Source of the DNA: Oceanicoccus sp. KOV_DT_Chl
Lineage (GTDB): Bacteria; Pseudomonadota; Gammaproteobacteria; Pseudomonadales; Dasaniaceae
Assembly (NCBI RefSeq): GCF_900120175.1
Contig: NZ_FQLF01000001.1
Span: 434,001 to 498,000 of the forward strand
Direction of reading: 5' to 3'
DNA length: 64,000 nucleotides
The translations under genes and the position numbers were made by a program. A model generated the notes under the pieces. The model made no database searches. It saw nothing but the letters and a program-made list of their open reading frames with translations, and was not told where the DNA came from. Positions 1 through 64,000 of the stretch are shown here, in pieces (position 1 is the stretch's first letter; every line of letters begins with the position of its first letter).

Positions 1-390
1 CGAGCGTAACATTTCCGCTACCGCCAGTTGGGTGCCGTCGCGAACAAATTCCTCATCCACCCACTGACCTTCAGCAGGCCAGATATGTTGTTCTAACCAT
101 TGTTGCAAAGGGGTGTCGTCAGCCATGCCGCGAAATAGGCTCATGGCGGCGTGACCATGGGCATTGATTAGGCCGGGGCAAAGCACATGTTGGGGCAAAT
201 CAATACCGTATTGCGCATCAAATCGTTGCAGCGCTTGCTCGGTCGGCAAGATGGCGACAATCTCTCCATTGTGAATAGCAATAGAGTGATTTTTGAGTAC
301 GGTTTGTGCTGGTCGAATTGGAATTATCCAGCCGGCGCTGATTAAAGTATCAATGGTTGCTGGCAATGTGTTGCTTGCTGAATCAGTCAT
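1..390 (-). CDS. mtaD: TRZ/ATZ-family amidohydrolase, N-terminal part (MtaD-like, truncated by window edge)
   Basis: The first 130 residues of a metal-dependent amidohydrolase are visible; the rest lies beyond position 1. The translation has the start of the composite amidohydrolase beta-sandwich, then LINAHGHAAMSLFRGMADDT, with the metal-binding HxH pair at residues 78 and 80. This family includes 5-methylthioadenosine/S-adenosylhomocysteine deaminases, which act in purine salvage in the cytoplasm. In pseudomonads mtaD lies close to gyrA, which supports the name. The ATG at 388-390 begins MTDSASNTLP. The gene is divergent from gyrA. Another TRZ/ATZ hydrolase cannot be excluded from the N-terminus alone. 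Confidence 0.75.
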   Translation of the reverse strand, partial: MTDSASNTLPATIDTLISAGWIIPIRPAQTVLKNHSIAIHNGEIVAILPTEQALQRFDAQYGIDLPQHVLCPGLINAHGHAAMSLFRGMADDTPLQQWLEQHIWPAEGQWVDEEFVRDGTQLAVAEMLRS

Positions 391-471
391 AAGGTGGTTT
401 TTTATCGCTGTTTTTTCAGTGCCCGCGAGTATAACGGGATTTTGTCAGAAATGCTTTTAAATAGCCGCTGA

Positions 472-495
472 AAAAAGCGCGAAAAGGCGCTTTTT
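472..495 (+). terminator. Terminator-like hairpin upstream of gyrA
   Basis: AAAAAGCGC (472-480) pairs with GCGCTTTTT (487-495) around a 6-nt loop, and more T/A follows. It has the form of an intrinsic terminator, but no gene ends here, because the flanking genes diverge. It may be an attenuator-like or insulating structure in the gyrA leader, or chance. Confidence 0.35.
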
Positions 496-530
496 ATCGG
501 CTTTACAGCTGTCGGTATCACATTGATTTA

Positions 531-539
531 TGGTATGAT
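531..539 (+). promoter_or_regulatory. Putative extended -10 promoter of gyrA
   Basis: TGGTATGAT carries a TGn extension followed by TATGAT, a good extended -10 hexamer, about 190 bases before the gyrA ATG. I see no strong -35 at 17 nt, which is tolerated for extended -10 promoters. Predicted from sequence only. Confidence 0.3.
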
Positions 540-730
540 TTTGCGCTTATAACGGCTGCTTGTTGGCGGTTTTTTGAGCGTTATAAATGGCTACAAAAAT
601 CATCTGGGTTGAGATGGCTGGCGGGGCTTTTTGGAACGGATAAAACACCTTGTTTTGCCGTGGTAGATTGGGCGCTTAAGCCGATAATATAAGTAATACA
701 AAGCTAAAATAATCAGGAATTGCATTTCAT

Positions 731-3400
731 ATGGCTGAATCAAGCAACATCGCAAGTAACGAAATCCTGCCGGTAAATATCGAAGACGAACTGAAAAAAT
801 CCTACCTTGATTACTCCATGAGTGTCATCGTCGGGCGTGCTTTGCCAGATGTTCGGGATGGATTAAAGCCAGTTCACCGTCGAGTGTTATTTGCCATGAG
901 CGAATTAAACAACGACTGGAACAAAGGCTATAAAAAATCTGCCCGTGTGGTGGGTGATGTTATCGGTAAATACCATCCGCACGGTGATTCGGCGGTATAT
1001 GAAACTATCGTACGGATGGCGCAGCCATTTTCACTGCGTTATATGCTGGTTGATGGTCAGGGTAACTTCGGTTCCATCGATGGCGACTCTGCCGCGGCGA
1101 TGCGTTACACCGAAATCCGGATGCGTAAAATTGCCCACGAAATTCTTGCGGATTTGGATAAAGAAACTGTCGACTGGGTGCCTAACTATGACGGTACCGA
1201 GCAAATTCCAGCCGTTATGCCGACTAAAGTCCCCAACCTGTTAATCAATGGTTCCTCGGGTATAGCGGTGGGGATGGCGACCAATATTCCGCCGCACAAT
1301 TTGAATGAAGTGGTAACCGCCTGTTTGGCTTTGATTGATAACCCCGATACCACTATCGAAGAGTTAATGTCTTATATTCCTGGTCCTGATTTCCCTACAG
1401 CGGCAATCATTAATGGTCGTGCTGGGATTCTGCAGGCTTATCGCACTGGTAAAGGTCGTATTTATATCCGCGCCCGTGCCGAAGTCATCAGCAATGAAAA
1501 AACCAATAAAGACACTATTATCATTCACGAGTTACCGTATCAGGTAAACAAAGCGCGCTTGATTGAAAAAATCGCTGATTTGGTAAAAGAGAAAAAGATC
1601 GAAGGTATTTCAGAACTGCGTGACGAGTCTGATAAAGACGGTATGCGCGTCGTGATTGAAATGAAACGCGGTGAAATGGGTGATGTCTGCCTGAATAACC
1701 TTTACGCGCAAACCCAGTTAGAAAATGTATTCGGTATTAATATTGTGGCGCTGGTTGACGGCCAACCAAAATTATTAAATCTGAAACAATTATTAGAATA
1801 TTTCATCCTGCACCGTCGCGAAGTGGTCACGCGACGTACCGTGTACTTGTTAAGAAAAGCCCGCGAACGCGGTCATATTCTGGAAGGTCTTGCAGTTGCG
1901 ATTTCCAATATCGATGAAATGATCGAGCTGATCAAAGCCTCTGACACTACAGCTGAGGCGAAAGATAAATTATCTGCCAGAGCATGGGCCCCTGGCGAAG
2001 TCATGGGTATGCTGGAGCGCATTGGCGACAGCGATTTGAAAACCGCCGCTTCCCGTCCTGAAGATTTACCCGCAGGTTTTGGTTTTATCGATGGCCAATA
2101 CTTTTTATCGCCAGCACAAGTGCAAGCTATTCTCGATATGCGCTTGCAAAAACTGACTGGCCTTGAACATGAAAAACTGCTGAAAGAGTATCAGGAAAAG
2201 TTAGACGAAATTGCTGAGTATTTAGCTATTTTGGGTGATTCATTAAAGTTGATGGCCATCATTCGCGAAGAGCTGGCTGCTATCGTGGCCGAGTATGGCG
2301 ATGAGCGTCGTACTGAAATTATTGAATCGCTGCGTGATTTAACTGAAGAAGATTTGATCACTGAAGAAGACCGTGTGGTAACCATTTCTCATGGCGGTTA
2401 CGCCAAAACCCAGGCCTTGAGTGATTATCAGGCGCAGCGTCGCGGTGGTATGGGACGATCTGCGACCGCAGTAAAAGACGAAGATTATGTTGAACATCTG
2501 GTCATTGCCAGCACCCACGATACCATTTTGTGTTTCTCCAATGTGGGTAAAGTGTATTGGTTAAAAGTATTCCATATTCCTTTAGCGGGTCGTAATGCGC
2601 GTGGTCGTCCAATGGTTAATTTATTACCTCTGGATGAAGGCGAGCGCATCACGTCTATTATGCCAGTCAATGAATACACCGAAGGTCACTATATCTTTAT
2701 GGCGACTGCCAACGGCACCGTGAAGAAAACCGCATTAACGGATTTTGCGCGCCAGCGCAGTGTTGGTTTGCGGGCATTGGAGCTGGAAGAGGGCGATGTG
2801 CTGATTGGTACAGAAGTGACTACCGGTGATTGTGACGTTATGTTGTTTAGTACTGCGGGTAAAGCGGTGCGCTTTAATGAGAACGATGTGCGTGCAATGG
2901 GTCGTACCGCAAAAGGTGTTCGCGGTATTCGCATGGACGAAGGCCATAAAATGATTTCTTTGCTGGTGCCTAAAGAGGGTGGCCGGATGTTGTCCGTATC
3001 GGAAAATGGCTATGGCAAACGCACCGAGTTCACGGAGTTTGCAACCAAGGGACGTGGTAATAAAGGCATGATCTTTATGCAGGCTTCCGATCGCAATGGT
3101 GCCATTGTCGGTGCGGTACAAGTGTTCGATGGCGATGAGCTTATGATGATCTCTGATCAGGGCACTATGGTGCGTACCCGCACTGATGAAATTTCGGTCT
3201 TAGGTCGTAACACTCAAGGTGTTCGTGTGATTCGCTTGAAAGAAGGTGAGCATGTGGTGGGCGTTGAGCGTATCGAAGAGCCCGATGAAGTGGTCGCGAT
3301 CGATGCAGCCCCCGCAAGCGTGGTTGATGATGCGGCTGCGATGATTGAAGCAAGTGTCGATGATGCAGGTGATGAGTCGCCTGCAGATACAGAAGAGTAA
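731..3400 (+). CDS. gyrA: DNA gyrase subunit A
   Basis: Breakage-reunion subunit of DNA gyrase, which with GyrB introduces negative supercoils. The 889-residue length fits gammaproteobacterial GyrA. The quinolone-resistance region reads [17 protein letters not shown]. Ser87 matches E. coli Ser83, and Glu91 occupies the E. coli Asp87 position, a natural acidic variant rather than a known resistance change. The catalytic tyrosine is Tyr126 in [11 protein letters not shown]. The GyrA box QRRGGMG (about residue 568) that starts DNA wrapping by the C-terminal pinwheel is present. The protein ends in an acidic tail rich in D/E. serC and pheA follow, as in Pseudomonas; a strong hairpin separates gyrA from serC. 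The frame is intact despite GGGG runs. Confidence 0.98.
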
Positions 3401-3412
3401 TAGATTAATCGT

Positions 3413-3446
3413 CCGGCGTTAATATTTTAACGCCGGGCTCGTTTTT
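3413..3446 (+). terminator. Rho-independent terminator after gyrA
   Basis: CCGGCGTTAA (3413-3422) pairs perfectly with TTAACGCCGG (3427-3436) over a 4-nt loop, followed by GCTCG and a run of five T. It sits 13 bases after the gyrA stop and about 20 bases before the serC ATG, so it should limit read-through from gyrA into serC. Confidence 0.8.
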
Positions 3447-3465
3447 ATTGTTGAGGTTTTATTAG

Positions 3466-4542
3466 ATGTCCCGTAAATATAATTTTTGTGCTGGTCCTGC
3501 GTCATTACCTGAAGCGGTGTTACAGCAAGCCGCTGCCGAACTGGTTGATTTTCAGGGTGCCGGTTTGTCGGTGATGGAAATGAGCCACCGCTCAGCAGAA
3601 GTCGTCGCTATTGCCAATAAAGCGGAAGCGGATTTTCGTGAGCTGCTGAATATTTCTGATGATTACGCGGTATTGTTTTTACAGGGCGGCGCCAGCACCC
3701 AGTTTGCTTCCGTACCATTAAATTTGCTGGGCGATAAAAGCTCTGCTGATTATGTGAATACCGGTCAGTGGTCGAAAAAAGCGATTAAAGAAGGCAAGCG
3801 TTTTGCTGATGTTAATGTTGTTGCCAGCTCCGAGGATACTAATTTCACCACTATCCCCGCTGTTGATAGCTGGCAGTTAGATAAAAATGCCGCCTACCTG
3901 CATTACACGCCAAATGAAACCATCGGTGGGGTTGAGTTTTTGTGGACACCGCAAGTCGATGTGCCCTTAGTAGCGGATATGTCGTCAACAATTTTATCTC
4001 GTCCGGTTGATGTTAATCAGTTTGGGTTGATCTACGCCGGTGCACAAAAAAATATCGGCCCAGCCGGTTTGACCATGGTTATTGTACGCAAGGATTTATT
4101 GGGTAAAGCCAGCGCACATTGTCCAACCATGCTCGATTATCAGGTCGCTGCGGAAAATGATTCCATGTATAACACGCCGCCAACCTACTCAATGTATTTG
4201 GCCGGATTGGTGTTTCAGTGGTTAAAGGATCAAGGCGGCTTAACAGCGATTGAAGCGTTGAACCGTCGTAAAGCCGAAAAGCTTTATGGCTTTATTGATG
4301 CCAGCGCGTTTTATGCAAACCCGGTTGAGGTGGCCAGTCGTTCGTGGATGAATATCCCTTTCACTTTGGCTAACACCGACTTGGAAAAACAGTTTTTAGC
4401 TGAGTCAGAAGCTGCTGGTTTACTTAATCTAAAAGGGCACCGCAGTGTCGGTGGTATGCGTGCCAGTATTTATAACGCGGTACCGGAAGAGGCTGTCGAT
4501 GCGTTGATTGCGTTTATGAAAGACTTTGAAGCTCGGGCATAA
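3466..4542 (+). CDS. serC: Phosphoserine aminotransferase
   Basis: PLP-dependent class V aminotransferase. It makes phosphoserine from 3-phosphohydroxypyruvate in serine synthesis and acts in pyridoxine synthesis. The protein is 358 residues, near the usual 360. It opens with the conserved YNFCAGPASLPEAVL and has the PLP lysine at Lys195 in YAGAQKNIGPAG. The substrate-binding HRSVGGMRASIYNA is near the C-terminus. A good ribosome site (TTGAGG) precedes the ATG. pheA follows after 55 bases in the same direction; serC-pheA operons are usual in gammaproteobacteria. Confidence 0.97.
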   Translation: MSRKYNFCAGPASLPEAVLQQAAAELVDFQGAGLSVMEMSHRSAEVVAIANKAEADFRELLNISDDYAVLFLQGGASTQFASVPLNLLGDKSSADYVNTGQWSKKAIKEGKRFADVNVVASSEDTNFTTIPAVDSWQLDKNAAYLHYTPNETIGGVEFLWTPQVDVPLVADMSSTILSRPVDVNQFGLIYAGAQKNIGPAGLTMVIVRKDLLGKASAHCPTMLDYQVAAENDSMYNTPPTYSMYLAGLVFQWLKDQGGLTAIEALNRRKAEKLYGFIDASAFYANPVEVASRSWMNIPFTLANTDLEKQFLAESEAAGLLNLKGHRSVGGMRASIYNAVPEEAVDALIAFMKDFEARA

Positions 4543-4597
4543 TTTTATTAATTTCAATAGCTATTAATTTAAACCCAGACAGGGCGGCTGAACGGTA

Positions 4598-5710
4598 ATG
4601 TCAGACAACAAGGATCTAGAACAACTGCGCCAGGAAATCGATTCAATCGATACGCAGATACATCAGTTAATCAATCAGCGAGCAGGCTGTGCCGAGCGGG
4701 TGGCGCAAACTAAACTGAAAGAGTTTGCTGATAACGGTAACGCCGATGTATCAAAGGTGTTGTTCTATCGCCCCGAGCGTGAAGCACAAGTATTGCAAAA
4801 AGTGATTGATCGCAATCAAGGGCCGTTGGATGGCAAGACGGTAGCGCGTATTTTTCGTGAAATCATGTCGGCTTGTCTGGCCTTGGAAAAGCCCATGGAA
4901 GTGGCTTATTTTGGCCCTGAAGGGACATTCACCCAAGCGGCAACGATAAAGCATTTTGGGCAGGCAGTGGTGAGCTTACCGCAGCCCAGTATTGCTAATG
5001 TTTTTGATCAAGTAGAATCAGGTCAGTGTCACTATGGTGTCGTGCCAGTTGAAAACTCCACCGAAGGTATGGTGAGTCACACGCTGGATAACTTCATGGA
5101 TTCACCACTGAAAATTTGTGGTGAAGTAGAATTGCGCATCCAGTTACATTTATTAGCTAACGCCACTGCAAGCTCCGATACGATCACGTCTATTTGTGCC
5201 CATCAGCAGGCACTGGCGCAGGCGCGTAACTGGCTGGAAAATAACTGGCCGGGTATTGAACTGGTGGCGGTTGCCAGCAATGCAGAAGCCGCTCGCATGG
5301 CCAGAGATGATTCATCTATTGCTGCGGTAGCAGGTGATATTGCTGCCGAGCAATATGGTTTGATGAAATTAGCCAGCAGCATTGAAGACTACGCTAATAA
5401 TACCACCCGTTTTTTAATTATTGGTCAGCAGGATACGCCTCCCAGTGGCAGTGATAAAACCTCCTTGATTGTTGAGGTCAGCAATAAACCTGGCGCATTA
5501 TTAAAACTGTTAGAGCCGTTTCATACTGCTGGAGTGAGTTTGACCCGTATCGATACGCGGCCTTCGCGTAGAGATACATGGGCTTATGTGTTTTTTATTG
5601 AGTTCGAAGGTCATCAGCACGATGAAAAAGTCAGTAGCATCTTGTCTGATTTATCTGACCATTCCAGAATGTTGAAAATCCTTGGGTCCTATCCCAAAGC
5701 CGTTTTATAA
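4598..5710 (+). CDS. pheA: Bifunctional chorismate mutase/prephenate dehydratase (P-protein)
   Basis: Converts chorismate to prephenate and then phenylpyruvate, the committed steps of phenylalanine synthesis. The N-terminal AroQ chorismate mutase (about residues 1-95; LEQLRQEIDSIDTQIHQLIN) is followed by the dehydratase (about 100-275; AYFGPEGTFTQAA and VPVENSTEGMV) and a C-terminal ACT domain (about 285-365). In the ACT domain the feedback-binding motifs are PGALLKLLEPF and TRIDTRPSRRD, the latter a variant of the E. coli ESRP site. AGGGCGG precedes the ATG. It shares direction with serC. A GC hairpin (CTGGCA/TGCCAG, 5736-5754) lies just after the stop but has no T run. Confidence 0.96.
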   Translation: MSDNKDLEQLRQEIDSIDTQIHQLINQRAGCAERVAQTKLKEFADNGNADVSKVLFYRPEREAQVLQKVIDRNQGPLDGKTVARIFREIMSACLALEKPMEVAYFGPEGTFTQAATIKHFGQAVVSLPQPSIANVFDQVESGQCHYGVVPVENSTEGMVSHTLDNFMDSPLKICGEVELRIQLHLLANATASSDTITSICAHQQALAQARNWLENNWPGIELVAVASNAEAARMARDDSSIAAVAGDIAAEQYGLMKLASSIEDYANNTTRFLIIGQQDTPPSGSDKTSLIVEVSNKPGALLKLLEPFHTAGVSLTRIDTRPSRRDTWAYVFFIEFEGHQHDEKVSSILSDLSDHSRMLKILGSYPKAVL

Positions 5711-5790
5711 GTAGCCTGTCTTTTGTATAGGGGGCTGGCAGAGTACGTGCCAGCGTAATTAAACCGTTATTGATTAGTTGTTAAATCGAT

Positions 5791-6282
5791 ATGAGTTTAA
5801 AAATAAAATTTATTTTTATCGGTGTCGCCGTGTTGCTGGTTATTAATGCCACTGCGGTGGGCTATTTTTATTTCTATCTACCGATGGTGATTGCATCAGC
5901 GCAAGACACCGAAAGTGTGCTTGCTGAAACAGACGTATCAGCCAGTGCTGACGTTATGGATACCGAAGATTATATCGATGTGGCTGCTGATGGTTTTAGT
6001 GATGATTACTATATGGTGCATTTTAACTACGGCGATGCTGTCGATTTATGTATGAACGAAGCGCGTTCACGCAATAGTAATTTGATTCAGTTAGTGGTGA
6101 ATGAACACTCCACGCGTTTTAATACTAATGCCAAGATGTATTTGGTAACGTTAGAAAGCTATGTCGGTACCCCGATGCTTTATGATGAAAAAAAGCATAC
6201 CTGTGATGTGGATCCAAAAGTGCAGGGCGTAACATTCTATAAAGAAATTATTCGCCGCAAAGCGGTGAGGCCTGTGCCTTAG
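5791..6282 (+). CDS. Small membrane-anchored hypothetical protein
   Basis: I do not recognise this 163-residue protein. It has one N-terminal membrane segment (about residues 5-30, KFIFIGVAVLLVINATAVGYFYFYLPM), then an acidic linker and a soluble domain that should lie in the periplasm. The domain contains two cysteines (in DLCMNEARS and KHTCDVD) that could form a disulfide. Length and intact frame support a real gene. It lies about 80 bases after pheA and could be a conserved passenger of that cluster. No function can be given. Confidence 0.6.
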   Translation: MSLKIKFIFIGVAVLLVINATAVGYFYFYLPMVIASAQDTESVLAETDVSASADVMDTEDYIDVAADGFSDDYYMVHFNYGDAVDLCMNEARSRNSNLIQLVVNEHSTRFNTNAKMYLVTLESYVGTPMLYDEKKHTCDVDPKVQGVTFYKEIIRRKAVRPVP

Positions 6283-6304
6283 TTTTTTTGTAGGAGCAGG
6301 ATTA

Positions 6305-6330
6305 AAAGCCCAAAGCCCAAAGCCCAAAGC
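6305..6330 (+). repeat. 7-bp tandem repeat (AAAGCCC x 3.7)
   Basis: AAAGCCC is repeated head to tail three times plus five bases. It lies between the convergent ends of the hypothetical gene and the SDR gene, just before a palindromic GTCATCCCCGA element. Confidence 0.85.
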
Positions 6331-6376
6331 ATCATAGATAGACTTATGTCACCCCCGACTTGATTTAATATTTTGA

Positions 6377-6403
6377 GTCATCCCCGATCAGGTCGGGAAT
6401 GAC
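6377..6403. repeat. Palindromic repeat, GTCATCCCCGA family
   Basis: GTCATCCCCGA (6377-6387) and TCGGGAATGAC (6393-6403) form an 11-bp hairpin with one mismatch and a TCAGG loop. Related copies or half-copies occur near 21360-21490, 36080-36104, 53640-53720 and 59296-59324, always outside genes, and a cousin is in hsdR at 25187-25215. It sits between two convergent genes, where it may also end transcription. Confidence 0.75.
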
Positions 6404-6411
6404 GAATTGGT

Positions 6412-7164
6412 TTAACCAATCGTTTTCCCCTGATCCGCCATATACACTGACCCGTGAATGGCTTTGGCATCATCTGATGCGATGAAGGCTATCACTGCAG
6501 CAATATCTTCTGCTTCTGACATGCCGCGTACGCCGGCGGTGCGCATAATCAAATCGAAGTCTGCATTTTCAGGCATGCCGACTTTGGCAATCTGCGGCGT
6601 GTTGGTGCCGCCAGGGCAAACGGCATTGATGCGAATGTTTTGGTTTATAAATTCCAGTGCCAGTGCTTTAGTAAGGCCGATGATACCGTGCTTGGCGCTA
6701 CAGTAGGTGGCGGAATACGCTTGCCCTTGTACGCTGGCGAGTGAACCGATGTTGACGATATTACCGCCGGTTTCTAACAGTTGCGGTATGGCGGCCTGAC
6801 TGAGATAAAAAGCACTGCCGAGGTTGACCGCTAAATCCTGCAGCCACAATTCATCTGTCACTTCATGCAGGGCGCGAAATACATGTCCGCCTGCGCAGTT
6901 GATCAGTACATCCAAACGTCCATAGTGCTCGATGCACTGTGCAACGACATCGCGACAATTGTGCGCCACGCTAATATCTGCTGGTTGCATAGAAGCCACG
7001 CCATCAGATTGCTCGATGGCCTGTTGGGTGATGGCGAGGTCATCGATGTTGCGTCCCACGCCAAAAATTTTAGCGCCTTCGCTGGCGAGCCGTTTGGCGG
7101 TGGCGGCACCGATACCGGAAGAGGCGCCAGTAATTAAAATAACTTTATTATCAAAACGTTGCAT
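6412..7164 (-). CDS. SDR family NAD(P)-dependent oxidoreductase
   Basis: Classical short-chain dehydrogenase of 250 residues. The cofactor motif TGASSGIG is at residues 12-19, NCAG at about 89-92, the catalytic Ser141 in NIGS, and Tyr154/Lys158 in YCSAKH. The C-terminus has the usual GSVYMADQGKTIG. These enzymes reduce or oxidise hydroxyl/keto groups in the cytoplasm; substrate cannot be read from sequence. The gene follows a SRPBCC-like gene after 34 bases, so the two probably form an operon, perhaps acting on a common small aromatic or lipid substrate. Confidence 0.88.
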   Translation of the reverse strand: MQRFDNKVILITGASSGIGAATAKRLASEGAKIFGVGRNIDDLAITQQAIEQSDGVASMQPADISVAHNCRDVVAQCIEHYGRLDVLINCAGGHVFRALHEVTDELWLQDLAVNLGSAFYLSQAAIPQLLETGGNIVNIGSLASVQGQAYSATYCSAKHGIIGLTKALALEFINQNIRINAVCPGGTNTPQIAKVGMPENADFDLIMRTAGVRGMSEAEDIAAVIAFIASDDAKAIHGSVYMADQGKTIG

Positions 7165-7198
7165 GACTGTACTCTCGGAAAGTTGGAGGTAATGGGTT

Positions 7199-7669
7199 TT
7201 ATTCGGCGAGGCCCGCTTTGTTCCAGCGGCTAATCAATTGCTGGCTTTCGGTAATCGCAGAGTCACGAACGATGGCGGCCATTTCCATGGCGTCGCCCTC
7301 GACGCTGATATCACGCCAGGTTTTGGTGAGTAAGCTACCGTTGGACAGAGCTTCAAATTGCCAGTCTTCAATCATGCTGAAAAAACTCGCGGTTTTAATT
7401 TCCTGAGCGGATAGCGGGACTTGGCTAAAGGGGGCGGTGGTCACTTTAATTGATAATAAGATGCTACCTAAGTCATCTTCATCGACTGCAATTAATTCCA
7501 GCAGCGATACAACGGCAGTGTTGTAGCAGTAAATCGCCTGGCCGGGAGTAAAGGTACCGCAGCCAACGCCGCCGGGGAAATAATCCAGAATACGTTGTGG
7601 CGTCATTGCAAACGCAGCGCCTTGCTGGCAACTGATTTGTAATGCTAGCTGTTCCTGATGGGCGATCAT
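7199..7669 (-). CDS. Hypothetical protein, possibly SRPBCC/START-like
   Basis: A 156-residue soluble protein without signal or membrane segment. The pattern of alternating strands ending in a long C-terminal helix (ITESQQLISRWNKAGLAE) suggests a START/SRPBCC lipid- or aromatic-binding fold, but I see no diagnostic motif. It is upstream of the SDR gene and probably co-transcribed with it. The ATG at 7669 begins MIAHQEQLA. The family assignment is tentative. Confidence 0.55.
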   Translation of the reverse strand: MIAHQEQLALQISCQQGAAFAMTPQRILDYFPGGVGCGTFTPGQAIYCYNTAVVSLLELIAVDEDDLGSILLSIKVTTAPFSQVPLSAQEIKTASFFSMIEDWQFEALSNGSLLTKTWRDISVEGDAMEMAAIVRDSAITESQQLISRWNKAGLAE

Positions 7670-7735
7670 GTGGCTGCTCGGTCATTGTTATTGTTAAGCC
7701 GCTTTATAAGGGATTACTTTCTTGCGGGCAATAAA

Positions 7736-7760
7736 AAAGGCGACTTAAACAGTCGCCTTT
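7736..7760 (-). terminator. Rho-independent terminator of fdxA
   Basis: AAAGGCGACT (7736-7745) pairs with AGTCGCCTTT (7751-7760) over a 5-nt loop. Read on the minus strand, the stem is followed by TTTTAT, so it ends transcription of the ferredoxin gene 26 bases after its stop. Confidence 0.85.
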
Positions 7761-7785
7761 CTTAATGGTAATGTCAGTCGCCGTA

Positions 7786-8109
7786 TTAGCGCTCCAGATG
7801 TTGTAATTTGTCTGGCTTGTTAGCCCAGTCTTCAGCATCTTCAGGGGGGGCTTTCATCTCAGTGATGTTTGGCCATACTTCAGCCAGCTCGGCATTCAGT
7901 TCCATAAACACTTGCTGATCTTCCGGTAGCTCATCTTCAGAGTAGATTGCATCGACAGGACATTCCGGTTCACACAGAGCGCAATCGATACACTCGTCAG
8001 GGTGGATTACCAGAAAGTTTGGGCCTTCATAAAAACAGTCAACAGGGCATACTTCTACACAATCGGTGTGCTTACACTTAATGCACTGTTCCCCAACTAC
8101 AAATGTCAT
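7786..8109 (-). CDS. fdxA: 7Fe-8S ferredoxin FdxA
   Basis: Azotobacter FdI-type ferredoxin of 107 residues, an electron carrier with one [3Fe-4S] and one [4Fe-4S] cluster. Cysteines are at 9, 12, 17, 21 and 25 ([17 protein letters not shown]) and 40, 43, 46 and 50 ([12 protein letters not shown]), matching the FdI spacing with a one-residue shift. The long C-terminal extension with two tryptophans is typical. It lies directly downstream of mutS, as in Pseudomonas. Codons for MKAPPED contain a run of seven C (7844-7850) that is intact, which matters for judging the frameshifts elsewhere. Confidence 0.96.
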
Positions 8110-8232
8110 TTCGGTCTTGCCTCTTTCAATATATGTTCAGCGTTCTAAGGAAGCTTGGGTCGTGATTTGTTAACGGCGCGTAGTCTAGCACTAGAATTTT
8201 AAAATGTAGACTGATTTTTGGCTAAACAATTG

Positions 8233-10856
8233 TTAATTGAGCATTTTTTTCAGTTTATAGACTAATTCAAGCGCCTGTTTAGGGCTCAGATCATCCGGTT
8301 CAATCGTCCCCAGTTCATCAATAGCAGGGTGACTTGCCGCGCTGAACAGATCAGATTGCAGTGGGGATTCTACTGCAGTTCCCGGTTTGGATGCTGAGTC
8401 AAAAGTTCTAGTTGAAGTTATAGGTGCCGGTTCCGCGGTTAGAGCCGGCTTATCACCATTTTCCAGGCTGGCCAGTTTGGCTTTTGCCGCTTGAATCACA
8501 ACTTCTGGAATTCCCGCCAGTTTGGCGACCTGCAAGCCATAACTCTTGCTGGCCGGGCTTCCTGAATGCTGTGCAGGAACACAATATGGTCATTGTGCTC
8601 GGTAGCATCCAGGTGAATATTGTGGGCTAGTGGGTAATCAGTCGGCAGCGCGGTCAGCTCAAAATAGTGGGTAGCGAACAGGGTGAAGGCTTTGACCTGA
8701 CTGGCCAAATGCACGGCACTGGCCCAAGCCAGTGATAGACCATCAAAGGTACTGGTGCCACGGCCGATTTCATCCATTAACACCAGCGAGTGTTCGGTCG
8801 CATTGTGCAGAATATTCGCTGTTTCGGTCATCTCAACCATAAAGGTCGACCGGCCACCGGCCAAATCATCCGAGGAACCAATGCGGGTGAAAATTTGATC
8901 AGCCAAGCTTAAGGTGGCGGCAGTAGCAGGTACAAAACTGCCAATATGCGCGAGTAACACAATCACCGCAGTTTGCCGCATATAGGTCGACTTACCCCCC
9001 ATGTTCGGGCCAGTGACAATCAACATACGGCGCTCATTATCAAAGTGGACATCGTTGGGAATAAACGGCTCGTCCAACACTTGCTCGACGACCAGGTGCC
9101 GCCCTTGTTCGATATTGATACAAGCTTGCTCACTAAAGGTCGGTTGGCTCAGGCTCAAGTGATCGGCGCGTTCGGCGAGGTTGGCGAGTACATCCAGTTC
9201 GGCCAACGCGGCGGCAGTGGTTTGCAAGGCGGCGAGTTGCTCATTGAGTTGTTCGATCAACTCCTCATACAGTGCTTTTTCCAACGTTAAGGCACGGCTT
9301 TTGGCGCTGAGAGCTTTGTCTTCAAACACTTTTAATTCGGGAGTGATAAAACGCTCGGCATTTTTCAGCGTTTGGCGGCGAATATATTCCACTGGTGCTT
9401 TTTCTGATTGCGCGCGGCTGATTTCAATATAGTAACCATGTACCCGGTTGTAGCCGACTTTTAAGGTGCTGAGACCGGTGCGCTGTTTTTCCTGCACCTC
9501 TAAGTCCACCAAAAACTGACCGGCATTGCTGCTGAGGTTACGCAGCTCGTCCAGTTCTTCGTTATAGCCTGCGGCAATCACACCGCCATCGCGAATCACT
9601 ACCGGTGGGTTTTCGATTATCGCGCGGTCAAGTAAAGCCGTTAGCTCAGGATAGTTACCGGCATTGGTGGCGAGCTGGTTAATTAAGGGGGCATTAATCG
9701 CTGCACATTGGCGTTGTAATTCAGGCAGCACATTGAGCGATTGGCAGAGCCGCGATAAATCCCTGGGTCGCGCCGAGCGCAATGCAACGCGCGCTAAAAT
9801 GCGCTCCATATCGCCCACCGGTTTCAAGCAGTCGCGAAAGGTATCAAACTGGTAATCCTTGAGCAGCGCACTAATCGCCGCTTGCCGCTGCTGGAGGGTT
9901 TCGCGATTGGTTAGCGGCCGGTTTAACCAGCGCCGTAATAGGCGGCCACCCATCGCGGTTTTGGTTTTATCCATCACCCACAACAGCGTGTGCTGATCAC
10001 CACCGCTCATATTGGTATCAATTTCCAAATTGCGGCGCGTGGCCGCATCCAGAATCACGCTGTCCTCGCGGCGCTCATGAATCAGGCTGCGAATATGCGG
10101 CAGGGCAGTGCGCTGGGTTTCTTTGGCGTATTGCAGCAGACAACCAGCGGCGGCAATGGCCAGTGGTAAATCGGCACAGCCAAAACCGCTGAGGTCGCGG
10201 GTATTAAATTGTTGGGTTAACAGGCGCTCGGCAGTTTCCAGCTCGAACTCCCACGGTGGGCGACGGCGCACGCCGTTGCGTGCGAGAATATCATCATGGG
10301 CGAGATCCTCGTGGATCAACACCTCCGCCGGGTCCAGTCGCTGTAATTCACTCAGCACCGCGTCGATAGAATCCACTTCCAGTACTTGAAAGCGACCGCT
10401 ACCAATATCCAATGTCGATAAACCATAGCGGCCATTGCCGGGGTTGATCGCCAATAACAAATTATCCCGACGTGCCTCTAATAATGCCTCGTCACTGATC
10501 GTGCCGGGAGTGACCACTCGCATCACTTTGCGCTCAACCGGGCCTTTGCTGGTCGCTGGGTCGCCTATTTGTTCACAAATCGCAATCGACTCACCACAGC
10601 GCACCAGCTTGGCTAAATAACCATCCGCTGAATGATAGGGGATACCCGCCATCGGAATGGGTTGGCCATTGGATTTACCGCGAGCGGTGAGGGTGATGTC
10701 CATTAGTTCGGACGCGCGTTTGGCGTCGTCGAAAAACAATTCGTAAAAATCACCCATGCGATAAAACACGATTTCATTGGGGTGCTGAGCCTTGATTTTT
10801 AAGTACTGCTGCATCATGGGCGTATGATTTTCACTGTCTATAACTTTTTGATTCAT
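8233..10856 (-). pseudogene. mutS: DNA mismatch repair protein MutS (frameshifted as sequenced)
   Basis: MutS binds mismatches and small loops and recruits MutL. Residues 1 to about 765 are in one frame. The mismatch-wedge motif GDFYELFF is near the N-terminus, the Walker A motif [12 protein letters not shown] near residue 615, and [14 protein letters not shown] follows. Then HSIQEA runs out of frame and stops at 8496. The frame 8535-8233 continues with the expected [18 protein letters not shown] and the C-terminal tail. One missing base near 8556-8562 (GAAG before CCCGG, expected GAAGG) accounts for the break; adding it gives 874 residues. As written, the helix-turn-helix dimer contacts and the clamp/tetramer tail are lost. 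Sequencing error or a true mutator allele are both possible. Confidence 0.93.
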
Positions 10857-11079
10857 ATGGTATTTTTATCCGACACACACTGGTGTTTGGCGGTTATTTG
10901 TTTCTGGAGTGGGAGGCTGTTGCAATTAAATCAGTAATTTAAAGGTCTTAAGTCATCTTATCGTTGATAAAAGTGTAACATTTAGTGTAACTTTTTTTTA
11001 AAGGTTATTTATCAACATGTAAATGTTATATCTAAGGGGTAATCCGGGGGAGAGGTAATGGGTAACTCCCAATGATAAC

Positions 11080-11745
11080 TTAGCCGATATTTCTCTCTTC
11101 GTAGAGGTCGATCAATTTACTCAAGTCTTCCAATAAATTTGCAATGGAGAGAATCGTGTCTTCGCTATAGGCGGCGTTGTATTCTTCAAGAATAGAAGAC
11201 TGATTATTATAGAGTAGGGTTATCTCTTCTAATTCCTGCTCACCAAAATCGTCGAAAAAATTCTCATAGAGATAGATAACATCATGCAGGTCTCGGGCAG
11301 CAGTTCTGCCATTCATAGCCCCTAATTTCTGCTGAATTAGCTTGCTGATCTTATAAGTCAGGATGCCATCGATTTCGATTATATCGTCGTCATTAGGTGT
11401 TCCTCGCAGTGAGGTTTCGATTTTGAGGTTTACATCCCCTGCATAAATAACACGGTAGCGTTTTACCGTGTCGGTATCTTTCTTGATGGTGATATCAGGG
11501 TTTCGTAGATGGGCCTTGGATTTTCCCAGCTGGGTAAATACTTCTTTGATCGGGGATTCCAGTTTCAGGGATTTCGCGCAGTCAAAGTCGAGGTCTTCGC
11601 TAAAACGATCCAATCCATAGCAGAGCCTTAGCGCAGTGCCGCCTTTGAGTACCATGGGTAGTTCCTTTTTACGGAGCCCGTGGCAAATCGCGGTCATGAC
11701 TTCCAGGTGCTCTTCCCGTTGCTCTTTAGATAAGCTCATTATCAT
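11080..11745 (-). CDS. AbiEii/AbiGii-type nucleotidyltransferase toxin
   Basis: Toxin of a type IV (AbiE-like) toxin-antitoxin/abortive infection system; characterised relatives are nucleotidyltransferases, some of which modify tRNA acceptor ends. The protein is 221 residues. The DNA polymerase beta-like motif GGTALRLCYGLDRFSEDLDF (about residues 35-54) gives the GG and DxD metal site. A lysine/arginine-rich middle and C-terminal helices follow. The ATG at 11745 overlaps the antitoxin gene by 20 bases; MSLSKE two codons on is an alternative start. The antitoxin-first order and overlap are standard for AbiE. Confidence 0.9.
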   Translation of the reverse strand: MIMSLSKEQREEHLEVMTAICHGLRKKELPMVLKGGTALRLCYGLDRFSEDLDFDCAKSLKLESPIKEVFTQLGKSKAHLRNPDITIKKDTDTVKRYRVIYAGDVNLKIETSLRGTPNDDDIIEIDGILTYKISKLIQQKLGAMNGRTAARDLHDVIYLYENFFDDFGEQELEEITLLYNNQSSILEEYNAAYSEDTILSIANLLEDLSKLIDLYEERNIG

Positions 11746-12748
11746 TCACCCATGTGATAAGTAATTTCTTCTGCTTGTCGTTTGCTAGTGACAGCAATTC
11801 ATCTACAGCTTCTTTGATGGCGTTGCTGGGTATATCCAGCATCAATTGATCGAGCATAAAAAAGCTGGGGTATTGGTTCTTTTTAAGAATACTTGTGAAA
11901 AGGATATCCTTGATAGCGCGTAATGGGGTGGCGCAGAGGTTTGTACCCATAGTGATATCGTGCTTGCTGAGAAAGTCGCTGCAGTCAAACAATTCTTTAT
12001 CGGTAAGCCCTGGAGCGCTTTCGTAATTCTTCCCAGCGATTTGAAACTTATTATTGTTGAGCATCCCCATCTGATGCCAGTCGGCTTGTTTGCCCTGATA
12101 AGGAATGTTGAGTGCACTTAGTCCAGTAATATAAGGCTGAATTATGGTTTTGATTAAGTCCTGTGTCTCGTCTTGAAACCAACGTGGCCATAGCGCAGTA
12201 GCATTGGCAAGTTGTGTACTAGGATAGCGGCTGAGTAGCCGTTGAATACGTTTTTCCTGCAAAGGCGTAAGCGCTTTATTTTCTTTATAGAGGAACTCAA
12301 GTGCCTTAAGCGTTTTGAGTAGTGAGCCTTCTACGGCAAAAAGCTTCTTGCCATCGACTTTGCGGAAGTAAAGTATGTGATTTCCCAGATTGATAGGACT
12401 GATGCGCTTATCAGATTCATAGATGATCGACTCCGGCAGGTCAGTTGCCAATCCCATCTCATAAGCAGCCAAAGCTCCAGATGGACTGATCTGAACATCG
12501 TGCTGCTCCCTGATTGAGCGGAGGACTTCTTCTTCTCTAGGTGGCAGGTCGCCAAAGAATTTACTCTTGTAGGGTTTGTAAAAGAGCCCATTGCGTAATT
12601 TATTGAGTCCCTGCTGTTTGTACAGGCGAGAAGCCGCCTTATCGACCTGCTGGCTGTCAGGAGATAATTTATGAAGCGTGCGGCTGGCGATCACACCACC
12701 TGCTGGCAGCTGGTCAAACTGTTCTTTTACTTGCTTCGCAAGGCTCAT
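11726..12748 (-). CDS. AbiEi-type antitoxin/transcriptional repressor (DUF6088-like)
   Basis: Cognate antitoxin of 340 residues. The N-terminus (LAKQVKEQFDQLPAGGVIAS, then KAASRLYKQQGLNKLRNGLFYKP) is the winged-helix domain seen in AbiEi and DUF6088 proteins. It binds promoter inverted repeats and represses the operon. The remaining two-thirds should neutralise the toxin. An inverted repeat that could be its operator is at 12765-12800, just upstream. The length is somewhat greater than lactococcal AbiEi. The gene overlaps the toxin by 20 bases. Confidence 0.85.
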   Translation of the reverse strand: MSLAKQVKEQFDQLPAGGVIASRTLHKLSPDSQQVDKAASRLYKQQGLNKLRNGLFYKPYKSKFFGDLPPREEEVLRSIREQHDVQISPSGALAAYEMGLATDLPESIIYESDKRISPINLGNHILYFRKVDGKKLFAVEGSLLKTLKALEFLYKENKALTPLQEKRIQRLLSRYPSTQLANATALWPRWFQDETQDLIKTIIQPYITGLSALNIPYQGKQADWHQMGMLNNNKFQIAGKNYESAPGLTDKELFDCSDFLSKHDITMGTNLCATPLRAIKDILFTSILKKNQYPSFFMLDQLMLDIPSNAIKEAVDELLSLANDKQKKLLITWVNDNELI

Positions 12749-12764
12749 GACGATACCTACATTA

Positions 12765-12800
12765 AATTGAGATAAAATATCATGCGATTTTATCGCAATT
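12765..12800. promoter_or_regulatory. Inverted-repeat operator of the AbiE-like operon
   Basis: AATTGAGATAAAAT (12765-12778) and ATTTTATCGCAATT (12787-12800) are inverted copies, 13 of 14 bases matching, with an 8-bp spacer. The element lies 16-52 bases upstream of the antitoxin ATG. AbiEi antitoxins are known to repress through paired inverted repeats, so this is a likely autoregulatory site; its function here is inferred. Confidence 0.7.
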
Positions 12801-12896
12801 AAAGGAGTCTAGCACAGATCTAGTCGCGAGAGGTTTAATAATAACTATCTGATGTAAAGGGTGCTGGAGGGATGTGATTAAACTCGACGCCATAAA

Positions 12897-12925
12897 AAAG
12901 CCGATGGGCGTTAACCATCGGCTTT
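12897..12925 (-). terminator. Rho-independent terminator of the phosphate-binding-like gene
   Basis: AAAGCCGATGG (12897-12907) pairs perfectly with CCATCGGCTTT (12915-12925), loop 7 nt. On the minus strand it is followed by TTTATGG, so it ends the transcript of the gene at 12949-13383. Confidence 0.85.
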
Positions 12926-12948
12926 AGCGTAGGTATTTGGTTTAGCGG

Positions 12949-13383
12949 TTAAAAGCGGTGTACCACTTTAACGGCATCCGTGACTTTGGATGCATCAATA
13001 TAGCCCACCAGGTTCGGGTTGTTAGATACCGACTCCACCATTGCTTCGTCAGATGCCGCCTGTAACGGTGCAGTAGCTTTGCCCGTAAACACTAATCGTC
13101 CCCAGTAGGATTTCATTTGTGCATCCGACTTGCCGACAAAATCACTATTGAAGGTTGATCGTGTTGCGCTGCCTTCAGGCAGCTCGACAGGCGTTGCTGC
13201 GTTGCCGTTGCTGAAGGCTTTCACTTTACCAAGAAAAATGCGTTTTAATAACGTTGGGTCATCAGCGCCGGCATTACTCGGGTGAACGATAATAGCGATC
13301 TCTGCATAGCTACTGGCTGGTGCAGCCAAGCCGACTATTAACAGCAGTGACGCAAGCAGTGTATTCAATTTAATGTTGTTCAT
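12949..13383 (-). CDS. Periplasmic phosphate-binding-like (PstS-like) protein, short
   Basis: A 144-residue exported protein. The N-terminal signal (MNNIKLNTLLASLLLIVGLAAPASSYA) is followed by EIAIIVHPSN, then LLKRIFLGKVKAFSNGNAATPVELP and NNPNLVGYIDASKV, which match the PBP-like fold of PstS-related proteins. At this length only about half of a full PstS is present, so it is one of the short single-domain relatives rather than a transporter component; no pst permease genes are nearby. The ATG at 13383 has a good AAGGGA site and lies 10 bases after the porin gene. A longer frame upstream overlaps the porin and is unlikely. Confidence 0.75.
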   Translation of the reverse strand: MNNIKLNTLLASLLLIVGLAAPASSYAEIAIIVHPSNAGADDPTLLKRIFLGKVKAFSNGNAATPVELPEGSATRSTFNSDFVGKSDAQMKSYWGRLVFTGKATAPLQAASDEAMVESVSNNPNLVGYIDASKVTDAVKVVHRF

Positions 13384-13393
13384 AGCGCGTCCC

Positions 13394-14608
13394 TTAAAAT
13401 ATAAAGTCAATAGCAACTTGGATGGCATCGGTATTATCGTCATCGTTTCCAAACCGTGGCGTAGCAGCACCAGCCGTTTTGGTGTCGTCGCTATACATGT
13501 GGTATTCCATCTTCAAGCTGGCGGAGGGGTGAAAATCATAACGGGCGCCGACAATGATGGTGTTTACATCGACAACGCTACCGCCTGCATCTAGCAGCGC
13601 TAAATTAGAACCTTGATCTTTAAACTCCTGGACGGAGTAGGTGAGGTGTGGTGTCCACATTCCCATCGTGTAAGCGGCAGAGACGAACCAGGCCGCGTCA
13701 AGATCATTAGCCAGTTTTGCATCCGGGATAGGGCCTGTGCCAAGTGAGCCGGCTGGCAAGCCTGCTAGTTCCTCTGCCGTTTCATAAGAGAGATTAGGAG
13801 CGGTTGTCTCATACCAGGTGTATTCGGCAACAATAAACAGGTTGTCGCTGGGGCGTAACTTAACGGCAGCACCGAAGTATTCTGCGTTGAAAGGGGATAG
13901 CTCTAGACCACCGCCTACATCGCCCTGGATATCAAACTCTTCATATTTAAAACCAGCAAGCCTAAAGGTGGCCCAATCGTCCAGAGTGGCTTCTACTGAG
14001 CCGCCCCATACTCTATAGCTTAGAGGGTTGTCGCTGCCATAAGCGTTTTCGTCATCAGTGAGCCGGCCAAACAATACATTAGAGCTAACCTCCCAATCAC
14101 CATAGAAATCCTGATACATCAGGTTAACCCCGTCATACTTATTGGCAGGGACTGAGTAAACATCAGCCGGTGGACGAATCCAGTGGTAGGTGTAGCCAAC
14201 ATCGATTGAATCGGTGTAGCTATAAATCGGGATCAATTTACGGCCAGCTTGCACCTTTAAGGTTGGCGTCAGGTCGTAGCTCAAGTATGCCCATTCAATC
14301 TTGGCATCCCAGCTATCGGCGCCAGCGGCTTTAATTTGTACGGTGGCATTTAAGCCGTCACCGAGGTTGGAACTCGCTTGCAAAGCAATGATCGATAAAG
14401 CATCAAAGGTTAATTTGTCGTCAAGGTTGCCGTTTTGGTCGCTACTAACGCCTGCGATGGCATTCGTTCGGTAAACCGAATCACTGTCCAGGGTTTGACC
14501 GACACCAATTGTGCCGAAGCCGCTCCAATTTATATCCGCGGCATGGGCTGACGTTGTTAAACAGCATGCAGCTATTAACGATCCCACTTTTTTTGAAAGA
14601 TTATTCAT
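13394..14608 (-). CDS. Outer-membrane porin-like beta-barrel protein
   Basis: 404 residues with a cleavable signal ending SAHA-ADINWSGFGTIGVGQ. The rest shows alternating hydrophobic strands with aromatic girdles, and the final residues IQVAIDFIF end in phenylalanine as required for BAM-dependent insertion. It resembles proteins annotated as porins in marine gammaproteobacteria; substrate is unknown. The PstS-like gene follows 10 bases downstream and the chemotaxis receptor lies 93 bases upstream, all in the same direction, so the three may sense and take up one anionic nutrient. Confidence 0.8.
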   Translation of the reverse strand: MNNLSKKVGSLIAACCLTTSAHAADINWSGFGTIGVGQTLDSDSVYRTNAIAGVSSDQNGNLDDKLTFDALSIIALQASSNLGDGLNATVQIKAAGADSWDAKIEWAYLSYDLTPTLKVQAGRKLIPIYSYTDSIDVGYTYHWIRPPADVYSVPANKYDGVNLMYQDFYGDWEVSSNVLFGRLTDDENAYGSDNPLSYRVWGGSVEATLDDWATFRLAGFKYEEFDIQGDVGGGLELSPFNAEYFGAAVKLRPSDNLFIVAEYTWYETTAPNLSYETAEELAGLPAGSLGTGPIPDAKLANDLDAAWFVSAAYTMGMWTPHLTYSVQEFKDQGSNLALLDAGGSVVDVNTIIVGARYDFHPSASLKMEYHMYSDDTKTAGAATPRFGNDDDNTDAIQVAIDFIF

Positions 14609-14701
14609 GCAATACCCCTAATCATGTTGGTAAATAATAGGTATGGCTTCGGCATCAAGTTCTGATACCTGGACATACGCACTATAGTTAACGACGACTA
14701 C

Positions 14702-16321
14702 TTAAACTTTAAATTGACGACCTACATCGCCCAGTTGCTTTGAGAAATTTTCTAATGAATGAGTGAGTTCATCCGCCTGCTGAATGGCTTTAATCGATAT
14801 ATCAGAGGCAGACTGCATGGCTGTGACATTATCTTTGATCGCCAGTGAGGTATTACTCTGCTCCTCAGTGGCTACTGCGATTTGATGGTTCATATCGTTG
14901 ATAGACGCAACCTTGGTAGTGATTTGTTCCAGCGTGCTGCCGGTTTTTTCCGCTTGTGACACACTGTCTTCCGCGCGTGTTTTACTTGTCTGCATGGCTT
15001 CCACCGCCATTTGGGCGGCGTCCTGCAGTTGCTCAATAACTTTTTGAATTTCCTGGGTCGATTGCTGGGTGCGTGATGCCAGCGTGCGGACCTCATCGGC
15101 CACCACTGCAAAGCCGCGACCTTGCTCACCGGCGCGGGCGGCCTCAATGGCCGCATTCAGTGCCAGCAAATTGGTTTGTTCGGCAATACCGCGGATCACA
15201 TCCAGAATTTGCGCCACGTTGTCAGTGTCTGATTCCAGCTTGATAATAATTTCAGATGCAGAAGTAATTTCTAATGCCAGCTCACCGATGGTGCTGACGG
15301 TTTTGTTAACAATTAACTGGCCTTCTTTGGATTCTGTATCGGCATCGGTTGCCGCTGTTGCCGCATCGGATGCATGGGTTGCTACCTGACTAACGGTCAC
15401 AATTAGTTCATCAATCGATTGTGTGACGGTTTCGGCAATGCGGTATTGTTCACTGGATGCCGATGACGATTCTGAAACCATCGAGCTTAATTGTTGCGCC
15501 ACAGTCGATAAAGGCTCAATCACTGAAATAACTTCGCCCATCGTTTTGTGTAGCTTGTCCACAAAATGATTGAACCAGTAAACAAGATCACCCATCTCGT
15601 CTTCAGTTTTTTGCTCTATACGCAAAGTGAGGTTGCCTTCGCCCTGTGCAATATCTTTCAATGAATCGGTAATGGCCGTGAGATTATTGGTAATCATATA
15701 GACAATGCTAAAGGAGATCGTCAGGAGCAGAACAATAACCAGTGCGCCAATGAGAAAGCCCATTTTGATAGCATTGTCAGTAGCCGCTAGAGAGTCCGCT
15801 AAAACCTGCTCAAACATTTTAAGGCTATCGCTATGAAAATTTTTGAAATTCGTTTTTGCAGTAGTTTGTAAGGTGTTTTTACTTTCAACCAGACTGTTGA
15901 TAGCACTGAAATCTACAGTGCCGTCGATCATTGATAAGGTTAATTTATATGCATTATCAAAATAGTTATTTAGCGACGAGGCCATGGTGTCGATTTGTTT
16001 TTTGCGGCCAGGCTCTAACTTTGATAATTCATCAAGCGAAGCAAGAATGGCGTTGCGGGTGTTTTGGGCGCTAGTGGCCATTTCCATCTCGCCATTAGAA
16101 ATAGCAATATTGAGCAGCTCATCAATTCTTTCCAGTAACACAATATTCGACGCGGCTTTTTCCAATACCGGAAAATAAACACTGCCTATAGATGCCATGC
16201 GCGCTTCATTGGCTTTGGTTACGTTGTAGTTAATGCCCAGATAAAGAATAAACCCGAGAATAGCTACAGCTGGGATAATAAAAATTTTGTACTTGATAGA
16301 TAGGTTTTTTATCCACTTCAT
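14702..16321 (-). CDS. Methyl-accepting chemotaxis protein
   Basis: 539-residue transmembrane receptor. A first membrane helix (about 12-30) is followed by a periplasmic helical sensor domain (about 31-190), a second helix (about 191-213, [20 protein letters not shown]), a HAMP domain and a cytoplasmic signalling coiled coil. The hairpin tip reads [20 protein letters not shown], the conserved CheA/CheW contact. There is no C-terminal CheR pentapeptide. It relays a periplasmic signal to the flagellar motor. Its position before a porin and a phosphate-binding-like gene hints at its ligand, but that is only inference. Confidence 0.93.
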
Positions 16322-17027
16322 TTAATAGTATCCCTTATCAATAAATAAGCGTTTCATTATTAATGAGCGCAGGATGTTTAAGTTGCTAACTGCGACAATT
16401 TATAAAACAAAGTTTTATGATTGGCTGTTTTATGCAATAGTAAATATATCGACCATATAACCGATAAGTGTAGTAACAATTTTAAAAAACGACTATAGGC
16501 ATATCCACATACTGCTTATGTTAAAAAGCAAGTATATACACCTGTGCTTATAGTAATAAGTACTTATAAAAGCATCGCGGGAGTGGTCAGTGTTGTTGTG
16601 TTCTGGATAGTAATCTCTTTAGTATCAGTCATATAAGTGTCCAGGATTGATACCTTGCAGGCACAGTCGTAGCCACCTTTTTTTCGCAAATGCAATAGAT
16701 TTACATTCAGCGTTAATATTTGGATTGATGCTATTCATACAAAGAAAATTGAATTCAGATAGATAAACCCTGATTAATTTTATCCAGAATTTTTTATTTT
16801 TGAATTAAAACGGCTTTTTTTAAACTTAAAAATCCGTGGCGCGGGACATGTAGTCTTGTGAAAGTAGTAGCTAATTGGTCTTTAACACTATTGAAGCAAG
16901 GAGGCTATCAGTTACAAGCTGTTAGGGCGCTAGCCTAAGGCGACGAAATGGGTAACAGGGGTATTTGGGGTCGTACACTTGTCAGATTCAATCATAGTAA
17001 ATAGAGTACTGTATCAATAGAGTAATA
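16322..17027. other. 706-base intergenic region, AT-rich, no gene seen
   Basis: Mostly AT-rich sequence between the divergent chemotaxis receptor and BLUF genes. From about 16900 to 16980 composition becomes GC-richer (GGAGGCTATCAGTTACAAGC, then GGGCGCTAGCCTAAGGCGAC), which might be a structured leader. I compared it with cyclic-di-GMP and other common riboswitch cores and found no match. No ORF is convincing. Confidence 0.4.
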
Positions 17028-17483
17028 ATGTTAAGTCATGTATTAATGGAACCACAGGCACCTATGATCCACCTTATTTACAGCAGTCATTCACATAACG
17101 CACTCAGTGCCATTGATGTTGAAAACATATTAAAGAGCAGTCATCGCAATAATCGACAACTGAACATAACGGGGATTTTATTGTACCAACAAGACTTGTT
17201 TTTACAGGTTTTGGAAGGCCCCGACGATGCCGTACGTGAGCGCTTCGAGATAATCAAACAGGATCCACGGCATGACAAAGTTGAAGTGCTGCAGGAATAC
17301 ACCATTAGCCAGCGAGACTTCCCTGATTGGGCGATGGGTTTTAAACAAATTGGCAGCCATGTAAGCCCGGCTCTTCTCAGTGAGGCCAGAGTCTTCACGT
17401 CGTTAGCTGATTTAATACCCGAGGTCAGAAATGAAATGACGCGGGATTATCTGTCCTCTTTTCAGCGCTTGTTATTTTCTTAA
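17028..17483 (+). CDS. BLUF-domain blue-light photoreceptor
   Basis: A short single-domain BLUF protein that binds FAD and responds to blue light. The pattern IHLIYSSHSHNAL has the flavin-contacting tyrosine, HRNNRQLNITGILLY has the conserved asparagine, FLQVLEGP has the glutamine, and DFPDWAMGF has the late Trp/Met region. The domain fills about residues 14-110 and a helical tail follows. No output domain is fused, so it must act through a partner. The first ATG (17028) is used here; MIHLIYSS at 17064 is equally plausible since no start has a strong ribosome site. Confidence 0.88.
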   Translation: MLSHVLMEPQAPMIHLIYSSHSHNALSAIDVENILKSSHRNNRQLNITGILLYQQDLFLQVLEGPDDAVRERFEIIKQDPRHDKVEVLQEYTISQRDFPDWAMGFKQIGSHVSPALLSEARVFTSLADLIPEVRNEMTRDYLSSFQRLLFS

Positions 17484-17510
17484 TCAGCAGACGGTATTTT
17501 TCACTGGGGG

Positions 17511-19322
17511 TTAAATCGCTGTGAGCAATAGATCGGCATAGATACCATCGGCGGCGACCAGGCTCTGGTGAGTACCGCGCTCTTTGATGATACCGTTAGT
17601 TAATACCAGTATCTGGTCGGAGTGCTGGATAGTACTGAGACGGTGGGCAATCGCGATAACCGATTTTTCCATAAATACATGATCGATGGCGCGCTTGATT
17701 AACTGCTCAGTCACCGAGTCCACCGCGCTGGTGGCTTCGTCCAGCATCACCACTTCGCTGCCGCCGGCTATCGCTCTGGCAAAGGCAATCAGTTGCGACT
17801 GGCCAACCGACAAATTGCCACCATTATCACGGCACTGGAATTGATAAGCGCCAGGTAATTGCTCAATAAACTCATTGGCGTAAACATAGTTGGCAGCCGC
17901 CACAATGTCTGCGTCAGTAATACCGGCTCTGCCCAGACCAATGTTAAAGGCAATACTGTCATTAAATAAAAATACTTCCTGCTGCATTAAGGAAAAAAAC
18001 TTTCTGACCGTGGCCTTGGGGATAGTGGTTAATTCAATCCCGTTGAGGGTGATTGAGCCCTGATAGTTGTCATAGGTTTTGGTTAACAAGCGCAGGATGG
18101 TAGATTTGCCAGAACCGGTGGTGCCGACCAATGCAATTTTTTCGCCCTTGTTCAAGGTAAAGGAAATACCTTTCAATACTTGCGGGCCATCGTCGTTATA
18201 GCGGAACCAAACATCATCAAATACTAACGATTCGAATGTGTTGAGTCGGGCATCGATGGCAGGTTCAGTCGTTGTTACTTGTTCTTCCAGTGGTTGGGCG
18301 AAGACTTCTTCAATATGCTGCATCGCTGCCAGCGCTCGTTGAATGGATGCCAGTTGCGAAGTGAAATCACGAATCGGCACAAAAATTTTATCCAGCGAAT
18401 TGATAAAACCAATTAATACCCCGACGGTAATCGTTGCCGTCAATACTTCTCCCGCACCGTACCAAATGATCAAGCCCAGACTCACGGTTGTCACCCCTTC
18501 AATCAGCGAGTACAGCGCAGAGTCGAAGAAGTTAGAGCGCCCCTGCGCTTTTTCGAAGGTGGAGGTGAAGTGCTGATACTGTTTATGCACGGCGGTTTCT
18601 GCGGCATACAGTTGCACGGTTTTGATGCCGTTAAGGCATTCCTGCAAATAGCCGGTACCCTGTGACAACACCTGTCTGGATTTAACAAAGGCATCGCGCA
18701 TCAGTCGTCGCAGCTTTTCGGTGATGTAATAAATCAACGGGCCGACTAATAACAAAACCAGCGTTAGCCGCCAACTGATGGTAGCCAAAAATATCAGCAG
18801 TGCCAGCGTGGTGAGCAAATCCCTTACCATGCTGAGAAAGCCCTGGGCAAAGGTTTCGTTGATGGCTTCCAGGTCACTGGTCAGTCGCGTTAAAGTGACA
18901 CCCAGCGGGGTTTTATCAAAGTAGCGGCGGGGGAAATACAATACCCGGCTGAACATCACTTTGCGTAAATCCAAAATGGCTTTTTGTGAGGCTTTTTGCA
19001 GGGAATAATTATAAATCGCATCACTAATATAATTGGCCACTAATACGCCTAGCAGTAGCGCTATCCAAAGCCACAGGCCGTCAAACTTTGCCGGTACCAA
19101 TTGCTCATCAATGATGCGCATAATCAGCCAGGGGTAGAGCACACTGAATAACACCGAGAAGGGAATAAACGCTATGCCCAGGGTGACATCGAAACGGTAG
19201 GGGCTTAAAAAACTGACAAAGCGTTTGATCAGGAGCCAGTCAAAACCGGCCGCGGCCTGCTCTTGCGGTGGCGTATTGGTAGTGTTTTTTTGCGCGGTGG
19301 CTTCAGTCGTAGGTGCTGACAT
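17511..19322 (-). CDS. ABC exporter subunit with canonical ATPase site (MdlB-like)
   Basis: A 603-residue half-transporter with a six-helix type IV ABC membrane domain (about 35-330) and a nucleotide-binding domain. Motifs: Walker A VGTTGSGKST, signature LSVGQ, Walker B VVMLDEATSAVD with the catalytic glutamate. The start ATG overlaps the stop of the upstream ABC gene (TAATG), so the two are translationally coupled and form a heterodimer, as in MdlAB and similar multidrug or lipid exporters. Substrate is unknown. The name mdlB is not certain. Confidence 0.9.
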   Translation of the reverse strand: MSAPTTEATAQKNTTNTPPQEQAAAGFDWLLIKRFVSFLSPYRFDVTLGIAFIPFSVLFSVLYPWLIMRIIDEQLVPAKFDGLWLWIALLLGVLVANYISDAIYNYSLQKASQKAILDLRKVMFSRVLYFPRRYFDKTPLGVTLTRLTSDLEAINETFAQGFLSMVRDLLTTLALLIFLATISWRLTLVLLLVGPLIYYITEKLRRLMRDAFVKSRQVLSQGTGYLQECLNGIKTVQLYAAETAVHKQYQHFTSTFEKAQGRSNFFDSALYSLIEGVTTVSLGLIIWYGAGEVLTATITVGVLIGFINSLDKIFVPIRDFTSQLASIQRALAAMQHIEEVFAQPLEEQVTTTEPAIDARLNTFESLVFDDVWFRYNDDGPQVLKGISFTLNKGEKIALVGTTGSGKSTILRLLTKTYDNYQGSITLNGIELTTIPKATVRKFFSLMQQEVFLFNDSIAFNIGLGRAGITDADIVAAANYVYANEFIEQLPGAYQFQCRDNGGNLSVGQSQLIAFARAIAGGSEVVMLDEATSAVDSVTEQLIKRAIDHVFMEKSVIAIAHRLSTIQHSDQILVLTNGIIKERGTHQSLVAADGIYADLLLTAI

Positions 19323-21223
19323 TAGTCTTTACCTTCGTCTGATAGTTGCGGGCCTTTATTGATATCCGGTTGCGGCTTTTGACTTGCATCCTGCTGCAAA
19401 TCCCAAGTCTCACGATAATAATCCGATGTGGTGAGCAATTGCTGGTGTGACCCTTGGGCCACTATTTCGCCAGCTTCCAGCACCAGTATATGGTCGACCT
19501 TTTCCAGCACGCTGGCACGGTGCGACACAATGACAGTGCACTGGCTACGCAAGTTATTAAAAATCTGGTCCAGTAGAAACCGTTCCGTTTTATTATCCAC
19601 CGCCGATAACACATTATCGAGAATCATTAATTTGCTCGGGGTATACATGGCGCGTGCCAGACTGAGGCGCTGCTTTTGGCCGCCAGATAATAGAATGCCT
19701 TTTTCTCCCACCAGCGTATTTTCCCGCTGTGGAAATTGATCGACCTCGTTGCGCATATCGCTTTGCATTAACGCTGTGTCTAAACTGAGTGCTTCGGTAT
19801 TGTTTTCACTGTCAGCTGCGTCACTGTCAATGTCATCGGTGCCAAATCGAATATTATTGGCCACCGTATCTGAAAATAAAAACGGTTGCTGGGTGATAGT
19901 ACGCACCGCGCTGCGCAAATCACTTTTGGATATGGCCGTAACGTCGCGGCCATCGATAAATACCTGCCCGGGGTCAACATCAAGGTAGCGATTAAGGCAA
20001 TTCACCAGCGTGCTTTTACCCGCGCCCACTTTGCCAAGAATACCCAGCGTTTGGCCGGGGATAATTGTGAAGCTAATATTTTTTAAGGTGTACTGCTCAT
20101 CTTGAGGGTAACGGTAGCTAAGGTTTTTAACTTCAATGCCCTGAGTAAACAGCGTGTCACGATCATCGGAACTCAAGTGCTGTTGTTCGCGCGCGGCCAC
20201 AGGCTGGTCGAGAATAGTACGTAAACTCTCCAAACTCACCATGCCGGTTTGATACGCTGAAAAAATCATCCCCATCGAAATAAACGGCATCGCTAATAAC
20301 GTGGCGTAGGCTAACAGCGCAGTGAGCTCGCCAATCGTCAGCCCTTGATCAATCAAGTAGCTCCCACCAACAGCTAAAATCAACACCTTCATGATCCGGT
20401 CGGTATAGCCAATGATCGGCAGCACCAGCGTGCGAATCCGTGCCAGCGTTAACGAGCGTGCCAGAATGGCCTGGTTGTGAACATCAAACTCAGCAATCGC
20501 CCAGGGTTGTACCTGATACGATTTAATTTCTTCAATGCCGGATAAAATACCCACGGTATGACTGGACAGGGTTTGTAACTCGCCCATGCGCTTTTTCACC
20601 ATCTGCCGCATATACGCAATGGCGCGGTGAGCAATAAAAAAAGTGACGATCACCGGCACAATACAGTAGAGGGTCAAGGACGGTGAAATCCCCCACATCT
20701 TCACCGGCGTCAACGACAGCGCAAAGAAAATATTAAAAATCTGCAGCATCACAATGCCTGCCAGCGCCCGCACCCCATTGATATCGTTATTAACAATAGA
20801 AATCAATTTGCCAGTTTCGTGGCCGTCATAAAAATCCTTCTGCTGCTTGGTAAGCTTTGCAAAGGCATCATCCTTGAGCTCGCGCTCAATGGCTCTGCCA
20901 GGATTAAAGAATAAAACCCGCGACACCGTGCGCGTGACAATCATCATCAGCGCAAAACCAATCACCAGCGCAATGTTATACACCAGTTGCTGTTGGTTCT
21001 TTGCCAGTTCCCCGCTGAGCAAGTCAATACTCAGTCCAATATGCACCGGGATATTCACCGCCAGCCAATTGGTTACAAAAATCAGCACAATACCAAAGCC
21101 ATAGGATTTTTTGTGATGCAGCAGGTACTGTAAAAGAAAGCGCGGGTTGCTGATGGCGGCTGAAGAGTTCAATGCTGGGTCGCTATTCATGGGTGAAGGG
21201 GGTTGAGGGGGCGTATTGTACAT
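19322..21223 (-). CDS. ABC exporter subunit with degenerate ATPase site (MdlA-like)
   Basis: A 633-residue half-transporter and first gene of the pair. The membrane domain is followed by Walker A LGKVGAGKST, signature LSGGQKQR, and Walker B LMILDNVLSAVD. The usual catalytic glutamate after Walker B is asparagine here, so one of the two ATP sites of the heterodimer is probably non-hydrolytic, a known asymmetry in heterodimeric exporters. The NBD has an acidic insertion (DDIDSDAADSENNTEALS) before the signature. The N-terminus (MYNTPPQPPSPMNSDPALNS) is unusually proline/serine rich; Met12 could be an alternative start. Confidence 0.9.
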   Translation of the reverse strand: MYNTPPQPPSPMNSDPALNSSAAISNPRFLLQYLLHHKKSYGFGIVLIFVTNWLAVNIPVHIGLSIDLLSGELAKNQQQLVYNIALVIGFALMMIVTRTVSRVLFFNPGRAIERELKDDAFAKLTKQQKDFYDGHETGKLISIVNNDINGVRALAGIVMLQIFNIFFALSLTPVKMWGISPSLTLYCIVPVIVTFFIAHRAIAYMRQMVKKRMGELQTLSSHTVGILSGIEEIKSYQVQPWAIAEFDVHNQAILARSLTLARIRTLVLPIIGYTDRIMKVLILAVGGSYLIDQGLTIGELTALLAYATLLAMPFISMGMIFSAYQTGMVSLESLRTILDQPVAAREQQHLSSDDRDTLFTQGIEVKNLSYRYPQDEQYTLKNISFTIIPGQTLGILGKVGAGKSTLVNCLNRYLDVDPGQVFIDGRDVTAISKSDLRSAVRTITQQPFLFSDTVANNIRFGTDDIDSDAADSENNTEALSLDTALMQSDMRNEVDQFPQRENTLVGEKGILLSGGQKQRLSLARAMYTPSKLMILDNVLSAVDNKTERFLLDQIFNNLRSQCTVIVSHRASVLEKVDHILVLEAGEIVAQGSHQQLLTTSDYYRETWDLQQDASQKPQPDINKGPQLSDEGKD

Positions 21224-21824
21224 TGATTTGGGGGAGGGTGTGGACGGTGGTGGTGGGCTTGTTCGTTAACCAATTGCCCAGTAGTTCGTAACTGGTACTC
21301 CCGATCAGGTTGCACTGCTACTCATAATAAATCTGCAACCCCATAGACAGTAAGCAGTCACCCACGACCCTCCAAAGGCAGCAGTCATCCCCGACCCTCC
21401 AAAGACAGCAGTCATCCTCGACCCCGATCGGGGATCCAGGCCCCTAGACATTCAGCAGTCATCCTCGACCCCGATCGAGGATCCAGAGCTACAGCGTGCG
21501 AAAGAGCAAATTTCCTCCGGATTTATTTATAACTCCTTACTACAACAATTCGTAGCATTGGAGTACAGCAATTCCGGGGGATATTTTACTGATTGCGTCC
21601 TCATGTTGATGGCTCACTATTCTGGCTGTAATGATCTGATCTATAGGATTAATTACTTACGAAGCACTATTGTGTAAATACTCATAGTGTGTTGATATAA
21701 GATTATAACAATAAGTTTCCTAACAACTTGGCTAGGCGGATGGATATCCGGTGGTTATTAAAAGGATTTTAAAACTATTTTGGTTATGGATTGACCGGTA
21801 GGAAGCTCGCATAAACATGAGGGG
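21224..21824. other. Intergenic region with palindrome array, left edge of the defence island
   Basis: 600 bases without a convincing gene. It holds the repeat array at 21344-21492. After it the sequence turns AT-rich (about 21600-21820) up to the HNH gene; the operon promoter should lie there, but I cannot pick a clear one. Confidence 0.5.
21344..21492. repeat. Tandem array of GTCATCCCCGA-type palindromes
   Basis: Four consecutive units of about 35-45 bases begin CAGTCA(T/C)CC(C/T)(C/A)CGACC. The last two contain full palindromes, CGACCCCGATCGGGG and TCGACCCCGATCGA, followed by GATCCAG. The final unit ends GGATCCAGAGCTAC, similar to the sequence near 53500. It is the densest copy of this dispersed family in the window. 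Confidence 0.8.
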
Positions 21825-22553
21825 ATGGTTTTGGTTGCGGGTTTTGAATCATTAGGTTTCCAACAATGGCTGCAAAGTATTGGTAAGGCTGAAAAGACCG
21901 CCAAGAATTATGCGAGCGCGATAGAAGGCAGTATCAGCCATTGGGCTATTGACGCTGGCTTGGTTAACACAAAACTCAATCTCATCACAGAGCCTAGTCA
22001 GTTACATCCACTGCTTGATCCCATTCAGCAACTACCCACCTTTCAAGAAAAAAACACCAAAGGCAAGGGCATGTACAGCGCGGCTTTGCGTCAGTACGCT
22101 GAATATTTAAACGACATTACCGGTCAGGTATTGCGTGATGACATTGAACAAATCCTCAGTAACAACACCATTACCGCCACCGATAAATCAGCACTGGTCA
22201 ATACCCGCATCGGTCAGGGCAAATTTCGCAGTCAATTAATTGAACAGTGGCAGGGATGCGCGGTTACTGGTTATCGGGATGTGCGTTTTTTGGTCGCTTC
22301 GCATATTAAGCCTTGGTCAAAGTCAGAAGACCAAGAGGGATTGGATATGTTCAATGGCTTATTGTTATTACCTAATTTGGATAAGGTGTTCGACCTTGGC
22401 TATATAACGTTTGAAGAGTCAGGCACAATCCGCATCTCACAACAATTAGAAGATTATCGTACATTAGGAATAGAGCAGGGGATGTCAGTCAGCGTACATA
22501 CAAAGCATCAGTCTTATTTAGCCTTCCATAGGGAGTGCCAATTTAGGCCTTGA
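21825..22553 (+). CDS. HNH endonuclease (restriction-type)
   Basis: 242 residues. The C-terminal half is an HNH_2-type nuclease: CAVTGYRDVRFLVASHIKPW, then MFNGLLLLPNLDKVFDLGYI, giving the His-Asn-His core. The N-terminal 120 residues are helical and look like a DNA- or target-recognition part. Such genes are common in defence islands and next to restriction systems. GAGGGG precedes the ATG. The stop TGA overlaps a possible TTG start of hsdR and is 6 bases before its ATG, so it is probably the first gene of the hsd operon. Confidence 0.85.
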   Translation: MVLVAGFESLGFQQWLQSIGKAEKTAKNYASAIEGSISHWAIDAGLVNTKLNLITEPSQLHPLLDPIQQLPTFQEKNTKGKGMYSAALRQYAEYLNDITGQVLRDDIEQILSNNTITATDKSALVNTRIGQGKFRSQLIEQWQGCAVTGYRDVRFLVASHIKPWSKSEDQEGLDMFNGLLLLPNLDKVFDLGYITFEESGTIRISQQLEDYRTLGIEQGMSVSVHTKHQSYLAFHRECQFRP

Positions 22554-24520
22554 TAATTATGACGCCACCACCCACCGACAAACTTGAAATCCAAACCCGT
22601 GAAGAGATTGATGAAAAGCTCATCGCTGCAGGTTGGTCAGTTCAAGACAAAAAACGCATTAACCTACACGAATCAATAGGCGTTGCTGTCCGCGAATTCG
22701 ACACTGACACCGGCCCCGCCGACTACATGCTGTTCATCGCAGGACGTGCCTGCGGCATTATCGAAGCTAAACGCGAAGGTGCCAGCCTCGGCCACGTTGC
22801 CGAACAATCTGCTCGTTATGCCACCTCCAAAACCAAACATATCCAGCGCTGGGCAGCCGAAGATCAACCCTTGCCGTTCTTATATGAGGCTACCAACCAC
22901 GTTATTCGCTTTCGCGACGAACGCGACCCAGTCACGCGTTCGCGCAATATTTTCCATTTTCACCGGCCAGAAACCTTAAAAGACTGGTTAGAACAAAACG
23001 ACACCTTTCGTGCTCGCTTACAACAGCTACCCGCACTGAACACCACGGGACTGCGTGATTGCCAAATCGAAGCCGTTAACGGTATCGAAGCCTCCCTCAA
23101 ACAAGGCAAGCAACGCGCCTTGCTACAAATGGCCACCGGCGCCGGTAAAACCTTTACCGCCTGCACCGAAGTCTATCGCCTAGCTAAATTCGCCAAAGCT
23201 AAGCGCGTCTTGTTTCTGGTCGATAGAGGCAACTTAGGTCGGCAAGCACACAAAGAATTCCAGCAATACACCACCCCTGATGATGGCCGCAAATTCACCG
23301 AGCTCTACAACGCCCACATCCTCGGCCCCGGTGGCATTGGCGATGAAATCAAAGTCACCATCTCAACCATCCAGCGCATGTACTCACAACTGTGCGGCAA
23401 AGAAATGGATGAAGAGATAGAAGAGCATTCCACTTTTGAGATGGGCGCCAGCAGCACTGTCGCGCAGGAAGTGGTCTACAACCCCCATATCCCCATCGAG
23501 ACATTCGATGTCATCATCATCGATGAATGCCACCGCTCTATCTACAACCTGTGGAGCCAAGTGCTCGATTACTTTGACGCTTTCTTAATCGGCCTTACCG
23601 CCACACCCACCAAAAAAACCATCGGCTACTTTCACCAAAACGTGGTGTCGGAATACACCCACGAAGATGCCGTCATCGACCGCGTTAACGTCGGTTACGA
23701 CATCTACCGCATCAAAACCGAAAAGTCCGAACAGGGCGGTTTAATGGAGGCCGGCACCAATATCGAAGTGCGCGACCGCCTCACCAAACAAAAACGCTGG
23801 GAGCTACTCGACGAAGACGAGCAATACCAAAGAACCCAGCTCGACCGCAGCGTTATCGCCCCCAACCAAATACGCACCGTCATTCAAACCTTTAAAGACC
23901 GCTGCCTGCCCGAATGCTTCCCCGGCCGCAGCTGGGTACCCAAAACCCTGTTCTTCGCCAAAGACGATGACCACGCCGACCGCATCGTTGATGCCATCCG
24001 TGAGGCCTTCGGTGAAGGCAACGACTTCTGTAAAAAAGTTACTTACCGAGTCGGCAAAAAAGGCGCAGAAGAAACCATCCAGGAATTTCGCACCAGCCCA
24101 CGCCTGCGCATCGCCGTCACCGTCGATATGATAGCCACCGGCACCGACATCAAACCGCTGGAATGCTTAGTGTTTATGCGCGATGTCCGCAGCCAAGCTT
24201 ATTACGAACAAATGAAAGGCCGTGGCACCCGCGTCATCGGTGACGACGTACTGCTTAAAGTCACACCCGATGCCCCCACCAAAACCCGCTTTGTGCTGGT
24301 CGATGCCGTCGGCGTTACCGAAACTGACAAAACCGAAACCAAAAGCCTTGAGAGCAAACCCTCAGTTACTACCGAAAAGCTCATGCAACAAATCGCCATG
24401 GGGGATAGAAGCCCCGAAAGCCTGCAAACCCTAGGCAACCGATTAATCCGTTTAGATATGAAGCTCAGCGACGGCCAGCGCAAACAAATCAATAAATTGT
24501 TAGAAAAGATAATGGGGCAT

Positions 24521-24553
24521 CCTCTCCCTGAGGGAGAGGACCGAGGAGAGGGA
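24521..24553 (+). repeat. Palindromic repeat inserted in frame in hsdR
   Basis: CCTCTCCCT (24521-24529) and AGGGAGAGG (24531-24539) form a perfect 9-bp palindrome, followed by ACCGAGGAGAGGG. It is translated as HPLPEGEDRGEG, a low-complexity peptide known from a widespread bacterial repeat. It falls in the linker before the EcoEI C-terminal domain. Confidence 0.8.
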
Positions 24554-25186
24554 ATAAAGGTAACAGAAGAGGCGAACTTAACCCTCGTCGCCGCTAAATT
24601 AGTACACGCAGGCAATACCGATTTTCTCGCAGAAAAACTCAAAGCCCAATACGGCAGCGATGAAGTCAGCGACGAACAACGCAAAGCCGTTTACGAACAT
24701 TGGCCGACGCCGCCATCAAACCCTTCCATAACCCAGATTTGCGCGAACTGCTAGAAACCCTGCGCCGCGACACCGATCAACTGATCGACGACAGCGCCGA
24801 TGAATTACTAGAAGCCGGTTACGATGCCGAAAAAGCCCAAGGCATCATCACCCGCTATGAAAGTTTTATTAAAGAACACAAAGACGAACTCGACGCCATC
24901 CAGCTGATCTACGCCAAACCCTACACCCAGCGCCACCTAAGCTATCAGCAAATCGAAGACCTAGCCGACGAAATCAAACAGCCCCCCTACAATATCGCCC
25001 CACTAGAAGTGTGGAAGGCCTACGAGCAACTGGAAAAAGCCAAAGTCAAAGGCGTACCCGCCAAAGAACTGCTCACCAATATTGTCAGCTTGATTCGTTT
25101 CTCCACCGGCTTAAGTGAAGTGCTTGAGCCATTCCCGGAATTGGTGAATCAGCGTTTTGAGGCTTGGTTAGAGCAACAATCCCAAG

Positions 25187-25215
25187 CCCGTCATTCCCGC
25201 GAAGGCGGGAATCCA
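25187..25215 (+). repeat. GTCATTCCCGCGAAGGCGGGAAT palindrome inserted in frame in hsdR
   Basis: ATTCCCGC (25193-25200) and GCGGGAAT (25205-25212) form an 8-bp hairpin. The insert is translated as RHSREGGNP, the peptide signature of a common intergenic palindrome. It lies in the HsdR C-terminal domain between LEQQSQA and FTVEQQQW. Confidence 0.85.
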
Positions 25216-25402
25216 TTTACAGTAGAACAACAACAGTGGCTGCAACGCATCAAAGATCAAATCGCCAATAACGCCGAATTTGAAATGGATGATTTTGAAA
25301 TGATACCTGCCTGTAAAGAAGAGGGGGCTTGTTAAAGGCGCAAAGTTTATTTGGGAAAGAATTACCTGTGATAGTGCAGGAACTTAATGGGTATTTGATT
25401 GC

Positions 25403-26802
25403 ATGAGTGAAGTTGAAGCTGACCCAATTCTGAAAATATTGGAGACCCGGCGCTTTGTTTGGGAACAGCATGAGCTTGAACGTTGGGAGAGGCGGGGATC
25501 GCTTCCTAAGACGGAAGCTTGGAAAAATAAGTACAAAGAGCCATTAGGGATCGAAGACGATAATCTCGATGATCTACCCAAAAATTGGTTTTGGGCTTCA
25601 GTCTCTCAAGTCGGATTTGTGATTAGCGGTCAAACACCCAAGGGGATTGCCGATATCGCCGGAGAAAGCGGAACCCCGTGGTTCAAAGTCGGGGATATGA
25701 ATACGGACGGGAACGAGCTATTCATTCATAAAGCAAGCACCTATCTTACTGTCGATCAGCTGAATTCATTGAAACTGCATGTTCAGCCAGAGGGTACAGT
25801 GATATTCCCTAAAAGAGGCGGGGCAATAGCTACTAACAAGAAAAGAATCCTTTTTCAGCCTAGTGGTTATGACTTAAATACGATGGGGGTTTACCCCGTT
25901 GGGGTTGAGCAGAAGTATTTTTGGTATTGGTTTCAAACAGTTGATCTGGGTGTTATTGCTGACGGGGCGATAGTGCCACAAATAAATCATGGGGATATTG
26001 AGCCGTTATTAATACCTATCGCCCCACCCGAACAACAAAAACGCATCGTCGCCAAAATCGAAGAACTCTTCTCCCATATCGACGCCGGCATAGCCGCCCT
26101 CAACAAAGCCAAACAACTTCTCAAACAATACCGCCAATCCGTCCTCAAAGCCGCCGTCACAGGCGAACTCACCAAACAATGGCGTGAAGATAATAATATT
26201 TCATTAGAGGGTTGGCAGCAATCTTCTATTGGTGAAATAGCAGTGGTTCAAACAGGGAAAACACCAAGGCGTTCGAATCCAGAATTCTGGGATAACGGAG
26301 ATATACCGTGGTTGACTAGCTCGGCTACAAACAACGCATACACTCATCATGCAGAGCAGTTTGTTACACAAGCAGCAGTTGATGGTGGCTTAAAGCTGTT
26401 TGGTTCGGGGACTTTGCTGTTGGCAATGTATGGAGAGGGTAAAACCCGGGGGCAGGTAACTGAGATAACCTTTCAAGCAACATGTAATCAAGCTTGTGCT
26501 GCCATTATTGTTGATGAAGAGAAGGCAAGTAAGGCTTATGTACGTCTTCGACTACTAGAAAATTATGAAGAAACAAGAAAGGCTGCTTCAGGCGGAAATC
26601 AGCCAAACCTAAATTTATCAAAGGTTCGCAATATTACCTTGCCTTTGCCTGCATTGGCCGAACAGTCGGTAATAGTCTCAGAAGTCGAAAATAAGTTTGA
26701 TGCTATTGATCGGTTAGCAAATGATATAGGGGCTCAGCTACTTAAAGCAGAAAAAATAAACAGTCGATTTTAGCTTCGGCTTTTTCAGGGAGTTTAGGGT
26801 GA
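25403..26802 (+). CDS. hsdS: Type I restriction specificity subunit (frameshift near C-terminus)
   Basis: Target-recognition subunit shared by the methylase and restriction complexes. Target-recognition domain 1 (about residues 55-200) is followed by the conserved spacer helix PPEQQKRIVAKIEELFSHID...LLKQYRQSVLKAAVTGEL, then domain 2 (about 270-420) and a second spacer. The first ORF stops at 26773 after KINSRF. Adding one A to the six-A run at 26751-26756 instead gives KQSILASAFSGSLG, the normal HsdS ending, with a TGA at 26800-26802. That stop overlaps the helicase GTG start as GTGA. The full protein is 466 residues. The two recognition domains are AT-rich and the spacer is GC-rich, consistent with domain exchange. 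Confidence 0.92.
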
Positions 26803-29532
26803 AGATAGAAGATGGAAAAGATTTTGGTGTGCATTCTGATCTAATAGAAAAATTACTTTCTCGTGGATTAACTGAGTTTACATTAGCTCAACAACAGGCT
26901 TTGAAAGGGGGCTTGGTGTCAGGAGAGAGTCTGTTTATCTCTGCGCCAACCTCAGGCGGGAAAACTACAATTGCAGAAATAGCCGCCGTCCAAACTGCGC
27001 TCAAAGGTGGTAAGTCAGTTTATCTTCTCTCCCATAAGGCTTTGGCGGAAGAAAAATATAAGTTATTCAGCGAAGTTTACGGTGATAAAGACGATAAATG
27101 GTTTGATGTGGCAATATCAACTGGTGACCGTATTGAAGGTGGTTGGAATAACGGAATACTTGTCGCAACATACGAGAAGTTTCTTTCAATGGTCTCTACT
27201 TCAGATGACCTTGTTATTGATGGTGTATTAGTTATAGCTGATGAAATACAGCTTTTAAATGACGAGTCTAGAGGGGCAGATGTAGAAACGTTATGTACTA
27301 AGATTAAATTAAGTGATCCTGCGCAGCTTATTTGCTTAAGTGCGACAGTGAATAATTCTAATGAGTTGGCAAGCTGGATTGGAGCTACAGAGATTCGTGT
27401 TATTGAAAGAGATGTGCCTTTGTCTCAGCAAATATGGTATCAGGGCTCTGGGTTTGAGTGTGATTTCGGAGAAGAGGAAATCAAGGAGATGAGAGGGGGC
27501 TCCCATCCACCACTATAGATGCTTGCCACCACTTACTCAAAGAAGAGTTTGGCCCTGTTTTGGTCTTTACCATGACCCGCAACAGGGCGGTTCAATTGGC
27601 TGAGGAATTTTCTGCCCAATTGCAAAAAGATCCTCAAGGGTTCCAGTTTTCTTCTCAGCTTGATTTCTTTTCAGAACCAGTAACTTTATCAAGATCTTTG
27701 GGGGGAGTGTCTGAAAAAAGAGTGGCTTTCCATACAGCAGACCTATCGCTCGATGAAAGAGAGTTGGTTGAAAAAGGGTTGTTGGATGGTTCTTTCGATA
27801 TTGTATTTGCCACGCCTACACTAGCAGCTGGAGTCAACTTCCCTTTTCAGACAGTGCTATTTGACTCATTCGAAAGGCCCTGGGTGCCTAATAATCGCTG
27901 GCTGCCTAAGGATGAATTCCAAAATATGTCTGGTCGTGCCGGTAGGCTTGGAATGCATTCTAAGGGTTATTCTGTTTTGCTTCCATCAAATCGTGCTCAA
28001 CAAATTCAAGCAAATAATTTAATTGGGAATGAAAAGGTAGATGTTTCATCAAAGTTGATTGAAAAAAGTTTAAGAAAGTTAGTTTTGAATATATTTTCAA
28101 GCAGGGTTGCAAACACTAGAAAGAGTATTGCTGACTTTTTTGAGAATACTTTTTGGTGGTATGAGCAGTCTGAAAAAAATCCAGAAAAGCTAAGGGTTTT
28201 ACCTGGAAAAATTGATGAGTCAATTCAATGGCTTCTTGATCAAGGTTTTATTCAGTTCGAACAAGACTATTATTTTGCGACAGACCTTGGCGTAGCCACA
28301 GCCAGGGTTGGCTTATTGCCGCCTACGGTAAGAGAGGTCGTGGATGTTGTTAGCAATAATATCCAGGTCTTTAGTGGTGGCGTCGAAAATTGGGTTATTG
28401 GTTTGATTCACGCTATTTGTGCCTCTAGTGATTTTGCTGAGGGCGGGCAGCGATTTTTACCGTTTGCAAGAGGCAATAGACCTGAGGCAAAGGCCACCAG
28501 ATTCCTAAGAGGCAATAATTTGTTTTTGAATATTAATGCGTCAAATATGCCTGATAAAGTTCAGAATGCTGCCTATGCCATTAGCCTTTGGATAGAGGGT
28601 GTTCCTGAGAGACAGTTGAGTCATGAGCTGCCAGCAATAACATATGGTTATATGCAGAGATTAAGCGATGATGTGGCTTGGGTTCTATCGGGACTACAAA
28701 CAGTCCTCTCCTTACCTAGTTTAAATATCCCTGAGAAATTCTTAACAGAGCTTTCTTTGGTTGTTGAGAGGATAAAGTTCGGTGTTCCTGTAGACCTTGT
28801 TGATTTGGTAAAAATAGCTAGGTCTGAGCGTGTGCCTGGGTTTGGGAGGCACAGGGCTATGGTTCTTAAGGCTGAGGGTTTACATGATCCAAATTCTCTC
28901 CATTCTATTGATGTTAATAAACTCAATTCGGTGCTTGAAAATCCGGATAGAGTGGCTGCCTTGCTTAACGCTATCGCAAACTATCTAGATAAGCCATTAA
29001 AGCGTTGGGAAAGAGAGCATTCCCAGAGAGCAGAGGTTGTTGGGATCGATAAACAGTTAATTACTGATTCTTATGAACTTATCGGTGATGATTACGAAAC
29101 CCCGATAGAGACTTTGCTTAATTTAGTACAAGGCTGGGTTGTTGAAAAAATAGATGACTTGAAGCGCCAAGGTGTGCCGGATTTCCAGATATGTTGTGAT
29201 GGACGTACAACCCTTGTTGAATGTAAGACAAAGTTGAAAGAGGGGCTCTTGTTTCTAAAGATGACGCATTTGCTGTTTTGATTAAGGGCGCAGATATAAA
29301 TTGTGATAGTTATTTGACTCTAGGCAAGCCTGACTTCGATGCGTTTTCTAAGAATAAGGCGGCTGGTACAACGAATGTATCTTTAGTAAGTCATGTTGTA
29401 TTTATTGAGTCAATTGTCAAATACTTAGAAGGTAAGATTAACGCGAGCCAGCTATTTGACTGGTTGGTTACACCAGGGCCTAAAACTTTAGATAACCTTG
29501 AGTTGGTTGTTAATCTATTAGTGGAAAAATAA
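26799..29532 (+). pseudogene. Superfamily 2 Ski2-like helicase with C-terminal PD-(D/E)XK-like nuclease domain (two frameshifts)
   Basis: Defence-type helicase of 911 residues when two single-G deletions are restored (27495-27499 and 29242-29245). Motif I is APTSGGKT, motif II ADEIQ, motif III LSATV; the second RecA domain has TRNRAVQLAEEF, VFATPTLAAGVNFP and NMSGRAGRLGM, the Ski2/Hel308-like motif VI. A helical region follows. The C-terminal 150 residues carry PDFQICCDGRTTLVECKTK, a D...ExK pattern of restriction-type nucleases. The GTG start overlaps the hsdS stop (GTGA) and the TAA stop overlaps an hsdM-like ATG (TAATG). So it is a built-in part of this restriction operon. It resembles Hachiman HamB in helicase type only. 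Confidence 0.85.
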
Positions 29533-29651
29533 TGTCAGCATCAGAAATAGTCAACAAAGTCGGGAGCAACGCCCACGTATTGCGCGATGACGGCGTAGGC
29601 TACGGCGATTACGTCGAGCAGTTTTTTCGTCAAACTTTGAGTAGTGAATAA
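29532..29651 (+). pseudogene. 5' remnant of hsdM (39-codon ORF)
   Basis: The first 30 codons match the start of the intact hsdM at 30675: MSASEIVNKV, then HVLRDDGVGYGDYVEQ. The conserved WNY is GSN here. After EQ the similarity ends and FFRQTLSSE leads to a TAA. The ATG overlaps the helicase stop (TAATG) and the stop overlaps the nuclease ATG (TAATG). The DNA identity to hsdM is about 80-85 percent, so this is an older or foreign allele rather than a fresh duplication. It may be translated as a small coupling peptide. Confidence 0.8.
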
Positions 29652-30669
29652 TGGCAAGGTATTCAGACCCTACATTACGCGGGATGCTTCTTGAGGAAGC
29701 AATACTCTATATTCTGTCAAAGACAGGATACACGCCAATCTTTGAGAAAAATGGGGACTCTTCCCTTAATGATGGCTCGTCAGGATTAGAAATATATGGC
29801 AGGGGTGCCAAACATCAAATTGATGCTGTCGCTGATTTTCAGTATACGCCGCCATTCTGTAACCAGCAGAGATTGTTGATAGAGGCAAAATTTAAAGACT
29901 CTAAGACAGGCATTGAAATTGTTCGTAACGCGGCCGGTGTTCATAAGGATGTTTCGGAGTATTGGGTAGTCGATAACATCAGTGGGCGGAGGGTGGCTAG
30001 CAAAAGGTTTCATTACCTTTATGCTATTTTTTCAAAAGAAGACTTTTCAAAGCCCGCCCAGGATTATGCTTACGCGCAGGATATATTCCTACTGCCTCTC
30101 AAGAATAATACGCTTTTTCGCCCCATTATCTCAGCAATTGATGCAGTTAGTTTTGACGAATTAGACAATAAGCCAAAGCTATCAGTTGTGCGGAAGTTAG
30201 TGAGAGATCAGCTTTTCGGTGATTACAGACAAGCTGATTTTGTGGATGAGGATGATGATCTATTTGAGTATAGGGGCACTTGTTAGAGTTCATTGGTGTT
30301 TGTAGGCAGCGAGGAAGTGGTTTTCTTACAATGTTTAACGGGAGTTTTCCCGTTTTTCTATCTGCTAGTCGCTCTATGGAAGATTTTGTATTCCGGGACG
30401 AGAATTATGTGCGAATTCGTGTTGGTGAAGCTGGGTGGTCAATAGAGTCAGAGGCTGGTGAAGAGCTATTCACTTTTGATTTACCCGAGGAAATATTTAA
30501 TAAATATCAGCGAAGTGGTGGTTTAACCCGAAGACAGTTACTGAATATAAAAGATACTCATATGAGTAGTTTTCATGTTTTTGTCTCTCAAGGTGACGAT
30601 TTGAAGTTGGTTAGTTTTAAACTTGATAGGAACTGGTTTCGTCAAGTTAGTCGGAATTTAGGTAATTAG
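29651..30669 (+). pseudogene. Mrr-like restriction endonuclease-fold protein (one frameshift)
   Basis: Restoring one G in the GGGG run at 30273-30276 joins two overlapping frames into a 339-residue protein. The first 150 residues hold a nuclease core: MLLEEAILYILSKTGY, then HQIDAVADFQYTPP and RLLIEAKFKD, giving the D...ExK site, followed by EIVRNAAGVHKDVSEYW. The C-terminal 120 residues (after EYRGHLLEF) form a separate mixed domain with no motif I recognise. It may act with the helicase upstream. It sits between an hsdM 5' remnant and the intact hsdM, 5 bases before the latter. Base composition is AT-rich, unlike hsdM. Confidence 0.75.
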
Positions 30670-30674
30670 TAATT

Positions 30675-32153
30675 ATGAGCGCATCAGAAATAGTCAACAA
30701 AGTCTGGAACTACGCCCACGTACTACGCGATGACGGCGTAGGTTACGGCGATTACGTCGAGCAAATCACCTTTTTAATCTTTTTAAAAATGGCCGATGAG
30801 CGCGAAGAGTCCGGCCAGCAAGTCGCCGTTCCTGCAAAATACAGCTGGTCAAAACTGGTCAAACTCGACGGTGATGCACTGGAAATTCAATACCGCCATA
30901 CCCTCGAAGAGCTGGGCAAAGCAGGCGGTATGTTAGGCACCATCTTCCGCAAGGCGCAAAACAAAATACAAGACCCGGCCAAGCTCGAACGCCTGATCAA
31001 AATGATCGAAAAAGAAGCCTGGTCAACCCTGCCGGTGGATGTCAAAGGTGAAATCTACGAAGGCCTGTTAGAGCGCAACGCCCAGGATGTAAAAGGCGGT
31101 GCCGGTCAATACTTTACCCCACGCCCCTTAATCCAGGCCATGGTCGATGTCATGCAGCCCGATGTCATGGACACCGTCGCCGACCCGGCTACCGGCACCG
31201 GCGGATTCTTACTCGCGGCCTATGACTATATGGCCCCCAAAGCCACCTCCAAAAAAGAACAAAAGCATTTACGCGAAAAAGCCCTGCGCGGTAACGACAT
31301 CGTCGATAGCGTCACCCGCCTATGCGCCATGAACCTCTACCTCCACGGTATCGGCAGCGCCGACGGCGAATGTCCCGTGATCAGCCAGGATGCTCTAGCC
31401 AAAGAAGTCAGCGACAACGACCGCGTCGATATCGTGCTAGCCAATCCACCCTTCGGCAAAAAAAGCTCCATCACAGTCATCAGCGAAAAAACCGGCAAAG
31501 CCGAATCTGAAAAACTCACCTACGAACGCGAAGACTTCTGGGCCACCACCTCCAACAAACAACTTAACTTCGTCCAGCATATCTACAACATGCTAAAAAT
31601 CGACGGCAAAGCCGCCGTCGTAGTCCCTGATAACGTCCTCTTCGAAGGCGGCGCCGGCGAAACCATCCGCAAAAACCTACTAGAGCGCACCAACCTCCAC
31701 ACCATCCTGCGCCTCCCCACCGGCATCTTCTACGCCCAAGGCGTAAAGGCAAACGTCATCTTCTTCGACAACAAACCCGCCGCCAAAACCCCCTGGACCA
31801 AAAAACTCTGGATCTACGACTTCCGCACCAACGTCCACATGACCCTAAAAACCAATCGCCTCAAAAAAAGCGACTTTGAAGAATTTATCAAACTCTACAA
31901 GCCCAATGACATTAAAAAACGCAAAGCGACTTGGGATGAGAAAAAGGGCGAAGGCCGCTGGCGCAGTTACAGCTATGATGAAATTGTAGCCAGAGATAAA
32001 ACCAATTTAGATATTTTTTGGTTGAAGGATGATGCGCTGGAAGATACCGAGAATTTGCCTGCGCCTGAGGTGTTGGCTGCTGAGATTGTTGAGCAGTTAG
32101 AGGCAGCGTTGGAGGAGTTTAGGTCTGTTGAGGAAGTACTCATACGTGAGTAG
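30675..32153 (+). CDS. hsdM: Type I restriction modification methylase subunit
   Basis: N6-adenine methyltransferase of the type I complex, 492 residues. The N-terminal helical domain (SASEIVNKVWNYAHVLRDDG) is followed by the SAM motif ADPATGTGGFLLAAYD and the catalytic motif IVLANPPFGKK. The C-terminal part contains the usual RTNVHMTLKTNRLKKSDFEEF and ends near the HsdS contact helix. Codons are rich in C at the third position, as in hsdR. The stop lies just inside the start of the DUF5677 gene. The order R-S-helicase-nuclease-M is unusual, since hsdM usually precedes hsdS directly. Confidence 0.95.
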   Translation: MSASEIVNKVWNYAHVLRDDGVGYGDYVEQITFLIFLKMADEREESGQQVAVPAKYSWSKLVKLDGDALEIQYRHTLEELGKAGGMLGTIFRKAQNKIQDPAKLERLIKMIEKEAWSTLPVDVKGEIYEGLLERNAQDVKGGAGQYFTPRPLIQAMVDVMQPDVMDTVADPATGTGGFLLAAYDYMAPKATSKKEQKHLREKALRGNDIVDSVTRLCAMNLYLHGIGSADGECPVISQDALAKEVSDNDRVDIVLANPPFGKKSSITVISEKTGKAESEKLTYEREDFWATTSNKQLNFVQHIYNMLKIDGKAAVVVPDNVLFEGGAGETIRKNLLERTNLHTILRLPTGIFYAQGVKANVIFFDNKPAAKTPWTKKLWIYDFRTNVHMTLKTNRLKKSDFEEFIKLYKPNDIKKRKATWDEKKGEGRWRSYSYDEIVARDKTNLDIFWLKDDALEDTENLPAPEVLAAEIVEQLEAALEEFRSVEEVLIRE

Positions 32154-32943
32154 CCAAGGTAGGTTAGTTGAATTACAGGAGGCAAATGATGCAATTGCGT
32201 TTTTATGGATAACGACAATTTCTGAGAAACATGTCCAAGATAAGACTCAGTATAAAGAGTCTTTTTCAGCATTAGTTGGTTTGCTGACAGCAATTAATGG
32301 TATGGCAGATGTCATCACCGATCTTAAAGAAGAGCACCAAAGATATTCAAGTGTAGTTTTGTATCGATCATTAATAGAGCATTTCCTTAAGTCGACATAC
32401 ATAACTGTAAAGGCTGGCTCGGAAAGATCTGACCAAGTAGGTTTTGATTATAATTGGTACTGTCGGTACACAGAGGCATTACAATACGGGAAAGGTATTA
32501 AAGAAAGCCTAGAGCTAACGCATAAGGTCAAAAGCAAGATGAATATTAAACGTATAGCTAGGGAGTATTTTGATTATATGGAGGGTGTTTCAGAAAGAAA
32601 AATTGATAAGCTTACCTCTTCCTTTAGTTACAAGAACATTATTAGGTACATAAGTAGTCATAAATCCGGGATTGTCGGTAAAGATAGTCCGCTTTTTTCA
32701 GATATGATAAAGATATATCCCTCTCTTTCTTCATATGTACATGGAGGTGTTAGCGCGGTATCAGATATGAATTTTAAAAGCTTCGATGATAAAAATTATC
32801 TTCACGATATTCCTGAATCCTCGCTGTTGCTTTGTATGTTCTCAAAGGCAAGTATGCTTTCTTTACTTGGTTTGGAATCAAAAAATATAAGCGAGGTTGG
32901 AAAAAAAGCTAGTGAGATATTTCTTTCTGTTGCCGAAGATTGA
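32146..32943 (+). CDS. DUF5677-like protein at the end of the hsd operon
   Basis: 265 residues when started at GTG 32146, which has AGGAAG at 9 bases spacing and overlaps the hsdM stop by 8 bases; a TTG at 32128 would add six residues. The protein is alpha-helical, with SSVVLYRSLIEHFLKSTYI and a late SSYVHGGVSA motif, as in DUF5677 proteins, where a conserved H-G pair is near the C-terminus. Related proteins often lie in defence islands and may be nuclease- or HEPN-like; this is not established. AT-rich, unlike hsdM. Last gene of the coupled operon. Confidence 0.7.
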   Translation: MSSQGRLVELQEANDAIAFLWITTISEKHVQDKTQYKESFSALVGLLTAINGMADVITDLKEEHQRYSSVVLYRSLIEHFLKSTYITVKAGSERSDQVGFDYNWYCRYTEALQYGKGIKESLELTHKVKSKMNIKRIAREYFDYMEGVSERKIDKLTSSFSYKNIIRYISSHKSGIVGKDSPLFSDMIKIYPSLSSYVHGGVSAVSDMNFKSFDDKNYLHDIPESSLLLCMFSKASMLSLLGLESKNISEVGKKASEIFLSVAED

Positions 32944-33231
32944 TAACTAAAAGTTTAATATGATTGGTGTGAAAAATAAATGTTACCAGGCGAGACCGTT
33001 CATGTGAAAAAACCACATTCTTCGAAATTGTCAGAAGGTCTTCTTAGGCAGCGTAGAAATCTATTGTTGATATCTATACCCTAATCATTATCCATTGGTT
33101 AACAAACCGGTAAAAAAATGGAAGAGTGAAATTAGATGGCGATCTCAAAGAGGCTCAAGTTCAGGTTCTAAGTATATTGAACTTGCAAAGAAAATGCGTT
33201 CTATTGTTAGAGATCATAAGCCAACGATTCA

Positions 33232-33425
33232 AATTAAAGGGGTCGTAACGATTATTTATTGATCAATCGCCCACCCATTCTTCCCAAGTTTTAGGGTCAG
33301 GTCTTGATTTATGTATCGGAAAAAAACCAATTAAAGGGGTCGTAACGATTATTTATTGATCAATCGCCCACCCATTCTTCCCAAGTTTTAGGGTCAGGTC
33401 TTGATTTATGTATCGGAAAAAAACT
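33232..33425. repeat. 97-bp direct repeat, two tandem copies
   Basis: Two nearly identical copies start at 33232 and 33329 with AATTAAAGGGGTCGTAACG and end TTTATGTATCGGAAAAAAA. A third copy is at 35666-35752. On the minus strand the unit can be read as [16 protein letters not shown] and a stop, perhaps the tail of a lost transposase gene; that reading is speculative. Confidence 0.85.
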
Positions 33426-33431
33426 GGCGAA

Positions 33432-33823
33432 AACTGGGGTCAGACTCGAATTAACCTTGGATATTCTTACCTGCCTTCACTTAAAAGGTCTCGGACTATC
33501 CATAGATTATTTCGGCACAGGTTTTTCCTCGCTGTCACTGCTACACAAAGTTCCATTCACTGAACTAAAAATTGGTAAATCTTTTATTCAAAAAACTGGG
33601 GTCAGACTCGAATTAACCTCGGATATGCTTACCAGCCTTCGCTAAAAGTTATCGGACTATCCATAGATGATTTCGCACAGGTTTTTCCTCGCTGTCACTG
33701 CTACAAAGTTCCATTCACTGAACTAAAAATTGGTAAATCTTTTATTCAGGATATATGTGAATTCGAGTCTGACCCCAGTTGTTGTTATTCAGGATATATG
33801 TGAATTCGAGTCTGACCCCAGTT
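33432..33823. mobile_element. Composite MITE-like element with inverted repeats and duplicated EAL-domain fragment
   Basis: ACTGGGGTCAGACTCGAATT occurs at 33433-33452 and 33595-33614, and its reverse complement at 33760-33779 and 33803-33822. With one more base on the outer side these are 21-bp perfect inverted repeats. Each left copy is followed by about 140 bases coding a piece of an EAL phosphodiesterase domain ([20 protein letters not shown], then [12 protein letters not shown]). The second copy has small deletions that break the frame. The layout is left-fragment-left-fragment-right-right. No transposase is present. Confidence 0.7.
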
Positions 33824-33827
33824 GTTG

Positions 33828-34340
33828 TTAAGGGTATTGCAGGTTGATCGCTGTTTCTAGCGAGCTGCCGGTTAGCTTAATTTTGGCACCCTCATATTTT
33901 GGAAAGCCACTAGGTTGATAATTATTAGAAAAACCACTGCCTTCTTTCGGTTGTGGGAACGGTAAAAATTTCATATCCATTTTGCCATTGTCATTGGCAT
34001 CATGCAGCGCTTGAATCGCATAGTCGCTATCAGGTGCCAGACCTTCAAAAGTCACGGTTAAATTGGCGCCTTGTTCCAGTTTAAACTTGGTATTACGTAA
34101 TGCCTTTTTAGTTTTTAACCAGGTTTTTTCTTCCTTAAATAAGGTAACAATCATAGTGCCACCGTCTTTGATGTTTACGCCATTTAACGTAACGGTGATT
34201 TTGGCCTCACCAAGCACTGCCCCAGGGGCAGAAACCTCTCCACTAACAATGCTGGAATCGGCTGAGTCATGGCCGCCCGCTTGTGCCAGTAGAACAAAAG
34301 AGTATAGGCCTAAGGCCAATATCGCTGAAGCTATCTTCAT
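33828..34340 (-). CDS. DUF2141 secreted protein
   Basis: About 170 residues. A signal peptide (MKIASAILALGLYSFVLLAQAGG) is followed by a beta-rich domain with TMIVTLFKEEKTWLKTKKA and the diagnostic LHDANDNGKMD, then FGFSNN-like GSGFSNNYQPSGFP, all typical of DUF2141. These are periplasmic or surface proteins of unknown role. The start chosen is ATG 34340, since GAGGA lies at the correct distance; ATG 34346 is too close to that site. The stop codon lies inside the right end of the neighbouring repeat element, so the native C-terminus may have been altered. Confidence 0.8.
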   Translation of the reverse strand: MKIASAILALGLYSFVLLAQAGGHDSADSSIVSGEVSAPGAVLGEAKITVTLNGVNIKDGGTMIVTLFKEEKTWLKTKKALRNTKFKLEQGANLTVTFEGLAPDSDYAIQALHDANDNGKMDMKFLPFPQPKEGSGFSNNYQPSGFPKYEGAKIKLTGSSLETAINLQYP

Positions 34341-34346
34341 TACCAT

Positions 34347-34855
34347 TCCTCGATATCAATTAAGTGTGTTGCCTGGATGACTCGCATCGTACTCAAGTAC
34401 ATGTAGTTTGTCTTGAGCATTAATGTAAAAAAAAGAAAAGAGCAGAGAGTGGTATGGCGGCTGCATTGAGGCCGGTTTGGAATCAAAGTGGCAAGCACAA
34501 AAGCACAAAAGCACAAAAGCACAAAAGCACAAAAGCACAAAAGCACAAAAGCACAAAAGCACAAAAGCACAAAAGCACAAAAGCACAAAAGCACAAAAGC
34601 ACAAAAGCACAAAAGCACAAAAGCACGAAGTGCGTTGAACGCCTGCTTTATGAAAGGCGGCCCGAAGGGGATAAGCATATCGGGGCGTGGCGCTAAGAGG
34701 ATGCTTTGGCACTGGCTTAAGCGAACAAGGCTGACGGTCTTTATGGTTACCGAACTGAGCGGGTGAGTTGCTTCGCAAGGCTGAGTTAGCTGTTAAGGTG
34801 TGAGTTGTTGTTTGATACGTTGCAAACAGCCCGTCGGCCCTATAAGCTAGCAGGC
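34347..34855. other. Intergenic region with octamer repeat
   Basis: Contains the 16-copy 8-bp repeat (34499-34626). After it, GAAGTGCGTTGAACGCC and CGGCCCGAAGGGG match pieces of other dispersed repeats in the window. Open frames through the octamers on both strands are repeat artefacts. Confidence 0.6.
34499..34626 (+). repeat. Perfect 8-bp tandem repeat, AAAAGCAC x 16
   Basis: Sixteen exact copies of AAAAGCAC (128 bases), preceded by a partial unit at 34494-34498. Eight is not a multiple of three, so any frame crossing it would shift with each unit gained or lost. On the minus strand the unit is GTGCTTTT, the same octamer found once in the dispersed sequence CGCACTTCGTGCTTTTGTCC-like elements near 36060 and 53630. 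Confidence 0.97.
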
Positions 34856-35634
34856 ATGAATACCTTTATTCAAAACTGCCTTAAGCCAATCGTTTTTGCC
34901 ACGGTCATATTGTTGTTGTTTTCCTGCGCCTCAACGGAGCTGAAAACAGAAGCTCCGGCTGTTGACAGTGTCACTGCTATCCCCCCAAAAAATATCACCA
35001 TTGCGTTATTAGGGGCAACTGGGATGGTAGGCGGTTTTGTTTTGCAAGAAGCGCTGGCGCAGGGCTATTCGGTCAAGGCTTTAGCCCGAACGCCAGCAAA
35101 GTTGGCGGCCTTTAACGATCAGATAACCATTGTTCAAGGCGATGCCCTTGACCCCGTTGCGCTTGAGCAATGGCTCAATGGTAGTGATGTAATTATTAGC
35201 GCACTAGGCCCGGTCAAGGCCGACGGCAGTGCTGCTGATGGAGTCAGCACGACGGTAACGGGCCATATCATTGGGTTAATGCCAAGGCATAATATCAAGC
35301 GCTATATCGTGGTTTCCGGGGCGGCGGTGGATGTGCCGGGTGATGATCGCAACTTGAAAGGCAGGGTGATACAAACATTGGCCACTATTACGTTGAAATC
35401 TACCGTAGAAGATAAACAAGCCGAGTACCAGTTGCTTGCTGCTAGCGATATCGAGTGGACGCTAGTGCGCTGCCCGCTGATCACGGCCAAGTCATTTGAG
35501 CATCAAGCTCTTGCAACACTCGATACCCCGCATCATTTATTGTGCGTGCCGGTGAGTTGGCTGAATTTTTGATAGGACAAATTTCTTCACAGGCGTTTAT
35601 TGCTAAAAGCCCCTTCGTTGGCAGTGTCAATTGA
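34856..35634 (+). pseudogene. NAD(P)H-binding Rossmann-fold lipoprotein (one frameshift)
   Basis: A lipoprotein version of an NmrA/SDR-a5-like NAD(P)-binding protein. ATG 34856 begins MNTFIQNCLK and is followed by a signal with lipobox LLFSC. The nucleotide motif is LLGATGMVGGFV and a substrate-side VVSGAAVDVPGDDRN follows. The frame ends at 35572 (WLNF), but adding one C to the CCCC run at 35526-35529 gives SFIVRAGELAEFLIGQ and a stop at 35632, 259 residues in all. Cytoplasmic enzymes of this fold are common; export as a lipoprotein is unusual. The gene at 57693-58523 has a related fold and a membrane anchor. Confidence 0.75.
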
Positions 35635-35665
35635 CGCGGCGGTGGCAATTGTTGTGAGTGTAGAA

Positions 35666-35752
35666 AATTAAAGGGGTCGTAAGGATTATTTATTGATCAA
35701 TCGCCCACCCATTCTTCCCAAGTTTTAGGGTCAGGTCTTGATTTATGTATCG
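35666..35752. repeat. Third copy of the 97-bp repeat
   Basis: Starts AATTAAAGGGGTCGTAAGG and follows the copies at 33232 and 33329 closely up to TTTATGTATCG, with one or two substitutions. It is 2.2 kb from the tandem pair in the same orientation. Confidence 0.85.
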
Positions 35753-35786
35753 CACACGATGCATGCTTTTGACCTTCGGGTCCCTT

Positions 35787-35951
35787 TGTAGTCGCCTGAG
35801 TTTTGTCAGAAATAACGGCGCTTACAGCGAGGACTGTTTGATTCAAATACGCTAAGGCGTATTTTCACCCTACGGGCGACCTAAAGGTCGTCCAAATTAC
35901 TGACGTAATTTGTGAGTGAAAAATGATTGAGTAGAGCCTGCCCCGCGAACG
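35787..35951. repeat. Structured dispersed repeat, copy 1
   Basis: Matches copy 2 at 40741-40964 from TGTAGTCGCCTGA to GAGTAGAGCCTGC. Copy 1 lacks about 65 internal bases. Two hairpins are clear: AAATACGC/GCGTATTT (35845-35852 with 35857-35864) and CAAATTAC/GTAATTTG (35893-35900 with 35905-35912). In copy 2 both stems are kept by paired changes. Confidence 0.75.
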
Positions 35952-36400
35952 AAGAGAGTGCTTTGGGTATCAAAAATGGCGAGTTGATTCGCTTTGCTGA
36001 GCCTGCCCCGTGAAACGTTTTGGGTACACCCTGCGGGTCGCCTTGAATAAAACAGGCGTTCAACGCACTTCATGCTTTTGTCCCGATCATGGTCGGGAAT
36101 GACGGCGGAGAGTGCTGCGAATAAAAGGTTCAGAGTCTTTGAAAAAATAGACGCAAACTATGTCACCATGGATGATTTACCATTGTATTATTAGGCCTGA
36201 TCATGGGTTACCCCTTGATTGACGGAGTAGGGTGGTTTAGGCAAGTAAAGAAAATGAACTCGCCGTAGGGCGACCCCAGCTCCCACCCCTAACAAGCCAA
36301 ACCTGGAAAATTAAGTGACAATGCCCGATGGAAATCGTCACTCTTTTTTAAAACGGGGGGCGACAGAGTTAAATATTCAACCCATATTTTATATTGAAAG

Positions 36401-36763
36401 TTAATCAACTGTTCCCCCCAACCCACGAATATAAAAAAACGACCCCACCATCCCCATAATGCAAGACGGCAATATAGTCGCAACAATATTCGGTGTCCCG
36501 GCCACAAAATGCGTTGCGTACAAAATCACCACCACTATCCCATTAGGAATGGCCATGCCTGTTAATAGCTGGTGCTTTTTGCCATTGCGCTGTGTCACTA
36601 CCCACAGTATTAGCGACAAAAAAAACAGGGTGCTGATAAAACTTAATGCGCCCTGGGTGATAAACGCTTGCAAACTTTGGCCAGTGCCCTGATTGGCATA
36701 AAACGCCCAGCTGCCGTAGCCGGTGGCGGCTATTAGTGAATAGACAATATTTTTGCGATTCAT
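36401..36763 (-). CDS. Small four-helix membrane protein
   Basis: 120 residues with four hydrophobic segments (about 5-24, 34-56, 66-86, 90-112). It contains YATHFVAGTPNIVATILPSC and a short charged loop RNGKKHQ. The size and topology recall small inner-membrane proteins, but I cannot name the family. It lies 10 bases downstream of the gene at 36773-37537, in the same direction, so the two are probably co-expressed. Confidence 0.65.
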   Translation of the reverse strand: MNRKNIVYSLIAATGYGSWAFYANQGTGQSLQAFITQGALSFISTLFFLSLILWVVTQRNGKKHQLLTGMAIPNGIVVVILYATHFVAGTPNIVATILPSCIMGMVGSFFYIRGLGGTVD

Positions 36764-36772
36764 TTTGTTGGC

Positions 36773-37537
36773 CTATGCCGCTGCTTGCAGGGTTTGTTTT
36801 TCTTCCAGTGATACCACCATCATCACCACGTCGTGGCGTTCGGGGGAGATGTTTTCTTCAAAGAATTTTCTTACATGCTCGGTTTTGCACTTAAAGTTGT
36901 AAGAGGAATACACCTTGCCGTGATGTTGAAAAAGATTACCGAGAATAAAATTTTCGCGGTCGAGGGAGGCTTCGGCATCCATCACGGTTATCGCGCGTTC
37001 AGCGACGGCTACGATGTGAGCGGGAATGGTCAGTGCTTGGCCGCTGGCGTCGATTTGCGGGTATACGGTTGAGTTGAGGTTGTAATGCTGCGCCAGCGCC
37101 CCGGTCATTTTATTAACCCCTTCATACACTGCTGGGTTGGGCGTGGCGGCGACAATATAACCCCCAATAAATTTGGGAATATCTTCCGGGCCCAGTAGTT
37201 GTTGCAGTGCATTACCGGTGAGTTTTTGGCCCTGATACTCGGGCAGTGTGTAAGAGAGCTGGCCCATAAATACTGGCTTGCCATTGATCTCTAAATGTTT
37301 GGCGGTGGCGAAGCCAATTACATTGCGCTGTTCATCTTCGACACAAACGATCTTGGCGTATATGCCGAGGTCGGCAATGGCATGCCACACGTGGGTCCAG
37401 TTGGTGATGCTCTCCTGTTCGTTCACACCGAAAGAGGAGGCCTTGGCGCAGACATGGATAAATTGATCCATTAGCCGTGCTTTTTCAGCGGCCGGTAAAG
37501 CGCTGGGGTTATCGATAATACGTGTATTGAAATTCAT
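36773..37537 (-). CDS. Hypothetical protein, possibly GNAT-like
   Basis: 254 residues, soluble. The N-terminal half has IVCVEDEQRNVIGFATAKHL and GQLSYTLPEYQGQKL, which resemble the central strands and the acetyl-CoA loop region of GNAT acetyltransferases, but no clean Q/R-x-x-G-x-G/A motif is present. The C-terminal part is helical. I do not recognise the family. It forms a likely operon with the small membrane protein downstream, and a 509-base gap separates it from the hybrid kinase. Confidence 0.55.
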   Translation of the reverse strand: MNFNTRIIDNPSALPAAEKARLMDQFIHVCAKASSFGVNEQESITNWTHVWHAIADLGIYAKIVCVEDEQRNVIGFATAKHLEINGKPVFMGQLSYTLPEYQGQKLTGNALQQLLGPEDIPKFIGGYIVAATPNPAVYEGVNKMTGALAQHYNLNSTVYPQIDASGQALTIPAHIVAVAERAITVMDAEASLDRENFILGNLFQHHGKVYSSYNFKCKTEHVRKFFEENISPERHDVVMMVVSLEEKQTLQAAA

Positions 37538-38046
37538 GATGCGTGGTACCTATTTGATTGAACTAGAAGTTCGTGGTTAATTTTCATTGATCAAAAATCA
37601 GGCGAGCTAAACCGCAGGCCGAAAAAACCCCTCAGCCAGAGGTGAACATCTGCCGATTTATTGTCTATTTGTTTAAGTGTTCAATTAGTAGCAATAACTA
37701 TTTGATTTTGTTCACTAAATTGTATTTTCCCTTGAAATAACAAGCGCTGTAGTTCAAGGGCACCCAAAAACACCGGCGATTTTCTGCCGAGCGTAATAAG
37801 GGCGGTGTTGCAGTTGATATATTGATAAGGTTAAAAATCTGTTCAATTAATAATCTATCAGTATAAAAAACACGCGGATTATCCCATGGGCGAGAGAATT
37901 TTCACTTGTTTATATTGTAAATAGTTGTCAGAAATTATTTTTATTACCAAATGATATATGAAGCACCGATTCATATCAGCTCCCGCGGCCAGTGACAGCG
38001 AAGAGGAGAATGTTTGAGGGTGTTTAATCAATAAACAAAAAGAGGC
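37538..38046. other. Intergenic region, nothing recognised
   Basis: 509 AT-rich bases between two minus-strand genes. It should hold the promoter of the gene at 36773-37537. I see no gene, repeat family member or strong terminator. Confidence 0.4.
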
Positions 38047-40425
38047 TTACAGAGGTGAATGATTGCGCAGGGCGCGTTCAATTTTTGACAGTTCTATCGG
38101 TTTTGCCAGGTGATCGTCCATACCCGACTGGTAGGCCTTGCTGATGTACTCCTCAACCGCGTGGGCGGTGAGGGCAATTATCGGGGTTCGGCTTTGATGT
38201 TTTTGTGCTTCGATTTTGCGAATGGCCACCGTGGCCTCGTAACCATCCATGACCGGCATTTCACAATCCATGAAAATCAAATCGAAATTGTCCTGGCTCT
38301 CAATAAAATCCAAAAGGGCCTCTTTGCCATTATTAGCAAAGCGCGGTTGCTGCCCTAGCTTTTCCAACATGGCTTTTAGCACCTGCTGGTTAACGATATT
38401 GTCTTCTACCACTAGCAGTTTCATTGCCGGGATTTTTTCCTGGCCAGTCGTTGCCGCATCGCTCAGGTCGTTGGCGACACTACCCTCGTGGGCGGCTCGC
38501 AGGGGCAGTGATATCCAAAAAGTAGAGCCTTGGCCCGAGGTACTTTCCACGCCAACAACCCCCCCCATTAATTCGGCCAGCTGCTTGCAAATAGCCAGCC
38601 CCAAACCAGTACCGCCATACTTGCGAGTGGTGGAGCTGTCTTCTTGGGTGTAGCTTTCAAATAGGTTGGGCTGTGCTTCTGCGGGAATACCAATGCCGGT
38701 ATCGGTGACGGTAATACGGTAAAACCGCGGCTGGTGATGATCGACACCAATGGTGACAGTAATGGCGCCGCGATCGGTAAACTTAATGGCATTGCCTAGC
38801 AGGTTAAATAACACCTGCCGGACCCGGTTGGGGTCGCCCATAATCAGTGGCGGCATGTTTTGCTCAACATGCCCATTGAGTACAACCCCTTTTTCTCCAG
38901 CTTGTAAGCGGTAGAGTGACAGCACATCACTCATCAGTATGTTCACATCATAGCTAATATCCTCAATACTCATTTTGCCCGCTTCAATTTTTGAGTAATC
39001 GAGAATATCGTTGATAACCGTTAATAGCGCTTTGCCTGAGGTGCGTATGGTTTCGTTGTAGCTGCGCTGTTGGTCATTGAGTGGGGTTTCACTCAATAAT
39101 TCGGACATGCCGAGCACACCATTCATGGGGGTTCTTATTTCGTGGCTCATTTTTGCCAGGAAATCACTTTTTGCCCGGCTCTGTGCAATCGCTCGGCCTT
39201 CTTCCTCACGTATTTTGTTGATGCGGCTGGCAAGCGCTATGGATAATAGCGATAGCTCAATTAACTGGCCTATGGCTTGTACATTATAAATAATAATTTT
39301 TGTTGAAATAACCGATAAAATTTCCAGGTGGGTGATGGCCCAACCTATTAGATAGAAACACCAGGACACGAAAAAGTTGCGTGCATCAATACTCCCCTGT
39401 CGCCACAGCGATAAGCTGATAAACCACAAAAATAAACACAGCACAATTGACATAAGTAAAGTGATTACCAGCATTACTGCCTGCAGCGGGTTACCAAAAG
39501 CCAATAGCTGTGTAAAGAACGAGGCCGCAAAAAACCAAGCCAGGACGACAATAAAACGGTCGGCTTTAGGGCTTTGATTTTTGATGTGCAGAAAACTACG
39601 GGCAAACAAAATAATGAAAAGATAGGATAAGGTATTCAAGCCGGAAGATAGGGGGGCGTTGAATTCTGGGCTGTTAGGCCACCAGTGCAAAAAAGCAAAG
39701 CCACGGCTGACATAGGCTAAGAGCAGCGAGGTAAGACAGTAGATAACATAAAATAAATAACTGCGGTCTTTAGTGAAGATATAAATTAATAGGTTGTAAA
39801 TCAGCATCAAGCTGATAGCGCCAAAGAAAAACCAAAAAAACGACTCATCTACATCGGTATGCTGATAAAAGCTGTCGCGATCCCACAGCGTAATATAAGA
39901 GACTAGTAATTGTTGCATGCTGCGTTGATTTTGCAGCACCACTATGCGTTGGGAGTTAGCCTCTAGCGTTATGGGTACTAAAATATTACGGCTGCGAATT
40001 GGTTTTTTACTGACCGGGTGGTCCATGCCCAGCTGGTAGTTGTTTTCTACCCGGCCACGGTTAATAACAAAAACATCAACGTGCTGAATATAGGGGATGG
40101 GTATTTCTAGAATGAGCTCTTTGGTGCTAGTGCCAGGGTTGTCCAGTTCGACTATAAACCAAGCATTTTGGTAGCCCGAATTGTAATTACCTTCTTCAAT
40201 TAATGAGCGGGTAAATTTTTTATCGTTAATGAGGGCCAGCACATCGTCAATCGAGGCGCCGTTTTTGACTGCGCTAAATTGCTGGAGGTTATCACCAATA
40301 AAATGATTGCCAGTGACCTCGCGCACATCGATAGGTTTTAAACTGTCGGCTAAACTTGCCGGTGCAGCTAAAAAGCACAGCAGCAGTGCTAACACGGTGA
40401 AATAACGGCGAATATTCAAGTCCAT
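38047..40425 (-). CDS. 7TMR-DISM hybrid sensor histidine kinase/response regulator
   Basis: 792-residue membrane kinase. After a signal peptide (ending about residue 26) comes a periplasmic 7TMR-DISMED2 domain (about 35-180), seven transmembrane helices (about 190-395), HisKA with phospho-acceptor His in [15 protein letters not shown], HATPase with [20 protein letters not shown] and GTGLGLAI, and a C-terminal receiver with [11 protein letters not shown]. Such sensors bind ligands, often carbohydrates, and feed a phosphorelay. No HPt or output domain is fused, so a separate partner is needed. The receiver resembles the one at the right edge of the window. Confidence 0.93.
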
Positions 40426-40985
40426 TAATCATTCTCTAAGCGCCACTAAACAACGCGAATACATTTATTGCGCTAAAGAGCGTATTGTTATTACAGTCAT
40501 AACTCTCGTACTACATTACGCGATATTGGCAAGCTCATCACAATAAGCGCTTTTTATGGGCCAATTCACTATCCCTACCCCTCAAACAGTATGGAAACCA
40601 CATCCCTAAGCGTCAAGTTGGAATCACAGCCTGTGGGGCAATAAGCTTGAACCAGTCGGAAAGATCCGGGGTCAGGTCTTTGATTTATGATTCGGAATCA
40701 AAGGAGCAGAGTAATTGATTTTGATTTTTTGGGCCCCTTATGTAGTCGCCTGATTGTTACCAGAACTAACGGCGAGCCGTAGCGAAGCGGAGACAACGCC
40801 CGCACGGGCGGCCCGAAGGGTGAGAGTTTTATCCGAATATTACACAGAGGACTATTTGACTCAAATAAGCTAGGGCTTATTTTGCCCTGCGGGCGACCTG
40901 AAGGTTGTCCAAATTGCAGCGCAATTTGTGAGTGAACAAAGATTGAGTAGAGCCTGCTCCGCAAACGGCTGATACCAGAAAATTT
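40426..40985. other. Intergenic region with dispersed repeats
   Basis: 560 bases between the hybrid kinase start and the M50 peptidase end. It holds GGGGTCAGGTCTTTGATTTA (about 40669) and AAAGGAGCAGAGTAATTGAT (about 40700), resembling borders of REP-associated transposase elements, then the second copy of the structured repeat. Confidence 0.55.
40741..40964. repeat. Structured dispersed repeat, copy 2
   Basis: Partner of 35787-35951, with about 65 extra bases (GAGCCGTAGCGAAGCGGAGA and on). Hairpins: AAATAAGC/GCTTATTT (40863-40870 with 40875-40882) and CAAATTGC/GCAATTTG (40910-40917 with 40921-40928). Compared with copy 1, C-G became A-T in the first stem and A-T became G-C in the second. Confidence 0.75.
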
Positions 40986-42062
40986 CTAACTCCCAAGTAT
41001 TTTCATCGGCAAGCTCAATATAGGATTCTCTGAATCCGCAAAATTCATAATCACCGCGACATGCCCGGCAACGACCAAAACATACCACACCGCCGAGAAT
41101 GTTTGACCGTAGCGATCCAGCGGAATTAAATGGGAAAAATGCCGTTGCTGCCATTCAAAGATAACTTCGAGTGCGCCAACAAACAAAAAGAATACCAGTA
41201 GCGCCAGGCCAAAGGTATATGCCAAGCCAAGCCCCAGGGCTATGCCCGCCATACAGACGGATAAACCTACCCAGGAGCGCATGGAAAAGCTGATGCTCTT
41301 GAGTACGTGGCCACCATCTAAAGGCAAAATAGGCAGTAAATTAAACAGGTTTAATAAGGCGCTAAGTACTGCGGCCCCGGCAAATAGTTCTAAGTCAGTT
41401 AGCCAATAAATCAGCAAACAAGCCAGCGACATAAATAGGCCAAAACAAGGCCCCATAATAGAGATAACCACATCTTGCCAGCGGGTATTGATCTTATCGT
41501 CGGATACTGCCAGGCCGCCAACAAAGGGAATTAAGTAAATGCCTTTGGTTTTAATCCCAAAATATTGCATAGCTCTGACATGACCATATTCATGAATGAC
41601 CAGGCAGGCCACTATGACCAAGGCAAATTCAACGGTGAACAGCCAGGCATAACCGGCTACGGATGCCCCGGCTAACACGGCTTTTATCACCTTGGCACTT
41701 TTAAAGAGCTTAAAGACCAGCGCCGCCAAACCCATAAAACTGCGTGTTGATTTTTCTTTGACTAGATGTGCCGAGGGGACTAATGGGAACTCACCCGTTG
41801 CTTGCTGATGCTGATTTATCCATAACTGATAACTAACCGTCTGATCTTTGGCTTGCAGATTTAAACTGACTTCTTCGCTGTTGTTTGCTTGCTGTAATTG
41901 AAATCTATGTACGATTTCACTGACGGTGATGCCTGTTAAATCGACCTGACTCACTAGCTTATCGTCCCAGTACAAACACTGTGTGCCCTCACCATCGTTT
42001 TCAAGTTTTAAGGTTTTGCCAAATAGTTCGAGGTTTAACAACAGGTTTTCTCGCAAAGTCAT
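40986..42062 (-). CDS. M50-family membrane metallopeptidase (site-2 protease-like)
   Basis: Zinc protease predicted to cut within the membrane. After a soluble N-terminal domain (about 1-110), membrane segments carry the zinc motif VIHEYGHVRAMQYFG and, later, LPILPLDGGHVLKS, which supplies the third zinc ligand. FVGGLAV lies between them, as in family M50. ATG 42062 (MTLRENLLLN) is chosen, giving 358 residues; a longer frame to 42113 begins inside an intergenic repeat. It lies next to the Pds cluster but points away from pdsO, so a functional link is uncertain. Confidence 0.82.
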   Translation of the reverse strand: MTLRENLLLNLELFGKTLKLENDGEGTQCLYWDDKLVSQVDLTGITVSEIVHRFQLQQANNSEEVSLNLQAKDQTVSYQLWINQHQQATGEFPLVPSAHLVKEKSTRSFMGLAALVFKLFKSAKVIKAVLAGASVAGYAWLFTVEFALVIVACLVIHEYGHVRAMQYFGIKTKGIYLIPFVGGLAVSDDKINTRWQDVVISIMGPCFGLFMSLACLLIYWLTDLELFAGAAVLSALLNLFNLLPILPLDGGHVLKSISFSMRSWVGLSVCMAGIALGLGLAYTFGLALLVFFLFVGALEVIFEWQQRHFSHLIPLDRYGQTFSAVWYVLVVAGHVAVIMNFADSENPILSLPMKILGS

Positions 42063-42098
42063 ATTTAAGCCGCTTAGTTTACCCGAGTTCAGGCTTGC

Positions 42099-42124
42099 AA
42101 TTAAAGGGGTCAAAGCCCTTTAAT
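42099..42124. repeat. AAAGGGGTCAGAGCCCTTT-family element
   Basis: AATTAAAGGGGTCAAAGCCC followed by TTTAAT, a variant with A for G in the centre. It lies just upstream of the M50 gene start. This family has at least six further members between 49 and 58.6 kb. Confidence 0.75.
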
Positions 42125-42335
42125 CGGAGGGCTGCCCTATACGTTTCACGGGTCAGGCTTAGCGCAGCGAATAAAGAAGAAGTAGCTCGCCGCTGGGTTA
42201 TCCCGTCACCCACACATTTCGCCACAATCTTTCACAATTCATATCAAAACCCGCCACAGCATTACCACTTTTTCGTTGTTCAATAAGTCCCGTCAAGCAA
42301 GAAAGGTTTATTTAACAACTGAAAGAGGAATCATT

Positions 42336-43037
42336 ATGAAAATGTCTACATTCTTACCTGTATTAAGTTTATGTGCTGCGGTTTCAACAGCGGCGGTGGC
42401 TGATGCTGACAACACTAGCAGCGAGGCTAAACGATTGGGCGTGGTGACGGGCAGTATTGTGGTGGGTGTTGCTAGTTTGGGGCCATTAGGTGCGGTGCCG
42501 GGAATATTGGCTGGGGCTTGGTTGGACCAGGAAATTATGGCGGCGGACCGGGTGGAGGTAATGGAGTCTGAGTTGTTGCAGGCCAATACTCGTATTCGCA
42601 GCATGGGTGAGCAGTTAGCAGCGGCACAACTGTCAACGCAGGAGTATGCACGCATTGCGCTGGAGCAATTACAGCTGGAGTTGTTGTTCAAAACCAATAA
42701 CAGCGCATTGACTGAGCATGGTGTGCAGCGCTTAACTTTTTTGGCGAATTTTTTGTCAGAAAATCCGGAAATTCAGATTCGTTTGGATGGCTATGCGGAT
42801 CCCCGGGGTGACGCAGTACATAACCTGGCTTTGTCTGAGCAGCGAGCGGCTTCGGTGTTGGAGCATTTAGTGACCCATGGAGTGGCGCGCAACCGGATTG
42901 AAACTTATTCCCATGGGGCTGCGCAATCGGTGTCAGTGGCTGGCGATTACGATAGTTATGCGCTGGATCGCGTGGTGAAGATTCAACTTTCCCAGCAAAA
43001 TAAAGCGGCTTTCGCCGGCATTATGATTGCTGATTAA
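42336..43037 (+). CDS. pdsO: Sortase-associated OmpA-like protein PdsO
   Basis: 233 residues. A signal peptide (MKMSTFLPVLSLCAAVSTAAVADA) is followed by a glycine-rich stretch that may pass the membrane, a short coiled coil (VMESELLQANTRIRSMGEQL), and an OmpA C-terminal domain: LLFKTNNSALTEHGVQRL, then RLDGYADPRGDAVHNLALSE, which binds peptidoglycan. Members of this type belong to the proteobacterial dedicated sortase system. The start ATG 42336 has AGAGGA at good spacing. It faces pdsS across a shared terminator. Confidence 0.88.
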   Translation: MKMSTFLPVLSLCAAVSTAAVADADNTSSEAKRLGVVTGSIVVGVASLGPLGAVPGILAGAWLDQEIMAADRVEVMESELLQANTRIRSMGEQLAAAQLSTQEYARIALEQLQLELLFKTNNSALTEHGVQRLTFLANFLSENPEIQIRLDGYADPRGDAVHNLALSEQRAASVLEHLVTHGVARNRIETYSHGAAQSVSVAGDYDSYALDRVVKIQLSQQNKAAFAGIMIAD

Positions 43038-43059
43038 AATTTAAAAGGAGGTGATGAGT

Positions 43060-43082
43060 GCCCGGTTAAGCCGGGCTTTTTT
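43060..43082 (+). terminator. Rho-independent terminator after pdsO
   Basis: GCCCGG (43060-43065) pairs with CCGGGC (43071-43076) over TTAAG and is followed by TTTTTTA. It ends 28-45 bases past the pdsO stop and before the convergent pdsS stop. Confidence 0.8.
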
Positions 43083-43110
43083 ATGCGGGTAGTTTTTAGC
43101 TGGCGGGATA

Positions 43111-45186
43111 TTAATGTATCGGTAGTAGCATGGTAAACACCACGCCACTGTGGTCATCACGATTAGTGGCGTTAATTGTGCCGCCATGGAAGTTAACAAT
43201 CAGGCTAACAATATATAAACCCAGACCTAGGTGAGTGCTTTGGCTATCGTTGGTTTCACGCAGTGATACCATATTGTCAAATAACTGGTTTTTCATTGTC
43301 TCGGGTAATAGCGGTCCATCATTACTAACCGCTAATTGCAGCGTATTTTTACTCTGACTGGTGCGGATAGAAATATCCCCGTTGGGCGGGCAATAGCTGG
43401 TGGCATTTTCAATAAGTTTGTCGAGCATTTGTACTATTAAATCAGGAACAATATCCATGTTCAGTGATGCAGTGTTATCGGAGTTTTCAAAACTAATATG
43501 ATGGTGTGGGTATAAGTCGCTATAGGCGGCGCTTAGGTCGGTTAATAATAAAATAATATCGGTAGGTTCGGGTTCTGAGTGTTTAATGCTTTCTTCTACG
43601 CGATTAGCTTCACTCATTGCGGTTAGGATTGTGCCTAAACGTTGGGCACCTTCTTTGGCGCGTTGCTGATAGGTGCGGCTGGGGGTATTCAATGGTTGTG
43701 ATTCAAGATTGTCCAATGAGGAATGAATAATCGCCAAAGGTGTGCGCAGTTCGTGGGATAGTTTTCTAGAAAGCGTTTGCAGGTAGTCAGTGTACTCGCC
43801 CAGGCGTTTCATCAGTTCACTATAGTTGCGGGTTAATACACCAATTTCATCATTGGCATTGCTATGGGGATATTGGCTTGATAGTTTTCCTCTGTCATCC
43901 AGCGCATTTTGAGTGGCTTTACTTAATTGGCGGATTCGCCAAGAGAGCCAGCTGGCATAGGCGAGTAGTGATAAGGTGGCGCTCCCCATAATAATAATGC
44001 TGAATGAAAACAATCGGCTAAAGGCTTGGTCAGTTAAGGTGGCGGTTTGTTCGCTGCTTTGTTCGGCAATTAAGATAGCCGCAATTGCGCCGTTGATAAA
44101 AATGGGCTCGGCATTGGTCAAAAAATGTTGGTTGGTTCGCAACGGATCGTTATACCACATGGTGCTGCTTTGCCCGGTTAGTGCTTTTTTAAACTCTTGG
44201 CGCGCAGAATAATTAACGTGGTCCTGATACGTCGTTTGTTGCTGATGACGTTCGGCCAATAATTTGCGATATAATTTTTGTAATAGCCAGTGGCTGTTTG
44301 ATTGTGAACGGGTTTCAAGGGTGCCCGTGGAAGCAATCAGCCAGCCCTGTGGATTCACTAACCTGAGCCGTTGCCCGGGTAAGGTATAAGTATTTACTAC
44401 GGCCTTGATGGCGTTGGATTGGTAAATCAATGGGGGTACTGGTGCATTGTCGCGATAGGGCCCTAGCCGAGTGCTGCCGTTAGCAGAGTCGTCAATACTG
44501 TAAAAACTTAAACGCCCATTGACTAATGCCAGTGGCATTGAAATTTCTAATTGGTAGCTATTGGGCTCATCAATCAAAGCGGCTTTAATAGATGATTCAC
44601 GATAGGTGTTAGGGAAGGGATTAAAATAACGGGCGGTGATATCACCAGGGGCTTGTGCGGCGAAAATATATTCTTTGTTATTGCCGGTGACTAATATAAG
44701 GCGATCACCATTAGAGGCGAGTGAGCGCGTAGGGTTATTAAAAATCATTTCGCTATTGTTAATTTCAAAAAATAACATCAGTTGGTTTTGGTAAACCATG
44801 CAGCGGTAGCGAATGAGCGTATCATTGCTGTCAGGCCATAGTGTCCAAGGTATATCAGGCCAGTTATCGGCATAGCCATCTGCTTCAATGAGATATTCGT
44901 TGGGATGGCAATAAAAATCCGGGGCTAAGGACGAGAGAGTGTTATTGATCGCTGGGTTGTCTTCGGTAGTACCTTCAATGCGCTCAAATTTGTTAGCGGC
45001 TTCGAGACTTAAACTGCCGGGGTTTTGCGCCAGTGCTTTGGCAATGACTTGCGTTGACGCTTGTAGTGTTCGCTCCTGTCCTGACCTCAGCGAGGCATCG
45101 ATGTCTTGCAAGTACTGGCAACCTGACCAAGGGATGCTAAGCAATAATAGACTTACAACAAATAGCTGTTTGTTTAAGGTCATCAT
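43111..45186 (-). CDS. pdsS: Sortase-system sensor histidine kinase PdsS
   Basis: 691-residue kinase. An N-terminal membrane segment (TLNKQLFVVSLLLLSIPW) is followed by a large periplasmic sensor region (about 30-400), a second membrane helix (about 405-430), HAMP, HisKA (LSRKLSHELRTPLAIIHSS) and a HATPase (DKLIENATSYCPPNGDI, then LGLGLYIVSLI). The ATG at 45186 overlaps the pdsR stop as ATGA, so kinase and regulator are translationally coupled. It should sense envelope state for the sortase cluster; the signal is unknown. Confidence 0.88.
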   Translation of the reverse strand: MMTLNKQLFVVSLLLLSIPWSGCQYLQDIDASLRSGQERTLQASTQVIAKALAQNPGSLSLEAANKFERIEGTTEDNPAINNTLSSLAPDFYCHPNEYLIEADGYADNWPDIPWTLWPDSNDTLIRYRCMVYQNQLMLFFEINNSEMIFNNPTRSLASNGDRLILVTGNNKEYIFAAQAPGDITARYFNPFPNTYRESSIKAALIDEPNSYQLEISMPLALVNGRLSFYSIDDSANGSTRLGPYRDNAPVPPLIYQSNAIKAVVNTYTLPGQRLRLVNPQGWLIASTGTLETRSQSNSHWLLQKLYRKLLAERHQQQTTYQDHVNYSARQEFKKALTGQSSTMWYNDPLRTNQHFLTNAEPIFINGAIAAILIAEQSSEQTATLTDQAFSRLFSFSIIIMGSATLSLLAYASWLSWRIRQLSKATQNALDDRGKLSSQYPHSNANDEIGVLTRNYSELMKRLGEYTDYLQTLSRKLSHELRTPLAIIHSSLDNLESQPLNTPSRTYQQRAKEGAQRLGTILTAMSEANRVEESIKHSEPEPTDIILLLTDLSAAYSDLYPHHHISFENSDNTASLNMDIVPDLIVQMLDKLIENATSYCPPNGDISIRTSQSKNTLQLAVSNDGPLLPETMKNQLFDNMVSLRETNDSQSTHLGLGLYIVSLIVNFHGGTINATNRDDHSGVVFTMLLPIH

Positions 45187-45875
45187 TGCACTTGCCAGCG
45201 ATAGCCTAAGCCGTAAGCGGTGTTGATGGCGCAAAACTGATCATCAATACTTTGAAATTTTTTGCGGATGCGTTTGATGTGCGAGGTAATAGTGTTGTCA
45301 TCCAGCACCACTTTTGCAGCTTCCATTAATTGCTCGCGGCTTTTTACTTGGCCCGGGTGGCGTGCCAGTGTATGAATAATCCAAAATTCGGTGACGGTGA
45401 TATCCAGCGCTTGTTGCTGCCATTGGATGCGCATCTGTTCAATATTGATGCTTAGATCTCCGGTATTAATCACTTCTTCTGCCAAGGTGGGGTTGCCAAG
45501 GGCATCTACGCGGCGAAACAGAGCTACTATTCTGGCCAACATATGGTGCAGGCCAATGTCTTTGGTTAGGTAATCATCAGCACCTAAGCGCAGCCCCGAA
45601 ATTTTATCAAATTCATTTTCTCGGGCGGTTAAAAATACAATGGGCAAGGTTTTTGAGCGGCTGCGAAGGTCCCGGCATAATTCAAAGCCGCCTTCAATTT
45701 CGTCTTCTAAGCCCACGTCAATCACCGCTAAGTCGGGCAGTTTGTGTGCAAAGCCGGCCATGGCAGCGGCGCGGTTGGGATAGATGCTGACCGAATAGCC
45801 CTGTTGTTCAAAGGCGTCACGATAATTTTGCGCGATATGTATTTCGTCTTCCACGATGGCAATGTGTTTAGGCAT
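45183..45875 (-). CDS. pdsR: Sortase-system response regulator PdsR
   Basis: 230-residue OmpR-type regulator. The receiver starts HIAIVEDEIHIAQNY with the acidic pair, and the phospho-acceptor is Asp in LAVIDVGLED. The C-terminal winged helix contains EFWIIHTLARHPGQVKSREQ and ITSHIKRIRKKF. ATG 45875 (MPKHIAIVEDE) fits the family; an upstream frame of 26 codons is not needed. It is divergent from the sortase target gene, and the 180-base gap between them is the probable site of its regulation. Confidence 0.88.
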   Translation of the reverse strand: MPKHIAIVEDEIHIAQNYRDAFEQQGYSVSIYPNRAAAMAGFAHKLPDLAVIDVGLEDEIEGGFELCRDLRSRSKTLPIVFLTARENEFDKISGLRLGADDYLTKDIGLHHMLARIVALFRRVDALGNPTLAEEVINTGDLSINIEQMRIQWQQQALDITVTEFWIIHTLARHPGQVKSREQLMEAAKVVLDDNTITSHIKRIRKKFQSIDDQFCAINTAYGLGYRWQVQ

Positions 45876-46055
45876 CGATAATCCTTGCTCGGTAGTGTGG
45901 TGGTCGCTTGGTTGAATTGTAACGCAGAAAACACGTTTTAAAACCAATGCCACAATTTGCCATAATTGATCATCGCAATTGCATTATTGGCCTATAAAAA
46001 AGCCAAACCAAAGCGGTTTACTACTCCCTGCTAATGCCAGCTAGGGAGAAAACCA

Positions 46056-48107
46056 ATGTTTAAATTAAAACGACGTACTCATCCGGTTTTTATAGAGGAT
46101 GACGATTGGACAACAAAATCGCGTAAACCTTTGCGGTTGCGGTTCATTTTATTGTTATTAGTTGTGCTGTTCGGCGGCTGGGCTTGGCATAGTAGCCAAG
46201 CAGATGCCTTGGATGAGTTTGGCGGAGGGCAATTATTGAGCGCGTCACCAGCCGCTGGTGAGGCACAGGCGTTGGTTAATATTGCCAATAAAACGGCGAT
46301 CAAAGTCAGTGGTATGGTTGCCCATGTTGCTGTTGAGCAGCGGTTTATTAATAAGCAGGATGACTGGTTGGAGGCGGTTTATGTGTTTCCTCTACCCGAT
46401 AAAGCCGCCGTACATCGTATGCGGATCAAGATTGGCGACCGAGTTATTAGTGGTCATATTAAAGAAAAATCCGAGGCCAAGGCTATTTACCAACAGGCCA
46501 AGGCAGAAGGAAAAAAGGCCGCTCTCGTCAAACAGTATCGCCCCAATCTATTTAAAACCACGGTGGCTAATATTCCTCCCGGTGAAACCATTGTGGTTGA
46601 GCTGGATTATATTGAGCCGGTAGATTATCAGCACGGGGAATTTCAGCTGCGGTTCCCACTAGCTATTACGCCGCGTTATTTACCGGTGGTGCATCAGGCT
46701 GACGATCATCAGCAGATGGAAACACTGATGATGGATTATTTGGGCTGGTCGTTACCGCAAGTGGACAGCTTTGCGCTTAAGCACACGGCAACGGAGCTGA
46801 CGGTAGAGTTAGATATGGGGTTGGCTTTACAGCGTATCAATAGTGCTTATCACAGCATTCAGATTACGCCGCAAAAGAATAATCTTTATCAAATAAAACT
46901 TGATCAAAATAGCGCGCTACTGCAACAGGATTTTGTGCTGCGCTGGCAGACCCAAGTAGGGCAAGCCCCTGAAGCTGCAATTTTTAAGGAGCGGGTGGAT
47001 GGCAAGGATTTTGTACAACTTATGTTACTTCCGCCGCCGCTCTCTGCAAGCGATGAATATCTGCCACGCGAAGTGATTTACGTGATTGATACCTCTGGCT
47101 CCATGCAGGGGCCCTCTATTATTCAGGCTAGGAATAGCTTGTTATTAGCGATAGATAAACTGAATGCGCAAGATCGTTTCAATATTTTTTCTTTTAATAA
47201 TAAAACGTCACATTTATTTACTGGTGCGGTGGCGGCTAATCAGGAGAATTTGTTAAGAGCTAAGCATTATGTCAATAACTTAAAAGCTGACGGTGGCACG
47301 GAAATGATGCCAGCTTTGCGGCAGTCTTTAGCGGAGAGTTTTGGCGATGAGCGAGTGAGACAAATTATTTTTATCACCGACGGTGCGGTCAGTAATGAGG
47401 CTGAGCTGTTTAAAGTCATTCATCAGCGCTTAGGTGATAGCCGTTTGTTTACGGTTGGCATTGGTGCTGCACCCAATTCATTTTTTATGCGCAAGGCCGC
47501 TCAATTTGGTCGCGGCACTTTTACCCATATTGGCAATGTTAATGAAGTGCAGGTGAGCATGACGCAGCTGTTAAATAAACTCAATGCGCCGGTGATGAGT
47601 GATATTCAAGTCAGCTGGCCCAAGGATAGTGGTGCAGACCAATACCCACAAAAAATACCTGACCTCTATGCTGGTGAGCCCTTACAGCTAAGTGCGGCTT
47701 TGCAGCAGCTACCCCGTGAAATTACAGTGAGTGGCAAGCAGGCCGGTAAACACTGGGAAAAAACACTGACATTAGCCGCACAGGCCAACCATCAAGGTAT
47801 TTCCACGCTGTGGGCGAGAGAAAAAATTCAGCATTTATTAGATAAAAAAATCACGGGATGGCCAGAGCAAGAGGTGCGGCAATCAGTGCTTGATATTGCC
47901 TTAAGCCACCAATTGATGTCCCCCTACACTAGCTTTGTTGCTGTTGAAGCAGACCTGCAGGAGCCTCTGAATACGCCTGAAATGAAAACTATTGCTATCC
48001 CCAAAACATCTACCCGCGCCATGTTGAGCTTGCTTTGGGGCTTGGGTTTATTCGGGTTTTTTCTAGTGATAAAAATATGTTTGAGCAGAGACGAAGATTA
48101 TGAGTAG
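46056..48107 (+). CDS. Marine proteobacterial sortase target protein (VIT and VWA domains)
   Basis: 683 residues. After a basic N-terminus and membrane anchor (about 28-46) come a VIT domain (about 75-190; VEQRFINKQDDWLEAVYVFP) and a VWA domain with the metal site VIDTSGSMQGPS (about 345). The C-terminus has IPKTST, a hydrophobic stretch MLSLLWGLGLFGFFLVIKI and a charged tail SRDEDYE, the three-part layout of a sortase substrate, though the usual leucine of LPXT-type signals is isoleucine. The gene overlaps the sortase start by 8 bases. It is the single substrate of the dedicated sortase. Confidence 0.9.
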   Translation: MFKLKRRTHPVFIEDDDWTTKSRKPLRLRFILLLLVVLFGGWAWHSSQADALDEFGGGQLLSASPAAGEAQALVNIANKTAIKVSGMVAHVAVEQRFINKQDDWLEAVYVFPLPDKAAVHRMRIKIGDRVISGHIKEKSEAKAIYQQAKAEGKKAALVKQYRPNLFKTTVANIPPGETIVVELDYIEPVDYQHGEFQLRFPLAITPRYLPVVHQADDHQQMETLMMDYLGWSLPQVDSFALKHTATELTVELDMGLALQRINSAYHSIQITPQKNNLYQIKLDQNSALLQQDFVLRWQTQVGQAPEAAIFKERVDGKDFVQLMLLPPPLSASDEYLPREVIYVIDTSGSMQGPSIIQARNSLLLAIDKLNAQDRFNIFSFNNKTSHLFTGAVAANQENLLRAKHYVNNLKADGGTEMMPALRQSLAESFGDERVRQIIFITDGAVSNEAELFKVIHQRLGDSRLFTVGIGAAPNSFFMRKAAQFGRGTFTHIGNVNEVQVSMTQLLNKLNAPVMSDIQVSWPKDSGADQYPQKIPDLYAGEPLQLSAALQQLPREITVSGKQAGKHWEKTLTLAAQANHQGISTLWAREKIQHLLDKKITGWPEQEVRQSVLDIALSHQLMSPYTSFVAVEADLQEPLNTPEMKTIAIPKTSTRAMLSLLWGLGLFGFFLVIKICLSRDEDYE

Positions 48108-48717
48108 CTACGGCCGCCGTTGCCAACATAAAAACTGGCGATTTTATTTGTTGGCCTGCTTATTTTTTTCGGCAACATTCGCTATTGCTGATGGCTTGCT
48201 GATTGTTATGAAGGCGCAGTTAGCGCAACAATTAATAGGTTATGCCTGGGAGCAAAGCCTGCGCACTGGCTTAAATGTTAAGCCGTGGCCGTGGGCCGAT
48301 ACCTGGCCGGTTGCAAAATTGCAATCTGAACAACTAGCTAATGACCTTTATATATTAAAAGGGGCTCAGGGTAATGCGCTGGCTTTTGGCCCCGGTTGGC
48401 TTGATGAGAGTGTGCAGCCCAATCAACCCGGCACAAAAATTGTTGCTGCCCATCGCGATACTCATTTTAGATTTTTACATCGGCTAAAAAATAATGATGT
48501 GTTAACACTAATAAACAAACAGGGATTAAGTGCGCGTTACCTTGTGGAAAGTACTGAAGTTATGGACAGCGTTAACGAACAGTTAGTGGTTGATAAGCAG
48601 CTTGAGCAATTATTGTTGATAACCTGTTATCCCTTTGATGCTATCGAAGCGGGAGGACCCCAGCGCTATATTGTGAGGGCGATGCCCGAAAAGTTAAATA
48701 ATGATGAGGAACGATGA
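48100..48717 (+). CDS. Class GN sortase
   Basis: 205-residue transpeptidase of the Gram-negative sortase class. It has an N-terminal membrane anchor (about 14-37) and the catalytic triad His118 in VAAHRDTHF, Cys176 in LLITCYPFD and Arg189 in GGPQRYIV. It cleaves the sorting signal of the VIT/VWA protein encoded just upstream; the genes overlap by 8 bases. It ends overlapping a small gene by 4 bases (ATGATGG around 48713-48719). Confidence 0.93.
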   Translation: MSSYGRRCQHKNWRFYLLACLFFSATFAIADGLLIVMKAQLAQQLIGYAWEQSLRTGLNVKPWPWADTWPVAKLQSEQLANDLYILKGAQGNALAFGPGWLDESVQPNQPGTKIVAAHRDTHFRFLHRLKNNDVLTLINKQGLSARYLVESTEVMDSVNEQLVVDKQLEQLLLITCYPFDAIEAGGPQRYIVRAMPEKLNNDEER

Positions 48718-49154
48718 TGGCTGCCACAATCACCCTGTATAAATCGATATCGCCGTTGCTGCTTGCGCATTTAATCAACGTGGATTGGCGTTATTTTGTC
48801 CCTGAGTCTGTCGATCAAAAATTATTTGTCCCGAAGTTACACCGTCCCTTTGCAGAAATGTTGGCCAGGCAGCTTGAGGTGGCAAATTATGGAGCAGGTT
48901 ATGTAGTGCAGTTTAAAGTACAGCGGCAGTTTTTACGGCGTTATAATGTAACTTCTGTAGCTTATAAAGAGTATGAGGAATATTGCATACCGATTGAAGA
49001 CTTAGCCGAGATGAATCGTTTTATTGTAGGTAGGGCTAGGTTGGTTTCACGGTTTTCAAGTAATTTGCCGCGTAATCAAAAAAATGGTCAAGAGACAGTC
49101 ATCAATAAGTCCAGCATGCATACAGCTACGCTCAGGGAAGCAGAGCTGCATTGA
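48714..49154 (+). CDS. Unknown protein coupled to the sortase gene
   Basis: 146 residues, no signal peptide or membrane segment. Visible features: FVPKLHRPFAEMLARQLEV, AGYVVQFKVQRQFLRRYNV and EEYCIPIEDLAEMNRFIVGR. The last two resemble the layout of small NAD- or nucleotide-handling folds, but I cannot assign a family. The ATG overlaps the sortase stop, so it is co-translated with the Pds operon. This gene is not a usual member of the Pds set as I know it. Confidence 0.6.
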   Translation: MMAATITLYKSISPLLLAHLINVDWRYFVPESVDQKLFVPKLHRPFAEMLARQLEVANYGAGYVVQFKVQRQFLRRYNVTSVAYKEYEEYCIPIEDLAEMNRFIVGRARLVSRFSSNLPRNQKNGQETVINKSSMHTATLREAELH

Positions 49155-49157
49155 TGT

Positions 49158-49181
49158 AATTAAAGGGGTCAGAGCCCTTTT
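49158..49181. repeat. AAAGGGGTCAGAGCCCTTT element
   Basis: An exact core copy (AATTAAAGGGGTCAGAGCCC then TTT) begins 4 bases after the stop of the gene at 48714-49154. It is a close palindrome and could act as a transcription-end structure. Confidence 0.85.
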
Positions 49182-49309
49182 TCTTCCTGATAACACCATC
49201 AATCCATGGAGCTTCCTATGAAAATATTACGCCAGTTATTGTTTTTACTGTGTACGCTTCTCATCATACCTGTGTCGGCAATTTAGTGGCGCCTGTCCTC
49301 GGTGACGGA

Positions 49310-49606
49310 TCAGCGTATATCTTCAACCACTACAGTCCCTCGGCGGCGGCTTTGTCCGGTGGCACCAGCACTTGGTTTATGTGTGCTTTCAACCTGACTA
49401 TCACCTACCTTCGAGGCCTGAACAGCTGGCAGGATCAGCGTAGGTTTTGGCACAGGCGTTTTTGGTTTTACAAGTTTTTCTGGAGTCTTGGCGGTATTTT
49501 TCACCACATGAACAATATCCGTATCATCAAATCTTGCCGCAGAAACATAACAGCTTGCGCTAATCATTACGACAACCACACTGGCTTTAAAGATTTTCAT
49601 TTTCAT
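49310..49606 (-). CDS. Small secreted protein (LPAVQ-type)
   Basis: About 98 residues. A signal peptide (MKMKIFKASVVVVMISASCYVSA) is followed by ARFDDTDIVHVVKN, a lysine/proline segment, and LILPAVQASKVGD. The LPAVQ segment and small size recall the protein at 50877-51185. ATG 49606 follows a GGAT site; upstream in-frame ATGs exist to 49633. The frame on the other strand (49250-49669) has no such signal and is less likely. Function is unknown. Confidence 0.5.
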   Translation of the reverse strand: MKMKIFKASVVVVMISASCYVSAARFDDTDIVHVVKNTAKTPEKLVKPKTPVPKPTLILPAVQASKVGDSQVESTHKPSAGATGQSRRRGTVVVEDIR

Positions 49607-49794
49607 TTTGATATCCATTTTAATGTTGAACATCTTGTTTCGATAGTTCTGTGTCGTAAGCCTATCTAAAATGGTTCAAAAATAAAAACGGGGCCGGACC
49701 TTACATCGTGCATTCCCTCATCTAAACTGTTTTAAATAATGGGGCGGAGTCCTTTTCGGCAATAAAGATGCCGGTGGGATTATTTTTTTAACAT

Positions 49795-49936
49795 ATACCG
49801 AAGCATTACTACGTCCCGGAAAATGTTCACCAGCTCAATAAAGTGGGGCAGGCTATGTTAGAAATCAGTACGCGCACTAAGGAGTTAGCAAACGGCCCCT
49901 GCTTGATAGCGGTGAACGTCTTGCGTATAGCAAGGG
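49795..49936 (+). pseudogene. Fragment of an NAD(P)-binding protein gene
   Basis: This stretch matches the 3' end of the gene at 57693-58523: ACCGAAGC...TACG(T/C)CCCGG, then GGGCAGGCTATGTTAGAAAT and CACTAAGGAGTT are shared, with several small deletions that break the frame. It would encode a damaged version of the ISARTKELPNGTLLD region. The rest of the gene is absent. It abuts the 3' end of the methyltransferase gene. Confidence 0.75.
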
Positions 49937-50668
49937 TTATTTGTTGAGAGGAGCGTAGGGTTTCTGAAAAATCATCACATGTTGTTGCGGTAAATAGTTA
50001 TCTGTTTTTATCCACGTTAAACCTACTGCCTGCATTTCTTTTTTTGCCTGTTTTTCGGTCATCTTATGCAGCCGTTTTATCGGTACGTTTCGGTCTTCAC
50101 CTCGATATTCGACTAGCGCGACCCGGCCCCCCGGTTTTAATCCGGTGACGACACCTTGCATGACTTCTTTTGGATAAGAAAATTCATGGTAGGCATCAAC
50201 CATTAAAACGATATCAGTTGAGTCGTGAGGAATATTGGGTTGGGTTTCTGTAGCGATTATGGTTTCTATATTACTGATGTTTTGGGTTGCTTTGCGCTGT
50301 TCAATAATGTCGAGCATTTCACCTTGGATGTCTACAGCCAATACTTTTCCCTGGGGTACTTGGGTTGCCATCGGGAAGCTGAAATAACCAGTGCCTGCGC
50401 CCAAGTCGACCACGACATCGGTTGGTTTTAAGCCCATGTTGCTTAATAATAAATCCGTTCGTTCTTCTTGTTCGCGGCTTGGTCGTTCTAACCAACCTGC
50501 GCCTAAGTGGCCCATGACATGGGAGATCTCACGACCCATATAATATTTGCCAATACCATCAGAACTGATACGACCTTGTTGATAGGCTTGTTCATTTTGT
50601 TGGTTGCCTGCTTCAGCTCCAATAGGAATAAGCAGGCAGGCAAGGGTGAGAAGGCCATTGATAATCAT
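49937..50668 (-). CDS. Class I SAM-dependent methyltransferase with signal peptide
   Basis: 243 residues. The Rossmann methyltransferase core has motif I VVDLGAGTGYFSFPMA, the acidic VLAVDIQGEML, IVLMVDAYHEF and GGRVALVEYRG. The N-terminus MIINGLLTLACLLIPIGAEAG looks like a cleavable signal, which would put the enzyme in the periplasm, where SAM is not normally available. Similar predicted secreted methyltransferases exist in marine proteobacteria and their role is unknown. Met in EISHVMGH could be a cytoplasmic start, but it would leave the fold short. Confidence 0.82.
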   Translation of the reverse strand: MIINGLLTLACLLIPIGAEAGNQQNEQAYQQGRISSDGIGKYYMGREISHVMGHLGAGWLERPSREQEERTDLLLSNMGLKPTDVVVDLGAGTGYFSFPMATQVPQGKVLAVDIQGEMLDIIEQRKATQNISNIETIIATETQPNIPHDSTDIVLMVDAYHEFSYPKEVMQGVVTGLKPGGRVALVEYRGEDRNVPIKRLHKMTEKQAKKEMQAVGLTWIKTDNYLPQQHVMIFQKPYAPLNK

Positions 50669-50750
50669 GGATAAACCTCGATAGATGCGATGCTGACTAT
50701 ACGTTTGTCGATTATTATCGGATGTTGTTTTAAATGACTACTGTTGACTC

Positions 50751-50783
50751 AAAGGGGTCAATTAAAGGGCTCTGACCCCTTTT
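50751..50783. repeat. AAAGGGGTCAGAGCCCTTT element, compound copy
   Basis: AAAGGGGTCA is followed by ATTAAAGGGCTC and TGACCCCTTT, an inverted copy joined to a half copy. It lies in the divergent gap between the methyltransferase and the small secreted protein gene. Confidence 0.8.
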
Positions 50784-50876
50784 ACATGTTAGATACTATT
50801 TTTGATAATTAATTTGAACCGTTCATTGCCAGCCTTCGACAGAGTTAGTACATAAACACTTTAAAAGGGCTAAATC

Positions 50877-51185
50877 ATGAAAAATTCAGCATCATTACTT
50901 GTAAAAACTTGTTTATTATCAGCAACGTTGGCTTTTACTGTTACAGCACACAGCGCTGCTTTTATGAAGCTGGGCGACATTAAGGGCGAATCCAGAGCCA
51001 CTGCCGAGCAGCCAGCGAGTGAGCAAAAGATTCAAACTACTCGCGGCGGTCAGGCGATGTTATTGCCTGCTGTACAGAGTGCTCGTGAAGCGGCCAGAAG
51101 AGGGAAGAACACCCCTAAGCCTAGCAGTGATCATAGTGCCGGAGATGAGCATGAGATTACATACGATATTGCTGCCGGCGTTTGA
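50877..51185 (+). CDS. Small secreted protein (LPAVQ-type)
   Basis: 102 residues. Signal peptide MKNSASLLVKTCLLSATLAFTVTAHSA, then AFMKLGDIKGESRATAEQP, and MLLPAVQSAREAARRGK. FMKLGDIKGES resembles the start of Hcp-like (DUF796) proteins, but the rest is too short for that fold. LLPAVQ links it to 49310-49606. The ATG at 50877 has no strong ribosome site but the signal fits. Function unknown. Confidence 0.6.
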   Translation: MKNSASLLVKTCLLSATLAFTVTAHSAAFMKLGDIKGESRATAEQPASEQKIQTTRGGQAMLLPAVQSAREAARRGKNTPKPSSDHSAGDEHEITYDIAAGV

Positions 51186-51696
51186 TTACTAGTTTGTTGG
51201 TTAATTCACTATTTGTTTGTTTAGATGAAAGGTGCCGGGGCCAGTTATAAAAAGGTTCCGGGGCCTGTTCTAATAGTTAACACCCGAATCAAAGGGGTTG
51301 ACCCTTTTTACAAATACCCCGCTTGTCTCACCAACGACTGATAAGCAAATAACAATTGGCAACTATTGCCACCACTTTTTATTCTTATCAGTGGGTTGCG
51401 GGTAAGAGTACTGGGGCGCTAGATCAGGTAGCCCGGGTGTACCGTCGACAAATTAGACATTCGGGTTTTGAAATTTCTGCCCCTAAGTGACTATGTTATG
51501 TGGGCTGAGGGCAGCTAGCGGTAATTTTCACGCTGCAGTCAAGCAAAGTGTGTCGGATTAATATACAGGTTTTCTATTAATCGCATTAAATTTCTCTCTA
51601 AGCCTTTGTTGTAAATCGATATTTTTTTATTGGCACGCCAAATGCTTATTGGGATGTATTACATTAAATCTATCGGATAAAAGAAGTAATAGGATT
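51186..51696. other. Intergenic region before the PEP-CTERM gene
   Basis: About 510 bases. It holds AAAGGGGTTGACCCTTTTT (51291-51309), a shortened palindrome related to the AAAGGGGTC family. The last 100 bases are AT-rich and probably carry the promoter of the next gene. No coding frame is convincing. Confidence 0.5.
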
Positions 51697-52454
51697 ATGA
51701 AAATGAAAGCATTAGTGCCAGCGATGGGCCTTACCGTTGCAGCGATTCTAGCCTCCCCAGTTCATGCTGGTATCATCTCCAGCGTAGCGTACGGCGCGGC
51801 TAATGCTGCCCAGGCGGAACAGGATTTTTTCAACCTCAGCACGGCTTATATTACTGAAACTTTCGACGGCAGCCTGACTGCTTCTGGCAGTATCGGTTCT
51901 AATTACGGTTCGAACGATCAAAGTCGTTGGCTTGATGCCGCTGATTCTTTTCAGACCAGCGTTGGGACGTTTTCGATGACCGCTCCAGAGGTGGGTGCTG
52001 GCGGGATGATGTACAATCTTCCAAGTTGATGCTGGAAGACAGCAGTACCGGTGAGTTTGGTCGTCAGACTAGCTACGGCTCGCGCTGGCTTGATAGTAAT
52101 GATGCCGACAGCGTGACTTGGGCGATTGGCGGCACTCTCGCTGCTAATGCCTTTGGTTTCTATCTTTCAGACGCTAACGATCAGGGCGCCTCTCTGAGGT
52201 TGATCTTTGATGACGGTAGTACCTATATTGAGCAATTGAATAGCGATCTGGCCAATGGCAATTTGCTCTATGCCTCTTTCATATCTGACCAGTTGATTAC
52301 GGGTGCAACACTGATCTTCGATAATGGCACTTACGAAAACGATGGTTGGGGTATTGATAACGTAACAATCGCGCAAGTACCTGAGCCAGGTACCATAGCC
52401 TTATTGGGGCTTGGTTTAGCGGGCTTGTTTATCCAGCGTCGTCGCCAGGCTTGA
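51697..52454 (+). pseudogene. PEP-CTERM sorting-domain protein (one frameshift)
   Basis: Exported protein of 252 residues after restoring one G in GGG at 52003-52005; then GAGGDDVQSSKLMLEDS reads through. ATG 51697 starts a signal peptide (MKMKALVPAMGLTVAAILASPVHAG). The middle is a beta-rich domain with ITETFDGSLTASG and ends GWGIDNVTIAQ. The C-terminus VPEPGTIALLGLGLAGLFIQ plus RRRQA is the PEP-CTERM sorting signal recognised by exosortase, which must be encoded elsewhere. Such proteins are usually surface- or matrix-linked. Confidence 0.85.
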
Positions 52455-52481
52455 TGTATAAAAAGTAAGTCATACTTACTT

Positions 52482-52517
52482 AAAAAAGGGGCAACACTGA
52501 TGTGTTGCCCCTTTTTT
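52482..52517. terminator. Strong bidirectional terminator after the PEP-CTERM gene
   Basis: AAAAAAGGGGCAACAC (52482-52497) pairs perfectly over 16 bp with GTGTTGCCCCTTTTTT (52502-52517), loop TGAT. It lies 28 bases past the stop. Confidence 0.95.
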
Positions 52518-52637
52518 ATTGCCGCTTTGTTATTCATGTTACTGCTGATGGTTTTTTAGCATCGCTTTTGCTGCTTGGTATTTTCGGTTAAGGTCTGAGG
52601 GCTGTTTCGTTCCTTATACCTGTGAGTCGATGTAAAT

Positions 52638-53393
52638 ATGCTACCGCGGTCAGTTCTATTTTTGATATTCATGTTCAGTGTTTCTTCAGCTGACAGCAGT
52701 ACCAGTCAGTTTTGCTTTTCAATGGCAAAAACCTATAACGAGCAGTTATATTGTGAAATCCAAGCTAGTGGCATAGGATCCAGCTTGCCCAGCTTTAATC
52801 AATTCCAAAACAATACGGCCTTAACACAATCGTTATTACTGAAGCCCTACGCGAGAAAATTAGGGCTAACAATAAAAATTCCGACTAAAAAAACTACGCC
52901 CCCCGTAATTGCTCGTTCGCACAGTGCTGCGGATAACCATGATGGTCTTAGCGACTGCAGTTTCCACAAAGCAGTAATTAGCTGCAACAAAAAGCAATAT
53001 CACTTTTTAGGTAATCAGCGCAATGAATCCTTAGGCGCTGGTGTACTTGACGCTGATAACAGGATGCAATTGCCTGCTTTTGATAAGGGTGATGTGGATA
53101 GTTACTTAGTTAAAGCATATGAGCATTATTTGAATAAGATGATTGAGATTGGATTGGCCGGTGCTACTTTACACTATGGGAATTTCGAATATATTTTTTA
53201 TGATTTGCGCGCCCAGGATATAGATTTTACCCAGCGGTTTGAAACGATGTATCGGTATTTGAAGAAGGATAAACGCAATATCAATGTCATGAAATCGGTG
53301 GCACCTTCTGACCTGACGGCTAAAGAGTGTTTTTTACTGAATAAATTTTTGGTGTGTAGTCGCGGTCGTTACAATTATATTTATAGGGCTTGA
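52638..53393 (+). CDS. Exported hypothetical protein with conserved cysteines
   Basis: 251 residues. Signal peptide MLPRSVLFLIFMFSVSSADS. Cysteines occur in pairs (SQFCFSM and LYCEIQ; SDCSFHKAVISCNKK; KECFLLNKFLVCSRG), as expected for a disulfide-rich periplasmic protein. The DCSFHKAVISC and ECFLLNKFLVC segments look like two copies of a short C-x9-C hairpin. I do not recognise the family. Confidence 0.6.
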   Translation: MLPRSVLFLIFMFSVSSADSSTSQFCFSMAKTYNEQLYCEIQASGIGSSLPSFNQFQNNTALTQSLLLKPYARKLGLTIKIPTKKTTPPVIARSHSAADNHDGLSDCSFHKAVISCNKKQYHFLGNQRNESLGAGVLDADNRMQLPAFDKGDVDSYLVKAYEHYLNKMIEIGLAGATLHYGNFEYIFYDLRAQDIDFTQRFETMYRYLKKDKRNINVMKSVAPSDLTAKECFLLNKFLVCSRGRYNYIYRA

Positions 53394-53889
53394 TCGCACG
53401 AGTGTCCGGGATAAATGCTTGGTTTAAAATAGCAGTACGAAACGAGTAGAACCCGGATAGAGACTGAGTTTTTATTAGTCATTGCCGGCTTGATCGGAAA
53501 TCCAGAGCTACGGAGTGATGAGTGGGGCGTTTTTAATTAAGCGCAGAAAAAATTAAGGGTTTTGCACCTTGTAGTTCTGGATGATTCGCTAACTCACCCT
53601 AAAGGGCCGCACCTTCGTGCGTTCAACGCACTGCGTGCTTTTGTCCCGATCGGAGTCGGGGATGACTTTGAAGGGGGGAGTCGGGGATGACTGCGGAGGT
53701 GAGAGTCGGGGACGACGAGTTAAATTGTCCGGTGTGTATTGTGCATGGCATGATGCGGTGGTATCGGTCGATTGCTTGCTATAGCCAATACACTTGGCAA
53801 TATAAAATTTTTTCTTAGTCACCAAGGATCCAGCCACCACCATCGTCTTAATAATAACAAAGCAGCAATAACTATGAACATGGCAATCC
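53394..53889. other. Intergenic repeats before the sigma-factor gene
   Basis: About 500 bases. Near 53618-53720 it has GTTCAACGCACTGCGTGCTT, then three GTCGGGGA(T/C)GAC half-palindromes spaced about 25 bases apart. GATCGGAAATCCAGAGCTAC (about 53493) matches the end of the array at 21480. The sigma-factor promoter should be in the last 100 bases. Confidence 0.55.
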
Positions 53890-54414
53890 ATGACAGCCGA
53901 TAACGACGACTTCATTAGACGTGCTCAGCGCGGTGACCGCGAGGCCTTCGCTCGGGTGGTCGAGGAGTACTATGGGCTAATGTTCGGGGTGGCGAGTAAG
54001 TTTTGTGGTAACCGCAGTGATGCCGAGGATGTTACGCAGCTGGCCTGTATCAAGCTGGGTCGGTCGATAGGCCAGTTTCGCTTTGAGTCGGCGTTTTCTA
54101 GCTGGCTTTATCGGCTGGTGATTAACTGTGCCAAGGATTTTGTCAAAACCCAAAAGCCGTTAACGCTAGAGGATCCTCCGGAATTGTCGGTTAGCAGCGA
54201 GGCGGAGCCCGCCGTATTACTGCGTCAGGTATTAACGCTGGTCGACAGTATGGGGGAGGGGTTTCGGGCGGCGGTGACGCTGGTGATGGGGGAAGGGCTT
54301 ACCCATGCGGAGGCGGCAGTCATTCTGGAGGTAAAGGAATCTACGGTGTCATGGCGCTTACATGAAGTGCGCAAACGATTACAGGCCAATTCTCAGCTGG
54401 AGGGTGGCGTATGA
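53890..54414 (+). CDS. ECF-type RNA polymerase sigma factor
   Basis: 174 residues with sigma-2 (about 10-75; EAFARVVEEYYGLMFGVA and SDAEDVTQLACIKL, contacting core polymerase and the -10) and sigma-4 (about 115-165; GLTHAEAAVILEVKESTVSW, the helix-turn-helix for the -35). No sigma-1 or -3, so it is of the ECF type. The stop overlaps the next gene by 4 bases (ATGA), which probably encodes its membrane regulator. Confidence 0.93.
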   Translation: MTADNDDFIRRAQRGDREAFARVVEEYYGLMFGVASKFCGNRSDAEDVTQLACIKLGRSIGQFRFESAFSSWLYRLVINCAKDFVKTQKPLTLEDPPELSVSSEAEPAVLLRQVLTLVDSMGEGFRAAVTLVMGEGLTHAEAAVILEVKESTVSWRLHEVRKRLQANSQLEGGV

Positions 54415-56417
54415 ACGATGATGATTTAAAAGATTTATTCAAGCAAACCGACGCTACGCCTGACCCTGCGGCAAAGGCCAAGGCGCTGGCGGCGGCTATG
54501 CAGGCCTTTGATGAGGCGGGTGTTGATCACGATGCGGATCAGACTCAGGCTGAGAAAGCTCATGTTGATAAAGAAAAGTCGGCCACCGCCCAAGGATCTG
54601 CCGAGGTGCATCGTCTTACTCCCAACACAAGCACTGTTGGGAGCAAAACTATGAATACTACACATGTCGAAAACACATCATCTCGTTGGGTTTATGCTGG
54701 CTTGTCTAGCGCTGCGCTGCTGGTCTTGGCGGTTTCACTGGCTTATCAGATGCCAGATCCAGATAACTTTATGCTGGATGATGCCGTAAAGGACCTAGCC
54801 AGGAGTGAGCCGGCATTATCGCCAATCGCTAAAACCCAGCCGCAGTCATTTGCTATTGAGGAAGTTGTAGTTACGGCAGCCAAGCGTGAGCGTGTAGCGG
54901 CCGAGTTTGCCTCTGCTGCGCGCGTGGCCCCGCAAGCCTCTGTTGAGCGACTAAGCAATGGGTTTGTGCTGCCTACAGCTGATGTGTTGCCCCTAAAGGT
55001 TATCAGGATGTGGGCCGTGATCAGTTTGAAACGATTGACGCTAACCCGGTGAAGCGCGTTAGTGAGGAGCCGGTATCCACTTTTTCTATTGATGTGGATA
55101 CCAGTTCTTACAGTTTTGTGCGTCGACAATTGAATCAGGGCGTGCTGCCACAAAAGGCGGCGGTACGGCGGAGGAGATGATTAATTATTTCTCTTATGAC
55201 TATCCCTTGCCCGGCAGTGATGACCAGCCATTCAGTACGTCGTTGACGGTGATTGATTCGCCCTGGAAAGCGGGCAATAAGTTGATTCATATTGGTATTC
55301 AGGGTTATGAGTTAACTGGCCCGCAGCCACGGTCTAATCTGGTGTTTTTGTTGGATGTGTCGGGCTCGATGAACAGCGCGGACAAATTACCGTTGGTGAA
55401 ACAATCGATGGGGTTATTGCTCAGCCAATTGCAGCCTGAAGATACGGTTAGCATTGTGGTGTATGCGGGGGCGGCGGGGACTGTTTTAGAACCCACGGCG
55501 GTAAAAGACAAACAGAAAATACTGGCGGCGATGAATCAACTCAGTGCCGGTGGCTCAACGGCCGGTGCTGAAGGCATCCAGCTGGCTTATCAATTAGCCG
55601 AAAGCCAGTTTGTGGAAGATGGGGTTAACCGGATTATTCTGGCGACGGATGGTGACTTTAATGTGGGTATTAATAATCGTGAGGAGCTAAAAGGGTTTGT
55701 AGAGCGTAAACGTGAATCAGGTATTTATTTATCTGTGCTCGGTTTTGGTCAGGGGAACTATCATGACGATATCATGCAGGCGCTGGCACAAAACGGCAAT
55801 GGTGTTGCTGCTTATATTGATACCTTAAGCGAAGCACAAAAGGTATTAGTGCATGAAGCCACGTCTACGTTATTTCCGATTGCTAAAGATGTGAAAATTC
55901 AGCTGGAGTTTAATCCGGCTACTGTTGCTGAGTATCGCCTGATTGGTTATGAAACGCGGGCACTGGCTGAACAAGACTTTAATAATGATGCGGTAGATGC
56001 CGGTGATATTGGCGCTGGTCATTCGGTAACGGCCATTTATGAAATCACTCCAGTAGGGAGTGACAGTGGTGTTTATTCGCCATCACGCTATCAAGCGGCT
56101 GATAAATCTGAGGCGAATGGTGAGGAATATGGGTTCTTGAAACTGCGTTATAAGCTACCCAGCCAGGATAAGTCGCAATTAATCAGCCAGCCGATTGCAA
56201 GGAATGCGAAAAGCACTCAAGCCTTAACCCGCGAAGCACAATTTGCCACTTCGGTAGCGGCTTTGCGCAATTACTGAAGGGTGATAAACATATTGGCCAG
56301 TGGACTTATCAAGATGCGCTGACGATGGCGCAAGACAATAAAGGCAAGGATCTTTATGGCTATCGTACCGAGTTGGTACAGTTAATTCGTAAAGCGGAAA
56401 TGGCTGAGGCGATGTGA
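54411..56417 (+). pseudogene. VWA-domain protein with anti-sigma-like N-terminus (three frameshifts)
   Basis: Restoring one base at 54998-54999, 55167-55168 and 56261-56264 gives one 669-residue protein. The N-terminus (MNDDDLKDLFKQTDATPDPA) and a membrane helix (about 92-110, WVYAGLSSAALLVLAVSLAY) resemble membrane anti-sigma factors. EEVVVTAAKRER follows, a stretch like TonB-dependent receptor starts. Then FSIDVDTSSYSFVRRQLNQG, NYFSYDYPLP, a VWA domain with MIDAS LDVSGSMNS (about 335) and a C-terminal DUF3520-like part match YfbK-type proteins. It is coupled to the sigma gene. Three breaks without other decay suggest base-calling faults or very recent mutation. Confidence 0.85.
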
Positions 56418-56515
56418 TTGTTTTAAAAACCGTCATCAAAAAGTGGGAATTAAAGGGGCTGGCTCGTTTGAATAATCGTCTACCCCATAATCAATTATCC
56501 ACGTTATATTTAATA

Positions 56516-56555
56516 AAGGGCTCTGACCCCTTATAATAAAGGGGTCAGAGCCCTT
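56516..56555. repeat. Inverted pair of AAAGGGGTCAGAGCCCTTT elements (hairpin)
   Basis: AAGGGCTCTGACCCCTT (56516-56532) and AAGGGGTCAGAGCCCTT (56539-56555) are perfect 17-bp inverted copies with a 6-nt loop. Each arm is itself nearly palindromic. It lies between the VWA and dehalogenase genes and could stop transcription. Confidence 0.92.
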
Positions 56556-56655
56556 AAATTAACCCTTAAAATATTGTATTGAAGGCTAGTATATTATCGG
56601 TGTTCCTTGATACGCCCCGGCAACTTTGAAACAACCCAAGTAACAGGAGTCTTCC

Positions 56656-57557
56656 ATGGATTTTCACCGCACCCCGGACCACTGTTTTGAAAACCTGCCT
56701 GACTATGCTTTTGAGCCACATTATCTGATGGTTGATGATACCGAAGGCGGTGAACTGCGCCTGCACTATCTTGATGAGGGGCCTGCTAGCGCTGCCCCGT
56801 TGTTATTAATGCATGGCGAACCCTCCTGGTGTTATCTCTATCGCAAAATGATCCCCATTCTTGTTGCCGCCGGACACCGGGTAATTGCCCCGGACCTGAT
56901 CGGTTTTGGTCGTTCCGATAAGCCTGCGTCACGCAGCGACTATAGCTACCAGCGCCATGTCGATTGGATACAGTCATTACTCGATCAGTTGGGCCTCAAC
57001 CACATCACTCTGGTCTGTCAAGATTGGGGTGGTTTGATTGGCCTGCGTTTAGTGGCTGAAAACGTTGAGCTCTTTGACCGAGTGGTGGCGGCCAATACCA
57101 TGTTACCCACTGGCGATCACGATCCCGGGAAGCTTTTTCAAACTGGAAAAAATTCTCCCAAGACGTGCCAGAATTTCCAGCGGGAGGCATTATTAAAGGC
57201 GGAACAGTGACTGAGCTTTCTCAAGCTGTTATCGATGCCTACGATGCTCCCTATCCGGATGAAACTTATAAAGAGGGCGCTCGCCAATTTCCCTTGTTAG
57301 TACCCGTTACATCCGACGATCCCGCAGCAGAAAAAAACCGTGCCGCTTGGGAAACTCTGAAACAATGGCATAAACCTTTTTTAACTGCATTTAGTGATTC
57401 TGACCCCATCACAGCCGGAGGTGCCAAGCTGATGCAGGCATTGATACCCGGTACCAATGGCCAGGCGCATACCATTATTGTTAATGGCGGTCATTTTTTG
57501 CAAGAGGATCAGGGAGAGAAATTGGCGGAAGTGGTAGTGGCGTTTGTTGGGGAATAA
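56656..57557 (+). pseudogene. Haloalkane dehalogenase, HLD-I type (one frameshift)
   Basis: Alpha/beta hydrolase that splits carbon-halogen bonds by a covalent aspartyl ester. The start matches DhlA ([20 protein letters not shown]). HGEP (residues 53-56) gives the oxyanion/halide site, and Asp123-Trp124 in CQDWGG are nucleophile and halide-binding Trp (DhlA Asp124, Trp125). After adding one G to GGG at 57127-57129 the second frame continues [17 protein letters not shown], then FSDSDPITAGG (acid) and NGGHFLQED (base His). The total is 300 residues. This suits exposure to marine halogenated compounds; substrate unknown. Confidence 0.88.
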
Positions 57558-57598
57558 GTATCAATTGAGGCATTTTAAAATATATAATTTGATTAATT

Positions 57599-57667
57599 AA
57601 AGGGGTCAGAGCCCTTTACTCACTTGAAAGTTTATCCGTTTCGAATTAAAAGGGCTCTGACCCCTTT
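57599..57667. repeat. Inverted pair of AAAGGGGTCAGAGCCCTTT elements
   Basis: AAAGGGGTCAGAGCCCTTT at 57599-57617 and its reverse complement at 57649-57667 flank a 31-base spacer. They lie between the dehalogenase stop and the start of the next gene, so an earlier start of that gene inside the repeat is unlikely. Confidence 0.92.
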
Positions 57668-57692
57668 AATTTATAGGCCACATGGTTATCTC

Positions 57693-58523
57693 ATGATTAT
57701 AAAATTGGCGGTTATTATGCTCACAGTATTTATTGCTTTGATAGTTGGCTTTAATGTGTGGGGGGCAGCAACTCAGGGGTCTTTAGATCCCGCAGTCAAC
57801 GCTGAAAGAGATGCTGGCGCCAATCGCGTAGTTATGGTGTTTGGTGCTTCAGGTTCTGCCGGTGGCGGCTTATTAAAAGCGGCTATTGAGGATGCTGAAG
57901 TCGAAAAAGTGTATGTCGTTACCCGCCGGTCAACAGATTATATTGCTACTGCCGAAGCCAGCGATAAAGTCCAGGTGATCATGCATCAAGACTTTACTGA
58001 TTATTCCCAACTCGGTAGTGAACTCGGTGAAGTTAGCACGGTGCTCTGGGCGCTGGGCACGTCTTCCCTACAAGTCGATGAAGCCACTTATACGTTGATT
58101 CATGTGGATTTCCCCGCTGCTTTTGTGAAGGCTTGGTTATCCGCGCGCAGAGCGGCAGGCAACATTTATTCCCCGATGGCGTATCATTTTATTGCTGGCA
58201 TGGGCACTGAAGACAGCAACGCGCCCTGGGCGCATGACAAGCGCAAAACCGAACGGGATGTGGCAGCAATGGCCGAGGGTACAGGCTTGCGCACATTTAG
58301 TTACCGCTCGGCTTATATACGACCAGTCAATGAAACAACGCATGTTGGCCATCATATTACTGAAGCTTTGCTACGCCCCGGCAAGTTGGTTACCAGCTCA
58401 AAAGAGCTAGGGCAGGCTATGTTAGAAATCAGTGCACGCACTAAGGAGTTGCCCAACGGTACGCTGCTTGATAACGGTGATAGTCTGGCGTATAGCGATG
58501 CTTATCTGTTTAAAGGCGAGTAG
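57693..58523 (+). CDS. Membrane-anchored NAD(P)-binding Rossmann-fold protein
   Basis: 276 residues. One N-terminal membrane helix (MIIKLAVIMLTVFIALIVGF) is followed by VVMVFGASGSAGGGLLKAAI, the nucleotide-binding loop, and YVVTRRSTDYIAT. It resembles HTATIP2/NmrA-type atypical dehydrogenases (YHFIAGMGTEDSNAPWAHDK, then TFSYRSAYIRPV). ATG 57693 is used; the longer frame to 57624 runs through the repeat pair. A truncated second copy of the 3' end is at 49795-49936. It may act as an electron-transfer or quinone-related protein; this is a guess. Confidence 0.75.
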   Translation: MIIKLAVIMLTVFIALIVGFNVWGAATQGSLDPAVNAERDAGANRVVMVFGASGSAGGGLLKAAIEDAEVEKVYVVTRRSTDYIATAEASDKVQVIMHQDFTDYSQLGSELGEVSTVLWALGTSSLQVDEATYTLIHVDFPAAFVKAWLSARRAAGNIYSPMAYHFIAGMGTEDSNAPWAHDKRKTERDVAAMAEGTGLRTFSYRSAYIRPVNETTHVGHHITEALLRPGKLVTSSKELGQAMLEISARTKELPNGTLLDNGDSLAYSDAYLFKGE

Positions 58524-58538
58524 GTAATACCGAGCAAT

Positions 58539-58557
58539 AAAGGGCTCTGACCCCTTT
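58539..58557. repeat. AAAGGGGTCAGAGCCCTTT element (minus orientation)
   Basis: AAAGGGCTCTGACCCCTTT, an exact family member, starts 16 bases after the stop of the NAD(P)-binding gene and 29 bases before the next ATG. Confidence 0.9.
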
Positions 58558-58585
58558 AAATACTAAATTCAAGCATTATTACGCT

Positions 58586-59233
58586 ATGAAAAAAACATTG
58601 TTTTTTGTTATTTTGTTCGCTGTCGGTGCGGCTATTTATTTTCTGCAACTTCCCTCCGCTGTTGAACCTGTCGTCGATACCGTGGCTACTCAACATGGCT
58701 TGCCGTGGCAGATAGAGTTAAGGGATGGGAGCAGTCGCGTGTTTGGTATCACGCTGGGGGTTAGTACGTTGGCGGATGCGACTACGGTTATCAATCGTGA
58801 TTTTGAGTTGGCTATTCTAGCCAAGCATAAGCAGGTGGGTGCGTTGGAGATTTTTTATCGCGACTTTATGGCTGGTCAGCTGCAAGGAAAGTTAATACTG
58901 GTGGTTGATGTTGACGATGCGTTGCTGACGTCATTGATAGACGGGGCTGCCAGTGGTGAGATGCTGGATAACGGCACGAAAAAATTTCAGCTTGCTGAGC
59001 AGCAATTAGCAAGCGTTCAGCAATTGCTTATTCGGAGTATTACTTTTGCGCCAACCGCCAGGCTTGATCGGGAGATGATTGAACAGCGTTTTGGGGTTGC
59101 GCCTTTTACGGAGGCTGCTAATGAGAGCGTGAACCACTATCTTTACCCTGAGCTTGGGCTGGATATTCTTATTGATGATAATGGTAAGGACTTATTAGAA
59201 TATGTGGCGCCTAAAAAGTTTGGTCTGCCATAG
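58586..59233 (+). CDS. Exported hypothetical protein
   Basis: 215 residues. N-terminal membrane or signal segment (TLFFVILFAVGAAIYFLQLP), then a soluble domain starting LPWQIELRDGSSRVFGITLG. It contains a pattern of alternating beta strands and ends with a helix. Two close ELAIL and LILVVDVDDALL blocks suggest an alpha/beta fold. I do not recognise the family. It is probably read with the NAD(P)-binding gene upstream. Confidence 0.6.
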   Translation: MKKTLFFVILFAVGAAIYFLQLPSAVEPVVDTVATQHGLPWQIELRDGSSRVFGITLGVSTLADATTVINRDFELAILAKHKQVGALEIFYRDFMAGQLQGKLILVVDVDDALLTSLIDGAASGEMLDNGTKKFQLAEQQLASVQQLLIRSITFAPTARLDREMIEQRFGVAPFTEAANESVNHYLYPELGLDILIDDNGKDLLEYVAPKKFGLP

Positions 59234-59605
59234 GTTTAATGTTTGATTATATTGCTATTGTCAGGAATAAATCAGAAACACCCCAGATAAGTTGAAGTGA
59301 TCCCCGATCAAGTCGGGAATGACGAGAGTGAGTAGCCCTGAATTATTCGCTGCGCTGAGTTTACCCCGAAAAGCGTTTGGGTACTCCCTGTGACCGCCTT
59401 GAAAAGAGCGGGTGTTTAGCCCATTAAATCGTGGGTAAATTTATATTTTTTAAAGGCTATATCTTGTTAACCCCTATCTCTGTTATCGTGGTGGATAACT
59501 GCAATCGATCTAGTTTACCTGTCTTGTTGTATGTACTCAGAACCCTCTGCTGTCGTTCTAAAAACTTCTATTTCTGTTTTTCAAAATTTATCAAAAGGTG
59601 TGTTT
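59234..59605. other. Intergenic region with degraded repeats
   Basis: About 370 bases. GATCCCCGATCAAGTCGGGA (about 59300) with AATGAC is a family palindrome. AAAGCGTTTGGGTACTCCC (about 59373) resembles the mosaic near 36010. From 59430 it is AT-rich and likely carries the promoter of the SHOCT protein. Confidence 0.5.
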
Positions 59606-60376
59606 ATGCAAAATTTAACTGCAGTGGGCAACAATATTGTTAACGAGATAGCGTCTCGTTATAGGCTCAGCCAAGGTGCTGTCATTCATATGCTGGTTGC
59701 TGTTAACAACGGTGGTTGTTCAATGGCGCAGTTTAACTGCCCGGAACTGGGTGGCTCGGGGCAGTGGATGCGTGGTGGTATGACGATGGTGGGGGATATG
59801 TTTAATAATGGGTTGAAAGCCACTGTTGATAATCTGTGTAATGAATTGGCGAATGCGCTGGCCAATAACCAGATGTTTCCTGTGATACCCGCTGGCACGC
59901 CCGGTAGTTCGCAGTGGTGGCCGGGAAATTTAGGTAGTCCATCCAGTAGTGGCTCGCAAAATAATATTCGCTATGCGGTGTTTCCGAATCGTTTAGCTAT
60001 TGAGTTGAATGGCCAGGTGTCGGTGTACGATACGCTGAATAATAATATTGGAGGTGTTAGTCAGCAGCAGGGCGGTAATACCTCACTGACGTTTAGTAGC
60101 CAGTTTGGCACGATTGCGGTGAGTAGCCTGCCATTAATTTCTGGCCCCGGTCTTGCGCCGGCACCACAAACTAATTTTGCCGAGCCAGCTCCTAGCCCTG
60201 CACCTGAGCCCCAGCGGCAAGCCCCTGCAAATACTTCGTCAGTGAATAACCAGAGCCCGGCTAATTCGCAGGAAATTATCAGTTTAATTGAAAAGTTAGC
60301 GCAGTTGCGTGACGCTAATGCATTAACTGAAGATGAGTTTAATACTAAGAAAAGTGAACTGCTGTCGCGTCTTTAG
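59606..60376 (+). CDS. SHOCT-domain protein
   Basis: 256 residues. ATG 59606 (MQNLTAVGNNIVNEIASRYR) has AAGGTG at good distance. A conserved helical N-terminal region (AVIHMLVAVNNGGCSMAQFN) is followed by a glycine/serine-rich and then a proline-rich linker (about 205-225) and a C-terminal SHOCT motif, LIEKLAQLRDANALTEDEFN plus TKKSELL, a short oligomerisation or binding helix pair. No membrane segment. The N-terminal part recurs in environmental proteobacteria as I recall, with unknown function. Confidence 0.75.
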   Translation: MQNLTAVGNNIVNEIASRYRLSQGAVIHMLVAVNNGGCSMAQFNCPELGGSGQWMRGGMTMVGDMFNNGLKATVDNLCNELANALANNQMFPVIPAGTPGSSQWWPGNLGSPSSSGSQNNIRYAVFPNRLAIELNGQVSVYDTLNNNIGGVSQQQGGNTSLTFSSQFGTIAVSSLPLISGPGLAPAPQTNFAEPAPSPAPEPQRQAPANTSSVNNQSPANSQEIISLIEKLAQLRDANALTEDEFNTKKSELLSRL

Positions 60377-60484
60377 GTTTTGCCGTATTAATAACTAACA
60401 GGGGAAAACAGCACCTGCATAATTGCTAATTTTTAAGGCTGCACTTAATTCTGAGTCTCAAACACCAAAAGCAGTGCACAAAAA

Positions 60485-60511
60485 AGCCGGTTGCGGATTA
60501 CAACCGGCTTA
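60485..60511 (-). terminator. Rho-independent terminator of the OleA-like gene
   Basis: AAGCCGGTTG (60485-60494) pairs with CAACCGGCTT (60502-60511), loop 7 nt. On the minus strand it is followed by TTTTGTGC, fitting the end of the transcript from 60630-61646; on the plus strand it may also stop the SHOCT gene. Confidence 0.8.
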
Positions 60512-60629
60512 ATCAAATACCGTTAACGTTTTTACGGCGGAAAAAATTGTAACTGCTCTTTAAATTTATTTTTGCCTTTTATTACTTTTCTGTAGAGGTG
60601 ATAAAGCCGACAGAGGTTGGCGATTATTA

Positions 60630-61646
60630 TTACCAGGTGACACTCATACCAGTGCAATTCAAGCCGCTGCCAATGCCCAATAAGGCGACATGGTCACCAG
60701 CGCTCAGCCTGCCAGCTTCTTCTGCCATTTTCAGAGTAATGGGTAGTGCCGCTGGTCCAATATTCCCCATGGTTTCAACATTGAGAAAAATTTTCTCACG
60801 TGACAGCCCCAAAGTTTTGCCGAGTAACTTGATATGCGGAATACTCACTTGGTGCGGTATATAAATATCAATGGATTCATCACTCCAGTTAGCCAGCGTT
60901 TGTTTGCATAGCTCCCATGCGTCGGTGGCTAGTTCAACGCCAGCGACTAATAGTTCATGGGGTTGGGTGATCATGCTGTCTCTTTGGCCAAGGCACAAAC
61001 GATTGTACTGAGTGGCGGCAAGGCTTACTGAGCCATTAATAATATGCCCGGAATTTGAATTATCTTTGTGGGTCAGGAGCATGGCAACTGCCCCGGAGCC
61101 TAGTGTCAGCGTGGCAAAATTATCCCTGAAACCTTCCATGGTTAGATTGGGGTCCTGCAATAATTCGATGGTGGGTTCTACTGGGTCGCGTGCGCTTTCG
61201 CCGTTAACCACCAGTCCATACTTTATCTGTCCGGCTTCCAGCATCATCATGATATTGTTGATGCCGTCAACAAATCCCAGGCAGGCGTTGCCTATGTCAA
61301 AATTTCTACAGTGCGGTGATAGCCCGAGATTGCCATGCACCAGGCAGGCGATGGACGGTTCAATGTAATCCTTGCTCACTGAGGTATTAATGATGCAGCC
61401 AATGTCTGCAGGATCAATACCGGATTCTTCAATGACTTTGCGTGCCGCTTGTGTGGCCACATCGCTTGGCGCTGTACCCGGGTCCCAGAAGCGCCTTTCC
61501 GATATACCGGTGAGTCGTTCAAGGTTGCCCAACGGGATACCAAATTTTTCTAAATTGGCAGCGATCTGCTCTTCAAGACTTAAGGAGGTAATAATGTGAG
61601 GCGGTAATTCATAGGCTATGGCTTCTATGACGACATTGCTTGGCAT
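60630..61646 (-). CDS. oleA: 3-oxoacyl-ACP synthase III-type thiolase, OleA-like
   Basis: Thiolase-fold enzyme of 338 residues that joins two fatty acyl-CoA chains in the OleA reaction, the first step of long-chain olefin or related synthesis. Catalytic Cys122 (IGNACLGF), His265 (IPHQVS) and Asn295 (MGNIGPA) are all offset by 20-21 from Xanthomonas OleA (143, 285, 315). Glu96 in SVSKDYIEPS matches OleA Glu117, a residue that separates OleA from FabH. ALLGIGSGLNC ends the protein as in OleA. No oleB, oleC or oleD is next to it in the window. A FabH-like role cannot be fully excluded. Confidence 0.82.
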   Translation of the reverse strand: MPSNVVIEAIAYELPPHIITSLSLEEQIAANLEKFGIPLGNLERLTGISERRFWDPGTAPSDVATQAARKVIEESGIDPADIGCIINTSVSKDYIEPSIACLVHGNLGLSPHCRNFDIGNACLGFVDGINNIMMMLEAGQIKYGLVVNGESARDPVEPTIELLQDPNLTMEGFRDNFATLTLGSGAVAMLLTHKDNSNSGHIINGSVSLAATQYNRLCLGQRDSMITQPHELLVAGVELATDAWELCKQTLANWSDESIDIYIPHQVSIPHIKLLGKTLGLSREKIFLNVETMGNIGPAALPITLKMAEEAGRLSAGDHVALLGIGSGLNCTGMSVTW

Positions 61647-61816
61647 TGTAGGGCGCTCTTGTTATCGATCAGAATGGTATTGGTACGTTATTGCTTTAGT
61701 TTGTTGTGACTGACGTTGTCAGTGAACCCATGTCGTTCATATAATTTTCTATAGGGTTGGGTGTGTTGCCTAACGTGGCTGGCATTGTGGGTATTATGCT
61801 GCGCGAACACAAGTGC

Positions 61817-62623
61817 TCATGCCCGCGGCAATGTTGCGCGCCCAAGGATGCCCACCACTCGCCTGACCAGCCACTTGGGCGTGGCGCGCGAGAATATACT
61901 CGTTAGGTGGTTTCTGACCCCGGGGATTACGATGGCATCGCCTTTCAAGCAGGCCCGAAACGCCTGGCGGGCCACCGCATTGGGATCGCCCACTACCCAA
62001 TTGGGTATGCTGCGTAAGTTTCTATTTTTTTGCTTGGCCCCTGACATCATCCCGGTCGCAGTTAAGCCCGGGCAGAGCACAGTGACGGTGACGCCACTGC
62101 CTCTGACTTCTTCCATAAGGGCTTCAGACAGCGAAAGCACATACGCTTTACTGGCAGCATAGACAGCAACACTAGGAAGTGGTTGGCAGGCGCCAAGTGA
62201 AGCAACATTAAGTATTTTGCCTGCGCCGCGTGCCACCATAGGGGGGAGTAAATACGACAGCATGGCGGTGTGTGCGGCCACATTGAGTTGGAGTATACGC
62301 TGGTGATCATCGGCAGACATGTTCACAAAGGCGCCATGCTCCAGCGTGCCGGCACAATTCACCAGTATGTCGATCTGTTTACCTTCGGCGATCAAACCCT
62401 CGCAAAGAAATTTCACGCTGCCCGGAGCGGCTAGATCGCAGGGGCGTACAGTCACTTCAATGGTGTATTCGTGAGACAGTTGAGCGGCGAGCGCCTCGAG
62501 TTTATCGGCGCTACGGGCAACCAGTATCACATCGTAGTTATGCTGAGCAGAGACTAAAGCCAATCCCTTGCCGATGCCCGACCAGGCGCCTGTAATTAAA
62601 ACGGTTTCGCGTGTCTTTTTCAT
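61817..62623 (-). CDS. SDR family oxidoreductase (DltE-like)
   Basis: 268 residues, classical SDR. The cofactor motif is TGAWSGIGKGLAL (residues 11-23; tryptophan instead of the more usual serine in TGASSGIG). NCAGT follows, then catalytic Ser in LNVASLGA and Tyr/Lys in YAASKAYVLSLSEAL. A basic C-terminal extension (TPKWLVRRVVGILGR) could bind membranes. It is the gene upstream of the OleA-like gene, same strand, 170 bases apart. It might reduce the beta-keto product, but OleD is normally an extended SDR, so this is not a match for it. Confidence 0.85.
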   Translation of the reverse strand: MKKTRETVLITGAWSGIGKGLALVSAQHNYDVILVARSADKLEALAAQLSHEYTIEVTVRPCDLAAPGSVKFLCEGLIAEGKQIDILVNCAGTLEHGAFVNMSADDHQRILQLNVAAHTAMLSYLLPPMVARGAGKILNVASLGACQPLPSVAVYAASKAYVLSLSEALMEEVRGSGVTVTVLCPGLTATGMMSGAKQKNRNLRSIPNWVVGDPNAVARQAFRACLKGDAIVIPGVRNHLTSIFSRATPKWLVRRVVGILGRATLPRA

Positions 62624-63094
62624 GAGGGTACTTGTTGTCAGTAAACTGCTTTAAATACTATAAGGTAGTTGCTTATAGAGTGAAGTGGTAATTTTTATTA
62701 GTGGTAAAACTGCTGCTGACTCTGTTGCTTATGCATTTCTATCGTTAGCCCCAAGTATTGTTATCCATGAAAACCGAATTCGAAAATCTTAATGTAACAA
62801 CGCCCGTGCCTAAGAAGCCGTTACCACAATCAATGAAAAAGGGGGCTGTCATTTAGTGCGCTGAAGTGTTAATCGCGAATAAAGAACATTGAAAAACCCA
62901 AGGGGTATTTTTGGAGGAAAGGGGTTAGAAAAAATAACTAAGAGCTGGTTAAGCTGTAGGGTAAATAGCAGGATATTGTTGAGTCGGTGAGCAGTGGGGA
63001 CAGATTAAACTTATCATTTTAGTGAGTAGGTAGTGAGTTTGTTCATGAGGCATCTGGGCAGTATTAGTGGCTTGGTTTAGAGTAGTGCCTACAT
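62624..63094. other. Intergenic region, nothing recognised
   Basis: About 470 bases between two minus-strand genes. There is a possible GAAAAACCCAAGGGGTATTTTT stem near 62889-62910 that could end the hybrid-kinase transcript poorly. I see no gene or known repeat. Confidence 0.35.
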
Positions 63095-64000
63095 TCAGGC
63101 ACCGGTATCCTGTTGCTGCGCCTTCTCTGTCGCTAGATTATTTAGAAGCGCACTTATTTCTTCAATTTTAATAGGCTTGGTCAATACTCTGGACATGCCA
63201 ATGTTCAGGCAGCGTGCTTTGGTTTCTATCATCGCATGGGCTGTTAGTGCGCAAATATTGGCCGCTGGGTAATTGTGTTCGACTGCTAGCGTCAGTATTT
63301 TTTCGGTGGCTTCAAAGCCGTCGACGACGGGCATTTCACAATCCATAAAAATAATGTCGTATTGCCCTTGTTGCTCGAGGTAACAGTCGATAGCTTCTTG
63401 TCCGTTATTAGCAAAATCAGCATGAATATCAAGGGTTTTTAATATGCCATCAATCACTTTTTTGTTGACTACATTATCTTCTGCCACTAATACCTTCAGG
63501 TGAGAGGCACGGGGAGTGGCATTGATTGTTTGTTGTATACGTTTGCTGTTGCTGCGTGGAGAGAATAAGTGAGTCAGGGTATTCAGTAACAATTCAACGC
63601 CGGCAGGTTGAGTCATATGTGCTGCTTGAGGCCATTGGCCATCACTGATTAAAATATAATTGTCGGTAAAGCTGTCGACTATCACTATAGGTGTTTTTAA
63701 TTTAATGGCTTTGTTAAGCCATTGTTCAATCCTGGGTCCCATGCTGTTGCTGACCAAAAGTGCATCGTACTGTAAAAAGTCTATGTCATCGGGCTGTGAG
63801 TCAAAGGGTAGGTAGGTATGCGTTATATGCCAATCGGTAAAATGATCTGTCATATAGGTCAAATATTTGGGTGATGAAAAAAGCAGCCCTAGTTTTTTGC
63901 CATCGAGCTGTTTAATTTTTTCCAGTTGTTGTTGGTGGCGTTTTTGATCAATTATAAATTCGGCCGAGAATGAAAATTCTGAACCGCTACCCAAAGTGCT
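63095..64000 (-). CDS. Hybrid sensor histidine kinase, C-terminal part (truncated by window edge)
   Basis: The frame is open through the right edge. It begins with STLGSGSEFSFSAEF, the end of a HATPase domain, so the kinase core lies outside. A degenerate receiver (about 110 residues; GKKLGLLFSSPKYLTYMTDH) lacks the phospho-acceptor context. A full receiver follows: LKVLVAEDNVVNKKVIDG, the phospho-Asp in [13 protein letters not shown], and the Lys in VLTKPIKIEE. It resembles the receiver of the hybrid kinase at 38047-40425. The missing part should include HisKA and HATPase. Confidence 0.9.
   Translation of the reverse strand, partial: STLGSGSEFSFSAEFIIDQKRHQQQLEKIKQLDGKKLGLLFSSPKYLTYMTDHFTDWHITHTYLPFDSQPDDIDFLQYDALLVSNSMGPRIEQWLNKAIKLKTPIVIVDSFTDNYILISDGQWPQAAHMTQPAGVELLLNTLTHLFSPRSNSKRIQQTINATPRASHLKVLVAEDNVVNKKVIDGILKTLDIHADFANNGQEAIDCYLEQQGQYDIIFMDCEMPVVDGFEATEKILTLAVEHNYPAANICALTAHAMIETKARCLNIGMSRVLTKPIKIEEISALLNNLATEKAQQQDTGA

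Follow-up and report, generated by a model that had tools for sequence, protein, structure and literature searches.

The type I restriction operon described here, carried by Oceanicoccus sp. KOV_DT_Chl in a 64,000-nucleotide stretch of DNA (the window), probably belongs to an R-S-M subfamily whose interval between hsdS and hsdM is a cargo slot, and holds in that slot two defence genes embedded one after the other. The genes hsdR, hsdS and hsdM lie on one strand in a single cluster in the order R-S-M, with an HsdR of the EcoEI type (Table 1). The genes named in the initial annotation of the operon were found, and the families given for hsdR (ResIII/EcoEI_R_C), hsdS (Methylase_S), the helicase (DEAD/HTH_61) and the DUF5677 gene are all matched in Pfam, but an HNH endonuclease gene upstream of hsdR had been omitted; it ends at 22553, 5 bp upstream of the hsdR ATG at 22559, and is possibly a further accessory nuclease of the operon. 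The close junctions that had been described are present. The hsdR and hsdS genes overlap as ATGA (25403-25406) and hsdS and the helicase gene as GTGA (26799-26802), in each case given read-through of a break near the end of the upstream gene, while TAATG junctions stand at 29530-29534 and 29649-29653, the helicase gene reaching 29532 only across its own breaks. The hsdM stop overlaps an in-frame GTG of the DUF5677 ORF by 8 bp (32146-32153). The cargo has a G+C content of 41% compared with 51% for hsdR and hsdM, but because hsdS stands at 45% composition alone cannot separate the cargo.

Table 1. Features of the operon, in window coordinates.
Feature	Coordinates	Strand	Basis
HNH endonuclease gene, 242 aa	21825..22553	+	HNH_2 E 1.6e-11 (Pfam), HNH E 1.6e-22 (PADLOC)
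hsdR, type I restriction subunit, EcoEI-type C-terminus	22559..25406	+	ResIII 7.2e-38, EcoEI_R_C 7.1e-30 (Pfam)
hsdS, specificity subunit	25403..26802	+	Methylase_S 1.6e-25 (Pfam)
Helicase-nuclease, cargo layer 1	26799..29532	+	DEAD 1.7e-21, HTH_61 4.6e-9 (Pfam)
hsdM 5' stub	29532..29651	+	Translation; 80/90 nt identical to hsdM start
Putative Mrr-like PD-(D/E)XK nuclease gene, cargo layer 2	29651..30669	+	Four-sequence profile, relatives
hsdM, methyltransferase subunit, 492 aa, intact	30675..32153	+	84-85% identity to G301 hsdM
DUF5677 gene	32146..32943	+	DUF5677 1.1e-6 (Pfam); overlaps hsdM by 8 bp

The cargo slot of the R-S-M subfamily is the S-M gap, in which defence genes are lodged. It measures at least 200 bp in 27 of the 28 loci in which both genes could be placed, compared with 4 of 25 for the R-S gap (Fisher p 8e-10, uncorrected for kinship), and the R-S junction is mostly a 4-bp overlap. 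The sole empty slot among the 28 (L107) has hsdS and hsdM overlapping by 4 bp, in agreement with the earlier expectation that hsdM should lie beside hsdS. Slot genes were named for all 21 filled chromosomal slots, and plasmid slots were read from existing annotation. The cargo includes a CBASS cyclase with a phospholipase (L054), DarT with a macro protein (L055), DzbA/DzbB-like genes with Abi_C (L058), a PtuA-like ATPase with an HNH-like gene (L070), GmrSD (L069), Fic (L060, L068), Abi_2 (L061), Schlafen/AlbA (L057, L063, L105), AAA/ParA-like (L059), NucS_C (L066), GIY-YIG (L062), TIR (L106), HEPN (L103) and RES (L096) genes, and PDC-M36A together with a relative of the window's Mrr-like nuclease (L104). 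The DUF3800 (L073, L100) and DUF4917/PDC-S21 (L102) genes include families without settled function (DUF3800, DUF4917), and the plasmid slots are annotated with DUF262, GIY-YIG, AAA, HIRAN and hypothetical genes. That such genes are chance neighbours in an ordinarily crowded defence island, with neither a slot nor a role for hsdM in their insertion, is very improbable: type I genes are frequent in defence islands, according to the available text of PMC12707154, and the R-S gap also holds extra genes in its four loci, but the excess is found in the S-M junction alone and hsdM 5' stubs occur at the edges of the cargo.

The stub in the window is an open 39-codon frame consisting of hsdM codons 1-30, then nine unrelated codons and a stop. 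Its first 90 nt align closely with the hsdM start (Table 1); the next best site in the window reaches 42/90 on the plus strand and 43/90 on the other. By this alignment, which exceeds chance, the stub is a duplicate of the hsdM start that has since diverged. The initial annotation had called it an hsdM remnant; the piece does derive from hsdM, but as a duplicate of the 5' end, with hsdM itself whole downstream. Such stubs occur in only 3 of 36 loci (the window, G301 with two, and G170), a count that speaks against embedded cargo, and they lie between or before cargo layers. The order in G170 is GmrSD, stub, AbiE pair, hsdM; in G301 it is two unnamed genes, stub, an unnamed gene and a Fic-like piece, stub, hsdM. 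A break at codons 28-30 is shared by three of the four stubs and would suggest a favoured breakpoint or site. Since G301 and G170 have the same short element directly after the break (local score 43, against at most 27 in 200 shuffles), with a further copy elsewhere in G170, the shared breakpoint may reflect the target of a small repeat rather than cargo entry. Sliding identity of the window hsdM to that of G301 runs at 63-85% per 150 columns with no clear step of the kind that would mark a chimaeric gene. That the hsdM start is a working entry point, at which modules come with an hsdM 5' end, recombine one-sidedly and leave the old start as a stub, is not our expectation but a tentative proposal.

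The helicase is a Hel308-type Ski2-like helicase with a C-terminal PD-(D/E)XK nuclease domain. Compared through its relatives, it matches a Hel308 profile (PDB) with E 2e-78 over approximately residues 1-711, against 6e-22 for HamB; the window gene matches the NCBIfam Hel308-type helicases with E 1e-39 and 4e-44, under the curated cut-offs. In PADLOC, in which no Hel308 was seen, the best match of the L022 relative is the candidate PDC-M23B (2.6e-28), followed by HamB (1.2e-22). The full-length model is poor (pLDDT 58.6), and its Foldseek match to Hel308 was used only beside the sequence match. The C-terminal nuclease first proposed for this protein is borne out by prediction: the domain modelled (pLDDT 90) from L022, an intact relative, rather than from the broken window copy, adopts a predicted fold like the FokI/BspD6I cleavage domains (VIA Z 12.0-13.3, 145-160 of 166 residues; best E 7e-4 in Foldseek alone), and the window copy also carries the PD...ExK motif of its relatives. 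These relatives, of ~900 aa, are intact in L014 and L020-L023, and intact copies include a Dyella and a Herbaspirillum gene. Five of the six helicase loci are without hsd genes (species collection, fetched DNA; one is a 7.3-kb contig), suggestive of cargo that protects on its own, and only L022 has hsdR/hsdM, at a distance of ~0.9 kb and with a Phd antitoxin gene in between. More distant plasmid helicases number 33 records, all below 60% identity (22-31% for the 20 listed), three of which cover at least 80%; among L009, L010 and L012 of this set, an hsdM-like gene (E 5.5e-8), annotated beside a XamI enzyme, is found only in L012. The helicase piece has no relative among phage records at E 1e-10.

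The second nuclease is present in the operon as first described, but the 211-aa ORF (29651-30286) is only its N-terminal part and the 129-aa ORF (30280-30669) its C-terminal part, the two forming one broken gene of ~340 aa. The pieces match positions 1-200 and 213-341 of a 348-position profile, which was built on four sequences including the first of these pieces itself. Relatives of ~350 aa are found in L015, where the nuclease is a single 349-aa ORF (L015:12452-13501), L013, L008/L016 and L104, and an HQxD...EAK motif is conserved. The L104 protein matches Pfam Mrr_cat barely above the cut-off (E 1.3e-4, 22.5 bits, cut-off 21), and the gene differs from Mrr-type nucleases by ~150 extra C-terminal residues; a Priestia relative is annotated 'restriction endonuclease'. 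No restriction-nuclease model in Pfam, PADLOC or NCBIfam matches the window pieces up to E 0.01, no Pfam model matches the L015 and L013 nucleases, and the profile has no relative in viral contigs. In L015 the nuclease follows hsdS (order R-M-S-Nuc), in L104 it occupies the S-M gap with hsdM as the next gene, in L016 it comes after a type III restriction subunit, and in L013 hsdS/hsdM lie ~5 kb off on the opposite strand. All four relatives have restriction genes as neighbours and two of the four lie within type I operons, so that the nuclease may be functionally linked to restriction enzymes.

The initial annotation had gone further and joined helicase, nuclease and HsdR/S/M in one composite system, a claim that other genomes did not support: the nuclease recurs by restriction genes, but the set of helicase, nuclease and hsd genes was not found again in the loci fetched. 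Both nucleases would in that case be subunits or obligate partners of HsdR/S/M that widen its targets or degrade HsdR-cut DNA, which we consider unlikely. The stop/start overlaps throughout the operon, the position of the nuclease immediately 3' of hsdS in L015 and immediately 5' of hsdM in L104, and the proximity of the L022 helicase to hsdR-hsdM are in its favour, but the other helicase loci have no hsd genes in the fetched DNA and unrelated genes occupy the same slot in relatives. Among 128 fetched loci, a set without the window itself and seven loci taken from within it, none contains relatives of both helicase and nuclease, the pair being found only in the window. The nuclease is also seen beside a type III enzyme, and the type I operons that contain it have two different gene orders, a pattern that an accessory fits better than a subunit.

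As assembled, hsdM is open while hsdR and hsdS are not. Frame breaks fall at ~24.70 and ~25.3 kb in hsdR (the hsdR of L066 aligns to it across two frames), ~26.77 kb in hsdS, close to the gene end, ~27.5 and ~29.24 kb in the helicase gene and ~30.27 kb in the nuclease gene. The present gene copies may therefore be dead, or the breaks in hsdR and hsdS could be assembly error. A decaying island, in which only hsdM and the DUF5677 gene are whole, hsdR, hsdS and both cargo genes have become pseudogenes and phage is no longer restricted, has a small but real probability. Decay is consistent with six breaks inside ~5.6 kb, with the open frames of hsdM and DUF5677, and with the unbroken state, relative to the same-genus genome G802, of six out of seven genes examined in other parts of the window. 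On the other side, four of these breaks coincide with runs of at least four G, where long-read consensus often errs, the seventh gene is also broken (~8556, though not at such a G run), and the window helicase pieces together cover nearly the full length of their relatives. In G802 the neighbouring ABC pair is conserved (78-79%), and the window's other ORFs have no match in the 34 kb fetched around that pair. No tRNA or RNA gene that could anchor an island was found (Rfam, 20.5-36.5 kb; ARAGORN, window).

Under the preferred reading of two successively embedded genes, the helicase-nuclease would have arrived first, giving an operon of order R-S-helicase-M whose helicase/hsdM junction may survive as the TAATG before the stub. 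The Mrr-like nuclease would have followed, bringing with it a new hsdM 5' end, while the old start stayed in place as the stub; entry may have been by one-sided homologous recombination in hsdM. The genes are probably co-transcribed (promoter-like sites inside the operon, 15 compared with 20.3 in shuffles, are not informative), and the cargo would act alone, not in a complex with HsdRMS. The helicase motor would load on single-stranded or forked phage DNA for the FokI-like domain to cut, as in Hna or Hachiman, and the second nuclease could be an auxiliary restriction enzyme acting on DNA that the type I system has failed to restrict. Against embedded cargo, the tight splicing into the operon could mean functional coupling, and no cargo gene in the window has known anti-phage activity.

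Hachiman (HamA nuclease and HamB helicase) likewise has a Ski2-like helicase working with a nuclease, but in the window the nuclease domain sits in the helicase chain; membership was rejected, as no HamA was found (no HamA/DUF1837 match in Pfam or PADLOC among ten operon ORFs, hsdM excluded) and the helicase resembles Hel308 much more strongly than HamB. The archaeal repair helicase Hel308/Hjm is alike in its helicase part, to which the window protein adds the C-terminal nuclease domain. Hna, an SF2 helicase of Sinorhizobium meliloti with a C-terminal PD-(D/E)XK nuclease that acts by abortive infection as an SSB-triggered ssDNA exonuclease, is, in the available portions of PMC13381803 and PMC12445080, alike in architecture: a single chain of similar size with the SF2 motor first and the nuclease last. 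Its motor belongs to another helicase subfamily, and membership was rejected on sequence (BLAST E 0.15 at best; hhalign probability 28% over 126 columns, first ATPase motifs only), the Hna gene compared having been identified in an unannotated record by its pSymA place and domains.

Embedding in type I operons is already known; this cargo and the hsdM scars are new. The following comparisons follow the accessible parts of the cited accounts. Campylobacter jejuni type I loci carry mlo genes between hsdS and hsdM, as here, and rlo genes between hsdR and hsdS (Miller 2005 via PMC5183652), with no hsdM stubs mentioned in that part of the account. The self-sufficient DarTG2 module of an EPEC island is also inside a type I operon, at what its authors suggest is a recombination hotspot, but as one module at the S-R junction of an operon with hsdM first (PMC12255303). 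The Vibrio cholerae VPI-2 type I system embeds TgvAB, a GmrSD-type type IV enzyme whose own restriction activity was shown by experiment; the authors liken this GmrSD-like cargo to RloF, between hsdR and hsdS (PMC11411939, which cites Payne et al. 2024 on embedded defences). PrrC, in the type IC system EcoprrI, is an accessory defence gene too, but an anticodon nuclease sensing anti-restriction (PMC12707154). A literature search largely limited to papers available without subscription found no report of hsdM stubs or of a Hel308-type helicase-nuclease.

If the S-M gap of this subfamily is a general slot, reading the hsdS-hsdM interval would be a cheap way to discover new defence genes. The slot yields CBASS, DarTG, Septu-like and Dazbog-like genes beside several unnamed ones, among them the Hel308-type helicase-nuclease, which is not alignable with Hna. 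Thanks to the hsdM stubs, the way in which defence genes accumulate can be put to the test and, if the hsdM start is indeed their entry point, the operon would keep a readable record of its cargo layers.

The operon lies within the window, C1:434001-498000 of the 4.83-Mb source genome, and the stop/start overlaps that the initial annotation had described, as joining a type I restriction operon with a built-in helicase-nuclease and a second nuclease, are present in the window sequence.

Genes of the hsd operon in window coordinates (stub, diverged second copy of the hsdM 5' end)
Feature	Position	Strand	Frame as assembled
HNH endonuclease gene	21825-22553	+	
hsdR	22559-25406	+	broken twice
hsdS	25403-26802	+	broken once
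helicase gene	26799-29532	+	broken twice
hsdM stub, short	29532-29651	+	
nuclease gene	29651-30669	+	broken once
hsdM	30675-32153	+	
DUF5677 gene	32146-32943	+	

Alignments of intact relatives switch frame at the hsdR break near 24.7 kb, the first helicase break and the nuclease break; the second helicase break is seen in alignment with relatives, and the other hsdR break and the hsdS break were read from the sequence of the junction region. Runs of at least four G lie at four of the six breaks, and one of seven window genes checked outside the operon against the same-genus genome G802 is also broken, at about 8556 (gene at about 8236-10826, minus strand). The operon breaks may be either consensus error or real decay. 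A dispersed repeat at about 14998-15210 takes seven of the 11 matches of window positions 501-17500 in G802. Directly after the operon, 33232-33830 holds three adjoining two-copy tandem duplications (97, 162 and 43 bp, the copies of two matching at 100%), possibly an assembly artefact or the repeat junction of an island. Just 3' of the operon, a perfect 8-bp tandem array at 34493-34626 (AAGCACAA x 16.8) yields repeat-coded ORFs on both strands.

The interval between hsdS and hsdM (the S-M slot) is occupied in nearly all related loci in which both genes could be located. At E 1e-150 or better, an hsdM relative is present in 24 of the 369 genomes of the same class and in 15 of the 398 sampled across the phylum (both counts include the source genome, and two further genomes are common to both). 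From these, 23 class loci and 12 more phylum loci were fetched, together with 10 of 41 plasmid records. Positions for both hsdS and hsdM were obtained in 28 loci of R-S-M order (14 class, 8 phylum, 6 plasmid). The count excludes nine class and four phylum loci whose hsdS is absent, truncated or broken, plasmid L075, which lacks hsdS, and three plasmids of the common R-M-S order (43-46% identity). The S-M gap is at least 200 bp in 27 of the 28 (median about 1.8 kb), against 4 of 25 for the R-S gap (median -4; Fisher p 8e-10, kinship between loci ignored). The slot of L107 is empty, S and M overlapping by 4 bp. All 21 filled chromosomal slots carry at least one gene named by Pfam or PADLOC, with 48 proteins scanned by Pfam and 16 by PADLOC; these cover part of the slot ORFs and include some proteins from outside the slots. 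Several scanned slot proteins gave no match, including all three of L051 (two before its first hsdM stub, one after). The slot of L054 (11143-13117) holds a CBASS pair, with PADLOC matches to the cyclase (E 2e-103) and a phospholipase effector (E 2e-98).

The first cargo gene of the window encodes a Hel308-type helicase with a C-terminal nuclease domain. The best NCBIfam matches of its two main pieces are Hel308-type models (E about 1e-39 and 4e-44, both below curated cut-offs), and a profile built from five intact relatives aligns with the PDB entry for Hel308 across positions of about 1-711 (E 2e-78), the HamB match being far weaker (E 6e-22). Beyond this part the relatives carry about 190 more residues, in which a PD ... 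ExK pattern is invariant. A model of the last 166 residues of the L022 relative, built from a six-sequence alignment, has pLDDT 90, and its top VIA-align matches are R.BspD6I2, FokI and Nt.BspD6I (Z 12.0-13.3 over 145-160 residues), against Z 6.1 for the Hna chain; Foldseek alone gave a single match below E 0.001. At E 1e-10 the helicase matches four of 369 same-class genomes: its own, the close relative G163, which carries the L019 contig, and two that match weakly. Six related loci came from the species collection (L019-L024), and profiles for R, S and M detected hsd genes in L022 only, where AbiE genes and a Phd antitoxin near the helicase are followed by hsdR and hsdM. The helicase lies alongside transposase-like genes on a 7.3-kb contig (L019), adjoins an AAA_15 gene (L021) or a methylmalonyl-CoA mutase gene (L023), or is split into two ORFs beside a TIR gene (L024); its two tested neighbours in L020 had no Pfam match. 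None of 128 fetched loci, a set without the window and seven loci taken from it, held relatives of both the helicase and the nuclease.

For the second nuclease, profile A2 assigns 29651-30238 and 30280-30648 to one gene. Its pieces had no match in the model databases, and among 115 genomes of the same order it was found in its own only. Four relatives were found: in L015 within the consecutive order hsdR-hsdM-hsdS-nuclease; in L104 in the S-M slot, directly before hsdM and after a PDC-M36A-like gene; in L008/L016 after a type III restriction subunit of 910 aa (PADLOC E 2e-207) and one small gene; and in L013, from a plasmid of Priestia, about 5 kb from hsdS and hsdM, which lie on the opposite strand. 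The family keeps HQxD...EAK, and the L104 protein matches Mrr_cat barely above the cut-off. Because it recurs beside restriction operons of several kinds, the gene context suits an accessory restriction nuclease.

Between these two genes lies the stub, whose first 90 nt (hsdM codons 1-30) are identical to the hsdM start at 80 positions, the next best places in the window reaching 42 (same strand) and 43 (other strand). Of the seven codons that differ, four are synonymous, so that the stub resembles a different allele of a formerly functional hsdM and not a fresh copy. The TAATG overlap joining the helicase end to the stub probably marks a former helicase/hsdM junction. Each of 36 loci, the window included, was searched for a second copy of its own hsdM within 8 kb, and 5' stubs were found at three: the window, L051 of genome G301 (codons 1-109 and 1-29) and L071 of genome G170 (codons 1-66, in pieces, with inserts). 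Short matches in L104 (repeat-like) and L053 were excluded. All stubs start at codon 1 in the direction of hsdM. The L071 stub lies 42 bp downstream of a GmrSD gene and is followed by an AbiEi-AbiEii pair and then hsdM; the second L051 stub directly precedes hsdM, after a Fic C-terminal piece (identified by eye). Cargo entry by one-sided homologous recombination, the other end being joined inside the resident hsdM, would yield the pattern of these few cases. After the hsdM break (codons 28-30) the same short element occurs in genomes of two families (L051:8640-8775, L071:12930-13185), with another copy at L071:18183-18208. Also in G301, L051:5001-7148, 3' of hsdM, encodes an HNH_2 protein of 308 aa and an Mrr_cat protein of 313 aa. 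Behind its hsdM, L070 has a fragment of an hsdM 3' end (8188-9138) that is 75% identical to the window hsdM, against 55% for the intact L070 hsdM, as if a newer operon had replaced an older one.

Type I operons with embedded defence genes are already in print. Examples are rlo/mlo genes in C. jejuni (via PMC5183652), PrrC (PMC12707154), DarTG2 between hsdS and hsdR, a suggested recombination hotspot (PMC12255303), and TgvAB in V. cholerae, argued to act complementarily (PMC11411939). New here are the S-M slot throughout this R-S-M hsdM subfamily, the Hel308-type helicase-nuclease and the restriction-linked nuclease as cargo, and the hsdM stubs at cargo borders. HsdR, HsdS and HsdM would modify the host's own DNA and cleave DNA that lacks the mark, and the embedded genes, co-expressed with the hsd genes, would add further lines of defence: the helicase-nuclease, by analogy with Hna (PMC13381803) and Hachiman, would engage single-stranded or forked DNA in phage replication, and the second nuclease would serve as an accessory restriction nuclease.
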